A DNA stretch of 64,000 nucleotides from a virus. The translations under genes and the position numbers were made by a program. Below, piece after piece: positions 1-64,000 of the stretch. The DNA is taken from the IMG/VR virus record IMGVR_UViG_3300032116_000152, positions 1 to 64,000 of that record, one strand, 5' to 3'. Positions within the stretch are counted from its first letter, which is position 1. Every line of letters starts with the position of its first letter. The notes below the pieces were generated by a model. That model saw only the letters and a program-made list of their open reading frames with translations. It did no database searches and was not told the origin of the DNA.

Positions 1-106
1 TTTCAATTGACCCTGTATACTGAACACTTGCTGTTTCTATTGGAATTATTATATTTTCACGCTTTAGTGCTGCTGCCCCAGCGAGAATTTGTTCATTAAG
101 ACCCAT
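1..106 (-). CDS. Partial gene of unknown function (5' part only)
   Basis: An ATG at 104-106 (minus strand) opens a frame that runs without a stop to the window edge, giving 35 codons that begin MGLNEQILAGAAALKREN. An AGAGG Shine-Dalgarno lies a short distance upstream, in the gap after the fibre gene. The visible part looks like a soluble helical start followed by a strand-rich segment. It follows three fibre genes and may belong to the same tail-fibre group, but that is only positional. No family recognised. Confidence 0.55.
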   Translation of the reverse strand, partial: MGLNEQILAGAAALKRENIIIPIETASVQYTGSIE

Positions 107-124
107 ATTTAATAAAACCTCTTA

Positions 125-3100
125 TTAAGTTGCGTATTGATTAGTTCCAACAGGAACCACCAATCTATACTCTAATCCACTACCTGATACTATTCCCGAG
201 AATTGTGAACCAGACATAATTGATTTATCTGCCGTAAATGTTCCTGTTAACGTTGGACTTGCACTCATTACCACATTACCAGTTCCGGTAATTGCATTAC
301 TGACCAATCCATCACTACCATTTGTAAATACTGCTTGATTTGCAGTTAAGTTTGATGCTGTTACGATAGATGCGTTTATCGTTGTTGCATTTACTGTTGC
401 CGGTGCGATATCTTGTGATGCAATTAATGCAACTGTCTGTGCGGATGATGAAACAACTCCACTTAATTTATTAGTAATTGAGTTGTAATCAATTTGACCA
501 GAACTTGTTACCCAACCAGGATATTGTGCTGATGATGATACTGTTCCACCAGGTAATAGTGGTTGAACTTGACCAGAACTACTGACGATACCCGCGTTGT
601 AGTTAACCGATGACCAGACAACTTGTGTTGAACTAGTGACCCATCCTGGATATTGTGCTGATGATGTGACGGTTCCATCAGGAAGTAATGGTTTGACTTG
701 CGTAGAAGAAGATATAACACCAGATAATTTATTTTGTATTGAGTTATAGTCAATTTGACTTGATGCGGTGACCCAACCAGGATATTGTGCTGATGATGAT
801 ACCGTTCCGCCAGGAAGAAGTGTTGGTACTTGTGCTGACGATGATACTACCCCAGGAAGTGCATCCTTCGCACGTTGATTGGTAAAATATAAGTTAATAC
901 CTTCTGTTAAGTTGGTAGTGGTTGCCGTTCCTAAGAAACTTGCCGAATGTACATTTTCTGCATTTAACTTGGTCTTAACTCGTGCATCTGTGTAATAAAG
1001 ATTTATGCTACCTTCATTTAATCCATCAGTACTGACCGCAAGTGACCCAGATACCCCAAGTGCTAAACTTGCAGTTGCTGCGTAACTTGCACTAGTAACT
1101 AATACGTTTGAAATTTGATTTGAACTTGATACTGTTCCAATTGGTAATCTATTGACAACTTGTTGTGAACTACTGAGAACTGAAAGTGAGTCAATATAAC
1201 TTAATACTAAGGAATTTGCGTAATACTTGTTAGTTGATCCTTGTGTTAAATTATCAGTGGTTGCGGTACCAAGGAAACTACCAGAATGAACAACATCACC
1301 ACTCATCTTGGTTTTTACTCGTGCATCCGTGTAGTAAAGATTAGTGACACCTTCTGGTAAGTTATTAGTAGTTGCGGTACTCATAAAACTACCAGAGTGT
1401 ACTGTACCAAGTTGTGCTGCTACTGCAGTTGCAAAGTTTGCTGTTGCACCTGCATTAATTTGACCAGAACTTGATACTGTACCTGCTGGTAAATTATTTG
1501 CAATTTGTGTTGAACTGCTAAAAACACCAGAAAGTTTATTGGTGATTGAGTTGTAGTCAATTTGACTTGATGCGGTGACCCATCCAGGATATTGTGACGA
1601 TGCGGATACTGTACCTGCTGGTAGTTGTGTTGATGATGAAATTATACCACCAGGAAGTGCTGCATTTGCGATATTAGTTAATTGACTACCGTTACCTTGG
1701 AATGATCCTGTAAATGCACCCGATACAGGTGAATTGGTTCCAATTGCTGACCCAGATGGTCCAATAGATAACGCACCACCATTATCTCTAATTGCTAATG
1801 AGCCAAGATATAACGTTGAACCAGAAAGATACAAGTCTCTAAACTTTAAGGTTGGTGAACCTAAATCAAAGGTATCAGTAACTGCGGGAACTATATGAGA
1901 CGATGTGATGGATCCTGTAACTTTTAGCCCACCAACGATACCCACTTGTGTTCCGTTATCACTAATTTGTGAATTTACAATGTGGTCACCAGTTAGTCCA
2001 GCCTTTGGTAATAAATTAGGTGTTAAGAACTGTTCACTACCCAACGCACCAGTATTTTCCGGACCTGTAATCAATATACTACTGGTATTACTGGTTCCTG
2101 CGTGGACATATAACCATACATTATTTACACTGTCCCAGAGAAGTGAACCAGATTGTCCAGCAGAAGCAGAATCAAATACTGTTAACCCACCGTAACGAAG
2201 TACATCGGTAGTATTTAGTGTAATGGTATTTGATCCTACGTTAAGTTGCGACGAGGTAACATACGTAACAGACGAGGTTCCTTGTACTGTTAAGTCACCA
2301 GTAATTGTTGTAGAACCTGAGATAATTTGATTACCAATAAAGGTATTTGATCCAGTGGTTGCTATAGCTCCAATACCAGTAGTGTTTTGTACAATTATTT
2401 GTGATGATGCGGTAACCCATCCTGGGTATTGTGCCGATGCCGATACAGTTCCACCAGGTAATGATTGAACTACTTGTGTAGATGAAGTAATCCATCCAGG
2501 ATATTGTGCCGATGCACTTACTGTTCCATCTGGTAAAAATGCTTTAACTTGTGCTGATGCGGAAACTGTATCTGCTGGTAATAATGGTTGAACTTGTGCT
2601 GATGTAGAAACAACACCACTTAATTTGTTTGTAATTGAGTTATAATCAATTTGACTTGATGCGGTCACCCATCCTGGGTATTGTGCCGATGCACTAACTG
2701 TTCCACCAGGAAGTAATGGTTGAACTTGTGTTGAACTTGATACTACACCAGCAGGTAATGCTGCTGTTACTTGTGCGGAGGACGAAACTGTTCCACCAAC
2801 AGTTCTAAAACGTAATAGTTGGTTACCTGAATCGTTTGTGACAATAATACCATCTGCACCACCAGATGCACTAATAAAAATACCATTTACAATAGTAAAC
2901 GATTGATTACCATCTCCACCAAACGTATTAACTGTAGGTTGCCCCGTTACAGCTTGATAATTAATTTGACCAGAACTACTGACTACGGTTTCACTATCTA
3001 ATTTTGATTTTACACGTGCGTCAGTATAATATTGATTTGTTCCTTCTGTAATATCACTTGTGGTAAGCGTTCTAGTTCCACCGAGTGAAACTGCACCACC

Positions 3101-3481
3101 GTTGATTGTAATAGAACTATTATTTAATGCTGCGTTTGGAATTCCAAATAGTTGTGCACCACTACCACTAAATACACTCGTTGTTCTAATACTACCCGTT
3201 GCTAATATACCACCAAGTTCTAAAGAGGAACCAGAAATTGCACTAACGAACTGACCAGAACTACTGATAAGACCTGCTGGTTTATTAAGAATATTTACGA
3301 AGTCTCTGGCGTCATTTGTTAGTTTTTCTTTTTCGATAGATGCGTTTGCAATAGCGAAACTTGCTGTGATAGATCCCGAAGAAATATTAACTGCGGCACC
3401 GAATGTAACGTCATCATTAAATGTAACGTTAGTACTACCAGATGTAGCAAGTTCGATATTATTGACTTTTAATAAACTCAT
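125..3481 (-). CDS. Repetitive tail fibre / adhesin protein (fibre 3)
   Basis: An 1118-residue, Ser/Thr/Gly/Val-rich structural protein without Cys-rich or enzymatic motifs. It is built from degenerate modules such as [30 protein letters not shown] and [13 protein letters not shown], repeated many times, interspersed with YYTDARVKTKL segments and a segment ending [15 protein letters not shown]. The same modules occur in the next two proteins upstream. The last ~30 residues (ending RLVVPVGTNQYAT) are nearly identical to those of the adjacent fibre. Such low-complexity beta-repeat proteins at the end of a T4-like late region are typical distal tail fibres or decoration adhesins that contact the host. 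Role in host recognition is inferred; no specific receptor can be named. A TATTTATA element lies 32 bases upstream of the start. Confidence 0.75.
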   Translation of the reverse strand: MSLLKVNNIELATSGSTNVTFNDDVTFGAAVNISSGSITASFAIANASIEKEKLTNDARDFVNILNKPAGLISSSGQFVSAISGSSLELGGILATGSIRTTSVFSGSGAQLFGIPNAALNNSSITINGGAVSLGGTRTLTTSDITEGTNQYYTDARVKSKLDSETVVSSSGQINYQAVTGQPTVNTFGGDGNQSFTIVNGIFISASGGADGIIVTNDSGNQLLRFRTVGGTVSSSAQVTAALPAGVVSSSTQVQPLLPGGTVSASAQYPGWVTASSQIDYNSITNKLSGVVSTSAQVQPLLPADTVSASAQVKAFLPDGTVSASAQYPGWITSSTQVVQSLPGGTVSASAQYPGWVTASSQIIVQNTTGIGAIATTGSNTFIGNQIISGSTTITGDLTVQGTSSVTYVTSSQLNVGSNTITLNTTDVLRYGGLTVFDSASAGQSGSLLWDSVNNVWLYVHAGTSNTSSILITGPENTGALGSEQFLTPNLLPKAGLTGDHIVNSQISDNGTQVGIVGGLKVTGSITSSHIVPAVTDTFDLGSPTLKFRDLYLSGSTLYLGSLAIRDNGGALSIGPSGSAIGTNSPVSGAFTGSFQGNGSQLTNIANAALPGGIISSSTQLPAGTVSASSQYPGWVTASSQIDYNSITNKLSGVFSSSTQIANNLPAGTVSSSGQINAGATANFATAVAAQLGTVHSGSFMSTATTNNLPEGVTNLYYTDARVKTKMSGDVVHSGSFLGTATTDNLTQGSTNKYYANSLVLSYIDSLSVLSSSQQVVNRLPIGTVSSSNQISNVLVTSASYAATASLALGVSGSLAVSTDGLNEGSINLYYTDARVKTKLNAENVHSASFLGTATTTNLTEGINLYFTNQRAKDALPGVVSSSAQVPTLLPGGTVSSSAQYPGWVTASSQIDYNSIQNKLSGVISSSTQVKPLLPDGTVTSSAQYPGWVTSSTQVVWSSVNYNAGIVSSSGQVQPLLPGGTVSSSAQYPGWVTSSGQIDYNSITNKLSGVVSSSAQTVALIASQDIAPATVNATTINASIVTASNLTANQAVFTNGSDGLVSNAITGTGNVVMSASPTLTGTFTADKSIMSGSQFSGIVSGSGLEYRLVVPVGTNQYAT

Positions 3482-3513
3482 ATTAGACTCAAACTAAAGT
3501 GTATACACCCCCG

Positions 3514-3521
3514 TATAAATA
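3514..3521 (-). promoter_or_regulatory. Late-promoter-like box TATTTATA before fibre 3
   Basis: Sense strand reads AATGATATTTATACGGGG, ending 32 bases before the fibre start at 3481 and downstream of a terminator. It matches the element seen before many other transcription units in this window. Promoter function is inferred from recurrence and position. Confidence 0.5.
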
Positions 3522-3543
3522 TCATTTTATACCGGAATAAACG

Positions 3544-3573
3544 AAAAAAGGCACCCGTCTGGATGCCTTTTTT
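3544..3573 (-). terminator. Rho-independent terminator after fibre 2
   Basis: On the minus strand an A6 tract, a 7-bp stem GGCATCC/GGGTGCC (one U-G pair) with loop AGAC, then T6. It begins about 20 bases after the stop of the 1502-residue fibre gene and before the promoter-like box of the next gene, so it separates two transcription units. Confidence 0.85.
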
Positions 3574-3594
3574 ACCATAAAATATCAACTTTTA

Positions 3595-6500
3595 TTAGGT
3601 TGCGTATTGGTTAGTTCCGACTGGAACCACTAATCTATATTGTAATCCACTACCTGATACTATTCCTGAGAATTGCGACCCAGACATTACAATGTTATTT
3701 GCAGTAGCCGTACCAGTTAATGTTGGACTTCCTGCAAATACTAACGCACCCGTACCTGTTTCATCTGTGACTGCTGTTGCTAAATTTGCAGAACTTGGTG
3801 TTCCCAAGAATGTCGCTACGTTAGCACCCAATCCTGATATACCAGTAATTGTTACCTGACTTGATGCGGTGACCCAACCAGGATATTGTGCTGAACTTGA
3901 TACGGTTCCATCAGGAAGTAATGGTTTTACTTGTGCCGAACTACTGACGATACCTCCGTTGTAGTTTACTGATGACCAAACAATTTGTGTTGACGAAGTT
4001 ACCCATCCTGGATATTGTGCGGAACTACTAACAGTTCCAACTGGAAGCAGTGGTTGAACTTGTGTTGATGAAGAAACAACACCGGATAATTTATTTTGTA
4101 TAGAGTTATAGTCTATTTGTGCCGATGAAGAAACCAATCCAATAAACGACCCACTAATATTTCCACCCAAGACACGAATAGAACCAGTAACACTCATTAC
4201 ATCGTCAGCTGTATCACCAAATTTGGTAGAACCAGATTCATAAATAATCGATGAAGAAACATATTCTGTATTAATTTCTTGTGCGGTTAATGTTCCTTCA
4301 ACTCGTAAATTATTTGGGAAATAGAATGAGGAATTACTAAAAGTAACTCCAGTAATAGCATTTAATGCCACTTGTGATGACGCACTAATAGTTCCTGCTG
4401 GTAATAGCGGAACAATTTGTGTTGATGACGATACTACCCCACTTAACTTATTTTGAATACTATTATAGTCAATTTGACTTGATGCGGTTACCCACCCAGG
4501 ATATTGTGCTGATGAGGTTACTGTACCACCAGGAAGAAGTGGCTTAACTTGTGTTGAAGAAGAAACAACACCAGCAAGTTGCCCTTGAATAGTTGCATTA
4601 ATTGCGTAGGAACTTGTTTGACTTGCTAAATTATCAATACGAGCAGTTTGTCCTGCATCTACTGTTGCTAGTGATGAACTAAATGTAGAGTATCCAGTAG
4701 TTGCTGTAATGTCTACTTGACCAGAAGCACTTACTGTACCACCAGGAAGTAATGGTTTTACTTGTGTTGAAGAAGAAACAACACCAGCAAGTTGTCCTTG
4801 TATTGTTGCGTTGATTGCATACGAACTGGTCAAACTCGCCAAGTTGTCAATACGAGTAGTTTGTCCTGCATCTACTGTTGCTAGTGATGAACTAAATGTA
4901 GAGTATCCCGTAGTTGCGGTGATATCAACTTGATTTGATGCACTAACTGTTCCACCAGGAAGAAGTGGCTTAACTTGTGTTGAAGAAGAAACTACTCCCG
5001 CAAGTTGACCTTGAATAGTTGCGTTAATTGCATACGAACTGGTCAAACTTGCTAGATTATCAATACGAGTAGTTTGTCCTGCATCAACTGTTGCCAACGA
5101 GGAACTAAATGTTGAATAGTTGGTTGTTGCTGTGATGTCTACTTGTCCAGATGATGATACCGTTCCACCAGGAAGTAATGGTTTAACTTGAGCCGACGAT
5201 GATACGACACCAGCAAGTTGTCCTTGTATTGTTGCGTTAATTGCATATGAACCAGTTGCTGCGTTCAGTGCGTTGATAGAAACATCTTGCAAATCATTTT
5301 TAGTTGCAATTGATGAACTAAATGTAGAGTATTCTGAGGTGGCAGTTAAACTAACTTGACCAGAACTTGATACTGTCCCACCAGGAAGTAATGGTACTAC
5401 TTGTGCAGAACTACTTACAACACCACTTAACTTGTTAGTAATATTATTATAATCTATTTGTGATGATGCAGTGACCCATCCTGGGTATTGTGCTGATGAG
5501 GAAACAGTTCCATCAGGAAGAAGTGGTTTAACTTGTGTGGAACTTGATACTACACCAGCAAGTTGCGATTGTATTGTTGAGTTGATTGCGTAGGAACTTG
5601 TTTGACTTGCCAAGTTATCGATGCGAGTGGTTTGGCCAGCATCTACGGTGGCTAGTGATGAACTAAAGGTAGAATATCCAGTTGTTGCGGTAATATCAAT
5701 TTGTGCTGAACTCGTGACCCATCCTGGATATTGTGCTGAGCTACTTACTGTTCCTCCAGGAAGTAGTGGTTGAACTTGTGTTGAACTACTGACGATACCT
5801 GCTGGAATATTTGATAAGGTATTATAGTTGACGCCAAATACTCCAGCACCGCTACCAGAAAGTGATGCGGATACTGCTGTTGCATTAATTGTTATTGCCG
5901 TAATACCATCATTTGTTGCTAAACTACCAGTAAGTGAATAACTACCATTTAATGACTTTGTATTATTCCACGTTGCCCCAGTATATACCAACAAGTCACC
6001 AATAGCTGGACTACTAATACCGACATCAGATAATCCTGCTAACGTGGTTGCTACTGGTTGTGTTCCACCCGATCCAACACCAGCAATGTTACGGAACAAT
6101 CCAGCTTGAATAATAGTACAATCCGTCGCGTTTAGTAAGTCACGATTACTACCACCTTGAATTACGATGTATCCGATGAATACAGCATTAGCTGCCGTAT
6201 CTGGTGCTTCCGTGAATGGTTCCGTATTAATTGCGTTAACTGCATTGAGTAGTGTGCTGTATGCGGTGTTACCATAATAGACAATAAACGCGTTGGTTGG
6301 TGACCCTGGAACCCAGAATACGCGTTGAATAGACCAATTACTTAAACCAATTGATGTTAATAACCCCGTTGCTGTATCAACGCGGTTTTGGTTATCGAGA
6401 GTGGGATATCCTGATCCACTAGCACCCGTATCAATAACAGGAGTTGATCCTGAGATATAATAACGATATATCTTAGATATTGTAATATCACTTTCTTCTG

Positions 6501-8103
6501 TGACCGTGTTGGGATGGTTTGGATTATTTGCATAATTTGACCCTTCACGATATGATGTACCAGCGGTCTTTTTAATACTAAGTGATGGGCTACTACCACT
6601 TGCTTGTAAGGTGTGACCAGAAACTTTTAGTGGACCAAATGATCTAAAGAAGTCGTCCGCCTTTTGCGGAGCTCCATATGAAATTTGTGGAGCGTTATAT
6701 GCTCCTGTTGATATTGATGCACTTGAATGTAAAATAACACCTAAATTGATTTGGGTATCAAATTGATTGATGTCGGTACTACCCCAAGGAACAACTTGTT
6801 GTATAACATTACCTGCAACATCTAATCCAACGTAGGTAATCTTTGCTGAACCCGAAAACGTAATAGGAACGTTGGTTTTTGCGTCCCATCGAACCAACTT
6901 AATTGTTGGATATGGGTCTTGGGTTGTTGATGCGTTAAGAGTTACAACAATACCTTCACCTGCACTGATATTAAACGTGGTAGATCCTGTTGTTGTTGTT
7001 AGTATTCCACCCTTTAATAGACCCGTGTAGAGGTTACTTTCTAACCAACGTAAACGAGTAACGTTATTATATCCAGCACTATTTTGAGAGAAATATAAAT
7101 CTTGGGTTGACCCACTAACATAAATGTAGGATGCGGAAATTGAGGTATCAATATTACTGGTGACTGGGTTAAACTTTGCATATCCAGTAAATTCTGTATC
7201 TCCGTAAATTTGAATATTTGGAGTCGAGGTAATTGCTGCACCAGAGACAACTAAACTACCAGATAACGTAGTGCTTCCTACTAAACTATTTGACCCACTA
7301 GTAAATAAACTACCTGTAACGGTTTGAGTACCATTAAATGTGTTTGATCCTGTAGTTGCAATTGTTGCAATACCTGTAGTATTACGTACATCAATTTGTG
7401 ATGACGCAGTGACCCAACCAGGATATTGTGCGGAACTTGATACAGTTCCACCAGGAAGTAATGGTTTAACTTGTGTAGAAGAAGAAACAACACCAGCAAG
7501 TTGTCCTTGAATAGTTGCGTTAATTGCGTATGAACTGGTTGCTGCATTTAATGCACCGATAGATACGTCTTGTGTATCGTTTTTGGTTGCAATTGATGAA
7601 CTAAAGGTTGAATAACCACTAGTTGCGGTAATATCTACTTGACCAGAACTTGATACTGTGTCTGCTGGTAAGTATGCTTTTACTTGTGCACTGCTTGATG
7701 CAACTCCAGCAAGTTGGCCTTGAATAGTTGCGTTAATTGCATACGAACTGGTCAAACTTGCTAGATTATCAATACGAGTGGTTTGACCTGCATCAACTGT
7801 TGCCAACGATGAACTAAATGTCGAGTAGTTGGTAGTTGCTGTAATATCTACTTGATTTGATGCACTAACTGTTCCATCAGGTAATAATGGTTGAATTTGC
7901 GTTGACGAAGAAACAACACCAGACAGTTTATTTGTTATTGAGTTATAATCTACTTGACCAGAACTTGATACTGTTCCTGCTGGTAGATTTGCGGCTACTT
8001 GGGCAGCTCCAGATACTATTCCAGAAGGAATATTAGATAGGAACGTATAATCTAACGAACCACTAAGCGCTGAACCTGTAATCTGACCTGCTATAATTGG
8101 CAT
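3595..8103 (-). CDS. Repetitive tail fibre / adhesin protein (fibre 2)
   Basis: A 1502-residue modular fibre. The start ATG overlaps the stop of the upstream fibre (TAATG), implying translational coupling. It carries the same [15 protein letters not shown] and PGWVTASSQ modules as fibre 3, plus a 71-residue unit containing TFSSSLATVDAGQ and SSYAINATIQGQLAG. That unit occurs as four exact-length tandem copies (213 bp apart at 4568, 4781, 4994 and 5207) and again at 7490 and 7703. A non-repetitive globular stretch of roughly residues 270-680 interrupts the repeats. The C-terminal ~30 residues match fibre 3. A role as elongated distal tail fibre is inferred from composition and context. Confidence 0.78.
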   Translation of the reverse strand: MPIIAGQITGSALSGSLDYTFLSNIPSGIVSGAAQVAANLPAGTVSSSGQVDYNSITNKLSGVVSSSTQIQPLLPDGTVSASNQVDITATTNYSTFSSSLATVDAGQTTRIDNLASLTSSYAINATIQGQLAGVASSSAQVKAYLPADTVSSSGQVDITATSGYSTFSSSIATKNDTQDVSIGALNAATSSYAINATIQGQLAGVVSSSTQVKPLLPGGTVSSSAQYPGWVTASSQIDVRNTTGIATIATTGSNTFNGTQTVTGSLFTSGSNSLVGSTTLSGSLVVSGAAITSTPNIQIYGDTEFTGYAKFNPVTSNIDTSISASYIYVSGSTQDLYFSQNSAGYNNVTRLRWLESNLYTGLLKGGILTTTTGSTTFNISAGEGIVVTLNASTTQDPYPTIKLVRWDAKTNVPITFSGSAKITYVGLDVAGNVIQQVVPWGSTDINQFDTQINLGVILHSSASISTGAYNAPQISYGAPQKADDFFRSFGPLKVSGHTLQASGSSPSLSIKKTAGTSYREGSNYANNPNHPNTVTEESDITISKIYRYYISGSTPVIDTGASGSGYPTLDNQNRVDTATGLLTSIGLSNWSIQRVFWVPGSPTNAFIVYYGNTAYSTLLNAVNAINTEPFTEAPDTAANAVFIGYIVIQGGSNRDLLNATDCTIIQAGLFRNIAGVGSGGTQPVATTLAGLSDVGISSPAIGDLLVYTGATWNNTKSLNGSYSLTGSLATNDGITAITINATAVSASLSGSGAGVFGVNYNTLSNIPAGIVSSSTQVQPLLPGGTVSSSAQYPGWVTSSAQIDITATTGYSTFSSSLATVDAGQTTRIDNLASQTSSYAINSTIQSQLAGVVSSSTQVKPLLPDGTVSSSAQYPGWVTASSQIDYNNITNKLSGVVSSSAQVVPLLPGGTVSSSGQVSLTATSEYSTFSSSIATKNDLQDVSINALNAATGSYAINATIQGQLAGVVSSSAQVKPLLPGGTVSSSGQVDITATTNYSTFSSSLATVDAGQTTRIDNLASLTSSYAINATIQGQLAGVVSSSTQVKPLLPGGTVSASNQVDITATTGYSTFSSSLATVDAGQTTRIDNLASLTSSYAINATIQGQLAGVVSSSTQVKPLLPGGTVSASGQVDITATTGYSTFSSSLATVDAGQTARIDNLASQTSSYAINATIQGQLAGVVSSSTQVKPLLPGGTVTSSAQYPGWVTASSQIDYNSIQNKLSGVVSSSTQIVPLLPAGTISASSQVALNAITGVTFSNSSFYFPNNLRVEGTLTAQEINTEYVSSSIIYESGSTKFGDTADDVMSVTGSIRVLGGNISGSFIGLVSSSAQIDYNSIQNKLSGVVSSSTQVQPLLPVGTVSSSAQYPGWVTSSTQIVWSSVNYNGGIVSSSAQVKPLLPDGTVSSSAQYPGWVTASSQVTITGISGLGANVATFLGTPSSANLATAVTDETGTGALVFAGSPTLTGTATANNIVMSGSQFSGIVSGSGLQYRLVVPVGTNQYAT
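4568..5420 (-). repeat. Four tandem 213-bp coding repeats in fibre 2
   Basis: The plus-strand marker 'acaccagcaagttg' or a close variant recurs at 4568, 4781, 4994 and 5207, exactly 213 bp apart (71 codons). Copies differ by synonymous changes and by one alternative cassette (ATVDAGQTTRIDNLAS versus ATKNDLQDVSINALNA). Two further copies with the same 213-bp spacing sit at 7490 and 7703. Confidence 0.85.
7490..7916 (-). repeat. Second pair of 213-bp coding repeats in fibre 2
   Basis: Two copies of the 71-codon unit, 213 bp apart, near the N-terminal end of the same fibre. One copy carries the NDTQDVSIGALNAATS variant and the other the VDAGQTTRIDNLASLTS variant. Confidence 0.8.
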
Positions 8104-11100
8104 TAGTTAATCTCCGATAACATAAATCTAAACTTCTTACCAGACTTGTTATTGATAATGTATAGATGTTCTTCACCTTCTTGAATAGTCCAGTTACCTG
8201 TTGTTCCATCTACGGTATTACCTGAAGAACCTTCATTAGATAATATTAAGTCACCCGTGTATATGTTTGCCCATCTCTTATCAGGTGCACCCAAGTTATA
8301 AGTATTATCTGCGGTTGGAGTGATATGATTTGAACTACTTACTCCAGCAAATGTTGGGGTATCAGATGTTTGTACACCCAAATCAACGTCAGTTAACTGA
8401 ACACCATTTAATGTTAATCTTACAGTACCTTGGTTTGGTGATGCGAATGCCGAACTACTGTATACACCACTCAACTTATTCGTAATAGAATTGTAATCTA
8501 TTTGTGATGATGCAGATACTAGTGTTGGTTTACCATCAATATTTGTATATGCTACATATGATGCTGTATTTGCATTTTCTACGGTTCCTGCGGTTGCTAA
8601 TGCAAATGAAGCTGTAGTTGCGAAACTTGCTGTTCCAAGTAATGAACCAGTAATACCACCAGTTGATACCAATGAACCAGTTACGTGTGCTCCGTTATCA
8701 TCTACTCTAAACTTTTCAGTCCAAGTTGCACCATTAAATGATGCGATATGGAAGTTTGCACCACTATTATTTCTAATATCATATACAAACTCTGCACCAC
8801 CACGTTGATTTAGTGCCGTGTAGTTATTTCCAAATGTTTGATAATATGCACCGTAAATGGAGCTACCATCAAAGAACCCAAACAACATATTGTTAGTGTT
8901 ATCGTTATTATAAACTAATGGGAACGATGAACTTAAGAATACGTTTCCAATTATTGTTTGTGTTGCGGTAAATGTGTTTGAACCAGTAGTTGCAAGTGTT
9001 GAAATACCAGTTGTGTTACGAACATCTACTTGACCAGAACTTGATACTGTTCCTGCTGGAAGTAGTGGTTGAATTTGTGATGAACTACTTACCACACCAC
9101 TTAATTTATTTTGAATTAAGTTATAATCAATTTGTGATGATGCTGTTACAGTTCCTGCTGGTAATACCAATCCACCACTAATTGTTCCAAGAACGCTTAA
9201 TGAACCTGTAAATTGATGTGTATCGTCTGCTGTATCACCGAACTTAGTTGAACCAGATTCGTAAATAATAGATGATGTTACGTATTCGGTTTGTATTTCT
9301 TGAGCGGTAAGTGTTCCAGCGACAGTTAAGTTTTGTGGGAAAGTAAAGTTTGCTGTTGCAAATGTGGTTCCTGTAATACTATTTAATTCTATTTGACTTG
9401 ATGCGGTTACCCATCCTGGGTATTGTGCGGAACTTGATACTGTTCCGTTAGGAAGTAGTGGTTGAACTTGTGCACTACTTGATACAACATCACTTAACTT
9501 ATTTTGAATTGAGTTATAGTCAATTTGACTTGATGCGGTTACCCATCCTGGGTATTGTACGGAACTTGAAACAGTTCCACCAGGTAAGAACGCCTTGACT
9601 TGGGTAGAACTACTGACCAAATCTGCTGGTTTATTTGCTACAGAATTCCAATCACTTGCTGCACCAGGAACATAACTTGCTGTTAATGCAAATGATGACG
9701 TTGCTGGTATAAATGTTATACTGGTTGCTGCGCTTGCGGTAGTTGCAAATGACGCCGATGTTGCTGTAGTTGCACTACCCGTTAATGAACCAGTAAATCC
9801 ACCGTTTAATACATTTAAACTACCAGTTAATGAAAGTGTTCCCGATACGGCCATCGACCCATTGAAGGTCATTGTATCTGCGGTGGTAGTTAATGAACCA
9901 CTAATTACTTGATTACCAACAAATGTATTTGAACCAGTTGTTGCTAACGCACCAATACCAGTGGTATTTTGCACCACAATTTGTGCGGAACTAGTGACCC
10001 ATCCTGGGTATTGTGCTGAACTTGAAACGGTTCCACCAGGAAGTAATGGTACTACTTGTGCTGATGCGGAAACTACACCAGATAATTTGTTGGTAATATT
10101 ATTATAATCAATTTGTGATGATGCGGTTACCCAACCAGGATATTGTGCCGATGCACTTACAGTGCCACCAGGTAAGAACGCCTTGACTTGGGTAGAACTA
10201 CTTACGATATCTGCTGGTTTATTTGCTAATGATGCCCAGTCACTTGCTGCACCTGCTACATAACTTGCGGTTGTTGCAAATGATGCTGATGTACCACTTA
10301 ATGAGTTAAATTGTGTTGATGAAGATATTACACCACTTAACTTATTTTGTATACTATTATAATCAATTTGCGCAGAACTTGTAACCCAACCAGGATATTG
10401 TGCGGAACTTGATACTGTGCCGAGTGGTACGTTTTGTGCATTTAGTGCAAATGATGCTGTAGTTGCGAACGATGCTGTTGTTGCGGTATTAGCATTTCCG
10501 ATTAAATTACCAAGGAATGACCCAGTAAATGCACCAGATACAGGTGAAATAGTCGATGACCCCGATGGTGTTATAGATAATGTACCATTATTATCAGAGA
10601 TTGCGAGTGTGCCAAGATATAAAGTAGAACCAGAAAGATATAAACTTCTAAACTTTAATGATGGTGAACCGAGGTCAAATACAGAATCATTTGATGGTAA
10701 TATACTACCACTAATATTTACACTACCTGTTATTTCGTGTTGATTATTTGCTTTTAATGTTAACTTACGATTGGCGTGAGTGTCACCACCTGCGAAAATA
10801 GTAACGTTACTATTTGCGGTTGATGTACCAACTACTAAATTACTACCTGTGGTATACAGATAACCGTCTCCTGGTAAATCATAAATTCTATTACCAACGT
10901 AGTTATCACTATTGATACCCATATCAATGTAACCAAAATCTTCTGTACCTAATGGTGTTACTGCAACTATGTCAGACGATACAGAAGAACCTGTACTTAA
11001 GTTACGAACATTGATTTGTAAGTAATTGTTAATTGTTGCGTGTGCAGTGATTAAATTATATGAATTTGTTAGACCACCATATAAACCAAAGATATCTGGT

Positions 11101-13931
11101 GCGGTTTCGTCAAAGAATGTAGTTCCACCAAATATAATACTAGAACCAGTTTGATATAATCTACTTCTAAATAACGTGTTTGCTGTATTAAAGAATGGAA
11201 TATAGTTTGTAGTTCCACCGCTAACTGCTGTTGCAAATGATGCGGTCGTTGCTATACCAGATAACGAACCAGTAAATCCTTGTGTTGCTGTAAGACTACC
11301 AGTGATGTCGTGTAAATTATTTGCTCGTAATTCTACTTTTTTATCCGATGGAGTATCACCGCCAGTAAATAATACTACACTTCCTGTATCACTTGCAGAA
11401 CCTACTACTAAATTTCCACCTACTGTATAAAGGTATGCATCACCCGCAACATCATAAATTTCCGTACCAACATAATTGTCATCATTGATACCCATATCAA
11501 TGAAGCCAGATGTTTCTGTTCCTAGTCTCTTAACCGCAACTATATCTGATGATGCAGAAGAACCTGTACTTAAGTTACGAACATTTATTTGTAAGTAGTT
11601 GTCAATTATTGCGTGCGCAGTGATTAAATTAAATGAGTCTGTTATACCACCGTACAAGCCAAAGATATCTGGTGCGGTTTCATCATAGAATGTCGTTCCA
11701 CCAAATATAATACTAGAACCAGTTTGGTATAATCTACTACGTGTAAGTGTATTTGCTGATGACCAAAGTGGTATATAATCTTCTGTTCCACCACTTACTG
11801 CTGTAGACAACGATGCGGTAGCTGAATATGAGGCAGATGTACCAGTTAATGCATTAAACTGAGTTGAGGAGGATATTACACCACTCAACTTATTAGTGAT
11901 TGCGTTATAATCAATTTGTGCGGAACTAGTGACCCATCCTGGGTATTGTGCAGAACTACTGACGAGTCCTGCAATAATTGGACCTGCAGGACCAGTTGGA
12001 CCTGTAACACCTGCTGGTCCTGGTGCACCTGCCAAACTTACTTGCCATGCTGTGTATGTACCCGAACCAGTAGCCGTTGTAATATTAGCTACTAATTGAC
12101 CTGTTCCACTATCGTATGAGGTAACACTACCTTCCATTTTGTTACTATTATCGAATGCGATAATAACAGATTGACCAATACTATATGCAAGTCCCGTTGC
12201 AATAGTTAATGTTTTTGAACCAGTTCCGATAGAAAGTGATGTGCTACTGGTTGTAGAATAGATGTCACCAGGTAAACCAGTTGCACCAGTTGGACCCGTG
12301 GTTCCTTGTGGACCTGTTGGACCTGTGCTACCTGTTGGACCTACTGGACCTGTTGGACCTGTGGAACCTGTAACACCAGTTGCACCAGTAACACCAATTG
12401 GACCAGTTGCACCTTCTGAGCCTGTTACACCTTGTGGACCTGTTGGGCCTGTAGAACCAGTAACACCTTGTAAACCTACTGGACCTGTACTACCTGTTAC
12501 ACCTTGTGGACCTGTTGGTCCTGTACTACCCGTTGGTCCTTCTGGACCAATTGGACCTGTGCTACCTGTTGGTCCAGCAGTACCTGCTGGACCTGTTGAA
12601 CCCGTTGGTCCTGCAACACCTGTTGGTCCAGTTACACCAATTGGTCCTGTTGGACCTGTTATACCTTGTGGACCTGTACTACCAGTTGGCCCTTGAATAC
12701 CTGTTGCACCTTGTACACCTGTTGGACCTGTTTCTCCTTGGTTACCTTCTGGTCCTTGTGGACCTGTACTACCAGTTGGACCTGTTGGACCTATTGGACC
12801 GACTGGACCTTGTGGACCAACACTACCAGATGGACCAGATGCACCTGTTGGGCCTTCTGGTCCTGTTGGGCCTGTACTGCCTGTTACACCTTGTGGACCT
12901 ATTGGGCCTGTTGGACCTGTGGTACCTTGTGGACCTGTTGGGCCTGTAGAACCCGATGGTCCGTAGATATCACCAACGTCTACCCAAGAAGTTCCATTAT
13001 ATACCCATAAATCTTGACCAATAATAAATGCAGAACCAGTTGGCGCCGATGGAGGAAGGCTACCCGTATCTGGTAAACTACCACTAATATTTAATCCAGG
13101 ACCAATTGGACCTGTTGGACCTGTGACACCTTGGATACCTTGCGGTCCTGTTGACCCTGTTGGTCCTTGGATACCTGTTGCACCAGTAATACCAATATCA
13201 CCTTGTGGTCCTTGTGGACCTGTGCTACCAGTTGGACCTGTTGGGCCTATTGGACCAATTGAACCTTGTGGACCTGTATCACCTTGCGGACCTGTACTAC
13301 CAGTTGGTCCTTGAATACCTTGAATACCCGTAGGACCTGTACTACCAGTTGGACCAGATGCACCTGTTGGACCTTCCGGACCAGTTGCACCTATTGGCCC
13401 CGTGATTCCTTGTGGTCCTGTACTACCTGTTACACCTTGTGGACCGATAGGACCAGTAGATCCAGTAACACCTTGAATACCTTGTGGTCCTGTACTACCT
13501 GTTACACCTTGTGGACCAATTGCACCAGTTGGACCTGTGACACCTTGAATACCTTGTGGACCAGTGCTACCAGTTGGTCCTTGCACACCAGTAGGACCTG
13601 TGGTACCTTGTACACCTGTTGCACCTTGTGCACCTGTTGAACCTTGAATACCTGTTGCACCTTGACTACCTGATGGACCTGTTGGTCCCGTTGCACCACC
13701 TGGAGAGCCTGCAACACCCGTTGCACCACGAGGACCAGTTGCACCAGTTGGACCTGTTGCACCATCTCCACCACCACCTCCACCACCACCATTTAATGCA
13801 TAACTTGCAGTCAATGCATAAGAAGAACTTACTGCGGAATCAGCGACATTTAAAAATGATCCTGAACCACCTAAGTTTCTGACAACTACATCTGGTTTTT
13901 GTATAACAACAGTAATATCTGGTAAGCTCAT
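8103..13931 (-). CDS. Giant collagen-like tail fibre (fibre 1)
   Basis: At 1942 residues this is the longest protein in the window. After a short N-terminal segment (about residues 1-50) and a poly-glycine linker comes a long Gly-X-Y region ([13 protein letters not shown] type) broken by two globular inserts, one near [17 protein letters not shown] and one near [13 protein letters not shown]. The C-terminal two thirds use the same modules as the two downstream fibres, include a duplicated domain of about 190 residues, and end in a tip with [25 protein letters not shown]. Collagen-like segments in phage fibres form triple helices that act as rigid spacers, which fits a trimeric tail fibre. It starts four bases after the preceding stop and shares a TAATG overlap with fibre 2. 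Receptor binding is inferred. Confidence 0.85.
10740..11810 (-). repeat. Direct duplication of a ~190-codon fibre domain
   Basis: Two adjacent copies of a domain containing [17 protein letters not shown] and [15 protein letters not shown]. The shared plus-strand string 'ccaaagatatctggtgcggt' occurs at 11086 and 11659, 573 bp (191 codons) apart. The copies are mostly identical in protein but diverge in surface-like stretches. Confidence 0.8.
12260..13765 (-). repeat. Collagen-like Gly-X-Y coding repeat
   Basis: On the plus strand this reads as near-tandem nonamers of the 'ggacctgtt/ccttgtgga' type, encoding GPTG, GPQG and GATG triplets on the minus strand. A short additional collagen patch lies near 11980-12035. 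The repeats produce long open frames on the plus strand that are only mirror images of the coding repeat. Confidence 0.85.
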
Positions 13932-13934
13932 CTT

Positions 13935-14282
13935 TTATCTCGTTGCAGCTGGACGAACGGTGAGTGGTCCTTCTAAAATACGACGATTTACTGGGGTGCC
14001 TGAACCGCTTGTAATTAAAATATCATACACATATCTACGTTGTGTAAGATTTATTGTTTGATCTTCATTTAATGTAATACGTAAACTACCAGATGTATAT
14101 GGTAAAACTTTTGCTACATTAAATGATGTAGCAATTTCATCTGTTGTATAATTTTCACGTACTTGACCAGTGATATTGTAATGTGTAATATCTAATGGTG
14201 TGCCTGAGACAGTTTGTAATAACGTTACGAGTACTTCAAATGTTTCCCCTTGACCCACTCGTAATTCTGTTAATTGTGGCAT
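13935..14282 (-). CDS. Small Ig-like / BppU-N-like structural protein
   Basis: A 115-residue protein starting at the ATG of MPQLTELRVGQGE; a GTG three codons further upstream is possible but less likely. The sequence is all-beta in character (FEVLVTLL, TPLDITHYNITGQVRE, LRITLNEDQT, RRYVYDILIT) and resembles the Ig-like N-terminal domain found on baseplate upper proteins and fibre-attachment proteins. It lies directly before the giant fibre with three bases between them, and so may be an adaptor linking fibres to the baseplate. Family assignment is tentative. A promoter-like element lies 35 bases upstream. Confidence 0.6.
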   Translation of the reverse strand: MPQLTELRVGQGETFEVLVTLLQTVSGTPLDITHYNITGQVRENYTTDEIATSFNVAKVLPYTSGSLRITLNEDQTINLTQRRYVYDILITSGSGTPVNRRILEGPLTVRPAATR

Positions 14283-14317
14283 ATTACACACCCAAGTTAA
14301 AAATATTTCTACCTCTA

Positions 14318-14325
14318 TATAAGTA
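14318..14325 (-). promoter_or_regulatory. Late-promoter-like box TACTTATA before the fibre operon
   Basis: The sense strand reads AATGATACTTATATAGAGG, sharing AATGATA-TTATA with the box before fibre 3. It lies downstream of the gp19 terminator and 35 bases upstream of the start at 14282, so it could drive the small adaptor and fibres 1 and 2. Function is inferred. Confidence 0.45.
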
Positions 14326-14362
14326 TCATTTCAATTGATACAAATAGATTTTATAAGTAAAA

Positions 14363-14404
14363 ATCCCCTTCGTGAGTATAGAACACCTGCATCACGAAGG
14401 GGAT
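14363..14404 (-). terminator. Strong hairpin terminator after gp19
   Basis: A perfect 13-bp inverted repeat, atccccttcgtga / tcacgaaggggat, with a 16-base loop, followed on the minus strand by TTTTTACTTAT. It starts 24 bases after the tail tube stop codon and separates tail genes from the fibre operon. Confidence 0.85.
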
Positions 14405-14427
14405 AAATACATCCTGAGTTTTTTGGA

Positions 14428-14922
14428 TTAGTAGTTCAATACGCAGTAGTCTGGTTGAATTTCTAATTCAATTGCTACGTTATCACTGGTATCTGCCCAT
14501 TCAAGGTCACCAAATGTTGCACGTGTAATTTGTGCACCCTTGATAATCCATTCTTCAACCTTATCACCTACTGGGCCAAGAACTTGAAGGGTCAAATCTT
14601 TCTTATAGAATTCTGCATATCCGTCACGACCTGTTACTGATTCGTGGTGGAGACGAACCCATTCCATTACTGCTTGTGCACCTGATGGTACAACAGGATC
14701 GTAAAGGGTCAAAGTCATTGGTTGCCATACAGACACACCCTTAACAAAACGAACGGTGTTGATGTGTGGAACTTTAATGGTATCTTGACGAATTTCTGGA
14801 CGGCTGACCTTTCTTACGATGTAAGCTGGTACGCCTTCAATTAACATTAAAAAGCGATTTTTAACTTTTGGTTCGAACGCCGTAAAGAAAATTTCATTTT
14901 CGGCTACGATATTGTTTGCCAT
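14428..14922 (-). CDS. 19: Tail tube protein (gp19-like)
   Basis: A 164-residue protein, almost exactly the T4 gp19 length (163). It has the features of the family: an N-terminal VKNRFLMLIEGVPAYIVRKVSRPE segment, then FVKGVSVWQPMTLTLYDP, a helix with AVMEWVRLHH, and a C-terminal strand pair ending ELEIQPDYCVLNY. Hexamers of this protein stack to form the inner tube through which DNA passes. It follows the sheath gene, is preceded by an AGGAG Shine-Dalgarno, and has its own promoter-like box, consistent with the high copy number needed. Assignment is confident. Confidence 0.93.
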   Translation of the reverse strand: MANNIVAENEIFFTAFEPKVKNRFLMLIEGVPAYIVRKVSRPEIRQDTIKVPHINTVRFVKGVSVWQPMTLTLYDPVVPSGAQAVMEWVRLHHESVTGRDGYAEFYKKDLTLQVLGPVGDKVEEWIIKGAQITRATFGDLEWADTSDNVAIELEIQPDYCVLNY

Positions 14923-14944
14923 GTGTATCTCCTAACAGATTTAC

Positions 14945-14952
14945 TATAAATA
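14945..14952 (-). promoter_or_regulatory. Late-promoter-like box CTATTTATA before gp19
   Basis: The sense strand reads CCGACTATTTATAGTAAATC, ending 22 bases before the tail tube start, with the Shine-Dalgarno in between. It is one of the best matches to the recurrent element. A separate promoter for an abundant protein would be sensible; function is inferred. Confidence 0.55.
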
Positions 14953-14977
14953 GTCGGTAAGTTAAAAATATAACCTA

Positions 14978-17332
14978 TTAACCAGCGAATGTTGCACCAG
15001 TTGGAAGGATGTTGAAATCCAACTTGATGAATTCTGCGGTCTTTGTTGGTTGGAGATACAATGAACCAACCAATAAGTTGCGGTCGATTACGTCTGGTGT
15101 ATTATTGGTTTCGTCCATAATAACACGGAATGCGTAGAGACCTGAACGTTCTTGTACGTTTGCCAAGAATGGATTTACGATGTTGAGGAAACGACGACGA
15201 GTTGCTTCAACATTTTGTTCGAATACGAGGAAACGTGCTGAACTTGCGATGAACTTCTTAACAGTGATTAACAAACGACGAACATTTACGCGGTCAAGTG
15301 CTGATGAGCGACGTTGTAATGTCTTTTGACCCCATACACAGATACCTTGTCCTGGGAATTGTGCGATTGGGTTAACCTTACCTTCGTATAGTGAATCACG
15401 TTGTGCTTGTGCCAAACGAACCTTAACACCTGCTGCTCCTGGAATTCCACCACGATTTAAACCTGCTGGTGCAAACCATTCTGCTGCTGTATTATCACTA
15501 TATGCGTATACTTCTGGAAGTACCGCTGATGGTGGAACAAATGCAAACTTATTTGTGTTTGTATCCAACACTCTTACCCAAGGATAGTATGTTGCTGCGT
15601 AGTTACTATCAATTAATGCTGCGGTATTTACAGCTTCTGTAATTGTTGCACTTGCACCCACTGTATCCATAATGTAGAAACAGTCACCACGTGTTTCACA
15701 AACACTTAATGCGTAGTTTGCGATGTATGAGTGGTCGTTGTAGATAACACCAGGTAGTACCAACAAGTTAATATCGTATGCGTCTGGATTACTGATTGCA
15801 TCTAATGCCTTCTTATATGCACGTGAACCAGCTGTTGTTGCTGAACTTAAGTTAAATCCTTGTGTGTTTGTTGATGTAATACCATCGTACATATTAATCA
15901 AACGTGCTGGATTGTCACCATCAAATCCACCTTGGAATGGAACTGTAAACTTCAAGAGTGATGCTAATGTTGGTGCTGCACCTGCAAGATATTGTGCAAC
16001 TGTATATCCAGTACCGTTTGCATCATATAATTCATTTGATGCTAAGTTTTCAAGATTGAAGTCACTACCACGAGTTATTGAACCACTTGGAAGTGGTGCC
16101 AAGTATGACATATTAGTAGTTGGAATATCAGAGAATTCAAATCCATAACATGCGTTACTGTTGTATGTTGCGGTGGTACTATATCCACGACTACTACCAG
16201 ATACCCAATTTGAACTAATGTATGTTGGTACTGGAACTGCTGAACCAGAATATCCAATTGGTGACTTTAATGCTGCAAATCCAAATGGTAATGCATCTGG
16301 TGATATATTTTCCGAACCATCTGCCATTTCAACGCGAACATATGCTGAGTTATTTTGAAAATCACCTTGGAAATAACGTTCACCAGTATTTGGGTCGGTT
16401 ACAGGTGCACTGTTACCGATACGACGAGCGATGAAATTTGCGTCAGATGGGTCAAGTGTTAAATTATCATATTGTTCTAGTACACTTGGATTTGCATCTG
16501 TGTCTGTAAAGTCACGTACTTGAAGTGAGAATGTTCCGTAAGTTCCAGATACAATTGCTTTCTTTGGACCAAGAACACTAATTTTTACTTGCTTATTTGC
16601 TGATGTGCCATCACTTAATGTATGAACCTTAAATAAGTTTTGGTTAACACCACCAAGTGTTTGTGATTGAATCCAAGGAGTTGTTGCAAATGAGTATGGT
16701 CCATATGTACTGCCAGTTAAGAACAATAAGTCTGCACTAAGTTCTGCTGACATTACTACCGATGCACCACCACTTACTATTGCTTCTGGGAAGATAGAAT
16801 AGATGTATCCACCCTTTGTACCAGTAGTTCCAAATCCAAAGAAGTTTCCGATATATCCACCTGCTGCTGTGGTTGATGTTAATCCTGTGCCGGTAAATGA
16901 TCCATTTGAACTTGTAACGGTAACTGCAAAGTTTGTTGATGTTCCAGAAGCACTTACTGCTGTAAGGTCGCTTCCGGACACGGTAGGATGAATAACAGCA
17001 TATACAAACGAACCACTAGTACCAGTTGCTTTAATAATTGCTGGTGTGTGGCTTGTATTACTATATCCGTCTAGACCAAGAACACGAACAACAGTTGCTC
17101 GTCCTGATTCACGAAGATAGTTTTTTACAGTCAATCCTAAGAATGACTTACCATCAGGTGCACCAAACTTGTTTTCAAAGTCTTGTTGACTTGTAACTAC
17201 AGTTGGAATAAATGCTGGTCCTTTTGCTGTTGGACCGATAAATGCACCAGCAATTTCACCAACGCCTTGTTCTAGAAAACTAAGGTCACGTTCTTGTGTG
17301 AAAACGCCAGGACTAACAATGCGTTCTGCCAT
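14978..17332 (-). CDS. 18: Tail sheath protein (gp18-like)
   Basis: A 784-residue contractile sheath protein (T4 gp18: 659). The N-terminus has the family's SPGVFTQERDLSF strand and GEIAGAFIGPTAKGPAF motif. The conserved C-terminal domain includes INVWGQKTL-like CVWGQKTLQRR, NVRRLLITVKKFIASSARF, EQN and a final segment ending LDFNILPTGATFAG. The middle (about residues 110-370) is a variable surface insertion larger than in T4. Six-fold rings of it surround the gp19 tube and contract on infection. Order sheath-then-tube matches T4. Confident. Confidence 0.95.
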   Translation of the reverse strand: MAERIVSPGVFTQERDLSFLEQGVGEIAGAFIGPTAKGPAFIPTVVTSQQDFENKFGAPDGKSFLGLTVKNYLRESGRATVVRVLGLDGYSNTSHTPAIIKATGTSGSFVYAVIHPTVSGSDLTAVSASGTSTNFAVTVTSSNGSFTGTGLTSTTAAGGYIGNFFGFGTTGTKGGYIYSIFPEAIVSGGASVVMSAELSADLLFLTGSTYGPYSFATTPWIQSQTLGGVNQNLFKVHTLSDGTSANKQVKISVLGPKKAIVSGTYGTFSLQVRDFTDTDANPSVLEQYDNLTLDPSDANFIARRIGNSAPVTDPNTGERYFQGDFQNNSAYVRVEMADGSENISPDALPFGFAALKSPIGYSGSAVPVPTYISSNWVSGSSRGYSTTATYNSNACYGFEFSDIPTTNMSYLAPLPSGSITRGSDFNLENLASNELYDANGTGYTVAQYLAGAAPTLASLLKFTVPFQGGFDGDNPARLINMYDGITSTNTQGFNLSSATTAGSRAYKKALDAISNPDAYDINLLVLPGVIYNDHSYIANYALSVCETRGDCFYIMDTVGASATITEAVNTAALIDSNYAATYYPWVRVLDTNTNKFAFVPPSAVLPEVYAYSDNTAAEWFAPAGLNRGGIPGAAGVKVRLAQAQRDSLYEGKVNPIAQFPGQGICVWGQKTLQRRSSALDRVNVRRLLITVKKFIASSARFLVFEQNVEATRRRFLNIVNPFLANVQERSGLYAFRVIMDETNNTPDVIDRNLLVGSLYLQPTKTAEFIKLDFNILPTGATFAG

Positions 17333-17351
17333 ACGGAATCTCCAATATTAC

Positions 17352-17627
17352 TTATTGCTCAGGGGTGAATACACCAGTTTCGACATCCAAAGAACCCATT
17401 CCATATTTCTTTAACAATTCATCAACTAATCCTTTTTCTTTAACTAGTAATGCTTTGTATTTTACTACTTCTTCTTCAAGCTTTGATTTTACCGATGTTA
17501 AATCTTCGTTCATTAAATCGTGCGTCAATTTTAATTGACCCACTGTGGAAATGGAACCAATAATTTCTTCACGCAAACTTTTAACAGATGATAACTCTTC
17601 ATCCGTTAACTTCGTAACTTCTGTCAT
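17352..17627 (-). CDS. Small coiled-coil protein between neck and sheath genes
   Basis: A 91-residue, strongly charged helical protein with heptad-like spacing through most of its length (DEELSSVKSLREEI, LKLTHDLMNEDL, VKSKLEEEVVKYKALL) and a C-terminal KYGMGSLDVETGVFTPEQ. Small coiled-coil proteins with a similar KYG-G-(I/L)(N/D)xETGxF tail are common in phages, but I know no function. It has an excellent AAGGAGG Shine-Dalgarno and its own promoter-like box, so it is probably abundant. Position beside the sheath gene suggests a minor virion or assembly role. Confidence 0.7.
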   Translation of the reverse strand: MTEVTKLTDEELSSVKSLREEIIGSISTVGQLKLTHDLMNEDLTSVKSKLEEEVVKYKALLVKEKGLVDELLKKYGMGSLDVETGVFTPEQ

Positions 17628-17658
17628 ATAACCTCCTTATGTATATCTGTACTCGTAT

Positions 17659-17666
17659 TATAAATA
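17659..17666 (-). promoter_or_regulatory. Late-promoter-like box TATTTATA before the sheath operon
   Basis: The sense strand reads CTATATTTATAATACGAG, 31 bases before the start at 17627. It could drive the coiled-coil gene and the sheath gene. Function is inferred. Confidence 0.5.
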
Positions 17667-17692
17667 TAGATTATTTTTGTGAAACACGACTT

Positions 17693-18502
17693 TTAACCCT
17701 CTTCTAATTCAGTAAAAGTGACGATTTTTTTAACTGAAAATCGTTCTTGAGAGGTCTGCATAATTTGACCTGTTTTATTGACCATTCTCTCTGGTAGGAG
17801 GTACGCAGACACATTTAATGTAAACGTAGTTCTGACCAATCTATCTTGTACGTTTGGTAGAGTTGTATCAGTTTTGTACTCATCAATTCGTGTTCTAAAC
17901 TTGTACTGCCCTCTGTCACCCCAATACTCATCGTCCTCAAATGACACTTGTTCAATGACTTTGTTCATCTGTTCCATATATTCTGTCCAGATTATACATT
18001 CATATGTAAGATCAAAATAGTCAGGAGTTACTGTTGTAATATACTTTTTAACTGGTTTAATACCATTTACTGCGGCAAATCTATCATATGGGTTATATTT
18101 GTTCCATCCAGTTTCAAATTCCCGTTCTAAATACTTGTTAACTGGTGAGTTTTGTTTTAAGTTCTTCTTTAGACCAGTTCTACGTATCATAATGATTGGT
18201 AGTTGTATCTTATTAAATTTATCACGTATAACACCATCTTTTTGAACACTTTTCCAGCGTTCAGGATTACCATAAATTATAGGTACCTTTACCGATTTAC
18301 CATCTTGTGATAAAATAGGTTGTATTCTTGCAGATAAATACTTAATAAGTGTTTCATCAATTGTTAATAATGTAACCGTGATTGGTGTATCCGATGCATC
18401 GGTTTTTGTGTCATACGCACGATTTTGGTATTCTGTAGTTTTTGTATTATCAACTACTTGTTTTACTTTATCTGTTACTTTTCTGTTACTATAGTCGGCC
18501 AT
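17693..18502 (-). CDS. 15: Tail sheath stabiliser / tail completion protein (gp15-like)
   Basis: A 269-residue protein, close to T4 gp15 (272). Recognisable family features are PVIYGNPERWKSV-like PIIYGNPERWKSVQKDG, LPIIMIRRTGLKK, VTPDYFDLTYECIIWTEYMEQMN and a C-terminal beta region with RTTFTLNVSAYLLPE. In T4, gp15 forms the hexameric ring at the head-proximal end of the tail that joins tube and sheath to the neck. It overlaps the upstream gp14-like gene by TAATG and lies in the T4 order 13-14-15. Confidence 0.85.
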   Translation of the reverse strand: MADYSNRKVTDKVKQVVDNTKTTEYQNRAYDTKTDASDTPITVTLLTIDETLIKYLSARIQPILSQDGKSVKVPIIYGNPERWKSVQKDGVIRDKFNKIQLPIIMIRRTGLKKNLKQNSPVNKYLEREFETGWNKYNPYDRFAAVNGIKPVKKYITTVTPDYFDLTYECIIWTEYMEQMNKVIEQVSFEDDEYWGDRGQYKFRTRIDEYKTDTTLPNVQDRLVRTTFTLNVSAYLLPERMVNKTGQIMQTSQERFSVKKIVTFTELEEG

Positions 18503-18960
18503 TATGTATTAGCCTCCTCAATTTGAATACCACTACGACGAGTTAGATGTGCTAAGCAAAGTAGTGATGTGGAATATTCTGGTTGACCTGCGATAAGTTG
18601 TGAATCTTGCGTCATGTCTATTTCATAGAATAGTCCGTTATACTCTACAATATCACCTGGTTCTGGATAGGTTTCTACTTCTGCCAACAATCTTCTCGCA
18701 AATCTAAATTCAACATTCTGTGTTACGTCTACACCGAACCCATCCCTTGTATCAGTTTGAACTTTTGGATATTTAACTAATGCTTTAAGTTCTACACCAG
18801 TATAACGTGCTTTTTCTGTTGATTCTCCATAGATGTTAATCGCAGTGGTTTCTAATGCAATCTTGTATAAGATTACATCTACGTCCACCACATCGACCAA
18901 TAATTCACGGTTAATGTGTTGAAAAAAATTAAAATCTCTTTGAGATACGAAACGTGGCAT
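18502..18960 (-). CDS. 14: Neck protein (gp14-like)
   Basis: A 152-residue protein (shorter than T4 gp14, 256) beginning MPRFVSQRDFNFFQHINREL, with a central GVELKALVKYPK stretch and a C-terminal EPGDIVEYNGLFYEID element. This element resembles head-tail connector proteins in which a small beta barrel surrounds the channel. Placement between gp13-like and gp15-like genes supports gp14. The truncated length relative to T4 means that only the core domain is present, so the assignment rests partly on synteny. Confidence 0.72.
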   Translation of the reverse strand: MPRFVSQRDFNFFQHINRELLVDVVDVDVILYKIALETTAINIYGESTEKARYTGVELKALVKYPKVQTDTRDGFGVDVTQNVEFRFARRLLAEVETYPEPGDIVEYNGLFYEIDMTQDSQLIAGQPEYSTSLLCLAHLTRRSGIQIEEANT

Positions 18961-18961
18961 A

Positions 18962-20128
18962 TTATCCGATATAAATTAAAGTTGGGACTTTACCAAATAA
19001 TTCTTGCATCATTTTAGCATTTTCTGCTTGCTTCTTCATTTGTGCTTGTAATCCGGTTTGTTCCAATGTTTCACGTATTTCTTTAATAAGAAGTTCACGT
19101 TCTTCTTTACCCTCACGACGAAGAAGGTCACCGTCCATTTTAATTATTTGGTCTGGAATAGGTACATTGTCATATTTACCACGAACATTACCAAGCGTTT
19201 CTTTTGCTAATGCAAGTGTGTATCGGTATATCCAATTTTTACCTATGGAGTTTATACTATAATATGGAATATGATTATATGGAACGTTTGAATAATCCGA
19301 TACTAGTGATGTAGATGTATTATAGGTTTTACCTGCACCTTCTTTATCACCAACCACTACGTAATCGAACCAAACTGTTGCACTTTGTTTAAATATCGGA
19401 CTGAATCTTACGATGTTGTTTGATACTTCAAATGAATATTGACTTTTACGAATTAAATCGTTTATTTCGATTGCTTGGATACGAAGTAAATCTTCGTATG
19501 CTGGCATCATTACGAAAGTAACTGGTGGTGAATATCCGTCAAATCCAAATTCACCCATTAAATTTGTAAGACCAAGACCCGTGGTTGCAAATGGGTCATA
19601 ATAACGTGCGACTGCTGATGGCATATAGTGATATATACGACGAATTTCTATTGCTGACCCACTTTCGTATGTATCGGCCCACAATGTTTTTAAGTCATAT
19701 GATTGTGTAAGTGCAGATGCGGAAATATATCCTTTTTTTACTTGCACATTACCACCAGATTGTGCTTCTACACCATATTGTGTTGACAAACGAATGATTT
19801 GCGGTAAAGATGACCCAATAATATTTCTTTGTGTTAAAACACTACCAGTTGACAATCCTTGTAATGACAACATATGTTCACGTGCTTGAAACTGATTAAC
19901 TTGTGAACCATATGTGGTGACTGCTTCTTCGAAGCATGTGTAGATCATTTTGTCAATTAATTCAACATCCAATACAGGATATCCTAAACGATTAGCTACA
20001 TAATCAGCTACTCGTGGGGCATCTGTTCTAAATGCTGGTTCATCATCAAATAACGCAAATGGAGTGAGGCCGTCTGGGTCTTGTGGGTTACCATCGTAAA
20101 CTATTGGATCATCACTTAGTATTGCCAT
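18962..20128 (-). CDS. 13: Neck protein (gp13-like)
   Basis: A 388-residue protein (T4 gp13: 309). It contains a helical N-terminal region (VADYVANRLGYPVLDVELIDKMIYTCFEEAV), a long beta middle, and a C-terminal helix rich in Lys/Glu (about residues 330-380). The pattern of an early short-helix adaptor domain followed by beta strands is that of the gp13 portal-proximal neck family. It is the first gene after the capsid terminator and has its own promoter-like box; gp14- and gp15-like genes follow with 1-2 base gaps or overlaps. In T4, gp13 and gp14 close the filled head and present the tail docking site. Confidence 0.78.
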   Translation of the reverse strand: MAILSDDPIVYDGNPQDPDGLTPFALFDDEPAFRTDAPRVADYVANRLGYPVLDVELIDKMIYTCFEEAVTTYGSQVNQFQAREHMLSLQGLSTGSVLTQRNIIGSSLPQIIRLSTQYGVEAQSGGNVQVKKGYISASALTQSYDLKTLWADTYESGSAIEIRRIYHYMPSAVARYYDPFATTGLGLTNLMGEFGFDGYSPPVTFVMMPAYEDLLRIQAIEINDLIRKSQYSFEVSNNIVRFSPIFKQSATVWFDYVVVGDKEGAGKTYNTSTSLVSDYSNVPYNHIPYYSINSIGKNWIYRYTLALAKETLGNVRGKYDNVPIPDQIIKMDGDLLRREGKEERELLIKEIRETLEQTGLQAQMKKQAENAKMMQELFGKVPTLIYIG

Positions 20129-20158
20129 AGTAATCTCATAAATGGAAAAACTCTATAG

Positions 20159-20166
20159 TATAAATA
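20159..20166 (-). promoter_or_regulatory. Late-promoter-like box CTATTTATA before the neck operon
   Basis: The sense strand reads CTACTATTTATACTATAGAG, 30 bases before the gp13 start and just downstream of the gp23 terminator. It is one of the closest matches to the shared element, and its terminator-then-box arrangement supports a promoter. Confidence 0.58.
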
Positions 20167-20193
20167 GTAGTTTAGTTTATATAAAAAGAAAAA

Positions 20194-20215
20194 GGGGTGA
20201 CCTTTCGGCCACCCC
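20194..20215 (-). terminator. Terminator after the major capsid gene
   Basis: On the minus strand the stem GGGGTGGCC / GGTCACCCC (one U-G pair) closes a GAAA tetraloop and is followed by TTTTTCTTTTT. It lies about 35 bases after the gp23 stop codon. Confidence 0.92.
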
Positions 20216-20249
20216 AATTTCTATTGTGTTACCCTTTTACATCAAGAGA

Positions 20250-21830
20250 TTAGACAGTTGCTAATCCATCGATGAAGATCTTACCGAAGAATTCTGGACG
20301 TACGATCTTCTTCGCGTAGCGGGTCATTACGCCTCTACGTGGTGTGAAGTTGTTTGGATCGTATACCAATGGAGTCATGATAAGTGGGATATATGGTGCG
20401 TAGACTGCACCAGTTTCGAGGAAGTTACTTCCACGGAAGCCCATTAACAATGTGTTTTCGGTCATATATGGGTTCTTGTAGATTGTGTAACGGTTTTGGA
20501 ATGAACCAACCTTTGTTACGCCACCTGCAAATTCCATCTTATCACCGTCTGTTGCTGCCATAAATCCTGGGATTGTTTCCAAGATTGTTGCAACGGTTGG
20601 TGAACATACTGCAAAGTTTGCACCACCACGCATTGTGAGTTGGTGAATCTTGTTTGATACCTTTTGCATCTTTTGACCAAGTGTTTGGAACCAAGTCATT
20701 GATGTCCAAGCTTGACCACTGAGCGTTGCACTTGCTACGAATGCTGAACCGTTCCATACCTTACCAACTTCTGCATTCCAGAATTCTGTTGTGGTTGCGT
20801 TTGCAATCAACATATCAAGAATTTCAAGGTCGATTTCAGTTGAGATGTAGTCACTTAACATTGCTGTTAATTCTGCTTCTGCATCAACTGAGTGGTATGC
20901 GTTCAAGTCTTGTGCAAGTTCTGGTGACCAGACTGCCTTCAACTTACGGGTCTTTGCTACGATTGTTTCTGAACGAAGTTCCAAATCAATTTGTGGAATG
21001 TTCAAGTTTGTTACTGAGTTATCACGATCTTCAAAGTCACCACGGGTGGTGTCTGTTGGTTGCTTGTTGTATTCAACTGCTGACATTGATACCATTGAAC
21101 CAAGAGCTGATGTTCCACTTACGATAAGTGTAACGTTTGTTCCGTCATACTTGGTGAATTCTGGAAGAAGTGCACCACCTGCAACGTTTGTTGTTACGCG
21201 GAATGAACGAACTGCGTTGAAGTCAGCGTTTGAGAAACTTACTGCTGGAACAACGAACTTGAAGAATGATGCAAATGATGATGAGTATGTATCGTTGTAG
21301 TTTACATCACCATAACCAACTGCTGAACCTGAACCAATTGCTGGTGCAAGTGTTAATGTTGCATCATTTACTGAGTATGCGTATTCACCAGCACCGTAGA
21401 AACCACCACGTGGAAGAACACCTGAACCACTGGTTGTACCATAGAGTGAACCACCTGCGGTCTTACCGTTTACTGTGTTTGCATACTTGAAATCCATGAA
21501 GAATACCAAACCTGCTGGTAAGTTCATTGGTTGTACTGATACGAAGTTCTTACTTGCGATTGAACCGAATACCTTACGTACTAATGGAAGTGCGACACCT
21601 GCCCAGTTTTCACCAGCTGAACCTGCACCTGCTGGGTTGGTGGTTGTTGCTTCTGAAAGAAGTTGTGTTGCTTGGTTTTCAAGCATTACTGCCATACCTT
21701 GCTTTTCGTGACCAGTTAAGCCTTCAAGAAGGCCTGACTTTTCCCACTTACCTGCCAATTGGCGGGTTTGTTCAACTACTACGCGGTGTGCTGAACCGGC
21801 TTCGTTGATAAATTCTGATACACCTGACAT
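20250..21830 (-). CDS. 23: Major capsid protein (gp23-like)
   Basis: A 526-residue HK97-fold capsid protein (T4 gp23: 521). Family landmarks are WAGVALPLVRKVFGSIASKNFVSVQPMNLPAGLVFFMDFKY, the central NIPQIDLELRSETIVAKTRKLKAVWSPE, and the C-terminal TRYAKKIVRPEFFGKIFIDGL. The N-terminal 60 residues look like the removable delta domain; LLSE60|A61 fits the (L/I)-x-E cleavage rule of the T4 protease, and T4 gp23 is cut at residue 65. It forms the hexamers of the head shell. It follows the scaffold gene with 20 bases between and is terminated by a strong hairpin. Confidence 0.97.
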   Translation of the reverse strand: MSGVSEFINEAGSAHRVVVEQTRQLAGKWEKSGLLEGLTGHEKQGMAVMLENQATQLLSEATTTNPAGAGSAGENWAGVALPLVRKVFGSIASKNFVSVQPMNLPAGLVFFMDFKYANTVNGKTAGGSLYGTTSGSGVLPRGGFYGAGEYAYSVNDATLTLAPAIGSGSAVGYGDVNYNDTYSSSFASFFKFVVPAVSFSNADFNAVRSFRVTTNVAGGALLPEFTKYDGTNVTLIVSGTSALGSMVSMSAVEYNKQPTDTTRGDFEDRDNSVTNLNIPQIDLELRSETIVAKTRKLKAVWSPELAQDLNAYHSVDAEAELTAMLSDYISTEIDLEILDMLIANATTTEFWNAEVGKVWNGSAFVASATLSGQAWTSMTWFQTLGQKMQKVSNKIHQLTMRGGANFAVCSPTVATILETIPGFMAATDGDKMEFAGGVTKVGSFQNRYTIYKNPYMTENTLLMGFRGSNFLETGAVYAPYIPLIMTPLVYDPNNFTPRRGVMTRYAKKIVRPEFFGKIFIDGLATV

Positions 21831-21850
21831 ATGATTTATCTCCTAAATTG

Positions 21851-23110
21851 TTATAGAATGCCTGCGAGTTGTTGTAGACGCTTTGCGACTGTATTTTCTT
21901 CTAAAATTTCCTTCTTTGGTGCTGTACTTGGGGTTGGCTTTGATGCCAAACCTTCGGTAACAACCTTACTTGATACGGTGCGTCCCTTTGCATTCTTAGC
22001 AGTTACAGTCATTGCTTCTGCTAATGTTGCATATACCATCTTGACTTCACGTACATTGATTGCTCTGTCGAATGATTCGAGGATTGCAACCTTTTGTTCG
22101 TTGGTCAAACCTTCCTTACGGAAGATCTTGTTGGTATAAAGGAGTTTTGCGTTTAGAAGATTTACTTCGTTAAGCTTGCCTCGTAGGACTTCTACAACCT
22201 TACGATATTCTGCTAGCTCTTTTTGAAGATCTGCCATCTTAGATGCCATTTGATGCTTTTGTTCTGTGTCCTTAGCATCTTGGGCTTCTAATTCACGAAG
22301 GATTGCTTCAAGATCGAGTTCTTCTTCGCCTTCACCTTCACCTGCGCCATAACCCATTTCCATCTTTGGTTCTGCTGGGTTCATTGCGAACTTATGTGGG
22401 TCTGATGCATCTTCTGCACCTTCTGCCTTACCCATAGGATTTACTGCTGGAGCGGATGGCTTGTCATCACCCTTCTTTTGCATTGCATCTGAATGTTTCT
22501 TAGCTGCTTCTGGTGGGGTGCCTGCATCTGCGGTTGGGTCTACAACCTTAGCTGCTTCGTCTGCCTTTTCCTCTTCCTCTTCCTTTTCTTCATCATCATG
22601 CATTTCTTCATTATAACCTTCCTTCATTTCTTCCTTCTCTTCTTCACCTTCATGCTTAGCTTCGTCGAGTTCTTCTTCTTCAGCTTCTGAAAGTGCGTTT
22701 ACATCTCCTTCTAATTCCTTGATTACTTCGTCAAGGTCAAAATCTGATTCTGACCAATCATCATACCAATCGGTTGATGAGTCGGTTTCACCTTCACCGC
22801 CTTGATCAATATCCGATGAGTAGTTTGCTGCATCGGATGGTTCCTTGTTGTCACCAGTTCCGATTGCGGAAGTATCTTCTGGACCACCACCTGTTACGTG
22901 TGTTGCGTCTTGGAATGGTTCTTCCTTTGCCTTTTCCGCACCTTCTGCTGTTTCCATTGCTTCGGCACGTAAGCGCTTTGCAAGCATGGACTTGATTTGG
23001 GGTGTGAAGGTTTCTTCTAATGCAATCTTTGCATTTGCGATAGCCATATCACGGACTGCATCTGCATCTGCAATTGCTTGCTTTAGAAGTTCGTTTGTAA
23101 TTTCTGCCAT
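21851..23110 (-). CDS. 22: Prohead scaffold / core protein (gp22-like)
   Basis: A 419-residue, very acidic protein; the start is the ATG of MAEITNELLKQ, which has a GAGAGG Shine-Dalgarno, rather than a frame opening further upstream. Order of parts: N-terminal helix (about 1-55), a long Glu/Asp/Lys low-complexity tract (about 60-280), a coiled-coil around residues 270-330 (DAKDTEQKHQMASKMADLQKE), and a conserved C-terminal helical domain with NKIFRKEGLTNEQKVAILESFDRA. T4 gp22 is the main core scaffold, degraded by gp21 before packaging. Larger than T4 gp22 (269), mostly because of the acidic tract. Synteny protease-scaffold-capsid supports it. Confidence 0.88.
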   Translation of the reverse strand: MAEITNELLKQAIADADAVRDMAIANAKIALEETFTPQIKSMLAKRLRAEAMETAEGAEKAKEEPFQDATHVTGGGPEDTSAIGTGDNKEPSDAANYSSDIDQGGEGETDSSTDWYDDWSESDFDLDEVIKELEGDVNALSEAEEEELDEAKHEGEEEKEEMKEGYNEEMHDDEEKEEEEEKADEAAKVVDPTADAGTPPEAAKKHSDAMQKKGDDKPSAPAVNPMGKAEGAEDASDPHKFAMNPAEPKMEMGYGAGEGEGEEELDLEAILRELEAQDAKDTEQKHQMASKMADLQKELAEYRKVVEVLRGKLNEVNLLNAKLLYTNKIFRKEGLTNEQKVAILESFDRAINVREVKMVYATLAEAMTVTAKNAKGRTVSSKVVTEGLASKPTPSTAPKKEILEENTVAKRLQQLAGIL

Positions 23111-23131
23111 ATAATGCCTCTCGTTTGTTTC

Positions 23132-23150
23132 AATAGTTATTTTAACTATT
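23132..23150 (-). promoter_or_regulatory. Inverted repeat in the scaffold leader
   Basis: A perfect 8-bp inverted repeat, aatagtta-ttt-taactatt, sits 22 bases upstream of the scaffold start. It overlaps a sense TATAAT at 23153-23148 that could be a -10 box. It may be a weak hairpin in the leader or an operator-like site; no function is established. Confidence 0.3.
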
Positions 23151-23176
23151 ATACGGTTATTAATACAAAAGCATAG

Positions 23177-23194
23177 ACACCCCAAAAGAGGTGT
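23177..23194 (-). terminator. Possible terminator after the bS21 gene
   Basis: A 7-bp stem with a T4 loop (ACACCTC TTTT GGGGTGT on the minus strand, two G-pairs being wobble or mismatch) in the 129-base gap between bS21 and the scaffold gene. The following sequence has only a short T4 run, so termination may be weak. Confidence 0.45.
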
Positions 23195-23239
23195 AATCTA
23201 TATAATATATATTAGTGCTTTGACAAAAAACACTATTTT

Positions 23240-23458
23240 TTACCATTCTGAATTCTTTTTCTTCTCTACCTTCTTTTCTTCACGAATACGGCGACGAAGT
23301 GCTTCTTGTTGCTTTAAGATTTTTTTCTTTGACCTCTTGACATAAAACTCACGGCGCTTCACTTCGTTTACTATTTCTGCCTTTTTAACCATTTTAGAGA
23401 ATTGTCGAAGTGCTCTATCTAAATCACCAAGACTGTCCCCTCTTACTTCTACATACAT
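23240..23458 (-). CDS. rpsU: Ribosomal protein bS21 homologue
   Basis: A 72-residue, highly basic protein that aligns along its length with bacterial bS21: VEVRGDSLGDLDRALRQFSKMVKKAEIVNEVKRREFYVK corresponds to the family's VRENE-(F/L)[26 protein letters not shown] core, followed by the usual lysine/arginine tail. bS21 sits on the 30S platform beside the anti-Shine-Dalgarno end of 16S rRNA and affects initiation. Phage copies are known from large phages and are thought to replace the host protein and bias translation. Here it sits between scaffold and holin-like genes in the head operon, behind the best Shine-Dalgarno in the window. Takeover function is inferred. Confidence 0.9.
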   Translation of the reverse strand: MYVEVRGDSLGDLDRALRQFSKMVKKAEIVNEVKRREFYVKRSKKKILKQQEALRRRIREEKKVEKKKNSEW

Positions 23459-23461
23459 ACA

Positions 23462-23469
23462 ACCTCCTT
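23462..23469 (-). promoter_or_regulatory. Near-perfect Shine-Dalgarno of the bS21 gene
   Basis: The sense strand reads AAGGAGGTTGTATG, with eight bases complementary to the 16S anti-Shine-Dalgarno. This fixes the start at 23458 and suggests strong translation. Confidence 0.8.
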
Positions 23470-23470
23470 A

Positions 23471-23794
23471 TTAGCCACCTAATGTATTTGAGAATGATTG
23501 ACCATCTTCTTCGTCCATCTTTTGTACTAACATCTTATCCTTATCGGTATCTGAGAACCAGTAGTCAATAATCTTACCGTATGAACCAATAAATGCACCA
23601 AGCATAAGAAGTAAAAGTTCTTTCCATTCACCGTCAATTGGTGTTTGCATATACACTGCACCAGTGATGCCTGCAACGATTAACATAAATGTGACAAGAA
23701 CGATGCCCGTGATATTCCAACGACGAGCCATCATCTTGAACAACATTTCTTGGAACTTACTTTCTTGTGATACTGGGGTTTCTTCTGTTGCCAT
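23471..23794 (-). CDS. Two-helix membrane protein, possible holin
   Basis: A 107-residue protein starting at MATEETPVSQE (GGAG six bases upstream); an in-frame ATG four codons earlier lies on top of that Shine-Dalgarno and is rejected. There are two predicted membrane segments: NITGIVLVTFMLIVAGITGAVY (about 28-49) and ELLLLMLGAFIGSYGKIIDYWF (about 59-80). Both ends are charged, and the acidic C-terminus carries DTDKDKML and DEEDGQ. Size and two-helix layout fit a holin or another small phage membrane protein; no lysozyme gene is adjacent, so the holin label is weak. Confidence 0.5.
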   Translation of the reverse strand: MATEETPVSQESKFQEMLFKMMARRWNITGIVLVTFMLIVAGITGAVYMQTPIDGEWKELLLLMLGAFIGSYGKIIDYWFSDTDKDKMLVQKMDEEDGQSFSNTLGG

Positions 23795-23817
23795 AACTAT
23801 CTCCATTAATAAAACTT

Positions 23818-23829
23818 GTAAATAAATAG
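23818..23829 (-). promoter_or_regulatory. Variant late-promoter-like box CTATTTATTTA
   Basis: The sense strand reads ACCTATTTATTTACAAG, about 24 bases before the start of the membrane-protein gene and partly inside the end of the HAD gene. It is a one-base variant of the shared element and could serve the membrane protein, bS21, scaffold and capsid genes. Inferred. Confidence 0.38.
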
Positions 23830-23830
23830 G

Positions 23831-24514
23831 TTATTTCATATTTTTAGCGATATAATTCATCGCCGTCTTTCTGACTACCGAATCTGTTCCATAACCCAAT
23901 GCACTCTTAACCAAAATATCACGGCCAGTTTGTGGATTTTTAATACGATGTTTTAATAAATCTTTTAGTCGTGTTTGTTTTGTTGGTGTTCCACCAGCTT
24001 GTTTTGTATCTTTTTCTTGTGCTTGTTGCACGACCAACTTTGTTTGTGGATACTTGTCCATTAATGTTTTGACTGCTTTTACATTCTTTGGTGCATCGTC
24101 AACAAATGCTATTCTGGTATATCCATTTTTAATATGTTTTTCTATGTATCGCGCTTTTTCCATCGGGTCGCTATCACCTAATGCAGCAATTGTGATACCC
24201 GATGTGATACCTTGTGACTTTAAAAATTGCGCAATAGGTTTAGTATGACCACGAGCAGTTAAGACTACTACTTTATCTGCTTTCTTTTGATCAATGACTT
24301 TCTTTAATAGATTGACATATTTTTTTATAGGACGGGGATTTTTCAATTGTTCAAACTCTGAGTAGTCGAACGTATCACCAGGCTGTTTTTCGTATGATAC
24401 GTAATCAGCGGGACTTATATCTTTTTTCTTTCCATCCTTGTCAATAACAATAACCCTAGCGTCTGTATGCACTAGGGTATCGTCAAAATCAGTAATATAT
24501 GCGGTTTTACCCAT
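23831..24514 (-). CDS. HAD-superfamily phosphatase (PseT-phosphatase-like)
   Basis: A 227-residue protein with all HAD motifs: motif I DFDDTL with nucleophile D9 and acid D11, motif II VVLTARGH (about residue 86-93), and motif IV FVDDAPKN (about 137-144), which coordinates magnesium. The order and the TARGH wording resemble the 3'-phosphatase domain of T4 polynucleotide kinase, but no P-loop kinase domain is present. The last ~70 residues form a basic helical extension (TRLKDLLKHRIKNPQTGRD). It might remove phosphates from nucleic-acid ends or nucleotides; substrate is unknown. It lies two bases after the DUF3008-like gene. Confidence 0.8.
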   Translation of the reverse strand: MGKTAYITDFDDTLVHTDARVIVIDKDGKKKDISPADYVSYEKQPGDTFDYSEFEQLKNPRPIKKYVNLLKKVIDQKKADKVVVLTARGHTKPIAQFLKSQGITSGITIAALGDSDPMEKARYIEKHIKNGYTRIAFVDDAPKNVKAVKTLMDKYPQTKLVVQQAQEKDTKQAGGTPTKQTRLKDLLKHRIKNPQTGRDILVKSALGYGTDSVVRKTAMNYIAKNMK

Positions 24515-24515
24515 A

Positions 24516-24998
24516 TTAACGGGTTACTAACTTATATGCAGTTGCTACCATCTTTTCGGTTGGAAGGGACAACATCTTCTTTCTATTGTCTGGTGATAAC
24601 TTGTGTAATACACGAGTCAATAATGCTGCGGTGTAAATGTCTAACATTACACCACCAACTTCTGCTGGTTTTCTGTCCTTTACAATACTCAATATTTGAC
24701 TTTGCTTAGAACTATAATCTTCACTAGTGGTGACCAAGTGTGGGTCATTCGATACAGTTGGTGTGGTATCGTCAGATGCTACTGGAAAATCGGAGATTGG
24801 GACTGCTCCTGCAACTTCGTCCTTTTTCTTTGGTAGTTTATCGTGTGGAGTAGATGCATACTTTTCTACACTACCTTTTGCCACAGTCTGTGCTAACTTT
24901 CTTGCGGTTGGACTAAAATCACTTGCTTTTGCTCGTCCAGTTTGGATAGCTCTAACAATACCAAATAATTTTTGTTGTGCTTTACTAACTGATGGCAT
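24516..24998 (-). CDS. DUF3008-like protein of unknown function
   Basis: A 160-residue protein. Residues 1-60 (MPSVSKAQQKLFGIVRAIQTG ... VEKYASTPHDKLPKK) match the small DUF3008 family pattern of SKAQQ, a central AKxxSP/ASKxMA region and a final FA-T-HKGLP-like motif. The rest is an acidic/Ser-rich linker followed by a helical C-terminal half with LTRVLHKLSPDNRKKMLSLPTEKM. The stop lies two bases ahead of the HAD gene and the start abuts the metallopeptidase stop. Function is unknown. Confidence 0.6.
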   Translation of the reverse strand: MPSVSKAQQKLFGIVRAIQTGRAKASDFSPTARKLAQTVAKGSVEKYASTPHDKLPKKKDEVAGAVPISDFPVASDDTTPTVSNDPHLVTTSEDYSSKQSQILSIVKDRKPAEVGGVMLDIYTAALLTRVLHKLSPDNRKKMLSLPTEKMVATAYKLVTR

Positions 24999-25367
24999 TT
25001 ATCTCTCCACGTACATTTCTGGTCGTAAGTATCTAAACTTACGCATTAATTCACCTGCTTTTGCATTTGCTTCGTTTTCTGTGTTTGACCCATCTTCACC
25101 ATTCAACTCTTGATTACTGGTTCGTTGTTTGTGATGCACCATCTCGTGAGCCAAGGTTCGTAATACATCCGCAATATGACGATTACCTTTTACGATAATA
25201 ATTTCGTCAGTTTGTGGATTATAGGTTCCAAAGGTTAAATTTTCTTTAGAATAATCACTACCCACAAATTTAATATTGGCAGGTAGTGATTGAAGTTGTA
25301 GCTCTTTTGCGACAAACTTTACAAATTCATTTGTGATATTTTCATTTAGTAAAGCTTTAAGTCGCAT
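24999..25367 (-). CDS. Small zinc metallopeptidase with cargo-type N-terminus
   Basis: A 122-residue protein with a gluzincin-type active site: H74-E75-M-V-H78 (HEMVHHKQ) and a downstream ENEANAKAGELMRKF helix that can supply the third zinc ligand. Upstream is a small strand region (IKFVGSDY, LTFGTYN, EIIIVKG) typical of minimal SprT/WLM-like domains. The N-terminus MRLKALLNE|N resembles the (L/I)-x-E prohead-protease signals seen on other small proteins here, raising the possibility that it is packaged in the head and enters the host with DNA. Substrate unknown. It lies between an EF-hand-like membrane protein and the DUF3008-like gene. Confidence 0.75.
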   Translation of the reverse strand: MRLKALLNENITNEFVKFVAKELQLQSLPANIKFVGSDYSKENLTFGTYNPQTDEIIIVKGNRHIADVLRTLAHEMVHHKQRTSNQELNGEDGSNTENEANAKAGELMRKFRYLRPEMYVER

Positions 25368-25373
25368 AGAAAA

Positions 25374-25631
25374 TTATTTGGTCTTTTTCTTTGTTGTTAT
25401 CTTTTTTGCCTTCTTAACAACCTTTTTACTAGTTGCTTCTACTGCCTTAACGGCTGCAACTGCGTCTTTGAGGTCAACCTTACCATCACCGTTGACATCA
25501 ACAACCTTAACTGCAACTGCTTCAACCTTCTTGGTTGCCTTTAACAAAGGTGCTGGGGCTTCCATTACCTTACGATTAACAAAATAAATTACAACTGCTA
25601 ATACGAATACTACTACTAAAAATGTTGTCAT
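25374..25631 (-). CDS. Membrane-anchored protein with EF-hand/dockerin-like loop
   Basis: An 85-residue protein with an N-terminal membrane segment (TTFLVVVFVLAVVIYFV, about 2-18), a short basic turn, a calcium-loop-like DVNGDGKVDLKDAV (about 45-58), and a Lys/Thr-rich tail (KKAKKITTKKKTK). The loop follows the D-x-(D/N)-x-D-G-x-(V/I)-(D/N)-x-x-D pattern of dockerin and EF-hand sites. It sits directly after the prohead protease. Calcium binding and envelope location are inferred. Confidence 0.65.
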   Translation of the reverse strand: MTTFLVVVFVLAVVIYFVNRKVMEAPAPLLKATKKVEAVAVKVVDVNGDGKVDLKDAVAAVKAVEATSKKVVKKAKKITTKKKTK

Positions 25632-25640
25632 AAAAACTCC

Positions 25641-26228
25641 TTACTTTAGTTCACCTAAAAAGTCATATATCAATGTATCAATACGACTATAGGGGGTGAT
25701 AATTTGACCACCCTTGTTTTCGTTGATAAATGCCCCGTGAGTACTTGGATTACTGACAATATCAAAGCAGATAAGTGAGAAGTCATCACCAACTTCTACA
25801 GTATTCTCACCGATTGGTTTGACAGAACCCATACCACGGGATGAAACACCCAATCGGATATTGTTCTTGATGAGTTCACGAACGATATTGCCTGATGGGG
25901 TAGATAAAATTTCGATATTGCCCTTGACATCATCACCTTCGAACCAGAGTTCGGTGACGTTGCAACAGACGTTTTTTAAGTTGACGACAGGACTTTCTGG
26001 ATGGTCGAGTTCACCAAGTGCACGGCGTTGTGATACGAAGTTATTCTTGTATACCATTGCTTCACGTGATAAGATTTCCTTTGGATATACACGACCATTC
26101 TGGTTCTTCATTTCTGCACGTTGAAGTAAAACATCTTTTAACATCAAAGGTTTACTGATGTCTGCTGCTTCTTTTAATAAAGTAGTGTCATAAGAAATGA
26201 CATTATATTCTACGAGTAATGTTTGCAT
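25641..26228 (-). CDS. 21: Prohead maturation protease (gp21-like)
   Basis: A 195-residue serine protease of the herpesvirus-assemblin/gp21 fold (T4 gp21: 212). The catalytic His is in GELDHPESP (H76) and the Ser in LGVSSRGMGSV (S129/S130); NGRVYPKEIL is a further family mark. The start is the ATG of MQTLLVEYNVIS, one base after the stop of the gene upstream (TAATATG); a longer in-frame start would overlap it. It degrades the scaffold and trims capsid and internal proteins after (L/I)-x-E. Many such sites are present in neighbouring proteins. Confidence 0.92.
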   Translation of the reverse strand: MQTLLVEYNVISYDTTLLKEAADISKPLMLKDVLLQRAEMKNQNGRVYPKEILSREAMVYKNNFVSQRRALGELDHPESPVVNLKNVCCNVTELWFEGDDVKGNIEILSTPSGNIVRELIKNNIRLGVSSRGMGSVKPIGENTVEVGDDFSLICFDIVSNPSTHGAFINENKGGQIITPYSRIDTLIYDFLGELK

Positions 26229-26229
26229 A

Positions 26230-26727
26230 TTATTGCCCACGGATTTCACGGATGCGTGTTGCAAGTCCAAGAAGTCTTGATTCCAACTTCAATAATCCTT
26301 GTTGTGTACGCTTCCATAGTTGTTCACTTGCGATACCTGATTCAGTCTTTAAACGACTATTCATTCTAATAACACGTTCAACTTCTTGTAAATTTCTATT
26401 AAGTTGTGAAATAGCTTCTGCAATCTTTCTGTGTGGTGTCTTTGATGTGTCGTTCTTATATTCGTAATACTTGTTTTCGTTTAATTCCTTAGTGACAATT
26501 TCCATTTTATCGGCTGGACGATTTGCTTCTTCTTCACCCTTTGGAGTTAACTTAAATCCTGTGGTTGCGGTGGCAATATGCTTAGAACGTGCTACACTCT
26601 TTGCTTTATTACCACGAAACGAATATGGAGTTAGGTATCCAGGAACATTTGCTGTCGTTGTCATTTCATCAAGTTTTTTCTTGATAATTTGTCGGACGCG
26701 TTCACGAATTTGTTGTGTTTTGTCCAT
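26230..26727 (-). CDS. Putative prohead core protein (gp68-position)
   Basis: A 165-residue, basic, mostly helical protein. It has an N-terminal helix (DKTQQIRERVRQIIKKKLDEM), a conserved-looking TTTANVPGYLTPYSFRG segment, and two C-terminal helices with ISQLNRNLQEVERVIRMNSRLK and LKLESRLLGLATRIREIRG. LDE|M offers a possible protease site. In T4, genes 67 and 68 for prohead core proteins lie between portal and protease, exactly this position; sequence identity to them is not evident to me, so the role is positional inference. Confidence 0.55.
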   Translation of the reverse strand: MDKTQQIRERVRQIIKKKLDEMTTTANVPGYLTPYSFRGNKAKSVARSKHIATATTGFKLTPKGEEEANRPADKMEIVTKELNENKYYEYKNDTSKTPHRKIAEAISQLNRNLQEVERVIRMNSRLKTESGIASEQLWKRTQQGLLKLESRLLGLATRIREIRGQ

Positions 26728-26730
26728 AGA

Positions 26731-27609
26731 TTAACTCTTTAAAGTGTCTAGTGTCTTGGTAATTTCCAAGGCAATTAATAACGCGGTCATGTGATTTTCC
26801 TTGACCATTTGAACTGTCTTTAACTTTTCCAATTGTGAAACAACTTCTGACAACTTGATGGTAGTCACTTTATTATCAATTTTAGCTATCTTCTTTGTTA
26901 TTTCGGCAATCAATTCTTTTGCCAAATCTACGGCATATGCTCGAAGAGCTGCTGAATTGGATACGTTATAGATATATTCACGGAGAAGGTTTTTTTGCTT
27001 ATCACTAAGGTCTACATACTTTTGATTGAACTTTTCCATCAAAATCTTGTAGGTTAATAAACGTAAATCTTCTTCTTGGTTCTTTACGGTTTCAAATAAT
27101 GCAGTTTCCTTCTTAATTTCCTTGTTGACAATCTTACCACTTAAATGTTCAACAATAGTAAACTTAGCTTCAACCATACCTTGAATTTCATTGAAGTCTT
27201 GGATTTCGTTTACTGCACCATCAAATACCTTATATACAGAAGCATAAACTTTGTAAGACGGAATACGGGCATTTAAAAATTCTTTTAAATCGTAGTTGTT
27301 TTTAATTTCACGAATTAACTTGTATTTTTGTGTGTTTAATGCCACTTCATTTAACTTTTTACGTTGTGATATCAATACGTTGATAAGTTCAAATGCCTTA
27401 GTTTCACTGAGTTGTTGTGCATTGAAGAAGGAACGATAAAGTATCAATTCTTTACCAAGTTCTGTCTTAGAATTGAAATACTCTTTCATTAGTTTGACCG
27501 CAGTATCATTACTACGGTTTTCCAATGCGTCTGAGGTTATTTTACGGACTAATAGTTCAAATAGTATGCCCGTATTCCGAATTTTGTTATGCTTGACGTT
27601 TGCTTTCAT
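26731..27609 (-). CDS. Conserved-type helical protein in prohead core position
   Basis: A 292-residue, all-helical, Lys/Glu-rich protein starting at MKANVKHNKIRN (a GGGA Shine-Dalgarno supports this second ATG rather than the one two codons upstream). No enzymatic motif or membrane segment is seen; the ends carry LLVRKITSDALENR and LLIALEITKTLDTLKS. It lies between portal and the other core-position gene, the place of T4 gene 67/68. A core, chaperone or scaffold-associated role is plausible but unproven. Confidence 0.5.
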   Translation of the reverse strand: MKANVKHNKIRNTGILFELLVRKITSDALENRSNDTAVKLMKEYFNSKTELGKELILYRSFFNAQQLSETKAFELINVLISQRKKLNEVALNTQKYKLIREIKNNYDLKEFLNARIPSYKVYASVYKVFDGAVNEIQDFNEIQGMVEAKFTIVEHLSGKIVNKEIKKETALFETVKNQEEDLRLLTYKILMEKFNQKYVDLSDKQKNLLREYIYNVSNSAALRAYAVDLAKELIAEITKKIAKIDNKVTTIKLSEVVSQLEKLKTVQMVKENHMTALLIALEITKTLDTLKS

Positions 27610-27643
27610 AAACATCCCATTTTAGTGACAGTATACCGTCATA

Positions 27644-27652
27644 TATTAAATA
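27644..27652 (-). promoter_or_regulatory. Variant late-promoter-like box TATTTAATA
   Basis: The sense strand reads GTTATATTTAATATATGACGG, about 34 bases upstream of the start at 27609. It keeps the ATTTA core but not the full box, so it is a weaker candidate. Confidence 0.3.
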
Positions 27653-27672
27653 TAACGAATATTAATAAGACT

Positions 27673-29565
27673 TTAGTTTTCTAGGTCCAAAATATTACTT
27701 TCGTCTAATAAAGAACCAGTTGGTTCTTGGTTTTCCATTAAGACTTTCTTACTTGGCTTTTTTAAGTTTGCAACTAATGCCTGAACTTCTTTAGTAAGTG
27801 CCAACGGAGACTTTCTTTTATCATTTCGTTGTTTACTGACCGTCAACGAACCCATATTTTCTTTGTGTCCGAGTGGGTCACGACCACGTGGGTGACTGTC
27901 TTGACCAAATTTCATTCCTGTTTTTGGACGGCCCATCTTAGCTTCTTCTAATTCAGCTTCTTCATCACCGTATCCTTCCAACTCACTTTCCTCACCACCA
28001 TCTTCTAATGAGGCCAAAATACTATCAACATCAGAAACTTGTTGTTCCTCTTCTTCGGTTGGTGGTGCTTCATCTGTTGCTGGTTGTTCACCTGTAGCAC
28101 CTGGTTGTTGTGGTTGTGCTGATTGTTCTAACTGTGCCATACGTTTTACATCTTCTGCAATCTTAGTACGTTCTTCCACGATTTCATCATCAGATAATTC
28201 AAGAATATTATGGTATATCCATTCTTGTGATAACATCTTACTGTTCATAATAGATTCTGCAACCCCAATCTTTTCCTTCCATAAGTTTAACTTTTCTTGT
28301 TCATAGACAATTGATGGGTTGGTCAACGATAATTCAAAGTCTATCAAATCTTCATCAGTAAATCCTTGAACGTATAAGTGGATAATTGCAATCTTGGTGA
28401 GTTCTGACACCATAATACGTTGGATACGTTCTATAGTACGTGCGAAACGTACATCTTGTGCCGCCAATGTTGCCTTACCACTTAAATCTTCTTCGTATCC
28501 TAAGAATGCTTTTGGTACCTTGAATGCTGCCATTAACTTATTACGGAGGTATTCAATATCTTCGATAGCATTAAATTGTAGACCTGGAAGGTTTTGGATG
28601 TCTGTTCCAGAATCTTTACCGCGAACAGGAAGATAAAAATCTTCTGTGATATTTTGCATATTATAACGAAGATTATAATCACCAGTTGCAGGATCTACCA
28701 ATGGTGTTTTCTTCATTCTATCCATAATACGATTCATAAACGTATCGATTTCTGCTGGTGGGATATTACCGATATCAATTAAAATCTTACGCTTATCTGC
28801 CGCTCTCATAATACGATGAATTAACATCGCATCTTCCATCAATTGAAGTTGTTTCCACACACGACGACCACCTTCAACCATTGCCTTACCATATGGAAGG
28901 AAGTTGGTGTCCGAAAGGAGACGGAAGTGAGCTATTTCGTAATTATCGAATTCAGTCTTACCTAACGATAAGAAATCGTTTTCAATCTTGAACTTGACTG
29001 AGAATGGATTACCTGGGTCTTGACCTTCGATACGAATAGTTTCATAGACAGAAAGGGGTAATACATTTACAATTCCAAATTCTGGGTCTATGTCTAGGAA
29101 TAAAAAGAAATCACCATACTTGACCATATTACGAATCCAAGGCCACATATTGAATTCCACATTCAATACATCATAGAATAAGTTATGTAAGATTTCTTGT
29201 ATTTGTGTATTCTTCGAATGAATGGTAAGGAGATTACCAAATTCATCTTTGGTGGTTGATTCGTCAGCATAGATGTCCATCACCGATGAAATAATGGGGT
29301 CATTATCCATCATATCATAATCACGGAACAATTGCAAGCGGGAACCTTGGAACGCAGCCGCTGCTTCATATCGTCCATGGGCAGAACCATATCCACCCGT
29401 CATAGAAGAATAGACGCGGTGGTATCTATCAATACCGCGTCTATTGATAAACGATTGAATGTTATCTGTGTCGGCTACTTTAAGTCTTTTTCCACCAACA
29501 TTACGAACTACCGTATTAGTAGAAAATAATTTCTTTAGTCTGCCAAATATGCTGTTATCAGCCAT
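27673..29565 (-). CDS. 20: Portal vertex protein (gp20-like)
   Basis: A 630-residue portal (T4 gp20: 524). Family landmarks: NDPIISSVMDIYADESTT, FNMWPWIRNMVKYGDFFLFLDI, the stem/clip region with LMEDAMLIHRIMRAADKRKI, YLRNKLMAAFKVPKAFLGYEEDLSGKATLAAQDVRFARTIERIQ, and LNLWKEKIGVAESI. The C-terminal ~130 residues form an acidic and low-complexity extension (VDSILASLEDGGEESELEG, then GRPKTGMKFGQDSHPRGRDP) not in T4. The dodecamer is the DNA entry channel and prohead initiator. Located directly upstream of core, protease, scaffold and capsid genes, as in T4. Confidence 0.95.
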   Translation of the reverse strand: MADNSIFGRLKKLFSTNTVVRNVGGKRLKVADTDNIQSFINRRGIDRYHRVYSSMTGGYGSAHGRYEAAAAFQGSRLQLFRDYDMMDNDPIISSVMDIYADESTTKDEFGNLLTIHSKNTQIQEILHNLFYDVLNVEFNMWPWIRNMVKYGDFFLFLDIDPEFGIVNVLPLSVYETIRIEGQDPGNPFSVKFKIENDFLSLGKTEFDNYEIAHFRLLSDTNFLPYGKAMVEGGRRVWKQLQLMEDAMLIHRIMRAADKRKILIDIGNIPPAEIDTFMNRIMDRMKKTPLVDPATGDYNLRYNMQNITEDFYLPVRGKDSGTDIQNLPGLQFNAIEDIEYLRNKLMAAFKVPKAFLGYEEDLSGKATLAAQDVRFARTIERIQRIMVSELTKIAIIHLYVQGFTDEDLIDFELSLTNPSIVYEQEKLNLWKEKIGVAESIMNSKMLSQEWIYHNILELSDDEIVEERTKIAEDVKRMAQLEQSAQPQQPGATGEQPATDEAPPTEEEEQQVSDVDSILASLEDGGEESELEGYGDEEAELEEAKMGRPKTGMKFGQDSHPRGRDPLGHKENMGSLTVSKQRNDKRKSPLALTKEVQALVANLKKPSKKVLMENQEPTGSLLDESNILDLEN

Positions 29566-29579
29566 AACCCCTCAACTTG

Positions 29580-29930
29580 TTAGTAGATATACAATTCGTC
29601 TATTGACTTGATAACCATTTCAACGATGTGTGTATCTAATCCCTTAGCTGGTTTCTTCAATAGACTATTTAATGCTTCACGTAAATCACGAGCTGGCATT
29701 ACTACGGTTGCCAATTCGGTCATATGCCATTCTGACATTGTGTTGTAGTTGTATGGTATTTCATTGACCTTGGTGATTCCTGCAAGTAATTCTGCGGTTA
29801 GTTTTGCCAACTTTTCTTCTTGAGCTTCTTTAAGGGTTGGAGTTAACTTTTCAAGTAATGCGACCAAACGCATTGAGTTGATGCGGTTTTCCTTACCTGC
29901 TTCTGTGATTAAATCTGTGAGCTTAATCAT
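29580..29930 (-). CDS. Small protein with capsid-targeting-like N-terminus
   Basis: A 116-residue protein starting at MIKLTDLITEAGKENR; GGGAG lies upstream of this ATG, and a longer frame would overlap the neighbour heavily. The first ten residues MIKLTDLITE|A match the shared N-terminal peptide of this gene cluster, ending in I-x-E followed by Ala, the preferred T4 gp21 cleavage context. The remainder is helical (MRLVALLEKLTPTLKEAQEEKLAKLTAELLAGI; C-terminal HIVEMVIKSIDELYIY). No enzymatic motif. It overlaps the upstream gene by 8 bases. A capsid-internal or core protein is my inference. Confidence 0.6.
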   Translation of the reverse strand: MIKLTDLITEAGKENRINSMRLVALLEKLTPTLKEAQEEKLAKLTAELLAGITKVNEIPYNYNTMSEWHMTELATVVMPARDLREALNSLLKKPAKGLDTHIVEMVIKSIDELYIY

Positions 29931-30243
29931 GCTTTTTCTCCCTATCCAATGCTGTTCGCATTTTTTTAACATCTTGTGGTTTTGGTGCTGCGTTGATTGC
30001 CCCACCAGGTCCAACTAGTTGTTCATGCTTCTTTTCTACGTACTTCATTAATAATGAATAATACTTCGGGTTTTCTTTCAAGTGTGCTGCTGCGATTTTT
30101 GCAGTCTTGACCACGTTTCCGTTGGTCACATCTTGGTGTTCCAACTCAACATTCATCCCTAAAAAGAATTCTGTTGGATTAAACTTATAACCCATTTTAT
30201 CTAATATCTTGTCGGATTGTTCCCGTGAGATTTTCTTTTTCAT
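29923..30243 (-). CDS. DUF5661-like protein
   Basis: A 106-residue protein; start chosen at MKKKISREQSDKIL, one base after the upstream stop (TAATATG). The sequence LDKMGYKFNPTEFFLGMNVELEHQD-VTNGN with KTAKIAAAHLKENPKYYSLLMKYVE follows the DUF5661 pattern (F-P-E-F-GM-VELEH, then IAxAHLKE-P-YY). The function of that family is unknown; it is frequent in phages and their environmental relatives. The family name is from memory and should be checked. It sits in the cluster of small head-region proteins. Confidence 0.65.
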   Translation of the reverse strand: MKKKISREQSDKILDKMGYKFNPTEFFLGMNVELEHQDVTNGNVVKTAKIAAAHLKENPKYYSLLMKYVEKKHEQLVGPGGAINAAPKPQDVKKMRTALDREKKHD

Positions 30244-30244
30244 A

Positions 30245-30814
30245 TTACCAGGTACGACATGCCCAGTAACGAGCTTTTGTTCTTGGACCTGGATTATCAC
30301 AATTGTGTCTTGCACGGAACGACTTACGACGAGAAGGGATATTTTTTTTAATCTTCATTGTCTTTTCACCTCGACGTTTTGCCGAAGTTCCACCATGACC
30401 AAAATTAACCTTCTTAATATTTCCACTCTTTGGGTCTTTGACGAACACCTTAAACTTCTTAACATCACCTCTCATAATCTTACCGAGAGCAACCTTACGA
30501 CCACGATATTCTGCTTCACCGAGTTGATTTTCGTGTAATCCTTCAAGAACTTCAATAAGACATTCTGTGCAGTATTCACCATCGTTTATTTCATCTTCGT
30601 GACCTGAAACGTGTGTTTCCGAGCCGAATTGGTCACGTTCATTATCTTGGTCTGGCTTGAAATCACTATCCGATGTAACATCACTTTCTGGACGATGATA
30701 AAGTTCTTCTACTGGAACGCAGTTGGGAACCATCTTACCGTTCTTTTCCTTCATACCAACTTGCTTATATCCTTCCCAACAACCTTCGCAAAGAATATCA
30801 GTTAATCTAATCAT
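30245..30814 (-). CDS. Small basic protein with capsid-targeting-like N-terminus
   Basis: A 189-residue protein starting at MIRLTDILCEGCWEG, with GAGAG just upstream; the longer frame would run into the neighbouring gene. It begins with the cluster's shared peptide ending L-C-E|G. There follow an acidic middle (about 35-75), a CTEC pair, and a basic C-terminal half: KVALGKIMRGDVKKFKVFVKD, a VNFGHGG segment, then PSRRKSFRARHNCDNPGPRTKARYWACRTW. This arginine-rich, Cys-containing tail is common in small proteins of T4-like aquatic phages, with no known function. DNA binding inside the head would suit its charge. Confidence 0.62.
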   Translation of the reverse strand: MIRLTDILCEGCWEGYKQVGMKEKNGKMVPNCVPVEELYHRPESDVTSDSDFKPDQDNERDQFGSETHVSGHEDEINDGEYCTECLIEVLEGLHENQLGEAEYRGRKVALGKIMRGDVKKFKVFVKDPKSGNIKKVNFGHGGTSAKRRGEKTMKIKKNIPSRRKSFRARHNCDNPGPRTKARYWACRTW

Positions 30815-30836
30815 TTTCTCTCTCAAAGTCAAGAGT

Positions 30837-31160
30837 TTATTTCTTTTTAAAGGTAGAAACCATTGTTGGTTTTCCACCTGGATTTCCTGCTTTTCTCTTT
30901 CTAACTACAGCCGAACGTTTTTCACCTTTACTCATCGCTGCTGCGGAACGAGCGGGACGACACTTTGGATATTTTGCACTACCACCCTTTCGCTCTTTCT
31001 TACCAGCCGAAGCACCGCATGGTGGATGTTTTCCTTTTTTATCTTTGCGAGAAATATCTACCCATTTTTGACGAAGCCATTTACCAAGATTACCTTTGGT
31101 TTTATACTTTTCGTCAAGTTCAGTTACAACTTCGTCTAAAAGGTCAGTTAAAAGAATCAT
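30837..31160 (-). CDS. Small basic DUF5872-like protein with capsid-targeting-like N-terminus
   Basis: A 107-residue, strongly basic protein. N-terminus MILLTDLLDE|V is the shared cluster peptide ending L-x-E. The rest has KWLRQKWVDISRKDKKGKHPPCG, KYPKCRPARSAAAMSKGEKRSAVVRKRKAGNPGGKP, a pattern I associate with DUF5872 (KWV-I, P-CG, KCxP, SKxEKxxAVRRKR). The start overlaps the Dps-like gene's stop (ATGA). Lys/Arg content suggests nucleic-acid binding; a capsid-internal role is inferred. Confidence 0.65.
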   Translation of the reverse strand: MILLTDLLDEVVTELDEKYKTKGNLGKWLRQKWVDISRKDKKGKHPPCGASAGKKERKGGSAKYPKCRPARSAAAMSKGEKRSAVVRKRKAGNPGGKPTMVSTFKKK

Positions 31161-31519
31161 TTTAAATATTTTAACTTATAGATAGTGGAATTCACCAACG
31201 CTGAGATTTCATCAACAATATTATTAAGGTCACCATCTTGTGGTAGTCCCTTACGAACACTATCAATATAGGTTGATAATCCAGTAAAATACTTAATTAC
31301 TTCATCGTTTTCAAAGTATTGTTTTTGTGGAGTATAACCACGGATAATTCCATAGCGACCTTGGCAAGTTTCTGCGTAGCTATCAACCAACCCTACAACT
31401 GCATCATAATAATCGTTTAATGCTTTGTGAACGGCATACGATGATGTTTGGAGATGAAAGATATGTGCTTGGTCACGACTATTGAATAGTGTGGATAAAA
31501 ACTTGGCTACAGTTTCCAT
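31157..31519 (-). CDS. Dps/ferritin-like protein with intact ferroxidase motif
   Basis: A 120-residue helical protein. Four residues fall at exact Dps spacing: H19-x11-H31-x14-D46-x3-E50, the same as His51, His63, Asp78 and Glu82 of E. coli Dps, and neighbouring letters also agree (AH ... AVH ... D-x-x-AE). Dps proteins form 12-mers that bind DNA, oxidise iron with peroxide and protect DNA. This one is shorter than usual (150-170), lacking a long basic N-terminal tail; the C-terminal helix is LNNIVDEISALVNSTIYKLKYLK. It may correspond to a phage DUF. It overlaps both neighbours (TAATG, ATGA) in the head cluster. Iron oxidation is predicted, not shown. Confidence 0.65.
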   Translation of the reverse strand: METVAKFLSTLFNSRDQAHIFHLQTSSYAVHKALNDYYDAVVGLVDSYAETCQGRYGIIRGYTPQKQYFENDEVIKYFTGLSTYIDSVRKGLPQDGDLNNIVDEISALVNSTIYKLKYLK

Positions 31520-31989
31520 TACATTGTTCCCGATGGTGCTGGAACTGCACCTGCTGCTCCAGGAACTTCAGCTGTACCATTTTGGTCCTTTTCACTACTA
31601 ATATATTGTGCAGCAGATTCAGTATATTCCTTAGCTAAAGAAATTTTATTTTGTACCCATTCTGGTAAGTTGGTGTCGTCTGCCAACATATCATGCAACA
31701 TTTGTGCATTTCTAATAATGGTTTGTAATTGATTCTTTGCCATGTCACCTTCGTAATCATATTCACCAGAATCAACTGCATCTTTAGGTCCGATTTCTTC
31801 CTTTTTTTCCATTGACTTACCGATAGCATCACGGCGAGCTTTTAAATACTTGTCTGATGAATCTTTATCACCATCATTATCGATATCACCATCTTCTTTA
31901 CCAACGGCGTCAAGAGCTTCTTTTACAGCTCCAACTGGCTTATCACCAATTCCCTTGATACCAGCTACCAATCCCATAAGTCTAATCAT
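31519..31989 (-). CDS. Small helical protein with EF-hand/dockerin-like loop
   Basis: A 156-residue protein starting MIRLMGLVAGIKGIG, similar to the cluster's shared start but lacking an L-x-E site. It has a calcium-loop-like DIDNDGDKDSSDKYLKARRDAIGK (about 35-58), whose flank matches the DKMLKAKRDLYKR following the loop of the neighbouring Cys-rich protein. Then a helical region with LQTIIRNAQMLHDMLADDTNLPEWVQNKISLAKEY, of a type common in T4-like phages, and an Ala/Pro/Gly tail. Function unknown. Confidence 0.6.
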   Translation of the reverse strand: MIRLMGLVAGIKGIGDKPVGAVKEALDAVGKEDGDIDNDGDKDSSDKYLKARRDAIGKSMEKKEEIGPKDAVDSGEYDYEGDMAKNQLQTIIRNAQMLHDMLADDTNLPEWVQNKISLAKEYTESAAQYISSEKDQNGTAEVPGAAGAVPAPSGTM

Positions 31990-32007
31990 ATTACTTCTCC
32001 AAAGTGT

Positions 32008-32493
32008 TTAGAGGGATTTTTGTCCCTTCTTTTGTGCCACCAAATATCTCTTATACAAATCACGTTTTGCTTTTAACATTTTATCTATTAAATTTACTTT
32101 TCCATCATTATTTACATCTGCGTCCTCTTGACCCATTGGATCACGTCGCTTGTGTGGTATATGATATTCTTTCTTAGTTTTTCTCCAACCACCACCCATA
32201 CTCTTATACTTCTTTGCTGCCCAAAGGTTAGCGTATGCTGATGGATATACTTTGAACTTGGCACGTGCGGCTGCTTTTGCTCGTGCCCACTTTTCAGGAC
32301 TGGTTGGTGTGTTCTTTTCTAACAACGTTACAATCTCTTCAGCTTTTTGTAATCGTGGATCTTTAAAATCACTCTCTGTTTCTTTATATCCAAATCCAGG
32401 ATATCCCTCTTCTTGTTCTCCACAACCACAATCAGCTTCGTGGAGACAACCGCAATCCTCAAAAATGTAGGTGTAATATTCTTTATATTCCAT
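32008..32493 (-). CDS. Small Cys-rich basic protein with EF-hand-like loop
   Basis: A 161-residue protein. The N-terminus MEYKEYYTYIFE|D contains I-x-E in the right place for a T4-like targeting peptide, followed by a CxC-x5-CxC cluster (C14, C16, C22, C24) that could bind metal. The centre has SPEKWARAKAAARAKFKVYPSAYAN then WAAKKYKSMGGGWRK, a basic module frequent in phage small proteins. The C-terminus has the loop DVNNDGKVNLID and KMLKAKRDLYKRYL. Function unknown; cluster position suggests a head-associated protein. Confidence 0.6.
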   Translation of the reverse strand: MEYKEYYTYIFEDCGCLHEADCGCGEQEEGYPGFGYKETESDFKDPRLQKAEEIVTLLEKNTPTSPEKWARAKAAARAKFKVYPSAYANLWAAKKYKSMGGGWRKTKKEYHIPHKRRDPMGQEDADVNNDGKVNLIDKMLKAKRDLYKRYLVAQKKGQKSL

Positions 32494-32494
32494 A

Positions 32495-32755
32495 TTACTT
32501 ACCTTTACTTTTCTTACTATCTATTGCCTTGTTGGTTGATGCTGCCCAAAGGTATGATTTCCAATCATCACCGAACTTATCCTTAAAATAACGGATAGAA
32601 CGCTTGTTCTTTAACAACTTCTTGCCAATACCATCACGCTTTTTGACTTGGGACTTATCCATTTTACGTGGTGGTTCACGGCGAGCTACGGTGCGTTCTG
32701 CCAATTCCGCTTCTAATTCTTCACGAATAATTTCTAAAAGTTCATCTTTGGTCAT
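32495..32755 (-). CDS. Small basic protein of the head cluster
   Basis: An 86-residue protein with an acidic helical start (MTKDELLEIIREELEAELAERT, holding several (L/I)-x-E sites) and a basic remainder, including RDGIGKKLLKNKRSIRYFKDKFGDDWKSYLWAASTNKAI. The final KFGDDWKSYLWAA-TNKA resembles the PSAYANLWAAKKY module of the next gene. It starts four bases after the 52-residue gene's stop. No function known. Confidence 0.58.
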   Translation of the reverse strand: MTKDELLEIIREELEAELAERTVARREPPRKMDKSQVKKRDGIGKKLLKNKRSIRYFKDKFGDDWKSYLWAASTNKAIDSKKSKGK

Positions 32756-32758
32756 ATC

Positions 32759-32917
32759 TTATACCGGTTTTGATGTTGTTTTCCCACCACGTTTACGCTT
32801 TCTACGTCCAGCGCAATGTGCTTTTTGGCTGAAACCCTTTGGATTACTACAATTTATGGACTTTTTGTATCTGTTTGTCCATTTTTCTGTCAACAAAATA
32901 TCAACTAATTTAATCAT
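32759..32917 (-). CDS. 52-residue basic protein with capsid-targeting-like N-terminus
   Basis: A short gene of 52 codons plus stop, starting MIKLVDILLTEKWTNRYKK. It has the shared N-terminal peptide ending L-T-E11|K, then a basic domain with SINCSNPKGFSQKAHCAGRR and a Lys/Arg/Gly tail. The CSNPKGFSQKAHC wording recurs in small proteins of other T4-like phages (from memory). GGAT precedes the start, a good promoter-like box lies 26 bases upstream, and the gene fits exactly between the box and the next gene, all of which support its reality. Confidence 0.7.
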   Translation of the reverse strand: MIKLVDILLTEKWTNRYKKSINCSNPKGFSQKAHCAGRRKRKRGGKTTSKPV

Positions 32918-32943
32918 AGATAAATCCAATAAAAACACTACAT

Positions 32944-32951
32944 TATAAATA
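32944..32951 (-). promoter_or_regulatory. Late-promoter-like box CTATTTATA before the head cargo cluster
   Basis: The sense strand reads CACTATTTATAATGTAG, 26 bases before the 52-residue gene and immediately after the terminase stop. It could drive the whole small-protein cluster and portal. Inferred. Confidence 0.55.
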
Positions 32952-32956
32952 GTGTA

Positions 32957-34543
32957 TTATCCTAGTAACCACCTAATATCTTCCTTTCCAGTTCCAACTT
33001 GCATCTCGTATGGATTTTGTGCTCTGTCTCTGTTTGTGTAGATGTGACCGACCACATTATACTTGGCCTTGTCTAACGCCATCTTCGTCAGTTCTATACC
33101 TTCCTGACGCAAACGGAGGGCAGTATCACGAACCCACAGACCAATACATAATGCCATTGTCAAGTCATCATTATAACCAGATAATGCTTCTGGTCTACCA
33201 TTCTTCCAAATAAATGTTTCTAATTCAGCACACATTCTTGCTGACCTAATAGTAAAACTATTTTCTAACATATATTCTTTTAATCGTGCAATAACTAACG
33301 GACGAGTACGTTGTGATGTGGTGAATCCAGGAACCATTTGCCGTTCCTCTGCTCTATATCGTCCTGTCATTTGATGTTCTACGTCAACATATTGTAAATC
33401 TTTGGACATATAAAAGAGATTTTTATATCCACGATCAATAATTTGTTGCACAGCGTTCCATCCTATACTACTATTTTCTGGGATGAGTAGTGCGTCATTA
33501 TATTCGGTTGCGATAGATACCAACATATTACCAAACTGCTTAGTTTCTACCTTTCCTCTGTATTCTGCTACTTGGGTAGACGATTCTACATCTATTACGT
33601 GAAATGCCGAATAGTCCTCACCATCTCCACGAGCAACGTCAGCACAGACAATGTATGACCGACCAGGTTGTGCATATTCCCATACCCATAAGTTTCCGTC
33701 AAACCCACCTTTGGTAACTGGTTCTTGAACAAACGATGCTTTGTAAAACTCAATAATTTCTGGCGGAACCACCGTATTACCAGAGAAGATAAATGACGCA
33801 TCGTGTTCTTGTGACGCTTGCATTTCACCCATCAGTTCCGTTTGTCTATCACGCCATGCTTGGTCACGTTCTGGATGAACTCGCCAATCTAATAGAATAG
33901 GATTGAATCCGTTGGTCTTGACCTCCGCTTGTTGCCACATCTTGTGAAAGAAGTTACCCACACCGTTTGGAGTAGAAAGTAATATTGCTTTACCACCCGT
34001 TGATAATGTGGATGATGCTGCCGTCCAGATGATATCTGCGTCATCGATGAATGCAGCTTCATCGAGAATAAGAAGAGACAATGCTTCAGAACGTCCTGCG
34101 TCTGGTGATGATGCCACCGCTTTAATCTGTGAGCCGTTAGAAAATTGGAGTGATAGCTTATTATCCGTGACTACTTCACCACGTAACCATGTTGGGAGGT
34201 TTTGATGCATGAACTTAACTTTGGTAACTAAGTTCTTTGCGGTTTCTTGTTTAGTTGCGATAACAAGGATATTCTTATCTTTATGGAACAACATTAACCA
34301 CAGAGCGTATCCTGCGACCAATGTAGAAATACCAATCTGACGGCCTTTGAGAACGATATTATAATCACTTTTCTCGAAGTCATATAAAGCGTTTTTTTGA
34401 TATTTGTATAAATCAAACAACACCCGACCACGAATCGGGTGTTGAATGTATGAATATTTTGATAAGAAGTAATCTGGCTGTATTGCACACTTCTTATATT
34501 CTTCTTTAATACGTTCACGTAACTGCTGTGCTGTTGCGTTCAT
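32957..34543 (-). CDS. 17: Terminase large subunit (gp17-like)
   Basis: A 528-residue packaging motor (T4 gp17: 610). ATPase domain: a deviant Walker A at residues 66-74 (KGRQIGIST, lacking the usual GK(S/T) lysine), an adenine-region Q just upstream (LYKYQKNALYDF), Walker B LSLLILDEAAF and coupling motif LLSTPNG. Nuclease domain (RNase H fold): CADVARGDGEDYSAF, LIPENSSIGWNA and GYNDDLTMAL supply the acidic residues. It pumps DNA through the portal and cuts concatemers. No small terminase is recognisable in the window. It follows the membrane coiled-coil gene and precedes the cargo cluster. Confidence 0.95.
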   Translation of the reverse strand: MNATAQQLRERIKEEYKKCAIQPDYFLSKYSYIQHPIRGRVLFDLYKYQKNALYDFEKSDYNIVLKGRQIGISTLVAGYALWLMLFHKDKNILVIATKQETAKNLVTKVKFMHQNLPTWLRGEVVTDNKLSLQFSNGSQIKAVASSPDAGRSEALSLLILDEAAFIDDADIIWTAASSTLSTGGKAILLSTPNGVGNFFHKMWQQAEVKTNGFNPILLDWRVHPERDQAWRDRQTELMGEMQASQEHDASFIFSGNTVVPPEIIEFYKASFVQEPVTKGGFDGNLWVWEYAQPGRSYIVCADVARGDGEDYSAFHVIDVESSTQVAEYRGKVETKQFGNMLVSIATEYNDALLIPENSSIGWNAVQQIIDRGYKNLFYMSKDLQYVDVEHQMTGRYRAEERQMVPGFTTSQRTRPLVIARLKEYMLENSFTIRSARMCAELETFIWKNGRPEALSGYNDDLTMALCIGLWVRDTALRLRQEGIELTKMALDKAKYNVVGHIYTNRDRAQNPYEMQVGTGKEDIRWLLG

Positions 34544-34550
34544 AATACCT

Positions 34551-35177
34551 CTACTTGATTACGAGAACTCCTGCTCCAAGACCCATTGCTAATCCAACTG
34601 CGAATGATGCCTTACGACTTGGGAGTTTGATACCAAACATACGATTTGGGTTCTTTGGTGCTGGTGGAATAAGATTGATGACCGCTTGGAGACTATCTCC
34701 ACGTATCAATGCCATACGTAGTGCGTTGTCTTTACTTGACAATGCACTTTCTAATTCTTTTACTTGACCACCCTGCACATCAATTGTTTCCTTTTGCTTT
34801 GCAATAATTGAATCTTTGAGTGGTAATAATTGACGAGCTAAAACAAGAGTGTCTAAAAGTGTTTCTTTCATTACTTCTGCACGTTCTTCCATACTCAACG
34901 TTTCATCTCGTAAAGTATTAACTTGACGACTCAATACCTTTGCTCGACTTTCTGCTGCTCGTGACTCGTTATCAGCAACTACAATTTCTGCTTTTAAACT
35001 ATCGGCTAACTCGGTGACTGAATCTGCCTTAGCTTGAAATACTTTGTATTCCGCAATATACTTGTCCACTTCGTCTTGCTTTGAATTACTGACGAAGAAA
35101 AATATAGCTAGTGCTAAACCGAAAAAAATACAAAGATTTACAACGAATGTAGTAATATTATTTGTTATTCTTGACAT
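34551..35177 (-). CDS. Membrane-anchored coiled-coil protein
   Basis: A 208-residue protein; start at MSRITNNITTF (AGGA upstream, TAATATG junction with the preceding stop). One N-terminal membrane segment (FVVNLCIFFGLALAIFFFV, about 10-28), a long coiled coil (about 35-155) and a C-terminal glycine/alanine hydrophobic segment (SFAVGLAMGLGAGVLVIK) preceded by a proline/basic linker. The outline resembles spanin-like or membrane-tethering phage proteins (Rz-type i-spanins have an N-terminal helix and coiled coil), but the C-terminal hydrophobic stretch is unusual for those. Function unknown. Confidence 0.55.
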   Translation of the reverse strand: MSRITNNITTFVVNLCIFFGLALAIFFFVSNSKQDEVDKYIAEYKVFQAKADSVTELADSLKAEIVVADNESRAAESRAKVLSRQVNTLRDETLSMEERAEVMKETLLDTLVLARQLLPLKDSIIAKQKETIDVQGGQVKELESALSSKDNALRMALIRGDSLQAVINLIPPAPKNPNRMFGIKLPSRKASFAVGLAMGLGAGVLVIK

Positions 35178-35178
35178 A

Positions 35179-35793
35179 TTATTGTTCCTGTGTTTCGTAG
35201 TATTGTCTGATTTCTTCTTCACTCATTCCAGACTCAACCATTTCTAAATGCTTTTGCAGCTTGGTAATTTCTTCCATCAAATCTTTTTTGACCGTATTGA
35301 TATCCATATCCCACTTTTCAATCATCAATATTTTTTCATTGTCTGCGTGAATAAATTCTGGTTGTGAGAGATTATCGTGATAGCTTTGTAATTCTTGTAT
35401 CTTGTCTCGTATTATCGCCATATGATTTTGACGACCTTTTTCAATTATTACGTCATGCCATTTACCAGACTTTTTTAATTCCATTTCTTCTTTTAACATA
35501 CATTCGTGGCAATGCCCTGCTTTTTTGTATGCTTTAAGATGAATACCGTTTAGTGGAGTATTACATTTTGGACACCACCACGGAGTTTTAAATCCATCAA
35601 GTTTTGTAACGGTTTGAACAAGACCATTCTTCTTTGTCCATTTTTTACCATCATGATCTTCCCACACTTCACCTTCTTGTCGCTCTACTTGTTGCGGACG
35701 CCATCCAAATACAAGTTTTTGTTCTTGTTTGTTCATTACTTCACCAATTCTTTTTCTTACATCTGCTACTGCTTTTTCATCCATGCGTGCCAT
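35179..35793 (-). CDS. Zinc-ribbon protein of unknown function
   Basis: A 204-residue protein with a clear four-cysteine ribbon, WWCPKCNTPLNG ... AGHCHECMLKEE (C-x2-C ... C-x2-C), in its centre. It is flanked by a basic N-terminal half with KWTKKNGLVQTVTKLDG and a long charged helix ending in SEEEIRQYYETQEQ. The layout suggests nucleic-acid or protein binding. It lies between the ligase-like fusion gene and the membrane coiled-coil gene with tiny gaps. I do not recognise a named family. Confidence 0.6.
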   Translation of the reverse strand: MARMDEKAVADVRKRIGEVMNKQEQKLVFGWRPQQVERQEGEVWEDHDGKKWTKKNGLVQTVTKLDGFKTPWWCPKCNTPLNGIHLKAYKKAGHCHECMLKEEMELKKSGKWHDVIIEKGRQNHMAIIRDKIQELQSYHDNLSQPEFIHADNEKILMIEKWDMDINTVKKDLMEEITKLQKHLEMVESGMSEEEIRQYYETQEQ

Positions 35794-35802
35794 AGTAACC
35801 TC

Positions 35803-38616
35803 TTATGATTTAGCGAATTTGTCTGCTCGGTCCTTTGTACCAAAATATCTTACTTGATTCTTTTTATTCTTGCCACCAAAGTTTCCAGTTTCAGTTTCCC
35901 ACGATTCACCAGGTTTGTAAAATGATGGATCTTTTGGTTCTGGTTTTACTGCTTTTTTTCTCACACCTTTTTGTGGTTCTCCCGCTTTCTTTTTTACTCG
36001 TGGTTTTGCAGCTTTTTTACCACCATGCTGTTGTGTAAGTGCCAATGCTTTTTCTGAGTCCGTAGTAGTTTTAACAATCTTTTTAAATATGTCTGGGTCG
36101 AACTTACCATATATCATTGTGAATATTTCTTCTTTTGCTTCGTCAGTAATATTTGGATTACCTAACAATGCTCTAACTTGAGTTCCACTAATGTTTTTGC
36201 CTTGAAGTTGTAGTTGCATTTCTGGTGCAACTATGAAATATCCTTTATCTTTAAATCCTTGTGTCGCTGTTTCACCATCATACGGTGTAAAGTATTTACC
36301 ACCCGTTAATCGTTCTGAGTCTTTTTCACTGACTGCAGTTACCACAACTGTATTGTCTGGCATATTACCGGTGATTTCAACTGGTGCGTATGGATTTTTT
36401 ACTTGTACCACCATATCTTCCGGAATATCAAACATTCTTGTGATAATGTCTTTCTTTTCAACAAACCCAAATGGTGATTTGGTTGGGTCGGTCTTATCAC
36501 TGGTTGCGATATAAACATTTTCTTTACCAAACTTTTCGACCAAAGCACGATAGATACTGTAATGTCCTGCGTGGAATGGTTGAAAACGACCAGGAAAAAT
36601 AGCAATGGTTCGTTTTTCACCAGTTGGTGTAGTTGTTGTTTGTGTGGTTACTTGTGGTTCTTCTGCTGGTTTCTTTTCTGGTTCATCAACAACTTTAGCT
36701 TTACCTCGTTGAAACTTCATCATACCAAGGATTTGATTGACTGGTGCAAATGCTCCAGTAAATTTATATGGTTTACCATTATAGATAAAGACCAACCCTT
36801 CGCTTGGAACCACACGTTCAATACCAAGGTCATCTAACCGTTCTATTTGTTGCTGTAACATTGCCAATTGATTTTCATCACCAGCGTCTTTAATCTTTTC
36901 TATAGCATCTCTAACTTCTTGTTTTAATTGTGCTGCCATCTCTGGATTATTAGCTCCAAGAGTATTAGTGACGCGTAGTAACGTATCTGCACCAATACGT
37001 AAAAAAATACGTTCTATTGGACGAGTAGCAGCCTTTTGTTTATCTTTAAGTTCGTTTACTTCAAATTGTCTAAATGCCTTTTTCTTTTCAGGATCTTCAA
37101 TATCTTTGACCCCAAACTTCTTTTCACCCATTGCCCAACGACGAATAAGACCTTCACGTTCTTGTGGAGTCCAATCGATACCCATATTATCAATTTCTCT
37201 ATTCCACCATGCCACCTTGTAATCTTCTAATGTAGAATTATCATCAAGGTCATATTCTTCTTGAATACGTGCAATTTCTGCACCGTATTGTTGTAATCGT
37301 TCTTTATTGCGTACTGTGTCGGCATCATTAAATGTAATAGGTTGTGGACCTGATATGCCAAATGTGCGTTGTTTTTGTGCACTAACTGCTTGAAGTTGTT
37401 GGTCCAAAATTTTTGCATCATCTACATTACGACCAATCTCTTCCCCTGCATCATCATATTCAATAGTTCCATGAAATACCAACACTGGTTTACCGTATGG
37501 AATAACATTTTTTGTATCTGGGAATATAATTTCTACATTCATAAACTTACGACCATCACCGAACATCGCGTCTCGTTGTTCTTGTGGTAATGCGTCTACT
37601 GCTGCTTGTAAGTCATCTGCTGAGTTTCCAAATGCTTTTTCTATATCACCACGACCAGCAAACATTTGTCGTAAGTCTGCTGCTGGTAATGCGTTCTGTC
37701 CACGATTTTTGACTTGACCTTTATTACGAGCAAATACCACACGACCATCACGTACACTAAAGGTGATGTTCTGTCCGTCAAGTTTTTCGGTGACTGGACC
37801 TTCTGCATCTAATCCACCGACCAAACCACGTTTTGCCATTTCTTTTAAATCTTTAAACGTCAAACTATCATCTTCGTATGGATGCGCTAAATGTCCTGCT
37901 GCTCCACCCTCTGATAACAATATCCACGGACCATTTGGTACATTACCTTCTAATAACTCGGAGAGATATACGTACTCAATATTTTCGTTTTTCTTATCTC
38001 GTCCATGATCTTTACGTACCAAGCGAGCACCACCATTATGTGGTCCGTTTGGATGATGTACGTCATGGTTCTTCATCTTTGTTTTGCCGTATTTCTTTAC
38101 TGCTTTTTTACGGTCGCGGTTACGGGCAACGCGGTCATCCTGAGTCTTTTTAAGGTACTGACGAACTTTTTCGGGGTGACGCTTGTTGTACCTACGCATC
38201 CGTTCCGTACTTGATAGTGCTTCTTTTTGTAAGAATTCATCATCTTGCTCCGGACCAAGTGAATAAGGAAATGCAAATGCGTTATCTACATTTTGTGGCT
38301 TAATTTCATCCACACCACCAGTATCACCAGCTCCAGCATCACCACTATCGGTTGGTTCCGTTGGTGGTGTTGTTGGTTCTTCTTTTGGTTGTTCACCAGT
38401 TTTAATTACACGAGGATATAATGGATAGAAAAATCCATATCGTTTAATCTTTTCTTTTGCCTTCTTACGCTTCTTTTTTGCTTCTTCCAATGTATCAGTC
38501 GTTGTAATAGCTAATTCTTCCACAAGTTGTGGTGCAAGTGTCTCTACCAAGAAATTGTGTTGCTCAACATAATCGTCAAGTGCTACTATTTGTTCAAATA
38601 ATTTGTTTATGTTCAT
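35803..38616 (-). CDS. Ligase-like domain fused to HIGH-type nucleotidylyltransferase
   Basis: A 937-residue protein. The N-terminal ~210 residues are charged and include an NHDVHHPNGPHNGG stretch that vaguely recalls HNH elements. Residues ~230-640 carry motifs like those of covalent nucleotidyltransferases (DNA/RNA ligases): motif I EKLDG (K278, D280, G281), a strand NVEIIFP near 360, motif IV EGLVF (E606-G607) and a motif-V-like YKF (K618). A family of unknown function may cover this region. Residues ~668-830 are a HIGH-superfamily nucleotidylyltransferase: PGRFQPFHAGH (H682, H685) and ISGTQVR (809-815), as in NMN or pantetheine-phosphate adenylyltransferases. The C-terminus is basic. It overlaps its upstream neighbour by ATGA. 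Substrates unknown; NAD/RNA repair is a guess. Confidence 0.68.
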   Translation of the reverse strand: MNINKLFEQIVALDDYVEQHNFLVETLAPQLVEELAITTTDTLEEAKKKRKKAKEKIKRYGFFYPLYPRVIKTGEQPKEEPTTPPTEPTDSGDAGAGDTGGVDEIKPQNVDNAFAFPYSLGPEQDDEFLQKEALSSTERMRRYNKRHPEKVRQYLKKTQDDRVARNRDRKKAVKKYGKTKMKNHDVHHPNGPHNGGARLVRKDHGRDKKNENIEYVYLSELLEGNVPNGPWILLSEGGAAGHLAHPYEDDSLTFKDLKEMAKRGLVGGLDAEGPVTEKLDGQNITFSVRDGRVVFARNKGQVKNRGQNALPAADLRQMFAGRGDIEKAFGNSADDLQAAVDALPQEQRDAMFGDGRKFMNVEIIFPDTKNVIPYGKPVLVFHGTIEYDDAGEEIGRNVDDAKILDQQLQAVSAQKQRTFGISGPQPITFNDADTVRNKERLQQYGAEIARIQEEYDLDDNSTLEDYKVAWWNREIDNMGIDWTPQEREGLIRRWAMGEKKFGVKDIEDPEKKKAFRQFEVNELKDKQKAATRPIERIFLRIGADTLLRVTNTLGANNPEMAAQLKQEVRDAIEKIKDAGDENQLAMLQQQIERLDDLGIERVVPSEGLVFIYNGKPYKFTGAFAPVNQILGMMKFQRGKAKVVDEPEKKPAEEPQVTTQTTTTPTGEKRTIAIFPGRFQPFHAGHYSIYRALVEKFGKENVYIATSDKTDPTKSPFGFVEKKDIITRMFDIPEDMVVQVKNPYAPVEITGNMPDNTVVVTAVSEKDSERLTGGKYFTPYDGETATQGFKDKGYFIVAPEMQLQLQGKNISGTQVRALLGNPNITDEAKEEIFTMIYGKFDPDIFKKIVKTTTDSEKALALTQQHGGKKAAKPRVKKKAGEPQKGVRKKAVKPEPKDPSFYKPGESWETETGNFGGKNKKNQVRYFGTKDRADKFAKS

Positions 38617-40430
38617 CGTCTTGAACCTGTAAAGATAGTTGGAACTGACTGAATATTTAAATCTAATGCATTATTGTTAATATCAAACAAATCTGTTTTA
38701 AATATCAAACTTGACGTATTTGCCGCATCGTTTGGAATCGTAACGATAACTTCGTCGGGGCTAAATGCATACTCTTCCGCAACCTTTAATGAAATATTTG
38801 CAAATTGCCAGAACCCATTATTTACTACAAATCGTAATCCAGCACTACCACTACGTGGAACTGTAAAATTAAACTGTTTATTTGGGAAATATCCTGCTTT
38901 GCCCGTAGTGGTGATTGAACCTATTTTTTGACCAAATAGATTATTACCAGCGATAGCGGAACCAGTTATATATACGTCTGTATTATAGGCACTTGCTGTG
39001 TATGCGAATGCTCCAGATGTAGTATATACATAACTATCAAATTTTAGTGTATACTCAGATGTTGGAAATAAAGCAAATTCTTCTCGTGTTCCTATAAAGT
39101 AGCTACTTGTAGCAGTGACCGCATATCCTGCATCCAAGATATTACTATCATCAAGACTTAAACTAATATGCGTAGATGCATTTAACGTATCATCACCATA
39201 TGAGGTATCAGGTATACCAGACCCCGTAACATTATGTGCATACCAACTTGCAGTTAATATCGCATGAGTGTTAAATATACCAATTGGTTGTTCTCTATCA
39301 TCTTGGTCTGTAGAACTGGTTATTAATAGTTCACCTACTGTAGTTGGTGTATCTGCTATGAAACCGAAATCTGTTTGTGCACCTGCTTGCTTACCCGACG
39401 CCTTAATTCTAAAGATTTCACCACTAACTGTATCTAGATTTATGATACGAAGTTTCGCAAACGATAATATACTACTGGTTATCAATGTAGAACTTTCACT
39501 TATAAAACTGTAGTTAAGTGAGGATGTGATTGATTTTGCAGTTCTAATATACGTGGTAGATGACGCTGTATATAATGTTTCACCTATTTCGTATTGTCCA
39601 TTTCTTACTGGTGTAAAATTAAGTATATTATTATCTGTCGAGCTAGTAATATTTACATCGGTAAATGACCGTGATGCATTTAAATGAGAAAGTGGTAAAT
39701 CTACGGATGCTGTGTGGTTTGAAAGTATCTGTATTGATTCAGTTGTTGCTGGTATTGTCCCCGTATATTTACGTTCTTGTAAACTAAAACTTCCTGTTAT
39801 TTTTGGTGTTAAATGAAATCCTTTGAACGCACTACCACTATTAAGAGTTACTATATAACCACGTTGTTTATTTAATACATTTTTTGGTGTTAATGTAATT
39901 TGACCTATAGGATTATTGATACGAGATTGACTGAGTAATGAACCTGTCAATAGTAATTCACTTGTAATAATTTCAGGTTGTCTTTTAATTCGTATTGGTG
40001 TGTTGTTTCTTGCTTTTGGTTCTACAATGAGTTTCTTTTGCCAACGTAAATTAACACGACCTTGCCAAATATCAGGTATAGATTGTCCGTTTGCTAAACG
40101 TCTAGCAGTTCCTAATATCGTGAGAATAGCTGGTCCTCGTGGTGTGTTTTCGTATATTTCAACTACCACCACACGTGACCCTGCTTCAGAAAAATTACGT
40201 ATAGCTTCTACATAAATACTGTTTCCATCAACGTCTAATATTTCAATTTGAATGGTGGTGTTTGGTTCCAGTAATCCTGTTCCAGTAACAAGAAAAGCGT
40301 TCTTACCACCAGTGAAATAACTATCTAATTTTTTTATATTAAAATACACAGATTCCTGACTTGAATCTTCAATCAAGACAGGTACCTGGTTTAAAAATTG
40401 CTTTCCTAATGCTTTTCTAGTTCGTGCCAT
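38613..40430 (-). CDS. Large beta-rich structural protein
   Basis: A 605-residue protein, Ser/Thr/Asn/Ile-rich, dominated by beta-strand patterns with FTGGKNAFLVTGTGLLEPNTTIQIEILDVDG near the N-terminus, an Ig-like look. The middle has many TASST, SITSSLNYSF type strands, and it ends SVPTIFTGSRR. No enzyme motif. A promoter-like box is 26 bases upstream. Together with its composition this suggests a virion structural or adhesin-type protein. Family not recognised. Confidence 0.55.
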   Translation of the reverse strand: MARTRKALGKQFLNQVPVLIEDSSQESVYFNIKKLDSYFTGGKNAFLVTGTGLLEPNTTIQIEILDVDGNSIYVEAIRNFSEAGSRVVVVEIYENTPRGPAILTILGTARRLANGQSIPDIWQGRVNLRWQKKLIVEPKARNNTPIRIKRQPEIITSELLLTGSLLSQSRINNPIGQITLTPKNVLNKQRGYIVTLNSGSAFKGFHLTPKITGSFSLQERKYTGTIPATTESIQILSNHTASVDLPLSHLNASRSFTDVNITSSTDNNILNFTPVRNGQYEIGETLYTASSTTYIRTAKSITSSLNYSFISESSTLITSSILSFAKLRIINLDTVSGEIFRIKASGKQAGAQTDFGFIADTPTTVGELLITSSTDQDDREQPIGIFNTHAILTASWYAHNVTGSGIPDTSYGDDTLNASTHISLSLDDSNILDAGYAVTATSSYFIGTREEFALFPTSEYTLKFDSYVYTTSGAFAYTASAYNTDVYITGSAIAGNNLFGQKIGSITTTGKAGYFPNKQFNFTVPRSGSAGLRFVVNNGFWQFANISLKVAEEYAFSPDEVIVTIPNDAANTSSLIFKTDLFDINNNALDLNIQSVPTIFTGSRR

Positions 40431-40456
40431 AGTTTCTCACCGTAATAACTACTCAA

Positions 40457-40464
40457 TATAAATA
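40457..40464 (-). promoter_or_regulatory. Late-promoter-like box CTATTTATA
   Basis: The sense strand reads GATAACTATTTATATTGAG, 26 bases before the 605-residue structural gene. This separates it from the gp47-gp46 gene, whose stop lies just upstream. Inferred. Confidence 0.55.
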
Positions 40465-40468
40465 GTTA

Positions 40469-43400
40469 TCACGACTGAATATAGGAGAATCCGTCCTCTC
40501 TTTTTATCTCAATTAAGTTGTCTACCATATCTCTGACCACATCCAAATGACTGATGACGATAAGGAAATCAAATTGAGCCTTTAAGATACCGAATAGGGT
40601 ATGCATCGAAGTCATATTCTCGGCGTCTAATGTCCCCAATCCTTCATCAATAATCAAGAAGTTGGACTTTGGAAGGTTCGAAGCGTTCATCAAGGCTACA
40701 CGGATTGCCAGACTACTAATGAAGCGTTCCATCCCAGATGAGTTTTCCAGCGGCCATACGCGGTCATAATCGTAGTTTAACTTACCGACGATGTTCTTTC
40801 CATCCACTTCGAGTGAGATAGTGAAGTCCACAATCTGACTTAAAATATTATTTATTTCAGCTTCGATGTTCGGGATTGCCTTACTCATCAAGTCATATGG
40901 AATACCATCACGACCCACCGCTTCCATATAATACTTGTACGCCTCGTAGGTTGCTTCTAACTCCTCAGCTTCCTTAATCTGGTTCATAATGTCTGTCTTG
41001 GTGGCTTCTAATACTTTAATCTCACCATGCAAGTCACGGACAACCTTTTCCATGTGGTCGGCCTTCTTTTTAGATGTAGTGATGTCGTATTGGATATGGT
41101 CAATACGTTCATCTATCTCAATATTATATTCTATATTTTCTTTGTTTGACCGATGGAGTTCAATGTCCTTTTCCACTTGCTCACGCTTGCGGTCACACTT
41201 TTCGATGTTGGTCAATATCTTTTGGATGTCAAGTTCAATCCCACTTGCCTTTTTCTGGAGTTGTTGGACTTCACTCTGTATCTTCTCGTAGTATGCACAG
41301 AGATTAACCTTTTCGACCAGTGGTTCCATCTGCTGTTTGATTTCTTCGATAGCAGCTGTTTGCTTGATTCGCACCTCTTCCAACTCCAACAACTCTTGTG
41401 CTACTTGTTGTTTATCAGAAATGATTGTTTTATTGTTGTCAACACAAACATCACAATCTGGATTGTATTTGTAACTATCAAGTTTGATTTGGAACTTTAC
41501 CTTTTCCCCAATCTTCGAGGTGGTTAACTTCAAGGCATTACTACCCTTATTAAAGAGGTCAGATAATCTATTATATTCTTCAACAGAGTTCCGAAGTTCT
41601 GGAATATTTGCATCTACTACTTCCTTTGTTTTCTCTGCGATTGTATCGTGAATATATTGTAATCGTCCTTCTGCTTCACCCTTATCTTCTTCGTAGGATG
41701 CCGCAAGGTCAACCACCTTATCCTTCGTAGATAAGAGGGTATCAATATCCAACTCAATATTCGGAACAGGTCGTTTTTGTTCCTGTAATCCCTTTAACTT
41801 CTCGTAGAGGGTTTCCTGTTCCTGTTTAATGTTAGAGAACAACCCTTCTACCCGTTCGTGTTCCTCACGGGTGGCATCCAACTTACTCTGGGTATCGGAT
41901 AATGTCTGAGAGAAATCGACCTTCTTAAACTTACGGAGTGCCCCAGAGATTTCCTTCATCTCGTCGTTGGCGGTGTCACATAACTTGTCAAAGATACTTA
42001 ATCCCATAAACTGGATAAGTAGGTCTTTACGTTCAGAGTGGGACTTGTCAATGAATAACGCATTACTATTCTGACTACTGAGTGCCGTTAGGACGAAATC
42101 TTCATAGGTGCCGACATAGTTACGGATATTGGCATTGGTATCACGGCGGTCCTCACCATTTAACGACTCGTGGGTTCCATCCTCGTTTTCCCGCCAGAAT
42201 GAGACATCAACCTTGACATCACCCGTCTTTTTACGGGTACCTGTTCTACGGATATAGAAGATTTCATTGTTGATTTCAAACTTTAACTGGCAGGTAAAGG
42301 TATCCTTACGATTATTCATTATATGGTCACCACGGAACGCACGTGGAGTCTTATCGTAAAGGGTAAAGATGAGGGCATCCATTGCGGAACTCTTACCCGA
42401 TGCGTTATTGGCAAAGATACCATATATACCCTTCATCTTGCCAAAGTTGATGATATTGTCCTCACCATACGAGAACATATTCGAGAACTTCAGTTGAAGA
42501 GGGCGCCAGTTCACATTACGGGAATGGTCATCGTGATTGATTTGAGCATTAAGGTTCTTGTTGACATCCAAGATTTTGTCCATTAACGGCTTGTCAATCG
42601 TATCGTCATATTGTCGTTCTAACCAATCTTGGATAAGTTGGTTCTGGTTGTTGATGTTCTGGACATCTACAATCTCAATCCCACTCTTCATCTTTTCTTG
42701 ATTGGTATTGTCGTATCTGGACTTGTTGATACTTAACTCAATAATGTTGTATTGCTTTCGTAATACCGCCGTCAACTTCTTGACCGCAGAAGTATCAAGG
42801 TTCCCCGTGAATATGCGCATACGAACATTCTTCGGGACATCATTCAATACAGGTACCTTTCCACCCTTCACCTCTATTGTGTAGTAGCCATAGTTGTTTG
42901 GAAGTGGACGGAACTCGAACGAACAACTATTCACATCCCACATGCACCATCCGTGATTATCGACACTTTCCCCGTGGTTCTGTTGGATAAGTGACGATGC
43001 GTATACGACGATAGGTTTCTTGCTTTCTGTGTCTCGTTCTTGCAATACTTGATGTCTATGAATGTCTCCAAGTAAGACCATATCGAACCCGTTGAATGCC
43101 GAGACTTCGACATGTCGGTTCGTAATGGTATATCGTGCATCCGTAGTTGCGCCGTGAACAGGTCCGTGATAGAGAGCCACCTTACGACGAGAATGACAAT
43201 CCTTGTGGGACGGCCACTTCTCCTTGTCATCAAGAATGGAGTATACGGCAAAGTCGGTGTCTGCAATCGTGTAAACATCAGAGTGCTTAAAGTAATGCAG
43301 GTCTTTGTGATTGATACTATCGACGATAGGGGTCAAACTATCCAATCGGTTCATATTGGATAAGTTGAGGTCGTGATTACCTGCGATAATAATGGTCGGT

Positions 43401-43648
43401 GCCATGTCAGCTAACGTCTTTAAGAACTGCGTAGCCATCACCACCATCTCAGGACTCATATCCGTCTTAGCATGCACGATGTCACCAGCAACAACAATAA
43501 CCGAGTCGGTCAAATCTTCTTGACGCAACTGGTTATAGAGGGTCTGGAAACATTCGTTGTATTCGTCGTGTCGCTTAAATAATCGAATATGAATATCTGC
43601 GAGGTGGACTATTTTCTTTAGTTTATTAAATGGGACACTTATATTCAT
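40469..43648 (-). CDS. 47-46: Fused gp47-gp46 (Mre11-Rad50/SbcD-SbcC-type) recombination nuclease
   Basis: A 1059-residue single chain joining two proteins that are separate genes in T4 (gp47, 339; gp46, 560). Residues ~1-345 are the calcineurin-type phosphoesterase: HLADIH (D18, H20), AGDIVH (D56), GNHD (90-93), HGPVHG (H161), GDIHRH (D195, H197, H199). Residues ~380-1059 are the SMC-like ATPase: Walker A ANNASGKSS (K419, S420), long coiled coils (about 575-930), a zinc-hook C732-D-V-C735, a degenerate signature NSSGMERF, and Walker B LIIDEG (D1001, E1002). The T4 complex makes 3' tails for recombination-dependent replication. It overlaps the primase gene by ATGA. Confidence 0.94.
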   Translation of the reverse strand: MNISVPFNKLKKIVHLADIHIRLFKRHDEYNECFQTLYNQLRQEDLTDSVIVVAGDIVHAKTDMSPEMVVMATQFLKTLADMAPTIIIAGNHDLNLSNMNRLDSLTPIVDSINHKDLHYFKHSDVYTIADTDFAVYSILDDKEKWPSHKDCHSRRKVALYHGPVHGATTDARYTITNRHVEVSAFNGFDMVLLGDIHRHQVLQERDTESKKPIVVYASSLIQQNHGESVDNHGWCMWDVNSCSFEFRPLPNNYGYYTIEVKGGKVPVLNDVPKNVRMRIFTGNLDTSAVKKLTAVLRKQYNIIELSINKSRYDNTNQEKMKSGIEIVDVQNINNQNQLIQDWLERQYDDTIDKPLMDKILDVNKNLNAQINHDDHSRNVNWRPLQLKFSNMFSYGEDNIINFGKMKGIYGIFANNASGKSSAMDALIFTLYDKTPRAFRGDHIMNNRKDTFTCQLKFEINNEIFYIRRTGTRKKTGDVKVDVSFWRENEDGTHESLNGEDRRDTNANIRNYVGTYEDFVLTALSSQNSNALFIDKSHSERKDLLIQFMGLSIFDKLCDTANDEMKEISGALRKFKKVDFSQTLSDTQSKLDATREEHERVEGLFSNIKQEQETLYEKLKGLQEQKRPVPNIELDIDTLLSTKDKVVDLAASYEEDKGEAEGRLQYIHDTIAEKTKEVVDANIPELRNSVEEYNRLSDLFNKGSNALKLTTSKIGEKVKFQIKLDSYKYNPDCDVCVDNNKTIISDKQQVAQELLELEEVRIKQTAAIEEIKQQMEPLVEKVNLCAYYEKIQSEVQQLQKKASGIELDIQKILTNIEKCDRKREQVEKDIELHRSNKENIEYNIEIDERIDHIQYDITTSKKKADHMEKVVRDLHGEIKVLEATKTDIMNQIKEAEELEATYEAYKYYMEAVGRDGIPYDLMSKAIPNIEAEINNILSQIVDFTISLEVDGKNIVGKLNYDYDRVWPLENSSGMERFISSLAIRVALMNASNLPKSNFLIIDEGLGTLDAENMTSMHTLFGILKAQFDFLIVISHLDVVRDMVDNLIEIKREDGFSYIQS

Positions 43649-44559
43649 GCGTTTGATAACCTATTTTGTATAAAGTCCTTAAAGGTAGTTGCCTTCGAGT
43701 CATTGATAAACTCCCAGGTCTTTTGGAACCCAAGGTCAGCGGCGTCACCACCACTCACCGACACCTGTGATACTTGTATTCCGTATGCCGACAACTTGCG
43801 TTCCAGCTGTATTGCTTCCGTCTTTGCATCATCATCAAGAAGAATATATACTCTCTTGACACGATTTTCAAGTAGTTTGACTTCCAACTTCTTCGGTATA
43901 AACTTCCCCAACATCGGGATTGCATTACGACGAACCGCCAGTGCATCAAACACTCCTTCCACCAACACAACAGGTTCGTTCCAGTTGATTTGTTCCTCGA
44001 ATACTACCACATTCTTCGAGACTGGTGGGTTCTTATATTTCATACCCGAGTCGTGATATGCGCGGGCAATAAAGTAGTTGAGTTTCCCATATACATCATA
44101 GGACGGGACAATGATACGACCACCATAGGTGCCTGTTTCACAATATCCCATACGATACCTGATGATGTCATACCCCGTAATACCACGCTTTTTTAAATAA
44201 TTGATTGCGTGCTTGTATTCAAAAGTATTGATTGGTTTCCAAAGAGGTTTGAACTCATACGGAAGGTGAAGCTCTACGACTTCATCTGGGTCAGTATCTA
44301 CATAACTCTTAACATCATCTTCGTTGAGACACTTCTTTAACTCTTTGATTTGTGCTGGTGAGACATCCAACTTCTTGAACAATCCAATCAAATGCCGACC
44401 ACGTGCTCCACAGACCCAACACTTCCATTTGTTCTTAACAACATTCACCGCAAACTTCTTATTGTGATGATGGCAGAATGGACAGGAGAAGTAGTGCTCC
44501 CCCTTGCCCATTTGCTTGTAATCACCGAGTATTTGCGATAACAGAGATATTAGGTTCAT
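43645..44559 (-). CDS. 61: DNA primase (gp61/DnaG-like)
   Basis: A 304-residue primase with an N-terminal zinc ribbon (C26-P-F-C29 and C47-W-V-C50 with histidines at 30-32), a middle region with YLKKRGITGYDIIRYRMGY, and a TOPRIM domain with LVEGVFDAL (E201, D205) and LLDDDAK (D242-D244) for metal binding. Shape and length (T4 gp61: 342) fit T4 primase; a DnaB-type helicase gene is not in the window. It synthesises RNA primers for lagging-strand replication. It is translationally coupled to the gp47-gp46 fusion. Confidence 0.88.
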   Translation of the reverse strand: MNLISLLSQILGDYKQMGKGEHYFSCPFCHHHNKKFAVNVVKNKWKCWVCGARGRHLIGLFKKLDVSPAQIKELKKCLNEDDVKSYVDTDPDEVVELHLPYEFKPLWKPINTFEYKHAINYLKKRGITGYDIIRYRMGYCETGTYGGRIIVPSYDVYGKLNYFIARAYHDSGMKYKNPPVSKNVVVFEEQINWNEPVVLVEGVFDALAVRRNAIPMLGKFIPKKLEVKLLENRVKRVYILLDDDAKTEAIQLERKLSAYGIQVSQVSVSGGDAADLGFQKTWEFINDSKATTFKDFIQNRLSNA

Positions 44560-44588
44560 ACGATGAAAACTAACATCTCTTTATCAAA

Positions 44589-44605
44589 AAATCAAGTGTT
44601 GATTT
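44589..44605 (-). terminator. Possible weak terminator after the nuclease gene
   Basis: The sense strand AAATCAA-CAC-TTGATTT forms a 7-bp AT-rich stem followed by further T bases (TTGATTTTTTG), directly after the nuclease stop at 44607. Low GC makes it a weak terminator or processing site. Confidence 0.35.
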
Positions 44606-44606
44606 A

Positions 44607-44957
44607 TTAATTTGTATTTTTTGGTTTAGTCAACTCAAAGAAATGGTCTGCGGGTATAATCGCATATGTTTTCGTATTGTTTCGTTTAAAGAATACGACT
44701 GGATAGGTATTTTCTTTGGTATTATCTTCTGCTTGTTCAAGGGCGGCCCAAATATTCACCTTTTCTTGGTTTTTACATTCAGGAGAATACGGAAACACTT
44801 TCCGAGCAGCTGGGGACAGCTTGATGTCTGTCCCCGAATCACCCATCAATGTAGATACTACATCGTCAGGTTCGAGCTGTGGAAAGTGTTCTAATATTAA
44901 ATCTCGTATTGCATTTTGTAACCGTTTACCCTTGTTCTTTGCACTTCTGGGTTTCAT
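44607..44957 (-). CDS. PD-(D/E)XK endonuclease-like protein
   Basis: A 116-residue protein. An N-terminal helix (SAKNKGKRLQNAIRDLILEHF) is followed by GDSGTDIKLSP with D44, then SPECKNQEK giving E60-x-K62, which together make the D ... E-x-K core of PD-(D/E)XK nucleases. A final strand-helix with YPVVFFKRNNTKTYAII is usual for small phage nucleases of the Holliday-junction-resolvase or VRR type. It lies just upstream of primase and recombination genes, suiting a role in DNA processing. Exact subtype not determined. Confidence 0.75.
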   Translation of the reverse strand: MKPRSAKNKGKRLQNAIRDLILEHFPQLEPDDVVSTLMGDSGTDIKLSPAARKVFPYSPECKNQEKVNIWAALEQAEDNTKENTYPVVFFKRNNTKTYAIIPADHFFELTKPKNTN

Positions 44958-44965
44958 CGTAACCT

Positions 44966-44980
44966 CGTCTATATTAGACG
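44966..44980. other. Perfect 6-bp inverted repeat at a gene junction
   Basis: cgtcta-tat-tagacg spans the stop codon of the 151-residue gene and lies just before the nuclease Shine-Dalgarno. As RNA it would form a small hairpin there. It could affect coupling or be a processing site; this is speculative. Confidence 0.3.
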
Positions 44981-45429
44981 TTATATGTTAATATTAATCC
45001 TGGTGCTGCTGCTTGTTGTGTCTTATATTGTTGTTCGTTATTTGTTGCTAGATATCTGTGAACTAATTTTGAGTCGTAATTTTTACGAACCGAATCGTTT
45101 GCAAATCTATTGTACGAATCAAATGCATTATCTTCAGTTGTAGCTGCCCCAGCTGGGTTTCCTGTAAATTTTGAATTTTGTGCACCGTCTGATTTTCTAA
45201 ATCCTGTTACACTCAAGGTTGGTCTAAATGCATCAAACCCAGTTTGATAAGTATTACCAAAAAAATCAACCGAGTTAGATTGAATAATTTCTTCTCTACC
45301 TTGCGTTAAATCAGATTGATTACGAGCACTGAACTCTTTTGGATTTGCTGTATTTGGTGAGTGTGCACTTAATTTATTTAATCTATCGTACTTTTGTCTA
45401 TTTTCTAATAGTTCTACTAACTTTGACAT
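44974..45429 (-). CDS. Small structural-type protein
   Basis: A 151-residue, Asn/Gln/Ser/Thr-rich soluble protein with no cysteine and no enzymatic motif. It starts MSKLVELLENRQKYDRLNKL and ends with GLILTYNV; the middle has SVDFFGNTYQTGFDAFRPTLSVTGF. Such low-complexity polar composition at the end of a block of structural genes suggests a minor virion component. No family recognised. Confidence 0.5.
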   Translation of the reverse strand: MSKLVELLENRQKYDRLNKLSAHSPNTANPKEFSARNQSDLTQGREEIIQSNSVDFFGNTYQTGFDAFRPTLSVTGFRKSDGAQNSKFTGNPAGAATTEDNAFDSYNRFANDSVRKNYDSKLVHRYLATNNEQQYKTQQAAAPGLILTYNV

Positions 45430-45444
45430 ACTATGTTCTCCACA

Positions 45445-46416
45445 TTAGGTATCAAACTTTACAATAAAAGTTTGGTCTACGTTTTTCGTTCTTGGTACTG
45501 GATTTGCTAACTTTGCCATAGCAACCAAATTGTAATTTTTGTCGTATAATCCAATCGTTGTAACATATGGTGTTAAACTTCCGGAATCAAATAGTTCTGA
45601 TAGTGCTTGTCCTACTACTAAACTTCCCGTTCCGTTAACTTCTACATAATTTTGTGCAACTGCCGACGAAGATACATTCGGTTCATAATTTGTGTATATA
45701 ACAGTTTGTGAAGCCGATACATACGAACCAGTAACTACTTTATAGTAACCTATTGTGTGATTAAATACAGATGCGTTAAATTCTGTTGGTCGAATTTTAC
45801 ACACTACAGTGTGTTCTGTAATTGTATATGACGATGTGTAGTTTACGTCTACTGGTAAGAATGGTGCTAACTTTAATCCATTTGTAGAAATAGATTGTGA
45901 AGGTGATGTTTTATTATTTTTTACAGTTGCGATACCATGCTTGTAAAAAACATTACCCACCACACTACCAGTATTATTTACATATAATCGACCATAACCA
46001 TCATCAAGAATTGGAGACGACCCAGATACTCTAATACTAAAACTACCTGGTTTTATTCCGTCCCCCACCGATTGGTTTGCTATATTAAAGACATACAGCG
46101 ATTGACTTGGTGTAAATTTATTTACAGCTATAGACGATGTACCATATTCCACAATTGATTGTGAAGAATAAAATGCACGATTTAATAAACTGTACAACGG
46201 ATAAGAATATATACCGCTACTAGAATTGAGATAACCTAAATCAAAATCACTGGTTTGTTGATACTTCCAATCATCGGAAGGTTGGTCAGCAAAATCAATT
46301 GTTACATATTCTGTATTCGTAAATGACCCAGAGGTAATTGTATAACTCTGGGACACATACGCTACATAATCATTTTTAGTATATCCATCCGTGTCGAGAG
46401 GTTTTACTGCTCTCAT
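45445..46416 (-). CDS. Structural protein, paralogue of the next upstream gene product
   Basis: A 323-residue, beta-rich protein. Its C-terminus (TTIGLYDKNYNLVAMAKLANPVPR, then TFIVKFDT) parallels that of the 376-residue protein immediately upstream (TSIGLYNGKNELLAVAKLSRPLEK, then IRVRLDF), so the two share at least a C-terminal domain. Ser/Thr/Tyr-rich strands dominate the rest. Families ending with this IGLY-(D/N)-x-N-L-x-A-x-AKL pattern occur in T4-like phage structural clusters. A baseplate- or tail-associated role is inferred. Confidence 0.6.
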   Translation of the reverse strand: MRAVKPLDTDGYTKNDYVAYVSQSYTITSGSFTNTEYVTIDFADQPSDDWKYQQTSDFDLGYLNSSSGIYSYPLYSLLNRAFYSSQSIVEYGTSSIAVNKFTPSQSLYVFNIANQSVGDGIKPGSFSIRVSGSSPILDDGYGRLYVNNTGSVVGNVFYKHGIATVKNNKTSPSQSISTNGLKLAPFLPVDVNYTSSYTITEHTVVCKIRPTEFNASVFNHTIGYYKVVTGSYVSASQTVIYTNYEPNVSSSAVAQNYVEVNGTGSLVVGQALSELFDSGSLTPYVTTIGLYDKNYNLVAMAKLANPVPRTKNVDQTFIVKFDT

Positions 46417-46434
46417 AGAACCTCCCTTTGTTCA

Positions 46435-47565
46435 TTAGAAGTCAAGACGAACGCGGATTAATGCTTCCTTGTCAAATGACTTTTCTAATGGACGACTGAG
46501 TTTTGCAACTGCTAATAATTCATTCTTACCATTATATAATCCAATACTTGTTGCGTATACTCGTGGGTCTTGTACGAAGTCATCGTTCAAGATTTGACCA
46601 TTTGTATTGTTGTAGAATGTTGGATTATTTGTATAGTTAAAGTCTTTATTTCTTAAACGAACGAAATAATGTGTTGACGAAATTGTTTCTGCTGAACGTG
46701 CTTGGAAATCTGCACCCAACTTGATTGAACGAAGTAATCCATCGTGTGCACGTTGTTCACGACCAGCACCACTGTTAGTTGTTAATGAACCTGTAAATGG
46801 TGCAAATGGAACTACAGTGTTAGTAGTATCATATGTGAAATCTTGTGCACCAGCGTTACCACAACCAAATCCAGCTGATGCGGATTCAAAACCAACGGTT
46901 GGAATGATTGCATCTGGATTTAATACGATGATACCCAAATCTGGATATACAAGACCAAATCCCTTACCTGCTGCTGATTGACTGGTTAGTACTGTACTAC
47001 CACTTGGACCTGTTAATGATCCCGATGCTACGTTAAATACACGACCAGACTTACTGGTTTTTGACTTTGCACTTAATGTTTGACCACTATCGTCAATAAA
47101 TGTATATTTACCTAACGATCCAGATAATGTCAAGAGCCAATTGCCTGGGTCAAGTTGTTCACGTAGTCTTGCGCGTTGAACATTAATAACATAAATGTGG
47201 TCTGCGTTTGTGTTACCAAATGTAAATAAGTCATCCGATGGGTCTAACAAAATGTTCTTATATTGTAGATATGTTGCTTTAGTTGCTAATACTGCCAAGT
47301 CATCTTGTGCTAATGTTGGAGAACCACCACCAGAAATATGACCGTATGCTACAGCAAATTGAACTTCTGCTGTGGTATCGGTTGCTGGGTTCTTATCATA
47401 TGCATCAAAATAATATTCACCACTAGCAGAAATCTGTGTGGTTGATGTGAAGAGTGTAGTCAAACTACCTGTGTCACCAGACCACAAACCAGTTGTTACC
47501 GTGGTTTGGTTCGCTGGTACTACATCTTCATCAATGTTAAATGGGACGAAAGTTCTAATTGCCAT
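46435..47565 (-). CDS. Structural protein with IGLY-AKL C-terminal domain
   Basis: A 376-residue protein starting MAIRTFVPFNIDEDVVPANQTTVT, with SGEYYFDAYDKNP, a YGHISGGGSPT segment and VINVQRARLREQLDPGNWLLTLSGS in the first half, and the IGLYNGKNELLAVAKLSRPL end shared with its neighbour. Similar proteins are annotated only as structural in aquatic T4-like phages, as far as I recall. No enzyme motif. The preceding gene's stop is about 14 bases upstream. Confidence 0.6.
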   Translation of the reverse strand: MAIRTFVPFNIDEDVVPANQTTVTTGLWSGDTGSLTTLFTSTTQISASGEYYFDAYDKNPATDTTAEVQFAVAYGHISGGGSPTLAQDDLAVLATKATYLQYKNILLDPSDDLFTFGNTNADHIYVINVQRARLREQLDPGNWLLTLSGSLGKYTFIDDSGQTLSAKSKTSKSGRVFNVASGSLTGPSGSTVLTSQSAAGKGFGLVYPDLGIIVLNPDAIIPTVGFESASAGFGCGNAGAQDFTYDTTNTVVPFAPFTGSLTTNSGAGREQRAHDGLLRSIKLGADFQARSAETISSTHYFVRLRNKDFNYTNNPTFYNNTNGQILNDDFVQDPRVYATSIGLYNGKNELLAVAKLSRPLEKSFDKEALIRVRLDF

Positions 47566-47579
47566 ATGTTAAACCCCTA

Positions 47580-48206
47580 TTATACTGTTGGCTTAGCAGC
47601 CACAGAAACGGTGACCGTCTTGGTTGCACCAGTAAGATTGTTTACAATTGTTAATTGTGTTGTGCGGTCAACTGTTAATTCCTTGGATGTTAAGTTGAAA
47701 CTAAATCCTTGGACAACAACTGCGTTAGCAGATGTTGCTTGGTTGACTTGGAAGAATGGAACTGTTGTTCCAGCTGCCAATGGTTGGTTGGTGGTCAACG
47801 TTGCTACGTTTCCATCATAAAGAATTGCTGTGTAACCAGCGGTTGCAAGTTCTGCGGTTGTGGTTGGACTTACTACAACCGAGTCGTTGTAATTAAGTGA
47901 GTATGCAGAAACACCCAATGAAATAACTGGAATTTCCTTGGTACCTCTGTCTAATGAAACAAGCTTATAACGCATTGCTTGTGTTTCATCAGGAGAAGCT
48001 TCAAGAACTGGCATACTTTCAATGATTGAACCATAGTATGCAGAACCAAGTGGGTGAGAAGTAGTATATAATGTGTAATCTACTTCGTCATCAGCCACTG
48101 CAAACTGAGTGATTTCGAATTCACTTCTTCCCTTGGATAGAAGTTCTCTACCCTTTTTCGTTAACACCGCATCAACTGTGATTGTTGATTTGTTTAGATA
48201 TCCCAT
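47580..48206 (-). CDS. Structural protein of the tail-periphery cluster
   Basis: A 208-residue protein. The first ~105 residues (MGYLNKSTITVDAVLTKKGRELLSKG, QFAVADDEVDYTLYT, ESMPVLEASPDETQAMRYKL) follow a pattern I associate with virion proteins of T4-like aquatic phages. The C-terminal ~85 residues look like one Ig-like strand domain. A good GGAGAGG Shine-Dalgarno and a promoter-like box 32 bases upstream suggest it starts a transcription unit of structural genes. Precise role unknown. Confidence 0.62.
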   Translation of the reverse strand: MGYLNKSTITVDAVLTKKGRELLSKGRSEFEITQFAVADDEVDYTLYTTSHPLGSAYYGSIIESMPVLEASPDETQAMRYKLVSLDRGTKEIPVISLGVSAYSLNYNDSVVVSPTTTAELATAGYTAILYDGNVATLTTNQPLAAGTTVPFFQVNQATSANAVVVQGFSFNLTSKELTVDRTTQLTIVNNLTGATKTVTVSVAAKPTV

Positions 48207-48238
48207 AATTTGTACCTCTCCTGACGTAAATTGTCTAA

Positions 48239-48246
48239 TATAAATA
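48239..48246 (-). promoter_or_regulatory. Late-promoter-like box TATTTATA
   Basis: The sense strand reads AACATATTTATATTAGAC, 32 bases before the gene starting at 48206. It lies in the 55-base gap after the 1543-residue gene. Inferred. Confidence 0.5.
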
Positions 48247-48261
48247 TGTTATAGTTTGGTT

Positions 48262-51200
48262 TTAGTTCACATTTAGGTTAATTCCACCCAAATTATCTTC
48301 TTCTTGGAGGATGTTTGGAGATACCGTAATCGTGGTACCTGCGGTGAATGTGACCTCAACTGGTGAACGTCCATCTGTTGTTGTGTCTTGTGTTTGTAGA
48401 CATCCCACATAATTTCTACGTTTTGTGGCTAAAAGTGTGTCTCTATAAAACTTATAATGTCTTGGTAGATATCCAATTGGAAGTTCGATAGGTGCTTCAA
48501 TAGCGAAGTAATTAAATGTTACGATAAATCCATTACCGTAGGTATTACCACCCAACTCGTCAACTGTATAATAAATAATAGGGCTTGATGCCAGACCAGT
48601 ATCATTGTTTACTAGAGTTACGGGTGGGTACAATCCAACATTTTTACTAACCGACCCAGACTCAAACTTCATATCGAATAGAACACCGTGGTCACCAGTT
48701 GGTTCTATACCAAATACTCTGTTTAAATCTGCATCACGTTTGTCAGATCTATCATACAATCTAACTCGTATATTTGGTGCTGGTGAATCACCAACACCAA
48801 CATTTACAGAAAATAATGACGCAATCGCCTGTAAACGAATAAGACCTGTTTCTCTAGTGTTTGCAGAGAATGAACCGAAACTTAACTTTTTAGAATATCT
48901 ACCAGGTGTAACAATTGGTCTACTTACCAATACTCGTGTTATTGGTAGTGTAAATACCGATTCATCACCTTGTGCCTTATTAATATCAAAAATAAGACGA
49001 TATGGTGTATTAACTGCTTTCCCACGGTAAAATACAGGTGCCCATCTATTTTTGTCTTGTGATGGGAAATTATATGATACCGATGGTGCGTCTTGGGCAA
49101 TATATCTAAATAGTTTACCATTTGACGTTTTAGCTGATCCTGTAGCTCCGAGTTGAACTACTACATCGTTTCTACCATACTGTGTTCCAAACGACCACGT
49201 TGCTGCCGCACCAGTTAAGAAATTTAGTTGGTTTTGTCCTATAATTTCTTTATACACAGTTTCAAATGAGTAAATACCACTATCTCTAATAAAATAACTA
49301 GTAACTCCCAAATCATCAAAATCCGCAGTTGGTGGAATGACATTAATTAAACTTGCATAAGTAAGATTATCATTAGTACCAATAATATCATTGATATCAA
49401 TAATGTTTCCTGGTTTGTACTTTACCGCAGCTTGTCTTGCTTCAGTTGGTGTCATACCTGCGTAAGTTTGCAAGTAATTAATATAACTTAATTTGTCAAT
49501 ATCAGAATCAAATACATCGTATTGTGATTCAATAGAACGTGATGTATATGGATGGAATGCTGGCCCTTCATAATAGCTGTAGTCACCTAACATTACTCCA
49601 CCAGCGTTTTCAATCGTAACACCATCTAATAATCCAGTAAGTATTTCTCCTTGTGGCATTGATGAGGTCATAAACAATGGTTGTGCATTATACGTGTTAT
49701 GATAATCACCAGACGGAACAATTAATGAACTTGTTAATTCTGTGGTAAACGTGTTGTTTGAATCCCCACGTAATACCATTTCATCGTTCATATTAAGAGC
49801 TGTATTATAATCCGTAAAGAATGCACTTTGACTTTCACGTGCTCTAATATTAATTGTAGTTTCTGTTGATACGGTTATATCAAAATCACGTACATAAGTT
49901 TTTTCTGTGTTTGCAAACGTGCTATTTCTTCTTGTATTTGCACCACTTAATTTTACTGGTTTTTCAAATGTAACTTTTTTATGTTCAAGAATATTTGGTT
50001 CAATGACAACACCGGAACCTAGTACTGTTCTTGCTGGTATTAATTGATTTGCTTGTTCAAAAAGTGTTGGTGCAAGTTGGTCAAAAAAGCGAACAAATTG
50101 TGCAATATTTACTGTTGCATTATAGTATTGTTTGTAATAATTTTGTATTGCTTCAATACCTTCGTATTTTGATTTGTATCGTGGATTAATACCTACAAGT
50201 CCACGTACATCAATATTACCTAGTGAACGAATTAATAGATTGTTGACTGCATCTGTCGGTGATACAAAAAATCCAAGATATTTTTTTGTTTGCTGTTGTT
50301 GTCTACGAGTTTCGTTATCAACGATACTTTTTGTTCTGTGAAGAACCAGTCCACCGTCGGTAGATACTTCTGTAAATACAGGTGGTGGAGCTATCAATAT
50401 ATTATTACTACCGTATGAGTATGCCCCAGCGTTTGTTGTATATTGTTTAACTTTTCTACTTACACGAGCCATACTATACGGATATGATGTCTGACTTACA
50501 AACCCAACCGCCACAACATTTGTTAAGTTTGGTAACAATGGTAATAGTGGGTCGGAAGCACCGTCTTTATTTCTGTACGGTGATTCGTTTGCGATACTTC
50601 CCGAAGAAAGATTTTTTGGTGTGTGGAACGATAATCTTACCCATAAGTTTTCAACAGGTGACGTATAAGTATTACCGACAAAACTTCCTGGGTCTAATAC
50701 TTGTTCATAGAATCGTTGATTTGTGATGCGTTCTCCCCACACACGAACTTCGTCAACAAATCCGTTAAAGTTGTTTAAACTTAATGAACCAGATCCACCA
50801 AGGAAGAAATTTTGGGTAGCTTTCCATGCGTCACGTAAGTATGAACCAGTGGTACTCATACTTGATGAGTATAAAATTTCTTCACCATCAGAGTGTGCTA
50901 CTAATAAATCTACAGAATTTACATTATAACGAAGCATTACATCATAGTAATCTTCACTATCAAACATATCTGCATAACTACTACTGAGTAACACTTCACC
51001 TATTGTGTCTTTAACAACTACTCGTCCATATGGTGACGATGCTGATGGATATGTTTGTAATTCTACTGTCCACGAACCTGAAGGTGTTCCTGTATCTCCA
51101 ACACCCAACGTGGTGTTTACTTGTGTAGGATTATTAAATCTAAATTGCAACGTGTATGTTTCACGTTGAGAAGCACCACTCATAGGTAATACTAGATATG

Positions 51201-52893
51201 AACTGGTATTAAAATTTAATGCGTTAGTTACTTCGTCAAATATCTCATAGCTACCAGTACTCGTTGTATCTGTTTCACGAATGCCAACAACTTGTTCATT
51301 TAATCCAAAAATACTAAGTAACGCTTTAAGTGAATTTACAGTACCACGTGTTTTATTGAGATATGGAGCATTATGTAAGAAACGCTTCCAAAGTTCTGTA
51401 ACTTGTTCACGTTTCTTTGTTAATGATGTATCTGTGGTAAAACTATATAACGATGCTGCTGAATCAGGATTGGTCAATGATAACCCGAACGACTTTGCAA
51501 CTTCCCATACTAAATCTTGCGATAATCCTTCCGTAGCATTTACTTTTCTGTCGTAAATATTTGGTAATTGATCAATATATGATTTAATGTTATCAAATAA
51601 GTGCCCAATCATTTGTGTAAACTTAATAAATTCTTGTGAGTTTACATCGTCTACTAGATATTGCGGTATTGCATTTGATAATAAGTTTACATTATTTTCA
51701 TCATATCTTCTTGCAATATTAGATTGTATTTCGTACCAATCAGCTACTTGTACGCTAGATGGTGGGTACAAGTCTCCATTTGAATTTTTCTTTGGCCAAG
51801 TGCCATCGACATTATACTCTGTTCCGCTTAATTGCCAGTACACACTTGCACTATATGCACTACCTGATTGGTTGAATAGGTATCGTTCATATCCATCAAA
51901 ACTACGGATAATATTTTCTATTTCAAGTGCAGCAACTTTAGCACCCTCTACAAGATATACCGCAGCAGAAGGTAGTGCATCCACTGCGTATATTGTTAAA
52001 GTAGACCCAGAAGATACTGTTGCCGAACCTGATTCATCAATTAATACTGGACTTGCTAATGTTGTATCTTCATAAAAAATAGTTGGTGTATCAATAACGG
52101 TTTCAGAAAATCCAAATATTGATCCTGTAGTTCCTGTGGCGTAGAATCTAGATTTTGTTTCCAGTTCACGTATTTTTGTAATTTTTTGTTTAAATGCATC
52201 CAATCGTAATTTTGCAGAACTATATGTGACGAAATTTGCGTAGTCTGTATAATCTATATTAAGTTCTGCGGAACGATAATCGTCGGTATACCATTTACGT
52301 AGTAAATTGTCTTGGAATGTAAATCCACCATATTGATCTTCTGATCCTGTTATGTCTATTCCAATGCTTGATAACGTCTGATTTGCAACTCTACGATTTT
52401 GAACGTTTAGTAATTCAATATCAGAGCTACCAATGTTTGTTAAATCTGTATTTTTAGTTCGTAATACTACCGATGTAGTATCTGGTTGTGGTGGTGCGTC
52501 TAGTTTGATTGTATCTACAACTGTATTTACTACTTCACGACTTAAAAATACTCTATTACCAACATCCAAATTAAAATCAAGTGGTGTTAATAGTTTGACT
52601 AAAAGTTTTGTGGAATCGTTTGGGTCCAACTTCCAATTAGTAATAATACGTTGCGTATCATCACCAAAATTCAATAATGTTTTTAGAAAACGTTCTTTGT
52701 CATTATACGCACGTATTTTAGAATTAACTTGACTGGTAAGTGCCTTTACCAAAGCAGATCGCAAATCAACTACAACAGGTTCGTACTGTTGTAAATTAGT
52801 TTGAAGTGATACTGACTTCTGTGATTGATCTATATCTGCTTCGTAAACTGCTACTACAGTTTTTAATGATTTAATACCAGATGCAAGTGCCAT
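48262..52893 (-). CDS. Very large baseplate/tail protein with LamG-type lectin domain
   Basis: A 1543-residue structural protein. The N-terminal part is helical and charged (RSALVKALTSQVNSKIRAYND). About residues 400-545 contain a tail-protein-I-like helical stretch (IKSYIDQLPNIYDRK, then EVAKSFGLSL, APYLNKTRGTVNSLKALLSIFG). About 545-730 form a concanavalin/LamG-like jelly roll (NALNFNTSSYLVLPM ... NFNGFVDEVRVWGER). The remaining 800 residues are beta-rich with FRYIAQDAPSVSYNFPS near the end. Such LamG inserts often bind glycans. It lies in the gp6/gp25 baseplate cluster, so a wedge-peripheral or fibre-attaching protein is likely. Residue boundaries are approximate. Confidence 0.68.
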   Translation of the reverse strand: MALASGIKSLKTVVAVYEADIDQSQKSVSLQTNLQQYEPVVVDLRSALVKALTSQVNSKIRAYNDKERFLKTLLNFGDDTQRIITNWKLDPNDSTKLLVKLLTPLDFNLDVGNRVFLSREVVNTVVDTIKLDAPPQPDTTSVVLRTKNTDLTNIGSSDIELLNVQNRRVANQTLSSIGIDITGSEDQYGGFTFQDNLLRKWYTDDYRSAELNIDYTDYANFVTYSSAKLRLDAFKQKITKIRELETKSRFYATGTTGSIFGFSETVIDTPTIFYEDTTLASPVLIDESGSATVSSGSTLTIYAVDALPSAAVYLVEGAKVAALEIENIIRSFDGYERYLFNQSGSAYSASVYWQLSGTEYNVDGTWPKKNSNGDLYPPSSVQVADWYEIQSNIARRYDENNVNLLSNAIPQYLVDDVNSQEFIKFTQMIGHLFDNIKSYIDQLPNIYDRKVNATEGLSQDLVWEVAKSFGLSLTNPDSAASLYSFTTDTSLTKKREQVTELWKRFLHNAPYLNKTRGTVNSLKALLSIFGLNEQVVGIRETDTTSTGSYEIFDEVTNALNFNTSSYLVLPMSGASQRETYTLQFRFNNPTQVNTTLGVGDTGTPSGSWTVELQTYPSASSPYGRVVVKDTIGEVLLSSSYADMFDSEDYYDVMLRYNVNSVDLLVAHSDGEEILYSSSMSTTGSYLRDAWKATQNFFLGGSGSLSLNNFNGFVDEVRVWGERITNQRFYEQVLDPGSFVGNTYTSPVENLWVRLSFHTPKNLSSGSIANESPYRNKDGASDPLLPLLPNLTNVVAVGFVSQTSYPYSMARVSRKVKQYTTNAGAYSYGSNNILIAPPPVFTEVSTDGGLVLHRTKSIVDNETRRQQQQTKKYLGFFVSPTDAVNNLLIRSLGNIDVRGLVGINPRYKSKYEGIEAIQNYYKQYYNATVNIAQFVRFFDQLAPTLFEQANQLIPARTVLGSGVVIEPNILEHKKVTFEKPVKLSGANTRRNSTFANTEKTYVRDFDITVSTETTINIRARESQSAFFTDYNTALNMNDEMVLRGDSNNTFTTELTSSLIVPSGDYHNTYNAQPLFMTSSMPQGEILTGLLDGVTIENAGGVMLGDYSYYEGPAFHPYTSRSIESQYDVFDSDIDKLSYINYLQTYAGMTPTEARQAAVKYKPGNIIDINDIIGTNDNLTYASLINVIPPTADFDDLGVTSYFIRDSGIYSFETVYKEIIGQNQLNFLTGAAATWSFGTQYGRNDVVVQLGATGSAKTSNGKLFRYIAQDAPSVSYNFPSQDKNRWAPVFYRGKAVNTPYRLIFDINKAQGDESVFTLPITRVLVSRPIVTPGRYSKKLSFGSFSANTRETGLIRLQAIASLFSVNVGVGDSPAPNIRVRLYDRSDKRDADLNRVFGIEPTGDHGVLFDMKFESGSVSKNVGLYPPVTLVNNDTGLASSPIIYYTVDELGGNTYGNGFIVTFNYFAIEAPIELPIGYLPRHYKFYRDTLLATKRRNYVGCLQTQDTTTDGRSPVEVTFTAGTTITVSPNILQEEDNLGGINLNVN

Positions 52894-52899
52894 ATTTTA

Positions 52900-53760
52900 T
52901 TATAATTCTGTGTTGGTGTCGGATATTGTTTGATTTGTTTCTGATACAACTACTCCACCGTTAACCGATTGTCTTTCTGCTTTATCAATAGCTGCCTGTA
53001 CCTGTTGACGTAATCGTACAAACAATGCTTGTTTTTTCGGCCCACCTCTAACACTAGTAATAGTTGTAGCAGTATCTTGAGATACACTCAATCCCAAAGA
53101 CCTTGCACGTGAAATTAATTCATCAACATTCGTAGGAGCTAATTCTTTTATACGAGCTACCAATTGTTCTGGTAGGCGTTGGGGTACTGTTTCGGATTGA
53201 CGTACATTAACAAATTGTTCTTTTACAGGAATTGTGCTTGGTGCCGGATTTGTAAACGATGGTTTTCTTACAAAATCTTCACCTCTATCTGGTGTTCCAG
53301 GTATTCTAGCTGCTATTGGTGGAGTTAAAAATACTGTATTTGTTACACCACCGATATTAAATTCTTGTGGGCGTCTTTCTACTGCTCTTGGTGCTGTTAA
53401 TGTTACACACGATCCACGTTGACTTATTGTACCGGCATTAATATTAATCCAATTACCATCTTCTGTTTTGTAAAATCCATCTACCGCTACTTCTGAACAG
53501 CTATCGGTGCTATATACCGTAGCAGTTGGTGAACCCAAATAGTATGTACCAAGTGCTCCAAATTGAGCACATGCTGTTTCAATACTACTTTGTACTGTAC
53601 TAAGTGTTAAAACTGCACTATAGCATTTTGGTACAGAAGGTGACGGATTTACTGTAATTGTTGTTTGTTGTACGATTGAATTTCCGTTAGGATCGACTGC
53701 TCTAGCAACGAGAGTTAATGCACCTATTCCATCACCAGTTACGTATCTTGTAGTTGTCAT
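52900..53760 (-). CDS. Structural protein with Cys-containing fibre-type domain
   Basis: A 286-residue protein. It begins with a short Ig-like strand domain (ALTLVARAVDPNGNSIVQQTTITV), then a domain with CYSAVLTLS ... ETACAQF ... YYLGSPTATVYSTDSC and GFYKTEDGNWININAG ending RGSC. Four or more cysteines could form disulphides, unusual for the otherwise Cys-poor cluster. The C-terminal half is helical (VARIKELAPTNVDELISRARSLG, FVRLRQQVQAAIDKAERQ). The FYKT/W-x-x-I pattern recalls small domains on surface and fibre proteins. Tail periphery is inferred. Confidence 0.52.
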   Translation of the reverse strand: MTTTRYVTGDGIGALTLVARAVDPNGNSIVQQTTITVNPSPSVPKCYSAVLTLSTVQSSIETACAQFGALGTYYLGSPTATVYSTDSCSEVAVDGFYKTEDGNWININAGTISQRGSCVTLTAPRAVERRPQEFNIGGVTNTVFLTPPIAARIPGTPDRGEDFVRKPSFTNPAPSTIPVKEQFVNVRQSETVPQRLPEQLVARIKELAPTNVDELISRARSLGLSVSQDTATTITSVRGGPKKQALFVRLRQQVQAAIDKAERQSVNGGVVVSETNQTISDTNTEL

Positions 53761-53778
53761 AAATAAAATCCTTCTATA

Positions 53779-55377
53779 TTAAATTGCGTTTTGTCCCTGA
53801 TTTATAAATGCTATTTGGTCAAATTCACCACCCGTAGATACTCCACCAGATGTTCCTGCTGCACTAGTGTCTACTATTGTACCACCAGTTGCCGTTCCAG
53901 TTTGTGCTGCTTCGGTCGCTGCTACGAAAGTTGGTTGTTCTTGTGGTGGTGTTACTGGTGGTTGCGTCCTTAGTTCTGCCGGTCGTTTACTAGATATTGT
54001 TCCTGTACCACTTGCTATTTCAATTTCTACAGGAATATTTGTTTCTACTCCATCTTGTAGTACTACCGCAGTTAACGGTGAAGATTGTCCTAGAATTAAG
54101 GTTGATGGTGCTACCAATCTAATACTATATTCTGTTGCACGTGTTGCGGATAATTGACCAGTTACAGAACCCGCTGATTGATTAAACGCTGTTATGTTTA
54201 TTTCACCTGGTTGCGTAACAGTAAATAGTACTTTATATGTACCGTCTGATCTAGATTGTACTGTTTGTACACCTTCTTGTGTGTTGTTTGCAGTAAACTG
54301 TACATCACCAATATTTGCTACAATACCGTTTCTGTATGTATTTGCTACAACAACTATTCTTTCACCAGTCTTAACTCTTTGTCCTGGTTGTAATACATTA
54401 CCTGCGGAGTCAGACACCGTTACTATTTGAATTGAGTTTACATCAGGTGGTAGTTGTTTGGTGTACTGAATTGTAACCTCTGCATTTTGTCCTGGTGCTA
54501 CGTAAATTTCACCACCACCAACTGGATTATAATTTACTCCTCCAGCCGTTACAACATTTGGTGTAATTGTGTAATTACCTGCTGGAATGTTGTTAAATGT
54601 CGTTGTTTGAGTTATTGATTGGTTTATACCAGATATTGTTACACTTGCTCCTATATTTCTCGTCATACCATTAACAATAACTGTTAAGTTACCTGTTGTT
54701 GGTACTGGTGCTCCTCCAACAGGAACTACAACTGCGATATTTGATGCAACAATTGATAATCCTTCGGTACCCAAATATTTGGTTGGGGTTAACAATACAG
54801 CTTTTACGTTTGCTTTTGTAACTCCAGGAGTTAACGCTTTGACAATACCAGTATTTTCGTTTATTATAAATGCACCCGCTCTATTATTTTCTAAACTCCA
54901 CCGGAATGTAGCGGGTTCCGGTACATCGTCAACATACAACACTGCACTAAACTGTGTTGTTTCGCCAACTTCGGACAAAGTAAAGTTTGTTGGTAAAATT
55001 TGTATACGAGAAATAATTTGTCTTGGAGCCTCTGGTAGTTCTGGAGCTGGAGGTGCTACTGGTATTTGTGGTATTACCACAGGATTTGCAGAAACAGCGA
55101 TGTCAAGTGAACCTTCAAGTGTTCCCGCTGGGTACACTTCTAATTGATTTGTATCGTATTCTACTGATACGGTAATACTTTCATCTGGTTGCAGCTTAAA
55201 TGCACCTGGGGTTACTACTACCCCGTCCAAATTTGATGTTATAACCGCCGATAGAATATAATTTGGTGCCGAATTTCTAGCTACAAATGTACGAGATTGT
55301 ATACTACGAGTTCTCAACTTGTAAGTATTTATCAACTGTGTTGTATCTAGTATTAAATAATCTGCCGCGTTAGCCAT
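53779..55377 (-). CDS. Multi-Ig-domain structural protein
   Basis: A 532-residue protein made of several Ig-like domains: an N-terminal one with VVVTPGAFKLQPDESITVSVEY, a Big_2-like one with RIQILPTNFTLSEVGETTQFSAVLYVDD and TGIVKALTPGVTKANV, one with NNIPAGNYTITPNV and IYVAPGQNAEVTIQY, and a Big_1-like one with TGERIVVVANTYRNG and GTYKVLFTVTQPGEINITAF. A Thr/Gly/Ala-rich tail follows. Ig-like repeats on tail proteins mediate weak surface binding. It is located between other tail-periphery genes. Confidence 0.65.
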   Translation of the reverse strand: MANAADYLILDTTQLINTYKLRTRSIQSRTFVARNSAPNYILSAVITSNLDGVVVTPGAFKLQPDESITVSVEYDTNQLEVYPAGTLEGSLDIAVSANPVVIPQIPVAPPAPELPEAPRQIISRIQILPTNFTLSEVGETTQFSAVLYVDDVPEPATFRWSLENNRAGAFIINENTGIVKALTPGVTKANVKAVLLTPTKYLGTEGLSIVASNIAVVVPVGGAPVPTTGNLTVIVNGMTRNIGASVTISGINQSITQTTTFNNIPAGNYTITPNVVTAGGVNYNPVGGGEIYVAPGQNAEVTIQYTKQLPPDVNSIQIVTVSDSAGNVLQPGQRVKTGERIVVVANTYRNGIVANIGDVQFTANNTQEGVQTVQSRSDGTYKVLFTVTQPGEINITAFNQSAGSVTGQLSATRATEYSIRLVAPSTLILGQSSPLTAVVLQDGVETNIPVEIEIASGTGTISSKRPAELRTQPPVTPPQEQPTFVAATEAAQTGTATGGTIVDTSAAGTSGGVSTGGEFDQIAFINQGQNAI

Positions 55378-55380
55378 ATA

Positions 55381-56331
55381 TTACCCCAATGCCAATGATG
55401 TTGCAAATGTGTCTGCAACCAAATTAGTTTCGTATCGTACTGTGTCTTGCGTATATAAATTTAAATTAGTATTTTTAAGGACATTATCTATTGCCTGCGT
55501 TAATAATACTGTCATCTCATCTTCTTGTAATCTATCAAATTGCTTAGAATTCTTTGTTGTTGACAACAAGGCAACCATCTCATCATAAATAGAACCAACT
55601 AAAAATTCTATAGTAAAATTTAAGTTTTCTGGAGCATCTGGTTGTAAATCTGCTAGTTGTCCTATAATGTCTGGATTTTCTGCGATAAGTTGTTCTACAA
55701 CAGTATCTATAAATCCCTGAATTGCAGTTCTTGATGTATCAATTAATGTTTCTATTTCTGGATTTATTTCTACACCAGTACCTTGTTGATTAACCCCAAG
55801 TGTATCTGCAACTAATCCTGCTGCAATTACCCGAGGAACTGATTGTTGGACAAATTCAAATAATTCACTTTGTTCTGTGGTTGTAACCGTATTGTTAGTA
55901 AATCCCAATCGTAATTCTGTTCTTGATGGTGATACTTCTTCAACAATCATTTTTGGGTCGGTGTATGATCCAATTTCATCTGAAAAAAAGTTTATAGATA
56001 CATTATAGTTTCCCGGAGGTACTAGTAAACCAAGTTCTTGTTGAACTCTGGTCATATCTATAATAACTTTTTCATCAGTAGTTCCGTCTGGTAGTGCAAT
56101 AGTTTTTGCCGATATTATTCCTGTACTTACTGGTATGACTACCGACCCTACTAGACTATTTGCTGTATCATAGAAATGCATTTCAATTGTATCGTCTGCA
56201 TCAAACCCAAATTGTCCAGGAAGTCTACCCTCCAAAATATCTTGGTCGGCATCCGATTCAGCAATACGTGATACTGGAAATGATCGTGGGTTATTAGGAA
56301 TAACCTGAACGAAATTATTTTGATTGGGCAT
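55381..56331 (-). CDS. Structural protein of the baseplate cluster
   Basis: A 316-residue protein. The N-terminal ~145 residues are a beta domain (FGFDADDTIEMHFYDTANSLVGSVVIPV, IDMTRVQQELGLLVPPGNYNVSINFFSDEIGS, RTELRLGFTNN). The rest is helical and acidic (IDTSRTAIQGFIDTVVEQLIAENPDIIGQLADL ... VLLTQAIDNVLKN), perhaps an oligomerisation stalk. The start overlaps the upstream stop (TAATG). No family recognised; context suggests a tail-associated part. Confidence 0.52.
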   Translation of the reverse strand: MPNQNNFVQVIPNNPRSFPVSRIAESDADQDILEGRLPGQFGFDADDTIEMHFYDTANSLVGSVVIPVSTGIISAKTIALPDGTTDEKVIIDMTRVQQELGLLVPPGNYNVSINFFSDEIGSYTDPKMIVEEVSPSRTELRLGFTNNTVTTTEQSELFEFVQQSVPRVIAAGLVADTLGVNQQGTGVEINPEIETLIDTSRTAIQGFIDTVVEQLIAENPDIIGQLADLQPDAPENLNFTIEFLVGSIYDEMVALLSTTKNSKQFDRLQEDEMTVLLTQAIDNVLKNTNLNLYTQDTVRYETNLVADTFATSLALG

Positions 56332-57617
56332 TAGTCACAATCCTTATTCAATATTTTTTCTAATTGTTCTGATGTTTTTCTAAGTACTTTTAGATAATCA
56401 TTTTTTCTCATCAATGTGTATCCACGAGGAATGACCAAAGCACCTGCAGCACTAGTTGCTACACCCCCAACAATACCTGCTGCTGTGGTTCCTGCTGCTG
56501 CGATTAATCCACCAGCCAATCCTCCTGTAGCTACTGTTGCAACCGCACCAACTACCGCTCCAAGAAATCCTGCACCTTTTGCAAACCCTGCAACTGCCGA
56601 TCCAAATGCTGCCAATCTACTAATTTTTACAAGTGGTTTGACACCACTTTGTGGATTTTTTAATATTGTAGTGCTTGCTTCTTGTGCAGCGATATCTTCT
56701 TTGACCAACTTTAACTTAGCTTCTGTATCTGCACGAGACACCTTACGTTCTTTCTTTTTACCAATACCACGGAATCCTTTTTTACCCTTTGCAACGGTAA
56801 TAAACTTACATTTACCATCTTCGTCAACACCAGTTTTTGTCGATTCTTCAACTGCTTGAATACCTTCATTAAGTAAATCAATTGCTTTGTTGATTGTATC
56901 AATACCTTCAATTTTATCGTTTCCAGGAACTCTTGGAAGTTTCTGGATTAAATCGTCGTATAATACTTCTGGGGTTGGGTCGATAATATCGTCTGCACCA
57001 TCGGTGACACCCGATGCGTCCGTAATACCCACTAGGTCGAGAGCAGCTAATTCATCTGCTTCTTCCGGAGTTAAGATTGCTGTTGGGTCTGGTTGTTCAG
57101 CTGGAACTGCTTCTGCTAATCCTTCTGTAATTGCATCATCAGCTTCGGCAAACAATTCTGGGTCTGCTACTTGTGCTGCGGCGGATAAATCTTCTAGTGC
57201 CATTGCTGCTTGCATTGCTGCTGCTCGTTGGTCACGAAGTTGAGTAAGTGTAGGATCTTCTGGTAGTTCTAAATCATCCACTAACTCTCTAAAAAAGTTA
57301 TCAATTGGTGCGTCAATATATACATCACTTACAACGGAAATAGGATAATATTGTGTAGCAGGTATTTCGGCGTCACCCAATGGTAATTTTACTACTGGAA
57401 TACTATTTGCTGTGTATTCTACAACACTTTGACTTGGCAATCCCAATACATCTGATTTACTTGTTGCGATTTGTCTTGGAGTAAAAAATTGTGTTTCAGC
57501 GGTAAACTGTACAACTTCGCCGGACGTTAGTGGTATACGTAATACTAAGTCTGATGACCCTGTAGTAAAATCTGTTGCTTCTACTGTTGTTTTGTTTATT
57601 GCTATCAGTTGTGCCAT
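56331..57617 (-). CDS. Structural-cluster protein with Gly-rich hydrophobic segments
   Basis: A 428-residue protein. Residues 1-110 are a beta domain (RIPLTSGEVVQFTAETQFFTPRQIATS). The middle is acidic and Ala/Asp-rich. A basic helix (GKKKERKVSRADTEAKLKLVKED) precedes a strongly hydrophobic Gly/Ala segment of about 70 residues (about 335-400: GFLGAVVGAVATVATGGLAGGLIAA ... GIVGGVATSAAGALVI), long enough for two or three membrane passages, then a helical C-terminus. Such a segment is unexpected in a baseplate cluster and could insert into the host membrane during infection. Function is unknown. Confidence 0.55.
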   Translation of the reverse strand: MAQLIAINKTTVEATDFTTGSSDLVLRIPLTSGEVVQFTAETQFFTPRQIATSKSDVLGLPSQSVVEYTANSIPVVKLPLGDAEIPATQYYPISVVSDVYIDAPIDNFFRELVDDLELPEDPTLTQLRDQRAAAMQAAMALEDLSAAAQVADPELFAEADDAITEGLAEAVPAEQPDPTAILTPEEADELAALDLVGITDASGVTDGADDIIDPTPEVLYDDLIQKLPRVPGNDKIEGIDTINKAIDLLNEGIQAVEESTKTGVDEDGKCKFITVAKGKKGFRGIGKKKERKVSRADTEAKLKLVKEDIAAQEASTTILKNPQSGVKPLVKISRLAAFGSAVAGFAKGAGFLGAVVGAVATVATGGLAGGLIAAAGTTAAGIVGGVATSAAGALVIPRGYTLMRKNDYLKVLRKTSEQLEKILNKDCD

Positions 57618-57618
57618 A

Positions 57619-58344
57619 TCAGTTTACTTCCTTGACCGAAAGTTGTCTGTCCGTTGTCATATTTTGTAGATTTGCTAACTTTTCCATATATCCTGCTCGA
57701 CGTAATAACTTAAATGTGAGATTTTCTGTCGAGAATTCTCCACCTGTATCTAATCCAGATTGTCTAAACTTACCCAACTTGTCTCTAAATTTTTCAATTT
57801 TTTTATCTAATCCAGTAAGTTGACCAGACTTATATTGATTCACTAGTTGGTCAAATATACCAACTATGTGTTTTACCTTAGTCATTACGTCTTGTTCATC
57901 GTATACTGGTGTTTCTTTTTTTGGTTCCTTAATCCATTTGTTTTTCAATACACTATACAAACCCGTTGCAACGTGAGGTGAGCTTGCATCTTCTGCATAA
58001 ACTTCGACATCATATCCCTTGATTGTGATGTCGTGCTTATCATTCCATTTTGACTTTGCTAACAAGAAAAATTGTGATAATATTTCCTTGTCTTTACCAA
58101 AATCAAATAACAAATGAAGGTCAACATCGGAGTATTGTGAGTAGTTATAGTTTGCTAAACTACCAGTAAATACAATGTCTTTGACCTTTGGTTTATTTTC
58201 GAGGTCAATACTATCGTAGAACTCCTTTGCAATCTTCATCAACGCTGCACGAATAGTTGGATTAAGCTTGTTATTAGATGTCCAGAACTCTCTATTCAAG
58301 TCTGGTTGCACCTTAAACGTTTTAATCAAATCATCGAACGACAT
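57619..58344 (-). CDS. Minimal nucleotidyltransferase (Pol beta/MNT-like)
   Basis: A 241-residue protein with the Pol-beta-superfamily signature: FTGSLANYNYSQYSDVDLH, in which G61-S62 and D73-x-D75 form the active-site loop, and DVEVYAE (E114 or D112) could supply the third carboxylate. The remainder is a helical C-terminal domain (VKHIVGIFDQLVNQYKS, KFRDKLGKF). Members transfer nucleotides to proteins, RNA or antibiotics, or act in toxin-antitoxin pairs. It is encoded between structural genes with a TAATG overlap and no adjacent HEPN partner. Substrate unknown. Confidence 0.78.
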   Translation of the reverse strand: MSFDDLIKTFKVQPDLNREFWTSNNKLNPTIRAALMKIAKEFYDSIDLENKPKVKDIVFTGSLANYNYSQYSDVDLHLLFDFGKDKEILSQFFLLAKSKWNDKHDITIKGYDVEVYAEDASSPHVATGLYSVLKNKWIKEPKKETPVYDEQDVMTKVKHIVGIFDQLVNQYKSGQLTGLDKKIEKFRDKLGKFRQSGLDTGGEFSTENLTFKLLRRAGYMEKLANLQNMTTDRQLSVKEVN

Positions 58345-59381
58345 TACTTCACCAAGAAAGTAAATATTTCTGGAATGGTGGTGGTATCCTCACTTCCGTT
58401 ATTTATTTCTAAATTTACAGCGTAGTATCTGTTTTTGTAAAGTGGTGATGTATCCAATACAAAATATGACCCAGTTGCATCACAACTCAACTTTGCAAAA
58501 CTATCTGCTGGATATATTGTTGTACCTGCTTGTCTATCAACTACACTAAAGTATGACGATGTTGGTAAATAATATCTACTCGTGTATCGTAATGTTGAAT
58601 CAAAATTTTTACGTGGATACTTATCACGTACTACAAAACGAATTTTTTCTTTTGTATTACGAATATACGTTTCTTTTGCATTCTTGGGAACAACTTCGAT
58701 ATCTGTTGTATTTGGTATTACTTTTAACGAACCAGTTGAAAATGTTGATGTGTCCCACGCAGCTTCCAAAACTGGTGCGTGGATGGTGTGTGTTTGTTTT
58801 GAGAAGAATTTGATATTTCCTTCATTTACGTAATCTGCTTCTGATGCAGATGAAAATTTAACTATAAATCCTTTAAAATCTCTATTATTAACCAACACGT
58901 CTTGCATTATGTTCGATACATCAACACGTAAATCTTGCATTGGATATTCATTTAATATAACACTGGTTGATGGTGATGCGTAATAATCACCACCCAAAAT
59001 ACTCCACGACACACCCGCTGATGCATTACTACCACTCCACGTTGCACCATCACGAGGATTTACATTTTGTTGAACGAAGTATCCACTACCTTCTATCCAC
59101 GAACCAGAAATTTCGTATATTTCTAGTTGTTGCGAATATGGCATTTTTTCTGCATTTGCAATCTTCAAGTTAAGATAAAATGATGCCGTATCTGGAATTG
59201 ATCCACTTGTTGGTAATGCAAAATTTACCAATGTACGTGCGGCACTGGCGCTATATGCTATATCTAAATCTTCTGGTTTTGCTACTTTACCTACCTCTAT
59301 AATTTCATCCAGTCCAGCGTTGTTTAGTGGATATCTTTTATAGATAGTGGTATCTGCGGATGCGGTTAATATTAATCTCAT
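58344..59381 (-). CDS. Structural protein with carbohydrate-binding-like beta domain
   Basis: A 345-residue, beta-rich protein starting MRLILTASADTTIYKRYPLNNAGLDEIIEVGK, which looks like the opening of DNRLRE/CBM-type domains (S-AD-x-TI-x ... N-G-x-x-x-L-x-V-G). Further strands include FYLNLKIANAEKMPYSQQLEIYEISGSW and DLRVDVSNIMQDVL. The second half is a separate beta domain (KEKIRFVVRDKYPRKNF, NRYYAVNLEIN). It overlaps gp6 by ATGA. A surface-binding component of the baseplate is likely but unproven. Confidence 0.6.
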   Translation of the reverse strand: MRLILTASADTTIYKRYPLNNAGLDEIIEVGKVAKPEDLDIAYSASAARTLVNFALPTSGSIPDTASFYLNLKIANAEKMPYSQQLEIYEISGSWIEGSGYFVQQNVNPRDGATWSGSNASAGVSWSILGGDYYASPSTSVILNEYPMQDLRVDVSNIMQDVLVNNRDFKGFIVKFSSASEADYVNEGNIKFFSKQTHTIHAPVLEAAWDTSTFSTGSLKVIPNTTDIEVVPKNAKETYIRNTKEKIRFVVRDKYPRKNFDSTLRYTSRYYLPTSSYFSVVDRQAGTTIYPADSFAKLSCDATGSYFVLDTSPLYKNRYYAVNLEINNGSEDTTTIPEIFTFLVK

Positions 59382-61300
59382 TGTCTTGCACTTCCTACGA
59401 TATCATCTTCTGGGTATCTAACTTCAAAGATGCATGGGTCAAGTGATGGATATACTATTCCATCAACGGTCGCGTCTGTGATGTCATAACGATATGGTTG
59501 ATAATCTCTACCATCTTTAAAGAAATACTTATTTACTATTTCTACAAAATTTACACTCTGCACTCCATCTTGTGCTTGTATTAATAGTGCTAAATCACCT
59601 AGTCTAATTGGTTGATTGATGTTCCATTTGGTACTATCGAAATACTCTTTAATTGCACCCAAACACACTGCTAATACATCTTGTATATTATAGTTTTTAT
59701 ATACAGTTATATCAAAATTTACACCAATGTTAACAATAAATGCGTCAAGAATGTTTACTTGGTCCGTTAACATTCTATATTGCGATAGATATTGTTGTAA
59801 ATTTGACTTTACCAAACTGTTTAAGGTTGTAATCTTTTTATTTTGATTATATCCAAGCACATAAAGATTAATTGCGTTTGGTTTTGGAGTATTTATTTCT
59901 TGTTGTGTTGATGTTTGCTGCGATTGTATAGTTGTCTGTGAGGCATCTGTGACTGCTAGTACTTTTGCTACTGCTCCGTATTTTGAAGGCATAGATAACA
60001 CACGTGCTTCGTAATCTCTTCTGGTAACTACACGATTTTGTGAACTGTATATTGCGAGTGCTCGTTGACGAATTTCTTCAACAGTTTCACCATCTTGACC
60101 ACCTGTTGCTGGCATTTCATTATATACTGTTACCGTTTTTACTATGTCATTAAATAAATCAGTTTCGGTTTGATTGAATTCTGTTGTTCTATTTAAAATA
60201 TTTAATTCACCAACGTTTACTATTGTTCCTGATGCAACATTACTTGCTACTCCACCACCAGAAAAATATGTAACCGTAAGTGTTGTATTTGCTGGTGCTA
60301 TACCAAAGTTATCTGTGTTCAACAAATCTGTATTACTAAGTGAAACACTTGCTAATTGTGTACCGTATTCACTATTTGCTACCTGTTGTGAATCTAGATA
60401 TACGATATCTTCTGATGCGTTTCCTCGACCAGAACCAAATATTACCTGTGTTCTTTTATCTGGTGTTAGTCGTGTGACAAATCTACGTGGAACTGTTCTG
60501 TATTTTATAGCGTATGTAGGTGCTACCGATTCACTAACACTTGAAACATAGCTTACTTCTTTGTCATCAATTATTGTATCTTGTGCTAAATAATCTACTT
60601 CATAAAATTTATATCCGTCTGCATCAACTACATCACTAATAGCTGTTACATTAACATCACCTATGGTAATTGCAGAAAATTTTTCTGGATCACCAAACGT
60701 AAATGTTTCTTGACGAACATCACCCGCAATAACTTTAACTTTTTTAGTTACTAGATACGTTACTGGTAATAATGTTGTAGAATCTAATTGTCTAGGAATT
60801 ATAGACCTGCCTGTAGGATCTGCAAAATCCACAAGTTCTGTTGTTCTAAATGACACAACATTTGGTGCCTGCGTGAAAACTGTTGAATTCCTATCTATTT
60901 TTAAAAAATATGTTGCGTCAGGAATATAACCTTCCGATGCACCTAATGCTGGTACTACTTGAGAAATTAAAACTTCTGCTGTAGCCGGTACTATTGTTTT
61001 TGGTTTATATCCTAAAGCTTGTGCTATTGTAATTACGTTTCCTTCTTCTTCAGCGTATGCTAATAAATTTTCTTTAAATGAATTATCCACATAAAACGAT
61101 AACACATCACCAACATATGCTGCCAATTCCAACATAATCATGCCTGGATTGGCTTCGTTAAAATCTGTCCACGTTGTAGGATAATAATTTTTTACAAACG
61201 TAATTAGATCACCCTTAAAGTCAGTAAATGACTTGTTGAGGTAACTTACCTCTTTGGGTGCTACTGATAGTTTATTTAATACGTGGTTGGTTGTAGCCAT
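59378..61300 (-). CDS. 6: Baseplate wedge protein (gp6-like, baseplate J family)
   Basis: A 640-residue protein (T4 gp6: 660) with the family's N-terminal motif SYLNKSFTDFKGDLITFVKNYYPTTWTDFNEANPGMIMLELAAYVGDVLSFYVDNSFKEN, shown here in overlapping fragments: FKGDLITFVKNYYP, ANPGMIMLELAAYVGDVLSF. It also has QTETDLFNDIVKT, GQDGETVEEIRQRALAIYSSQNRVVTRRDYEARVL and a C-terminal domain ending CIFEVRYPEDDI. gp6 dimers form the inner ring of wedges that senses contraction. It lies beside gp25, its known partner. Confidence 0.93.
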   Translation of the reverse strand: MATTNHVLNKLSVAPKEVSYLNKSFTDFKGDLITFVKNYYPTTWTDFNEANPGMIMLELAAYVGDVLSFYVDNSFKENLLAYAEEEGNVITIAQALGYKPKTIVPATAEVLISQVVPALGASEGYIPDATYFLKIDRNSTVFTQAPNVVSFRTTELVDFADPTGRSIIPRQLDSTTLLPVTYLVTKKVKVIAGDVRQETFTFGDPEKFSAITIGDVNVTAISDVVDADGYKFYEVDYLAQDTIIDDKEVSYVSSVSESVAPTYAIKYRTVPRRFVTRLTPDKRTQVIFGSGRGNASEDIVYLDSQQVANSEYGTQLASVSLSNTDLLNTDNFGIAPANTTLTVTYFSGGGVASNVASGTIVNVGELNILNRTTEFNQTETDLFNDIVKTVTVYNEMPATGGQDGETVEEIRQRALAIYSSQNRVVTRRDYEARVLSMPSKYGAVAKVLAVTDASQTTIQSQQTSTQQEINTPKPNAINLYVLGYNQNKKITTLNSLVKSNLQQYLSQYRMLTDQVNILDAFIVNIGVNFDITVYKNYNIQDVLAVCLGAIKEYFDSTKWNINQPIRLGDLALLIQAQDGVQSVNFVEIVNKYFFKDGRDYQPYRYDITDATVDGIVYPSLDPCIFEVRYPEDDIVGSARQ

Positions 61301-61314
61301 TTTCTATCTCAAAA

Positions 61315-61830
61315 TTAAATAGTTTGCCCGTTTGAGGTAGTTCTTCTTCCCAAAGAACTTAAAACGTTTGGGTCGGTTTGTGTGTCAAAAATATTAGAAC
61401 TCACAGTTCTACCAGAAGTAACTAATTGACCAGAAACACTAGTTCCAAGTGTTAGTTCTACCGAATCGGATGCCAATGGGTTGTTAGTAAATCCATATCT
61501 GACGTACAATATAATATAATTGTCATTTAAAAAAGTTTCTGTGTTTGTGACTTGAATTTCTTGGAGTACTAGGTATGGCATAAATCTATTTACCGCATCT
61601 AGAACATATTGTTTTGCTAAATCTTGCGTGTCACCGTTTTTTTGCTCAAACAATAATCTCCACAGGTCACACCCAAACGTTGGATTGGATACACGTTCAC
61701 CTTTTTTTGTCAAAATTAGGTTAATAAACTTTGACTTTTCATTTTCTAAAGGGTCCGTAGTAGATTGAAAATATCCACGATTGGTTCTTTGTAACGGAAG
61801 TGTTTGTCCTAGATAGACGGTTTTTGCCAT
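61315..61830 (-). CDS. 25: Baseplate wedge protein (gp25-like)
   Basis: A 171-residue protein of the GPW/gp25 family (T4 gp25: 132). The signature KSKFINLILTKKGERVSNPTFGCDLWRLLFEQ, in pieces NLILTKKGERV and PTFGCDLWRLLFE, matches the conserved L-T-x-GER-x-x-P-x-x-G-(C/S)-L-x-x-x-L-F-E core. The second half gives the VLDAVNRFMPYLVLQEIQV helix-strand. gp25 joins gp6 and gp53 and contacts the first sheath ring. The extra ~40 C-terminal residues are polar (TSGRTVSSNIFDTQTD). Confidence 0.93.
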   Translation of the reverse strand: MAKTVYLGQTLPLQRTNRGYFQSTTDPLENEKSKFINLILTKKGERVSNPTFGCDLWRLLFEQKNGDTQDLAKQYVLDAVNRFMPYLVLQEIQVTNTETFLNDNYIILYVRYGFTNNPLASDSVELTLGTSVSGQLVTSGRTVSSNIFDTQTDPNVLSSLGRRTTSNGQTI

Positions 61831-61831
61831 A

Positions 61832-62179
61832 CTACTTACTCAATCCCATCTTTTTCATCAAAGCGCTGTAGTCTTTGGTAATGGCCTCTACCGCTGGTTG
61901 CACTGATGGGTTGTTTAAGTCTAAACCCTGTGGAATATTTTCTGGTAATCTTATATTACTGGTTGTTGCCGAAATGGTGTCACCGTGACGTTCCAATCCC
62001 ATCATCGCAGCCAACTTTGAACGGTCAAACTTTGGCTTACTTGGGGGCGCAACAGTTTCGTTAACTTGTTGTGTACCCTTGATTTGTGCCACAGCTTCAC
62101 CCAAAATGTCAGGAAGAATTCTATTGACTTCTTCTTCGACTATTGTTCTGATGTATGCTTTTAGTAATGTTTTGTCCAT
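61832..62179 (-). CDS. Small helical protein upstream of gp25
   Basis: A 115-residue protein with an N-terminal charged helix (MDKTLLKAYIRTIVEEEVNRILPDIL), a Pro/Ser/Thr linker, and a C-terminal part KLAAMMGLERHGDTIS and VEAITKDYSALMKKMGLSK. It precedes gp25 by one base and may be a wedge-associated or assembly factor; no family recognised. A variant promoter-like box lies upstream. Confidence 0.5.
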   Translation of the reverse strand: MDKTLLKAYIRTIVEEEVNRILPDILGEAVAQIKGTQQVNETVAPPSKPKFDRSKLAAMMGLERHGDTISATTSNIRLPENIPQGLDLNNPSVQPAVEAITKDYSALMKKMGLSK

Positions 62180-62216
62180 TTGTCTCTCCTGATAAAAATA
62201 ACCGATTTAGCCCCTC

Positions 62217-62226
62217 TATTTAAATA
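62217..62226 (-). promoter_or_regulatory. Variant late-promoter-like box GATATTTAAATAG
   Basis: The sense strand reads TTTTTGATATTTAAATAGAGGGG, about 37 bases before the start at 62179, in an 83-base gap. It keeps ATATTTA but ends in A rather than TA. Weaker than others. Confidence 0.35.
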
Positions 62227-62262
62227 TCAAAAATATATGATTTAGAACGATTTAGACCGTTT

Positions 62263-64000
62263 TTAGGCAATAACTCCACCACCTTCAGATGCCATTTTAA
62301 ATGGTGTATACGTTATTGCATTCGATGGGTTTCCAAATGTACCGTCTGCGTATCTAGCTCGTATTGCAATTGTATATGGTTTATCTGTTTCCAAACCATA
62401 TACCACTATAGGAGATCTTATAGCTTTACGATCACTTTGCCCATCGTCAGGAAGTGCATCGTACCATGCACTAGGCTGGTTTCCAGTTGTTGCTTTGACT
62501 TGATACACTTGTATCTGTACTGTAGATACTGTATCATCAAATAATATTTTTGCACTAGTAGATGTACGTGGTCTTATCGCAAATATAACAGGTTTACTTA
62601 TATTGATTACGATTGGTTTTGGTTGAGAAGAAATACTGGTTGTCCCGTCTGCTCGTATACCACGAATTCTAGCAGCGTAAATACCAGTATCTAGATTAGG
62701 TATTACAATGTCACCTGAAACTCTTGGTGGGTTTGCTGCAGTCCACGTATTTCCATTATCTAAACTATATTCTACATTTACTCTTGGATCGCTATTTGAT
62801 CTTGCATTAAATGATAGTGTTGCAGTGTTACCACTAAGGTTTACATTTAAGTTTGGTCTAGTAACCTCTTGTGAAAATTCTAATTCAGCATCTTTTGGTA
62901 GTTGCAAATCCGTTGGAAGTTGGTTTGCAACTCCTAGTATTTGTCGTATTCTTACTTTTTCTTCATCGGAGATAAGCGGACTAGCTAATCTATTATTTAA
63001 TGCTTCTATTTCAAACACGGACAACTTACGTGGTGTTCCAAATATTGATTGTGATTGGTCTATATCAAATCCTGGTGTTGCAATTGGTGGTGTAGGTGCA
63101 GGAGTGGATGTTCTTGGAGTTGCACTAGCCGCAACAAATTGTGAAGTTGGTACTTCTACTTGTGGTGAAACTGAAATTGGTGCTGATGCTGGAACTGAGG
63201 TTATCGGAGTTCCCACAGTAGCCGTACTCCTATCGAATGCTACAGCCGACTGCTGTTGTCCTAATTGTTCAAGTCTAGCTTGATTTAAGTTATTAAAATT
63301 TTTATATGTTATTGCCAATACTAATTCATACACGTTTTGACCACTTACATTCAATAGTTTTGGTCCACTTGGTCTGATAGTTAACGGTGTTGTATATCCA
63401 TTAAATTCAGCAGTTCTTCTATTATAAGCAGTTGCTTGGTTAGTAGCTTCTGATGCAGATAATCTTCGTGTAATGGTTGTTACTGTTCGTGTTTCTGCAT
63501 CTATTGTAAATTCGTCAGCTAATACAGGATTTTGCTGTTGAGTAACTTCATTTGTACTTTGTCTGGCTTCTCGTGTTATATTATTTACATTTTGCGCTTC
63601 TTGTAATAAATTAATACCAAATTCTGCTTTTAATACTTTACTATTCATCGTAGCTTGAACTTCTGCTGCTGTCGCTATTGCCGTATTGATAGTACCTATA
63701 CCTGCGGTAAATTCTTGAGCATTTGCTTGCAAGCGATTTACTGAGGTGGCCGTTAACTCACGAACACGGTCTTGTGGTGATTGTATTACATACAATTTAT
63801 CTGTTCGTCTATCCTTATATACAGTTCTACCATCAGGAGTTACAACAATACGATCGTTTACAGAATATGACAAATCTCCAAATGCATTTGTTGTACTACC
63901 AGCAACTCTACTAGATGGTTGTATAATACGTTGTTCTTCTGGTGTAAGATATAATCTTCTACCCGCGATATCTGCCAATCTAGCTTGTGCTCTAGCAATT
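62263..64000 (-). CDS. Fibronectin-III-type structural protein (5'-truncated by window edge)
   Basis: The frame remains open to the window edge (residues before MADIAG-like codons read IARAQARL), and the only nearby start-like codon is a TTG at 63978, so I treat the gene as partial. The visible ~578 codons contain an N-terminal polar helical part (TSVNRLQANAQEFTAGIGTINTAIA), a long Pro/Thr/Ser low-complexity region, and two fibronectin-III-like domains at the end (VEYSLDNGNTWTAANPPR ... IYAARIRGIRADG and VYGLETDKPYTIAIRARYADGTFGNPS). Likely a baseplate or tail-surface protein. Confidence 0.65.
   Translation of the reverse strand, partial: IARAQARLADIAGRRLYLTPEEQRIIQPSSRVAGSTTNAFGDLSYSVNDRIVVTPDGRTVYKDRRTDKLYVIQSPQDRVRELTATSVNRLQANAQEFTAGIGTINTAIATAAEVQATMNSKVLKAEFGINLLQEAQNVNNITREARQSTNEVTQQQNPVLADEFTIDAETRTVTTITRRLSASEATNQATAYNRRTAEFNGYTTPLTIRPSGPKLLNVSGQNVYELVLAITYKNFNNLNQARLEQLGQQQSAVAFDRSTATVGTPITSVPASAPISVSPQVEVPTSQFVAASATPRTSTPAPTPPIATPGFDIDQSQSIFGTPRKLSVFEIEALNNRLASPLISDEEKVRIRQILGVANQLPTDLQLPKDAELEFSQEVTRPNLNVNLSGNTATLSFNARSNSDPRVNVEYSLDNGNTWTAANPPRVSGDIVIPNLDTGIYAARIRGIRADGTTSISSQPKPIVINISKPVIFAIRPRTSTSAKILFDDTVSTVQIQVYQVKATTGNQPSAWYDALPDDGQSDRKAIRSPIVVYGLETDKPYTIAIRARYADGTFGNPSNAITYTPFKMASEGGGVIA

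Follow-up and report, generated by a model that had tools for sequence, protein, structure and literature searches.

Five small proteins encoded in the 64,000-nucleotide stretch of viral DNA analysed here (the window) begin with a shared peptide that is very probably a T4-type capsid-targeting sequence in a leucine dialect, one that would be cut by a gp21-type protease and would mark its bearers as head cargo. A sequence-only reading of this DNA had proposed such a tag, and the proposal is supported by the restriction of the peptide to N-termini, its presence on many body families, its invariant Glu, its T4 register, the occurrence of homologous bodies under both the leucine and the T4 wordings, and the nearness of the tagged genes to gp21. 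We infer that the tagged proteins would dock on the scaffold and be packaged, cleaved and injected. The T4-type capsid tag is already known, and what is new is the leucine-worded variant and its wider reach; no description of this wording in environmental phages was found in the literature searched, the partial coverage of which leaves its absence unproven.

The tagged proteins of the window

The five peptides listed by the sequence-only reading are all present, on the minus strand (Table 1). Three of the proteins start with MI(K/R/L)L-x-D-(L/I)-(L/I)-x-E and two more with 9- or 11-residue variants; at 32917, 30814 and 29930 the mechanical open reading frame extends further upstream (GTG or TTG), and the ATG was taken as the start. 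The region from gp17 to gp20 contains four of the genes, and the fifth comes directly after gp21; none is more than about 7 kb from the gp21-type gene, in keeping with the nearness that had been claimed. The bodies beyond the tag are unrelated, again in agreement with the earlier claim, since pairwise comparison of the five gives no match at E ≤ 1; a 14-residue match (E 0.04) links the 161-aa and 116-aa bodies, and in related loci several families are joined by common short modules at 50% coverage. The codons differ among the five tags, so recent duplication of a 5' end is ruled out as their origin. The description of several of the proteins as very basic holds for only two (net charges +13 and +20), the others being +6, -2 and 0.

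Table 1. Tags, tagged proteins and neighbouring head genes, in window coordinates
Feature	Position	Strand	Remarks
Feature	21651..21830	-	phrog_138, E 3.9e-70; alignment of 18 sequences
Acidic protein before capsid gene, presumed scaffold	21851..23110	-	gp22 place; basis position and composition
Zincin-like metallopeptidase, 122 aa, tagged	24999..25367	-	HEMVHHKQ; phrog_87, E 8.5e-6
Tag MRLKALLNE, 9 residues	25341..25367	-	N after site; start of 122-aa protein
Prohead protease, gp21 type	25641..26228	-	phrog_207, E 4.6e-48; head maturation protease profile
Portal gp20	27673..29565	-	phrog_213, E 2.1e-62
116-aa protein, tagged	29580..29930	-	family: 70 members in 80 portal loci and window
Tag MIKLTDLITE	29901..29930	-	A after site; exact pattern match; start of 116-aa protein
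189-aa protein, tagged	30245..30814	-	phrog_7595, phrog_9737
Tag MIRLTDILCE	30785..30814	-	G after site; start of 189-aa protein
107-aa basic protein, tagged	30837..31160	-	net +20; phrog_23735, E 1e-17
Tag MILLTDLLDE	31131..31160	-	V after site; start of 107-aa protein
Possible extra member	31519..31989	-	MIRLMGLV...; no Glu at 10; candidate later site AVKE/A
Cys-rich 161-aa protein	32008..32493	-	second-wording tag
Second-wording tag MEYKEYYTYIFE	32458..32493	-	D after site; start of 161-aa protein
52-aa very basic protein, tagged	32759..32917	-	net +13; body with SINCSNPKGFSQKAHC
Tag MIKLVDILLTE, 11 residues	32885..32917	-	cut site before K; start of 52-aa protein
Large terminase gp17	32957..34543	-	phrog_2, E 4.3e-50

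The 52-aa gene is absent from the gene-caller list because an opposite-strand reading frame masks it; its tag and body are seen again in related loci, where the homologues carry the tags MIKLMDLIPE and MKRLTDLIPE. Neither PHROG (E ≤ 0.01) nor Pfam (E ≤ 0.05) has a match for this protein. Pfam likewise gave nothing for the 189-aa and 116-aa proteins (the latter is also without a PHROG match) and only sub-threshold matches for the metallopeptidase and the 107-aa protein, in the latter case to DUF5872 (PF19197; weak, E 0.006, below the cut-off). A relative of the 107-aa protein in pelagiphage HTVC023P has no tag. In the 189-aa protein a CWEGYKQVGMK...VPNCVP module follows straight after the tag, and the same module is found in proteins with T4-worded tags.

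The 122-aa protein contains the HExxH motif, and HExVHHKQ is unchanged in all 12 aligned sequences. Its AlphaFold model has a pLDDT of 86.8 (61 for the first ten residues and 77–96 for residues 11–120), and in it the tag block is drawn as the beginning of the first helix. Structure comparison gave a best Z of 8.7 (rmsd 3.3 over 102 residues), and only the fold class is claimed because many zincins tie within about one Z unit. Foldseek found nothing at E ≤ 0.001; its best entries (E 0.03–0.13) concern protease-dependent DPC repair, PprI and selecase. The model places the protein in the zincin-like fold class, with no closer name.

Occurrence of the tag pattern

A strict N-terminal regular expression matches 4 of the 54 called window genes, whereas 300 sets with shuffled N-terminal residues give 0.25 matches on average and never more than 2; these four are the capsid-independent tags of the window except that of the 52-aa gene. 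A strict DNA pattern, which fixes residues 4, 6, 7, 8 and 10, occurs once in the window and in none of 100 shuffles. In viral contigs the tag pattern is N-terminal in 110 of the 128 matches listed (up to 30 codons to the upstream stop, at least 40 aa) and internal in 15, whereas a scrambled pattern is N-terminal in 2 of 28 matches in a complete scan (Fisher p 1e-15, each match being taken as independent); the control is a single scramble of the leucine wording and not of the T4 wording. The 110 N-terminal matches listed include 99 distinct 40-residue starts. Of the 108 matches in cellular genomes, 26 lie at N-termini, several of them in housekeeping genes. In two cultured relatives, Microcystis phage Mel-JY01 and Flavobacterium phage immuto 2-6A (host Flavobacterium sp. 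LMO8), the strict expression finds only 6 genes in each, against shuffle means of 1.3 and 1.4 and shuffle maxima of 6 and 8. Because the pattern itself fixes residues 4, 6, 7, 8 and 10, its matches do not prove the register, for which the window and the portal loci provide the evidence.

Register and relationship to T4 leaders

In a whole-length alignment of 48 distinct sequences of the 116-aa family, collected through its portal neighbour, the final Glu is present in 48 of 48, Leu4 in 45, Asp6 in 43, Leu or Ile at residue 7 in 47 and Ile or Leu at residue 8 in 46, while residue 9, just before the Glu, varies freely, as it would in an (L/I)-x-E protease site. This register, with hydrophobic residues at 4, 7 and 8 and Glu at 10, is that of the T4 leaders MKTYQEFIAE (IPII/IPIII) and MAKINELLRE (gp24); it is seen in three of the window's five tags, the remaining two being longer and shorter by one residue, and the likeness is one of positions only. 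Residues 4 and 7 of IPIII are reported to serve targeting and residues 8 and 10 processing (PMC9026906), and the prohead protease is reported to remove the first ten residues of gp24 (PMC9958956). Loss of the hydrophobic residues 4 and 7 is reported to prevent packaging of IPIII, and Asp in place of Glu 10 to leave it packaged yet uncut. As in IPII and IPIII, a ten-residue leader with an acidic residue at 6 heads small, otherwise unrelated proteins of a phage that encodes a gp21-type protease; the differences are that Leu/Ile stands here for Tyr/Phe, that there are many more body families, and that the tagged genes of the window lie beside gp17–gp23, unlike the T4 ip genes, which are located in another place. 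The tag had been called differently worded from that of T4, which is true of IPII/IPIII but not of the gp24 propeptide (MAKINELLRE, before S), which already has the leucine wording and is published to be removed as a ten-residue peptide; gp24 is a shell protein, whereas the peptide here heads unrelated, apparently non-shell proteins.

Homologous bodies occur under both leucine and T4 wordings (E 6e-22, 9e-20, 9e-16 and 2e-7, and 1e-10 for the CWEGYKQVGMK module of the 189-aa protein, all relative to a local collection of 119 proteins), and T4's literal MK-x-Y-x-E-F-I-x-E heads several bodies that elsewhere bear the leucine wording. Such replacement of the leader by a T4 leader on the same body appears, from sequence comparison, to be a natural exchange. 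The T4 gp23 site FLTE aligns with (L/I/V)-x-E in 17 of 17 relatives, and in most of those aligned the capsid protein itself begins with such a peptide.

Mechanistically, M-x-x-L-x-D-(L/I)-(L/I)-x-E would fold into a short amphipathic helix and, through its hydrophobic residues 4, 7 and 8, attach to the scaffold core of the prohead in the manner of a shell-protein propeptide; the activated gp21-type protease would then cut after (L/I)-x-E and free the mature cargo inside the head, from which it would later be ejected with the DNA into the next bacterium. The acidic protein encoded before the capsid gene is the likely receptor of the tag, judged by position and composition.

Nearness to the prohead protease gene

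In six records tagged genes are closer to gp21 than other genes (rank test, combined p 4e-7). The fractions within 20 kb of gp21 are 5/6, 6/11, 5/7, 4/4, 2/3 and 3/3 (combined p 5e-8, with a limit chosen after the gene positions of two records had been seen, and not significant in G000 or G087 taken singly); the combined p is 0.5 at 10 kb, 9e-5 at 15 kb and 3e-6 at 30 kb. The G000 count includes three of the five window tags, because the nine-residue tag does not fit the regular expression and the 52-aa gene was not among the called genes. In G099 two tagged genes lie about 50 kb from the head genes. The enrichment near gp21 that had been put up for testing in related phages is found in these six records, but not at the 10 kb limit nor in Mel-JY01 and immuto, where 1/4 and 2/3 matching genes, respectively, lie within 20 kb (not significant).

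The protease family phrog_207 was found in 46 of the 115 tag records listed, against 5 of the 28 records of the scrambled pattern (p 0.03), many of the tag records being short fragments; the search covered the loci of 116 of 120 stretches (L004, L011, L016 and L052 were left out). Among records of at least 40 kb the figures are 19/31 and 4/12 (p 0.17, not significant). Twelve tag records of this size lack gp21, in one of which (L192) the match is cut by the locus end; omission of L166, an internal match, leaves 11, and these also lack the capsid profile that is present in 12 of 12 gp21-bearing records. PF03420 had no match in these 11 records, a result that is uninformative because the controls also gave nothing. 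Co-occurrence of tag and protease was rejected as a proof, being too weak in contig fragments.

Alternative explanations

The most serious alternative, though an unlikely one, is that the tagged proteins are parts of the prohead core which, like T4 gp67 and gp68, are cut and mostly expelled rather than injected. The tagged genes of the window do sit inside the head block, T4 core genes 67 and 68 lie between gp20 and gp21, and at seven loci the tag is internal to a longer reading frame, which in L099 and L110 ends no more than about 10 bases from the gp21-type match; the zincin, ADP-ribosyltransferase, P-loop kinase and Nudix-like bodies, and the number of bodies, suit cargo better, and some tagged genes, as in G099, are distant from head genes. 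It is more doubtful still that the peptide serves for docking on another viral machine, such as a replisome, transcription complex, tail hub or phage compartment, with the Glu being only a part of the helix. Many targeting peptides are short amphipathic helices, and cleavage of the tag is inferred while gp21 co-occurrence is weak in fragments; against this stand the fixed Glu 10 beside a free residue 9, the alternation of homologous bodies with T4's proven capsid tag, the closeness of tagged genes to gp21 and the capsid proteins that start with such a peptide in most relatives.

That the resemblance is due to chance or composition, through AT-rich starts and common amphipathic N-terminal helices, has hardly any probability left. 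The partly housekeeping matches in cellular genomes and the shuffle-reachable counts in Mel-JY01 and immuto speak for it; the scrambled pattern, the window shuffles, the use of different codons for the same residues and the conservation in the whole-length alignment speak against it, and it is refuted for the set as a whole, single members of which may still be chance. Beyond capsid targeting by a leucine dialect in this phage, we lean, with less assurance, towards a single capsid-import code in the T4 superfamily, with interchangeable leucine-, Tyr/Phe- and mixed-worded dialects that would mimic shell propeptides and address more than 100 unrelated families for delivery to the host.

Body families and cargo

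At least 113 tagged N-terminal proteins among the matches listed (counted here with an upstream stop no more than 60 codons away) fall into at least 60 body families, 42 of them single; the L203 representative contains X and was omitted from the alignment of 60, and Pfam for the same reason covered 59 representatives. The two wordings together give at least 122 body families, 4 of which have both wordings in one cluster. The tagged set includes zincin-like and ADP-ribosyltransferase-like proteins, P-loop and Zeta-like kinases, Nudix proteins, a member of the SAM-lyase family and a 2H phosphoesterase whose match to Acb1 is sub-threshold; DUF5661 and DUF5872-like bodies are found without the tag too, and PADLOC gave three weak matches in the tagged set and no clear defence family. 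The cargo most likely consists of early-acting host-modifying and counter-defence proteins. The names found thus fit the early host-takeover kit of the sequence-only reading, but a function could be assigned to only one of the five window proteins. Literature on cultured relatives yielded no published virion proteomics.

T4 Alt, a head-packaged ADP-ribosyltransferase whose N-terminal site ITE-6 is reported to be cut by gp21 (PMC5694885), resembles the ADP-ribosyltransferase-like bodies among the tagged proteins; it carries an additional C-terminal propeptide, and is compared here by description, not sequence. The polyvalent proteins of phages and conjugative elements have a similar presumed injected repertoire (zincin MPTase, ART-PolyVal, GNAT, Nudix), but combine many domains per chain, whereas here small proteins have one tag each; the window proteins, of 52–189 aa, fall outside the polyvalent definition of at least two disparate domains in one large chain. 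Gene neighbourhood, or fusion to head proteins, is described as the usual basis for recognising head-packaged effectors (PMC9503650), while the T-even ip genes are described as discovered through their leader (PMC12373910). With a ten-residue address that can be read from raw sequence, such leader-based finding would extend to uncultured phages; if the interpretation is right, the first ten residues would predict their injected effectors, and which phage proteins are injected would become a sequence search.

Second wording and further candidates

The Cys-rich 161-aa protein had been credited with an equivalent site, and MEYKEYYTYIFE followed by D is indeed present; it belongs not to the leucine wording but to a second one, nearer T4's MKTYQEFIAE. 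Its homologues begin with MKYTDFFSE, MKYRDFFPE and MINYKEFFTE, and a DNA pattern for this wording is N-terminal in 30 of the 36 matches listed. The protein encoded at 31519..31989 is a weak candidate for an additional tagged member, the parallel being the IPI leader of T4, where Glu at 10 is likewise missing. We note that the gp21-type protease of the window itself begins with MQTLLVE, followed by Y, the T4 gp21 counterpart being MNEPQLLIE.

Leader peptides in the window and in related loci

The window makes up the greater part of a virus record of 68,367 bases and holds a T4-like head block found by profile search, with the tagged genes described here lying among its genes. Among named phages, its portal protein is closest to that of Microcystis phage Mel-JY01, at 49% identity, followed by that of Flavobacterium phage immuto, at 45%; five gp21-bearing records are related to the window and immuto, their gp20 being 54–73% identical to that of immuto.

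Head-block and leader-related features of the window
Feature	Position	Strand	Remarks
Terminase gp17	32957-34543	minus	profile search
Tagged 52-aa protein	32759-32917	minus	
Cys-rich 161-aa protein	32008-32493		second wording
Tagged 107-aa protein	30837-31160	minus	
Tagged 189-aa protein	30245-30814	minus	
Tagged 116-aa protein	29580-29930	minus	
Portal gp20	27673-29565	minus	profile search
Prohead protease	25641-26228	minus	phrog_207, E 4.6e-48 (profile search)
Tagged metallopeptidase, 122 aa	24999-25367	minus	zincin-like
HAD-type protein	23831-24514		untagged; phrog_415, polynucleotide kinase, E 3.8e-7
Phage homologue of ribosomal protein S21	23240-23458		phrog_21469; adjoins presumed scaffold gene
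Major capsid protein gp23	20250-21830	minus	profile search

The observation of a common N-terminal leader is confirmed: the five peptides quoted in the sequence-only reading are present, their residues are spelled by differing codons, and the proteins behind them are, as claimed, unrelated (no pair among the five matches at E ≤ 1). A strong basic charge is found in only two of these proteins, so that the description "several very basic" holds only in part. A strict N-terminal regular expression finds 4 of the 54 called window genes (shuffle mean 0.25, maximum 2, in 300 shuffles). The 161-aa protein carries a leader too, but one worded differently from the other five; its homologues begin MKYTDFFSE, MKYRDFFPE or MINYKEFFTE. 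The pattern M-K-Y-x-(D/E)-F-F-x-E has 36 matches, of which 30 stand at an N-terminus, spread over only 4 families.

Eighty viral loci around the portal gene were gathered by portal homology, independently of the tag. In these loci and the window a looser expression matches 231 of 1,431 called genes. By family, a loose tag expression matches all 70 members of the 116-aa family, 41/46 of a DUF5872-like family, 30/60 of the 189-aa family and 8/56 of the DUF5661 family; many of the remaining 189-aa relatives begin MENLNE↓A or MEQMTE↓A (arrow, proposed cut) with a CWEGYK module immediately after. When 48 distinct sequences of the 116-aa family are aligned over the whole protein, the leader Glu is invariant, the Asp and hydrophobic columns are nearly so, and the residue preceding Glu varies freely, a pattern that is the signature of a putative (L/I)-x-E protease site. 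The nearby 107-aa and 161-aa window proteins weakly match separate parts of the DUF5872 model, and pelagiphage HTVC023P has similar modules in two adjacent untagged genes.

Viral contigs were also scanned at the DNA level for MIK-(L/F)-x-D-(L/F)-(I/L/M)-x-E, a pattern that builds the register into the set collected; at least 120 stretches matched. Among the 128 matches listed, 110 stand at the N-terminus of an ORF, 15 fall at internal positions and 4 belong to short ORFs (a match may count in more than one category), whereas one control pattern with reordered residues gave 2 N-terminal matches of 28 in a complete viral scan (p 1e-15). Among the matches listed, the tagged viral proteins cover 60 body families. 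In 257 Gb of cellular genomes 26 of 108 matches are N-terminal, several of them on housekeeping genes and a few phage-like by eye; the phage-like ones at three loci (L267, L334, L340), on contigs filed as bacterial genomes, are perhaps phage sequence inside bins. At seven loci (L099, L110, L113, L128, L182, L183, L186) MIKLTDL(I/L)NE is internal to an ORF, about 190–220 codons past the upstream stop, and may mark an internal start, an embedded cut site or fused cargo; the proteins read in L110, L182, L186 and L099 begin MKTLQEQ(Y/F)N and by eye resemble the immuto gene preceding gp21.

Relationship to the T4 capsid-targeting sequence

T4 IPII and IPIII begin MKTYQEFIAE↓A. The first ten residues of IPIII are reported to be enough for packaging, targeting depends on residues 4 and 7 and processing on 8 and 10, and Asp at 10 blocks processing while targeting is kept (PMC9026906); gp24 loses ten residues, and the gp21 structure points to activation through loss of nine N-terminal residues (PMC9958956). 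The window protease begins MQTLLVE↓Y. The proposed tag was called differently worded from that of T4, which is true of IPII and IPIII; T4 vertex protein gp24, however, begins MAKINELLRE↓S, so the leucine wording of the window leaders already exists in T4, but on a shell protein.

A scan with the literal T4 leader gave 119 N-terminal matches of 134, in 67 body families (among the matches listed; the scrambled control above applies to the leucine pattern). A number of bodies are shared between the two wordings, with E-values that refer to a local set of 119 proteins: L163 with L482 (6e-22) and L454 (4e-9), the HAD-type L117 and L504 (9e-20), L174 and L499 (9e-16), and L121 and L525 (2e-7), the last pair homologous from immediately after both leaders. 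The window CWEGYKQVGMK module matches L524 (1e-10) and L480 (2e-10), again under both wordings, and more weakly (0.006) a related CWPGYKKKG module immediately after MKTYQEFISE↓A. When the matches listed for both patterns are clustered strictly, 4 of the 122 resulting families contain leaders of either kind. The untagged HAD-type window protein is a further relative (1e-10, same local set); it is kin of L504, which has a T4-worded leader, and L504 is in turn kin of the leucine-worded L117.

The interpretation of the leader as a putative leucine-worded capsid-targeting sequence is, in its main point, supported; the register and the common bodies tie it to the T4 sequence. The T4 sequence is already known; what is new is the leucine wording on more kinds of protein than expected.

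In close relatives the capsid protein itself begins with a peptide resembling the tag in one wording or the other (MSGVSEFINE↓A or MSDVNSLINE↓A), and all 17 relatives aligned have (L/I/V)-x-E where T4 gp23 has its maturation site, FLTE. From these two observations, the cargo may imitate the propeptide of the shell protein. The peptide ends in Asp (EFLDD, QFLDD) rather than Glu in L036 and L038, and that of Mel-JY01 is without Glu. Two immuto genes adjoining terminase have F(N/D)L(R/K)(S/K)FL(T/V)E↓NKLT leaders; they begin MADNFNLRSFLTENKLT and MENFDLKKFLVENKLT (L083 17631-18931), perhaps another wording.

Predicted cargo

Pfam matches among 59 tagged representatives include Zeta toxin/AAA, ART-PolyVal, Tox-ART-HYD1, NUDIX, GNAT, MPTase-PolyVal, phage lysozyme, DUF5872 and DUF6321, with one or two members apiece and several under the curated cut-off. 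Only 29 models match any representative at E ≤ 0.01, ten of them on a single P-loop protein, so most bodies are unnamed. The HExVHHKQ motif of the window metallopeptidase is invariant in 12/12 aligned sequences; its structure model predicts a zincin-like fold, in which the leader is the least certain block, the final two residues of the protein aside.

Zincins, ADP-ribosyltransferases, GNATs and Nudix proteins are among the activities predicted to be phage-injected in PMC5512222 and PMC9503650, and a third source shows that T4 Ip2 and Ip3 are inhibitors of type IV restriction enzymes and states that homology among Ip1-3 is limited to the leader (PMC12373910). As here, the T4 internal proteins have a leader in common on otherwise unrelated cargo; the best reading is that a different phage group uses the T4 Ip strategy with a longer putative cargo list. 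T4-worded leaders also occur on a 2H phosphoesterase that matches Acb1 below the threshold (L488 9512-10042) and a SAM-lyase family protein (L471 11564-12109), possibly counter-defence cargo.

Position relative to gp21

Enrichment near the protease gene was examined in the window record and five large gp21-bearing relatives picked for holding a pattern match. Tagged genes lie closer to gp21 than other genes do (rank test, combined p 4e-7). This limit-free test agrees with counts within 20 kb (G131 5/6, G035 6/11, G099 5/7, G049 4/4; G087 2/3 and the window record 3/3, individually not significant; combined p 5e-8), a limit chosen after gene positions had been seen in two of the six records. 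The combined p is 0.5 at 10 kb (no excess), 9e-5 at 15 kb and 3e-6 at 30 kb, and several tagged genes sit barely within 20 kb. Adding Mel-JY01 and immuto, each alone not significant, gives 9e-8 at 20 kb.

Whole-record counts of the regular expression, against shuffle means (maxima), were 7 against 1.2 (8) in G131, 9 against 1.8 (7) in G102, 12 against 1.3 (5) in G035 and 3 against 1.2 (5) in G087; the strict expression gave only 6 matches each in Mel-JY01 and immuto, within reach of shuffles. The association of tag and protease is weak in contig fragments. A capsid profile found nothing in 11 tag records of at least 40 kb without gp21 (positive control 12/12), and many of these are therefore probably fragments missing the head block. 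Two consecutive tagged genes, the second of which matches Tox-ART-HYD1 weakly, lie about 50 kb from gp21 in L115 (11520-12552). Elsewhere in the window, two large adjacent proteins (125-3481 and 3595-8103) have a common C-terminal end, LVVPVGTNQYAT, and form one cluster with 8103-13931, possibly as tail-fibre paralogues.
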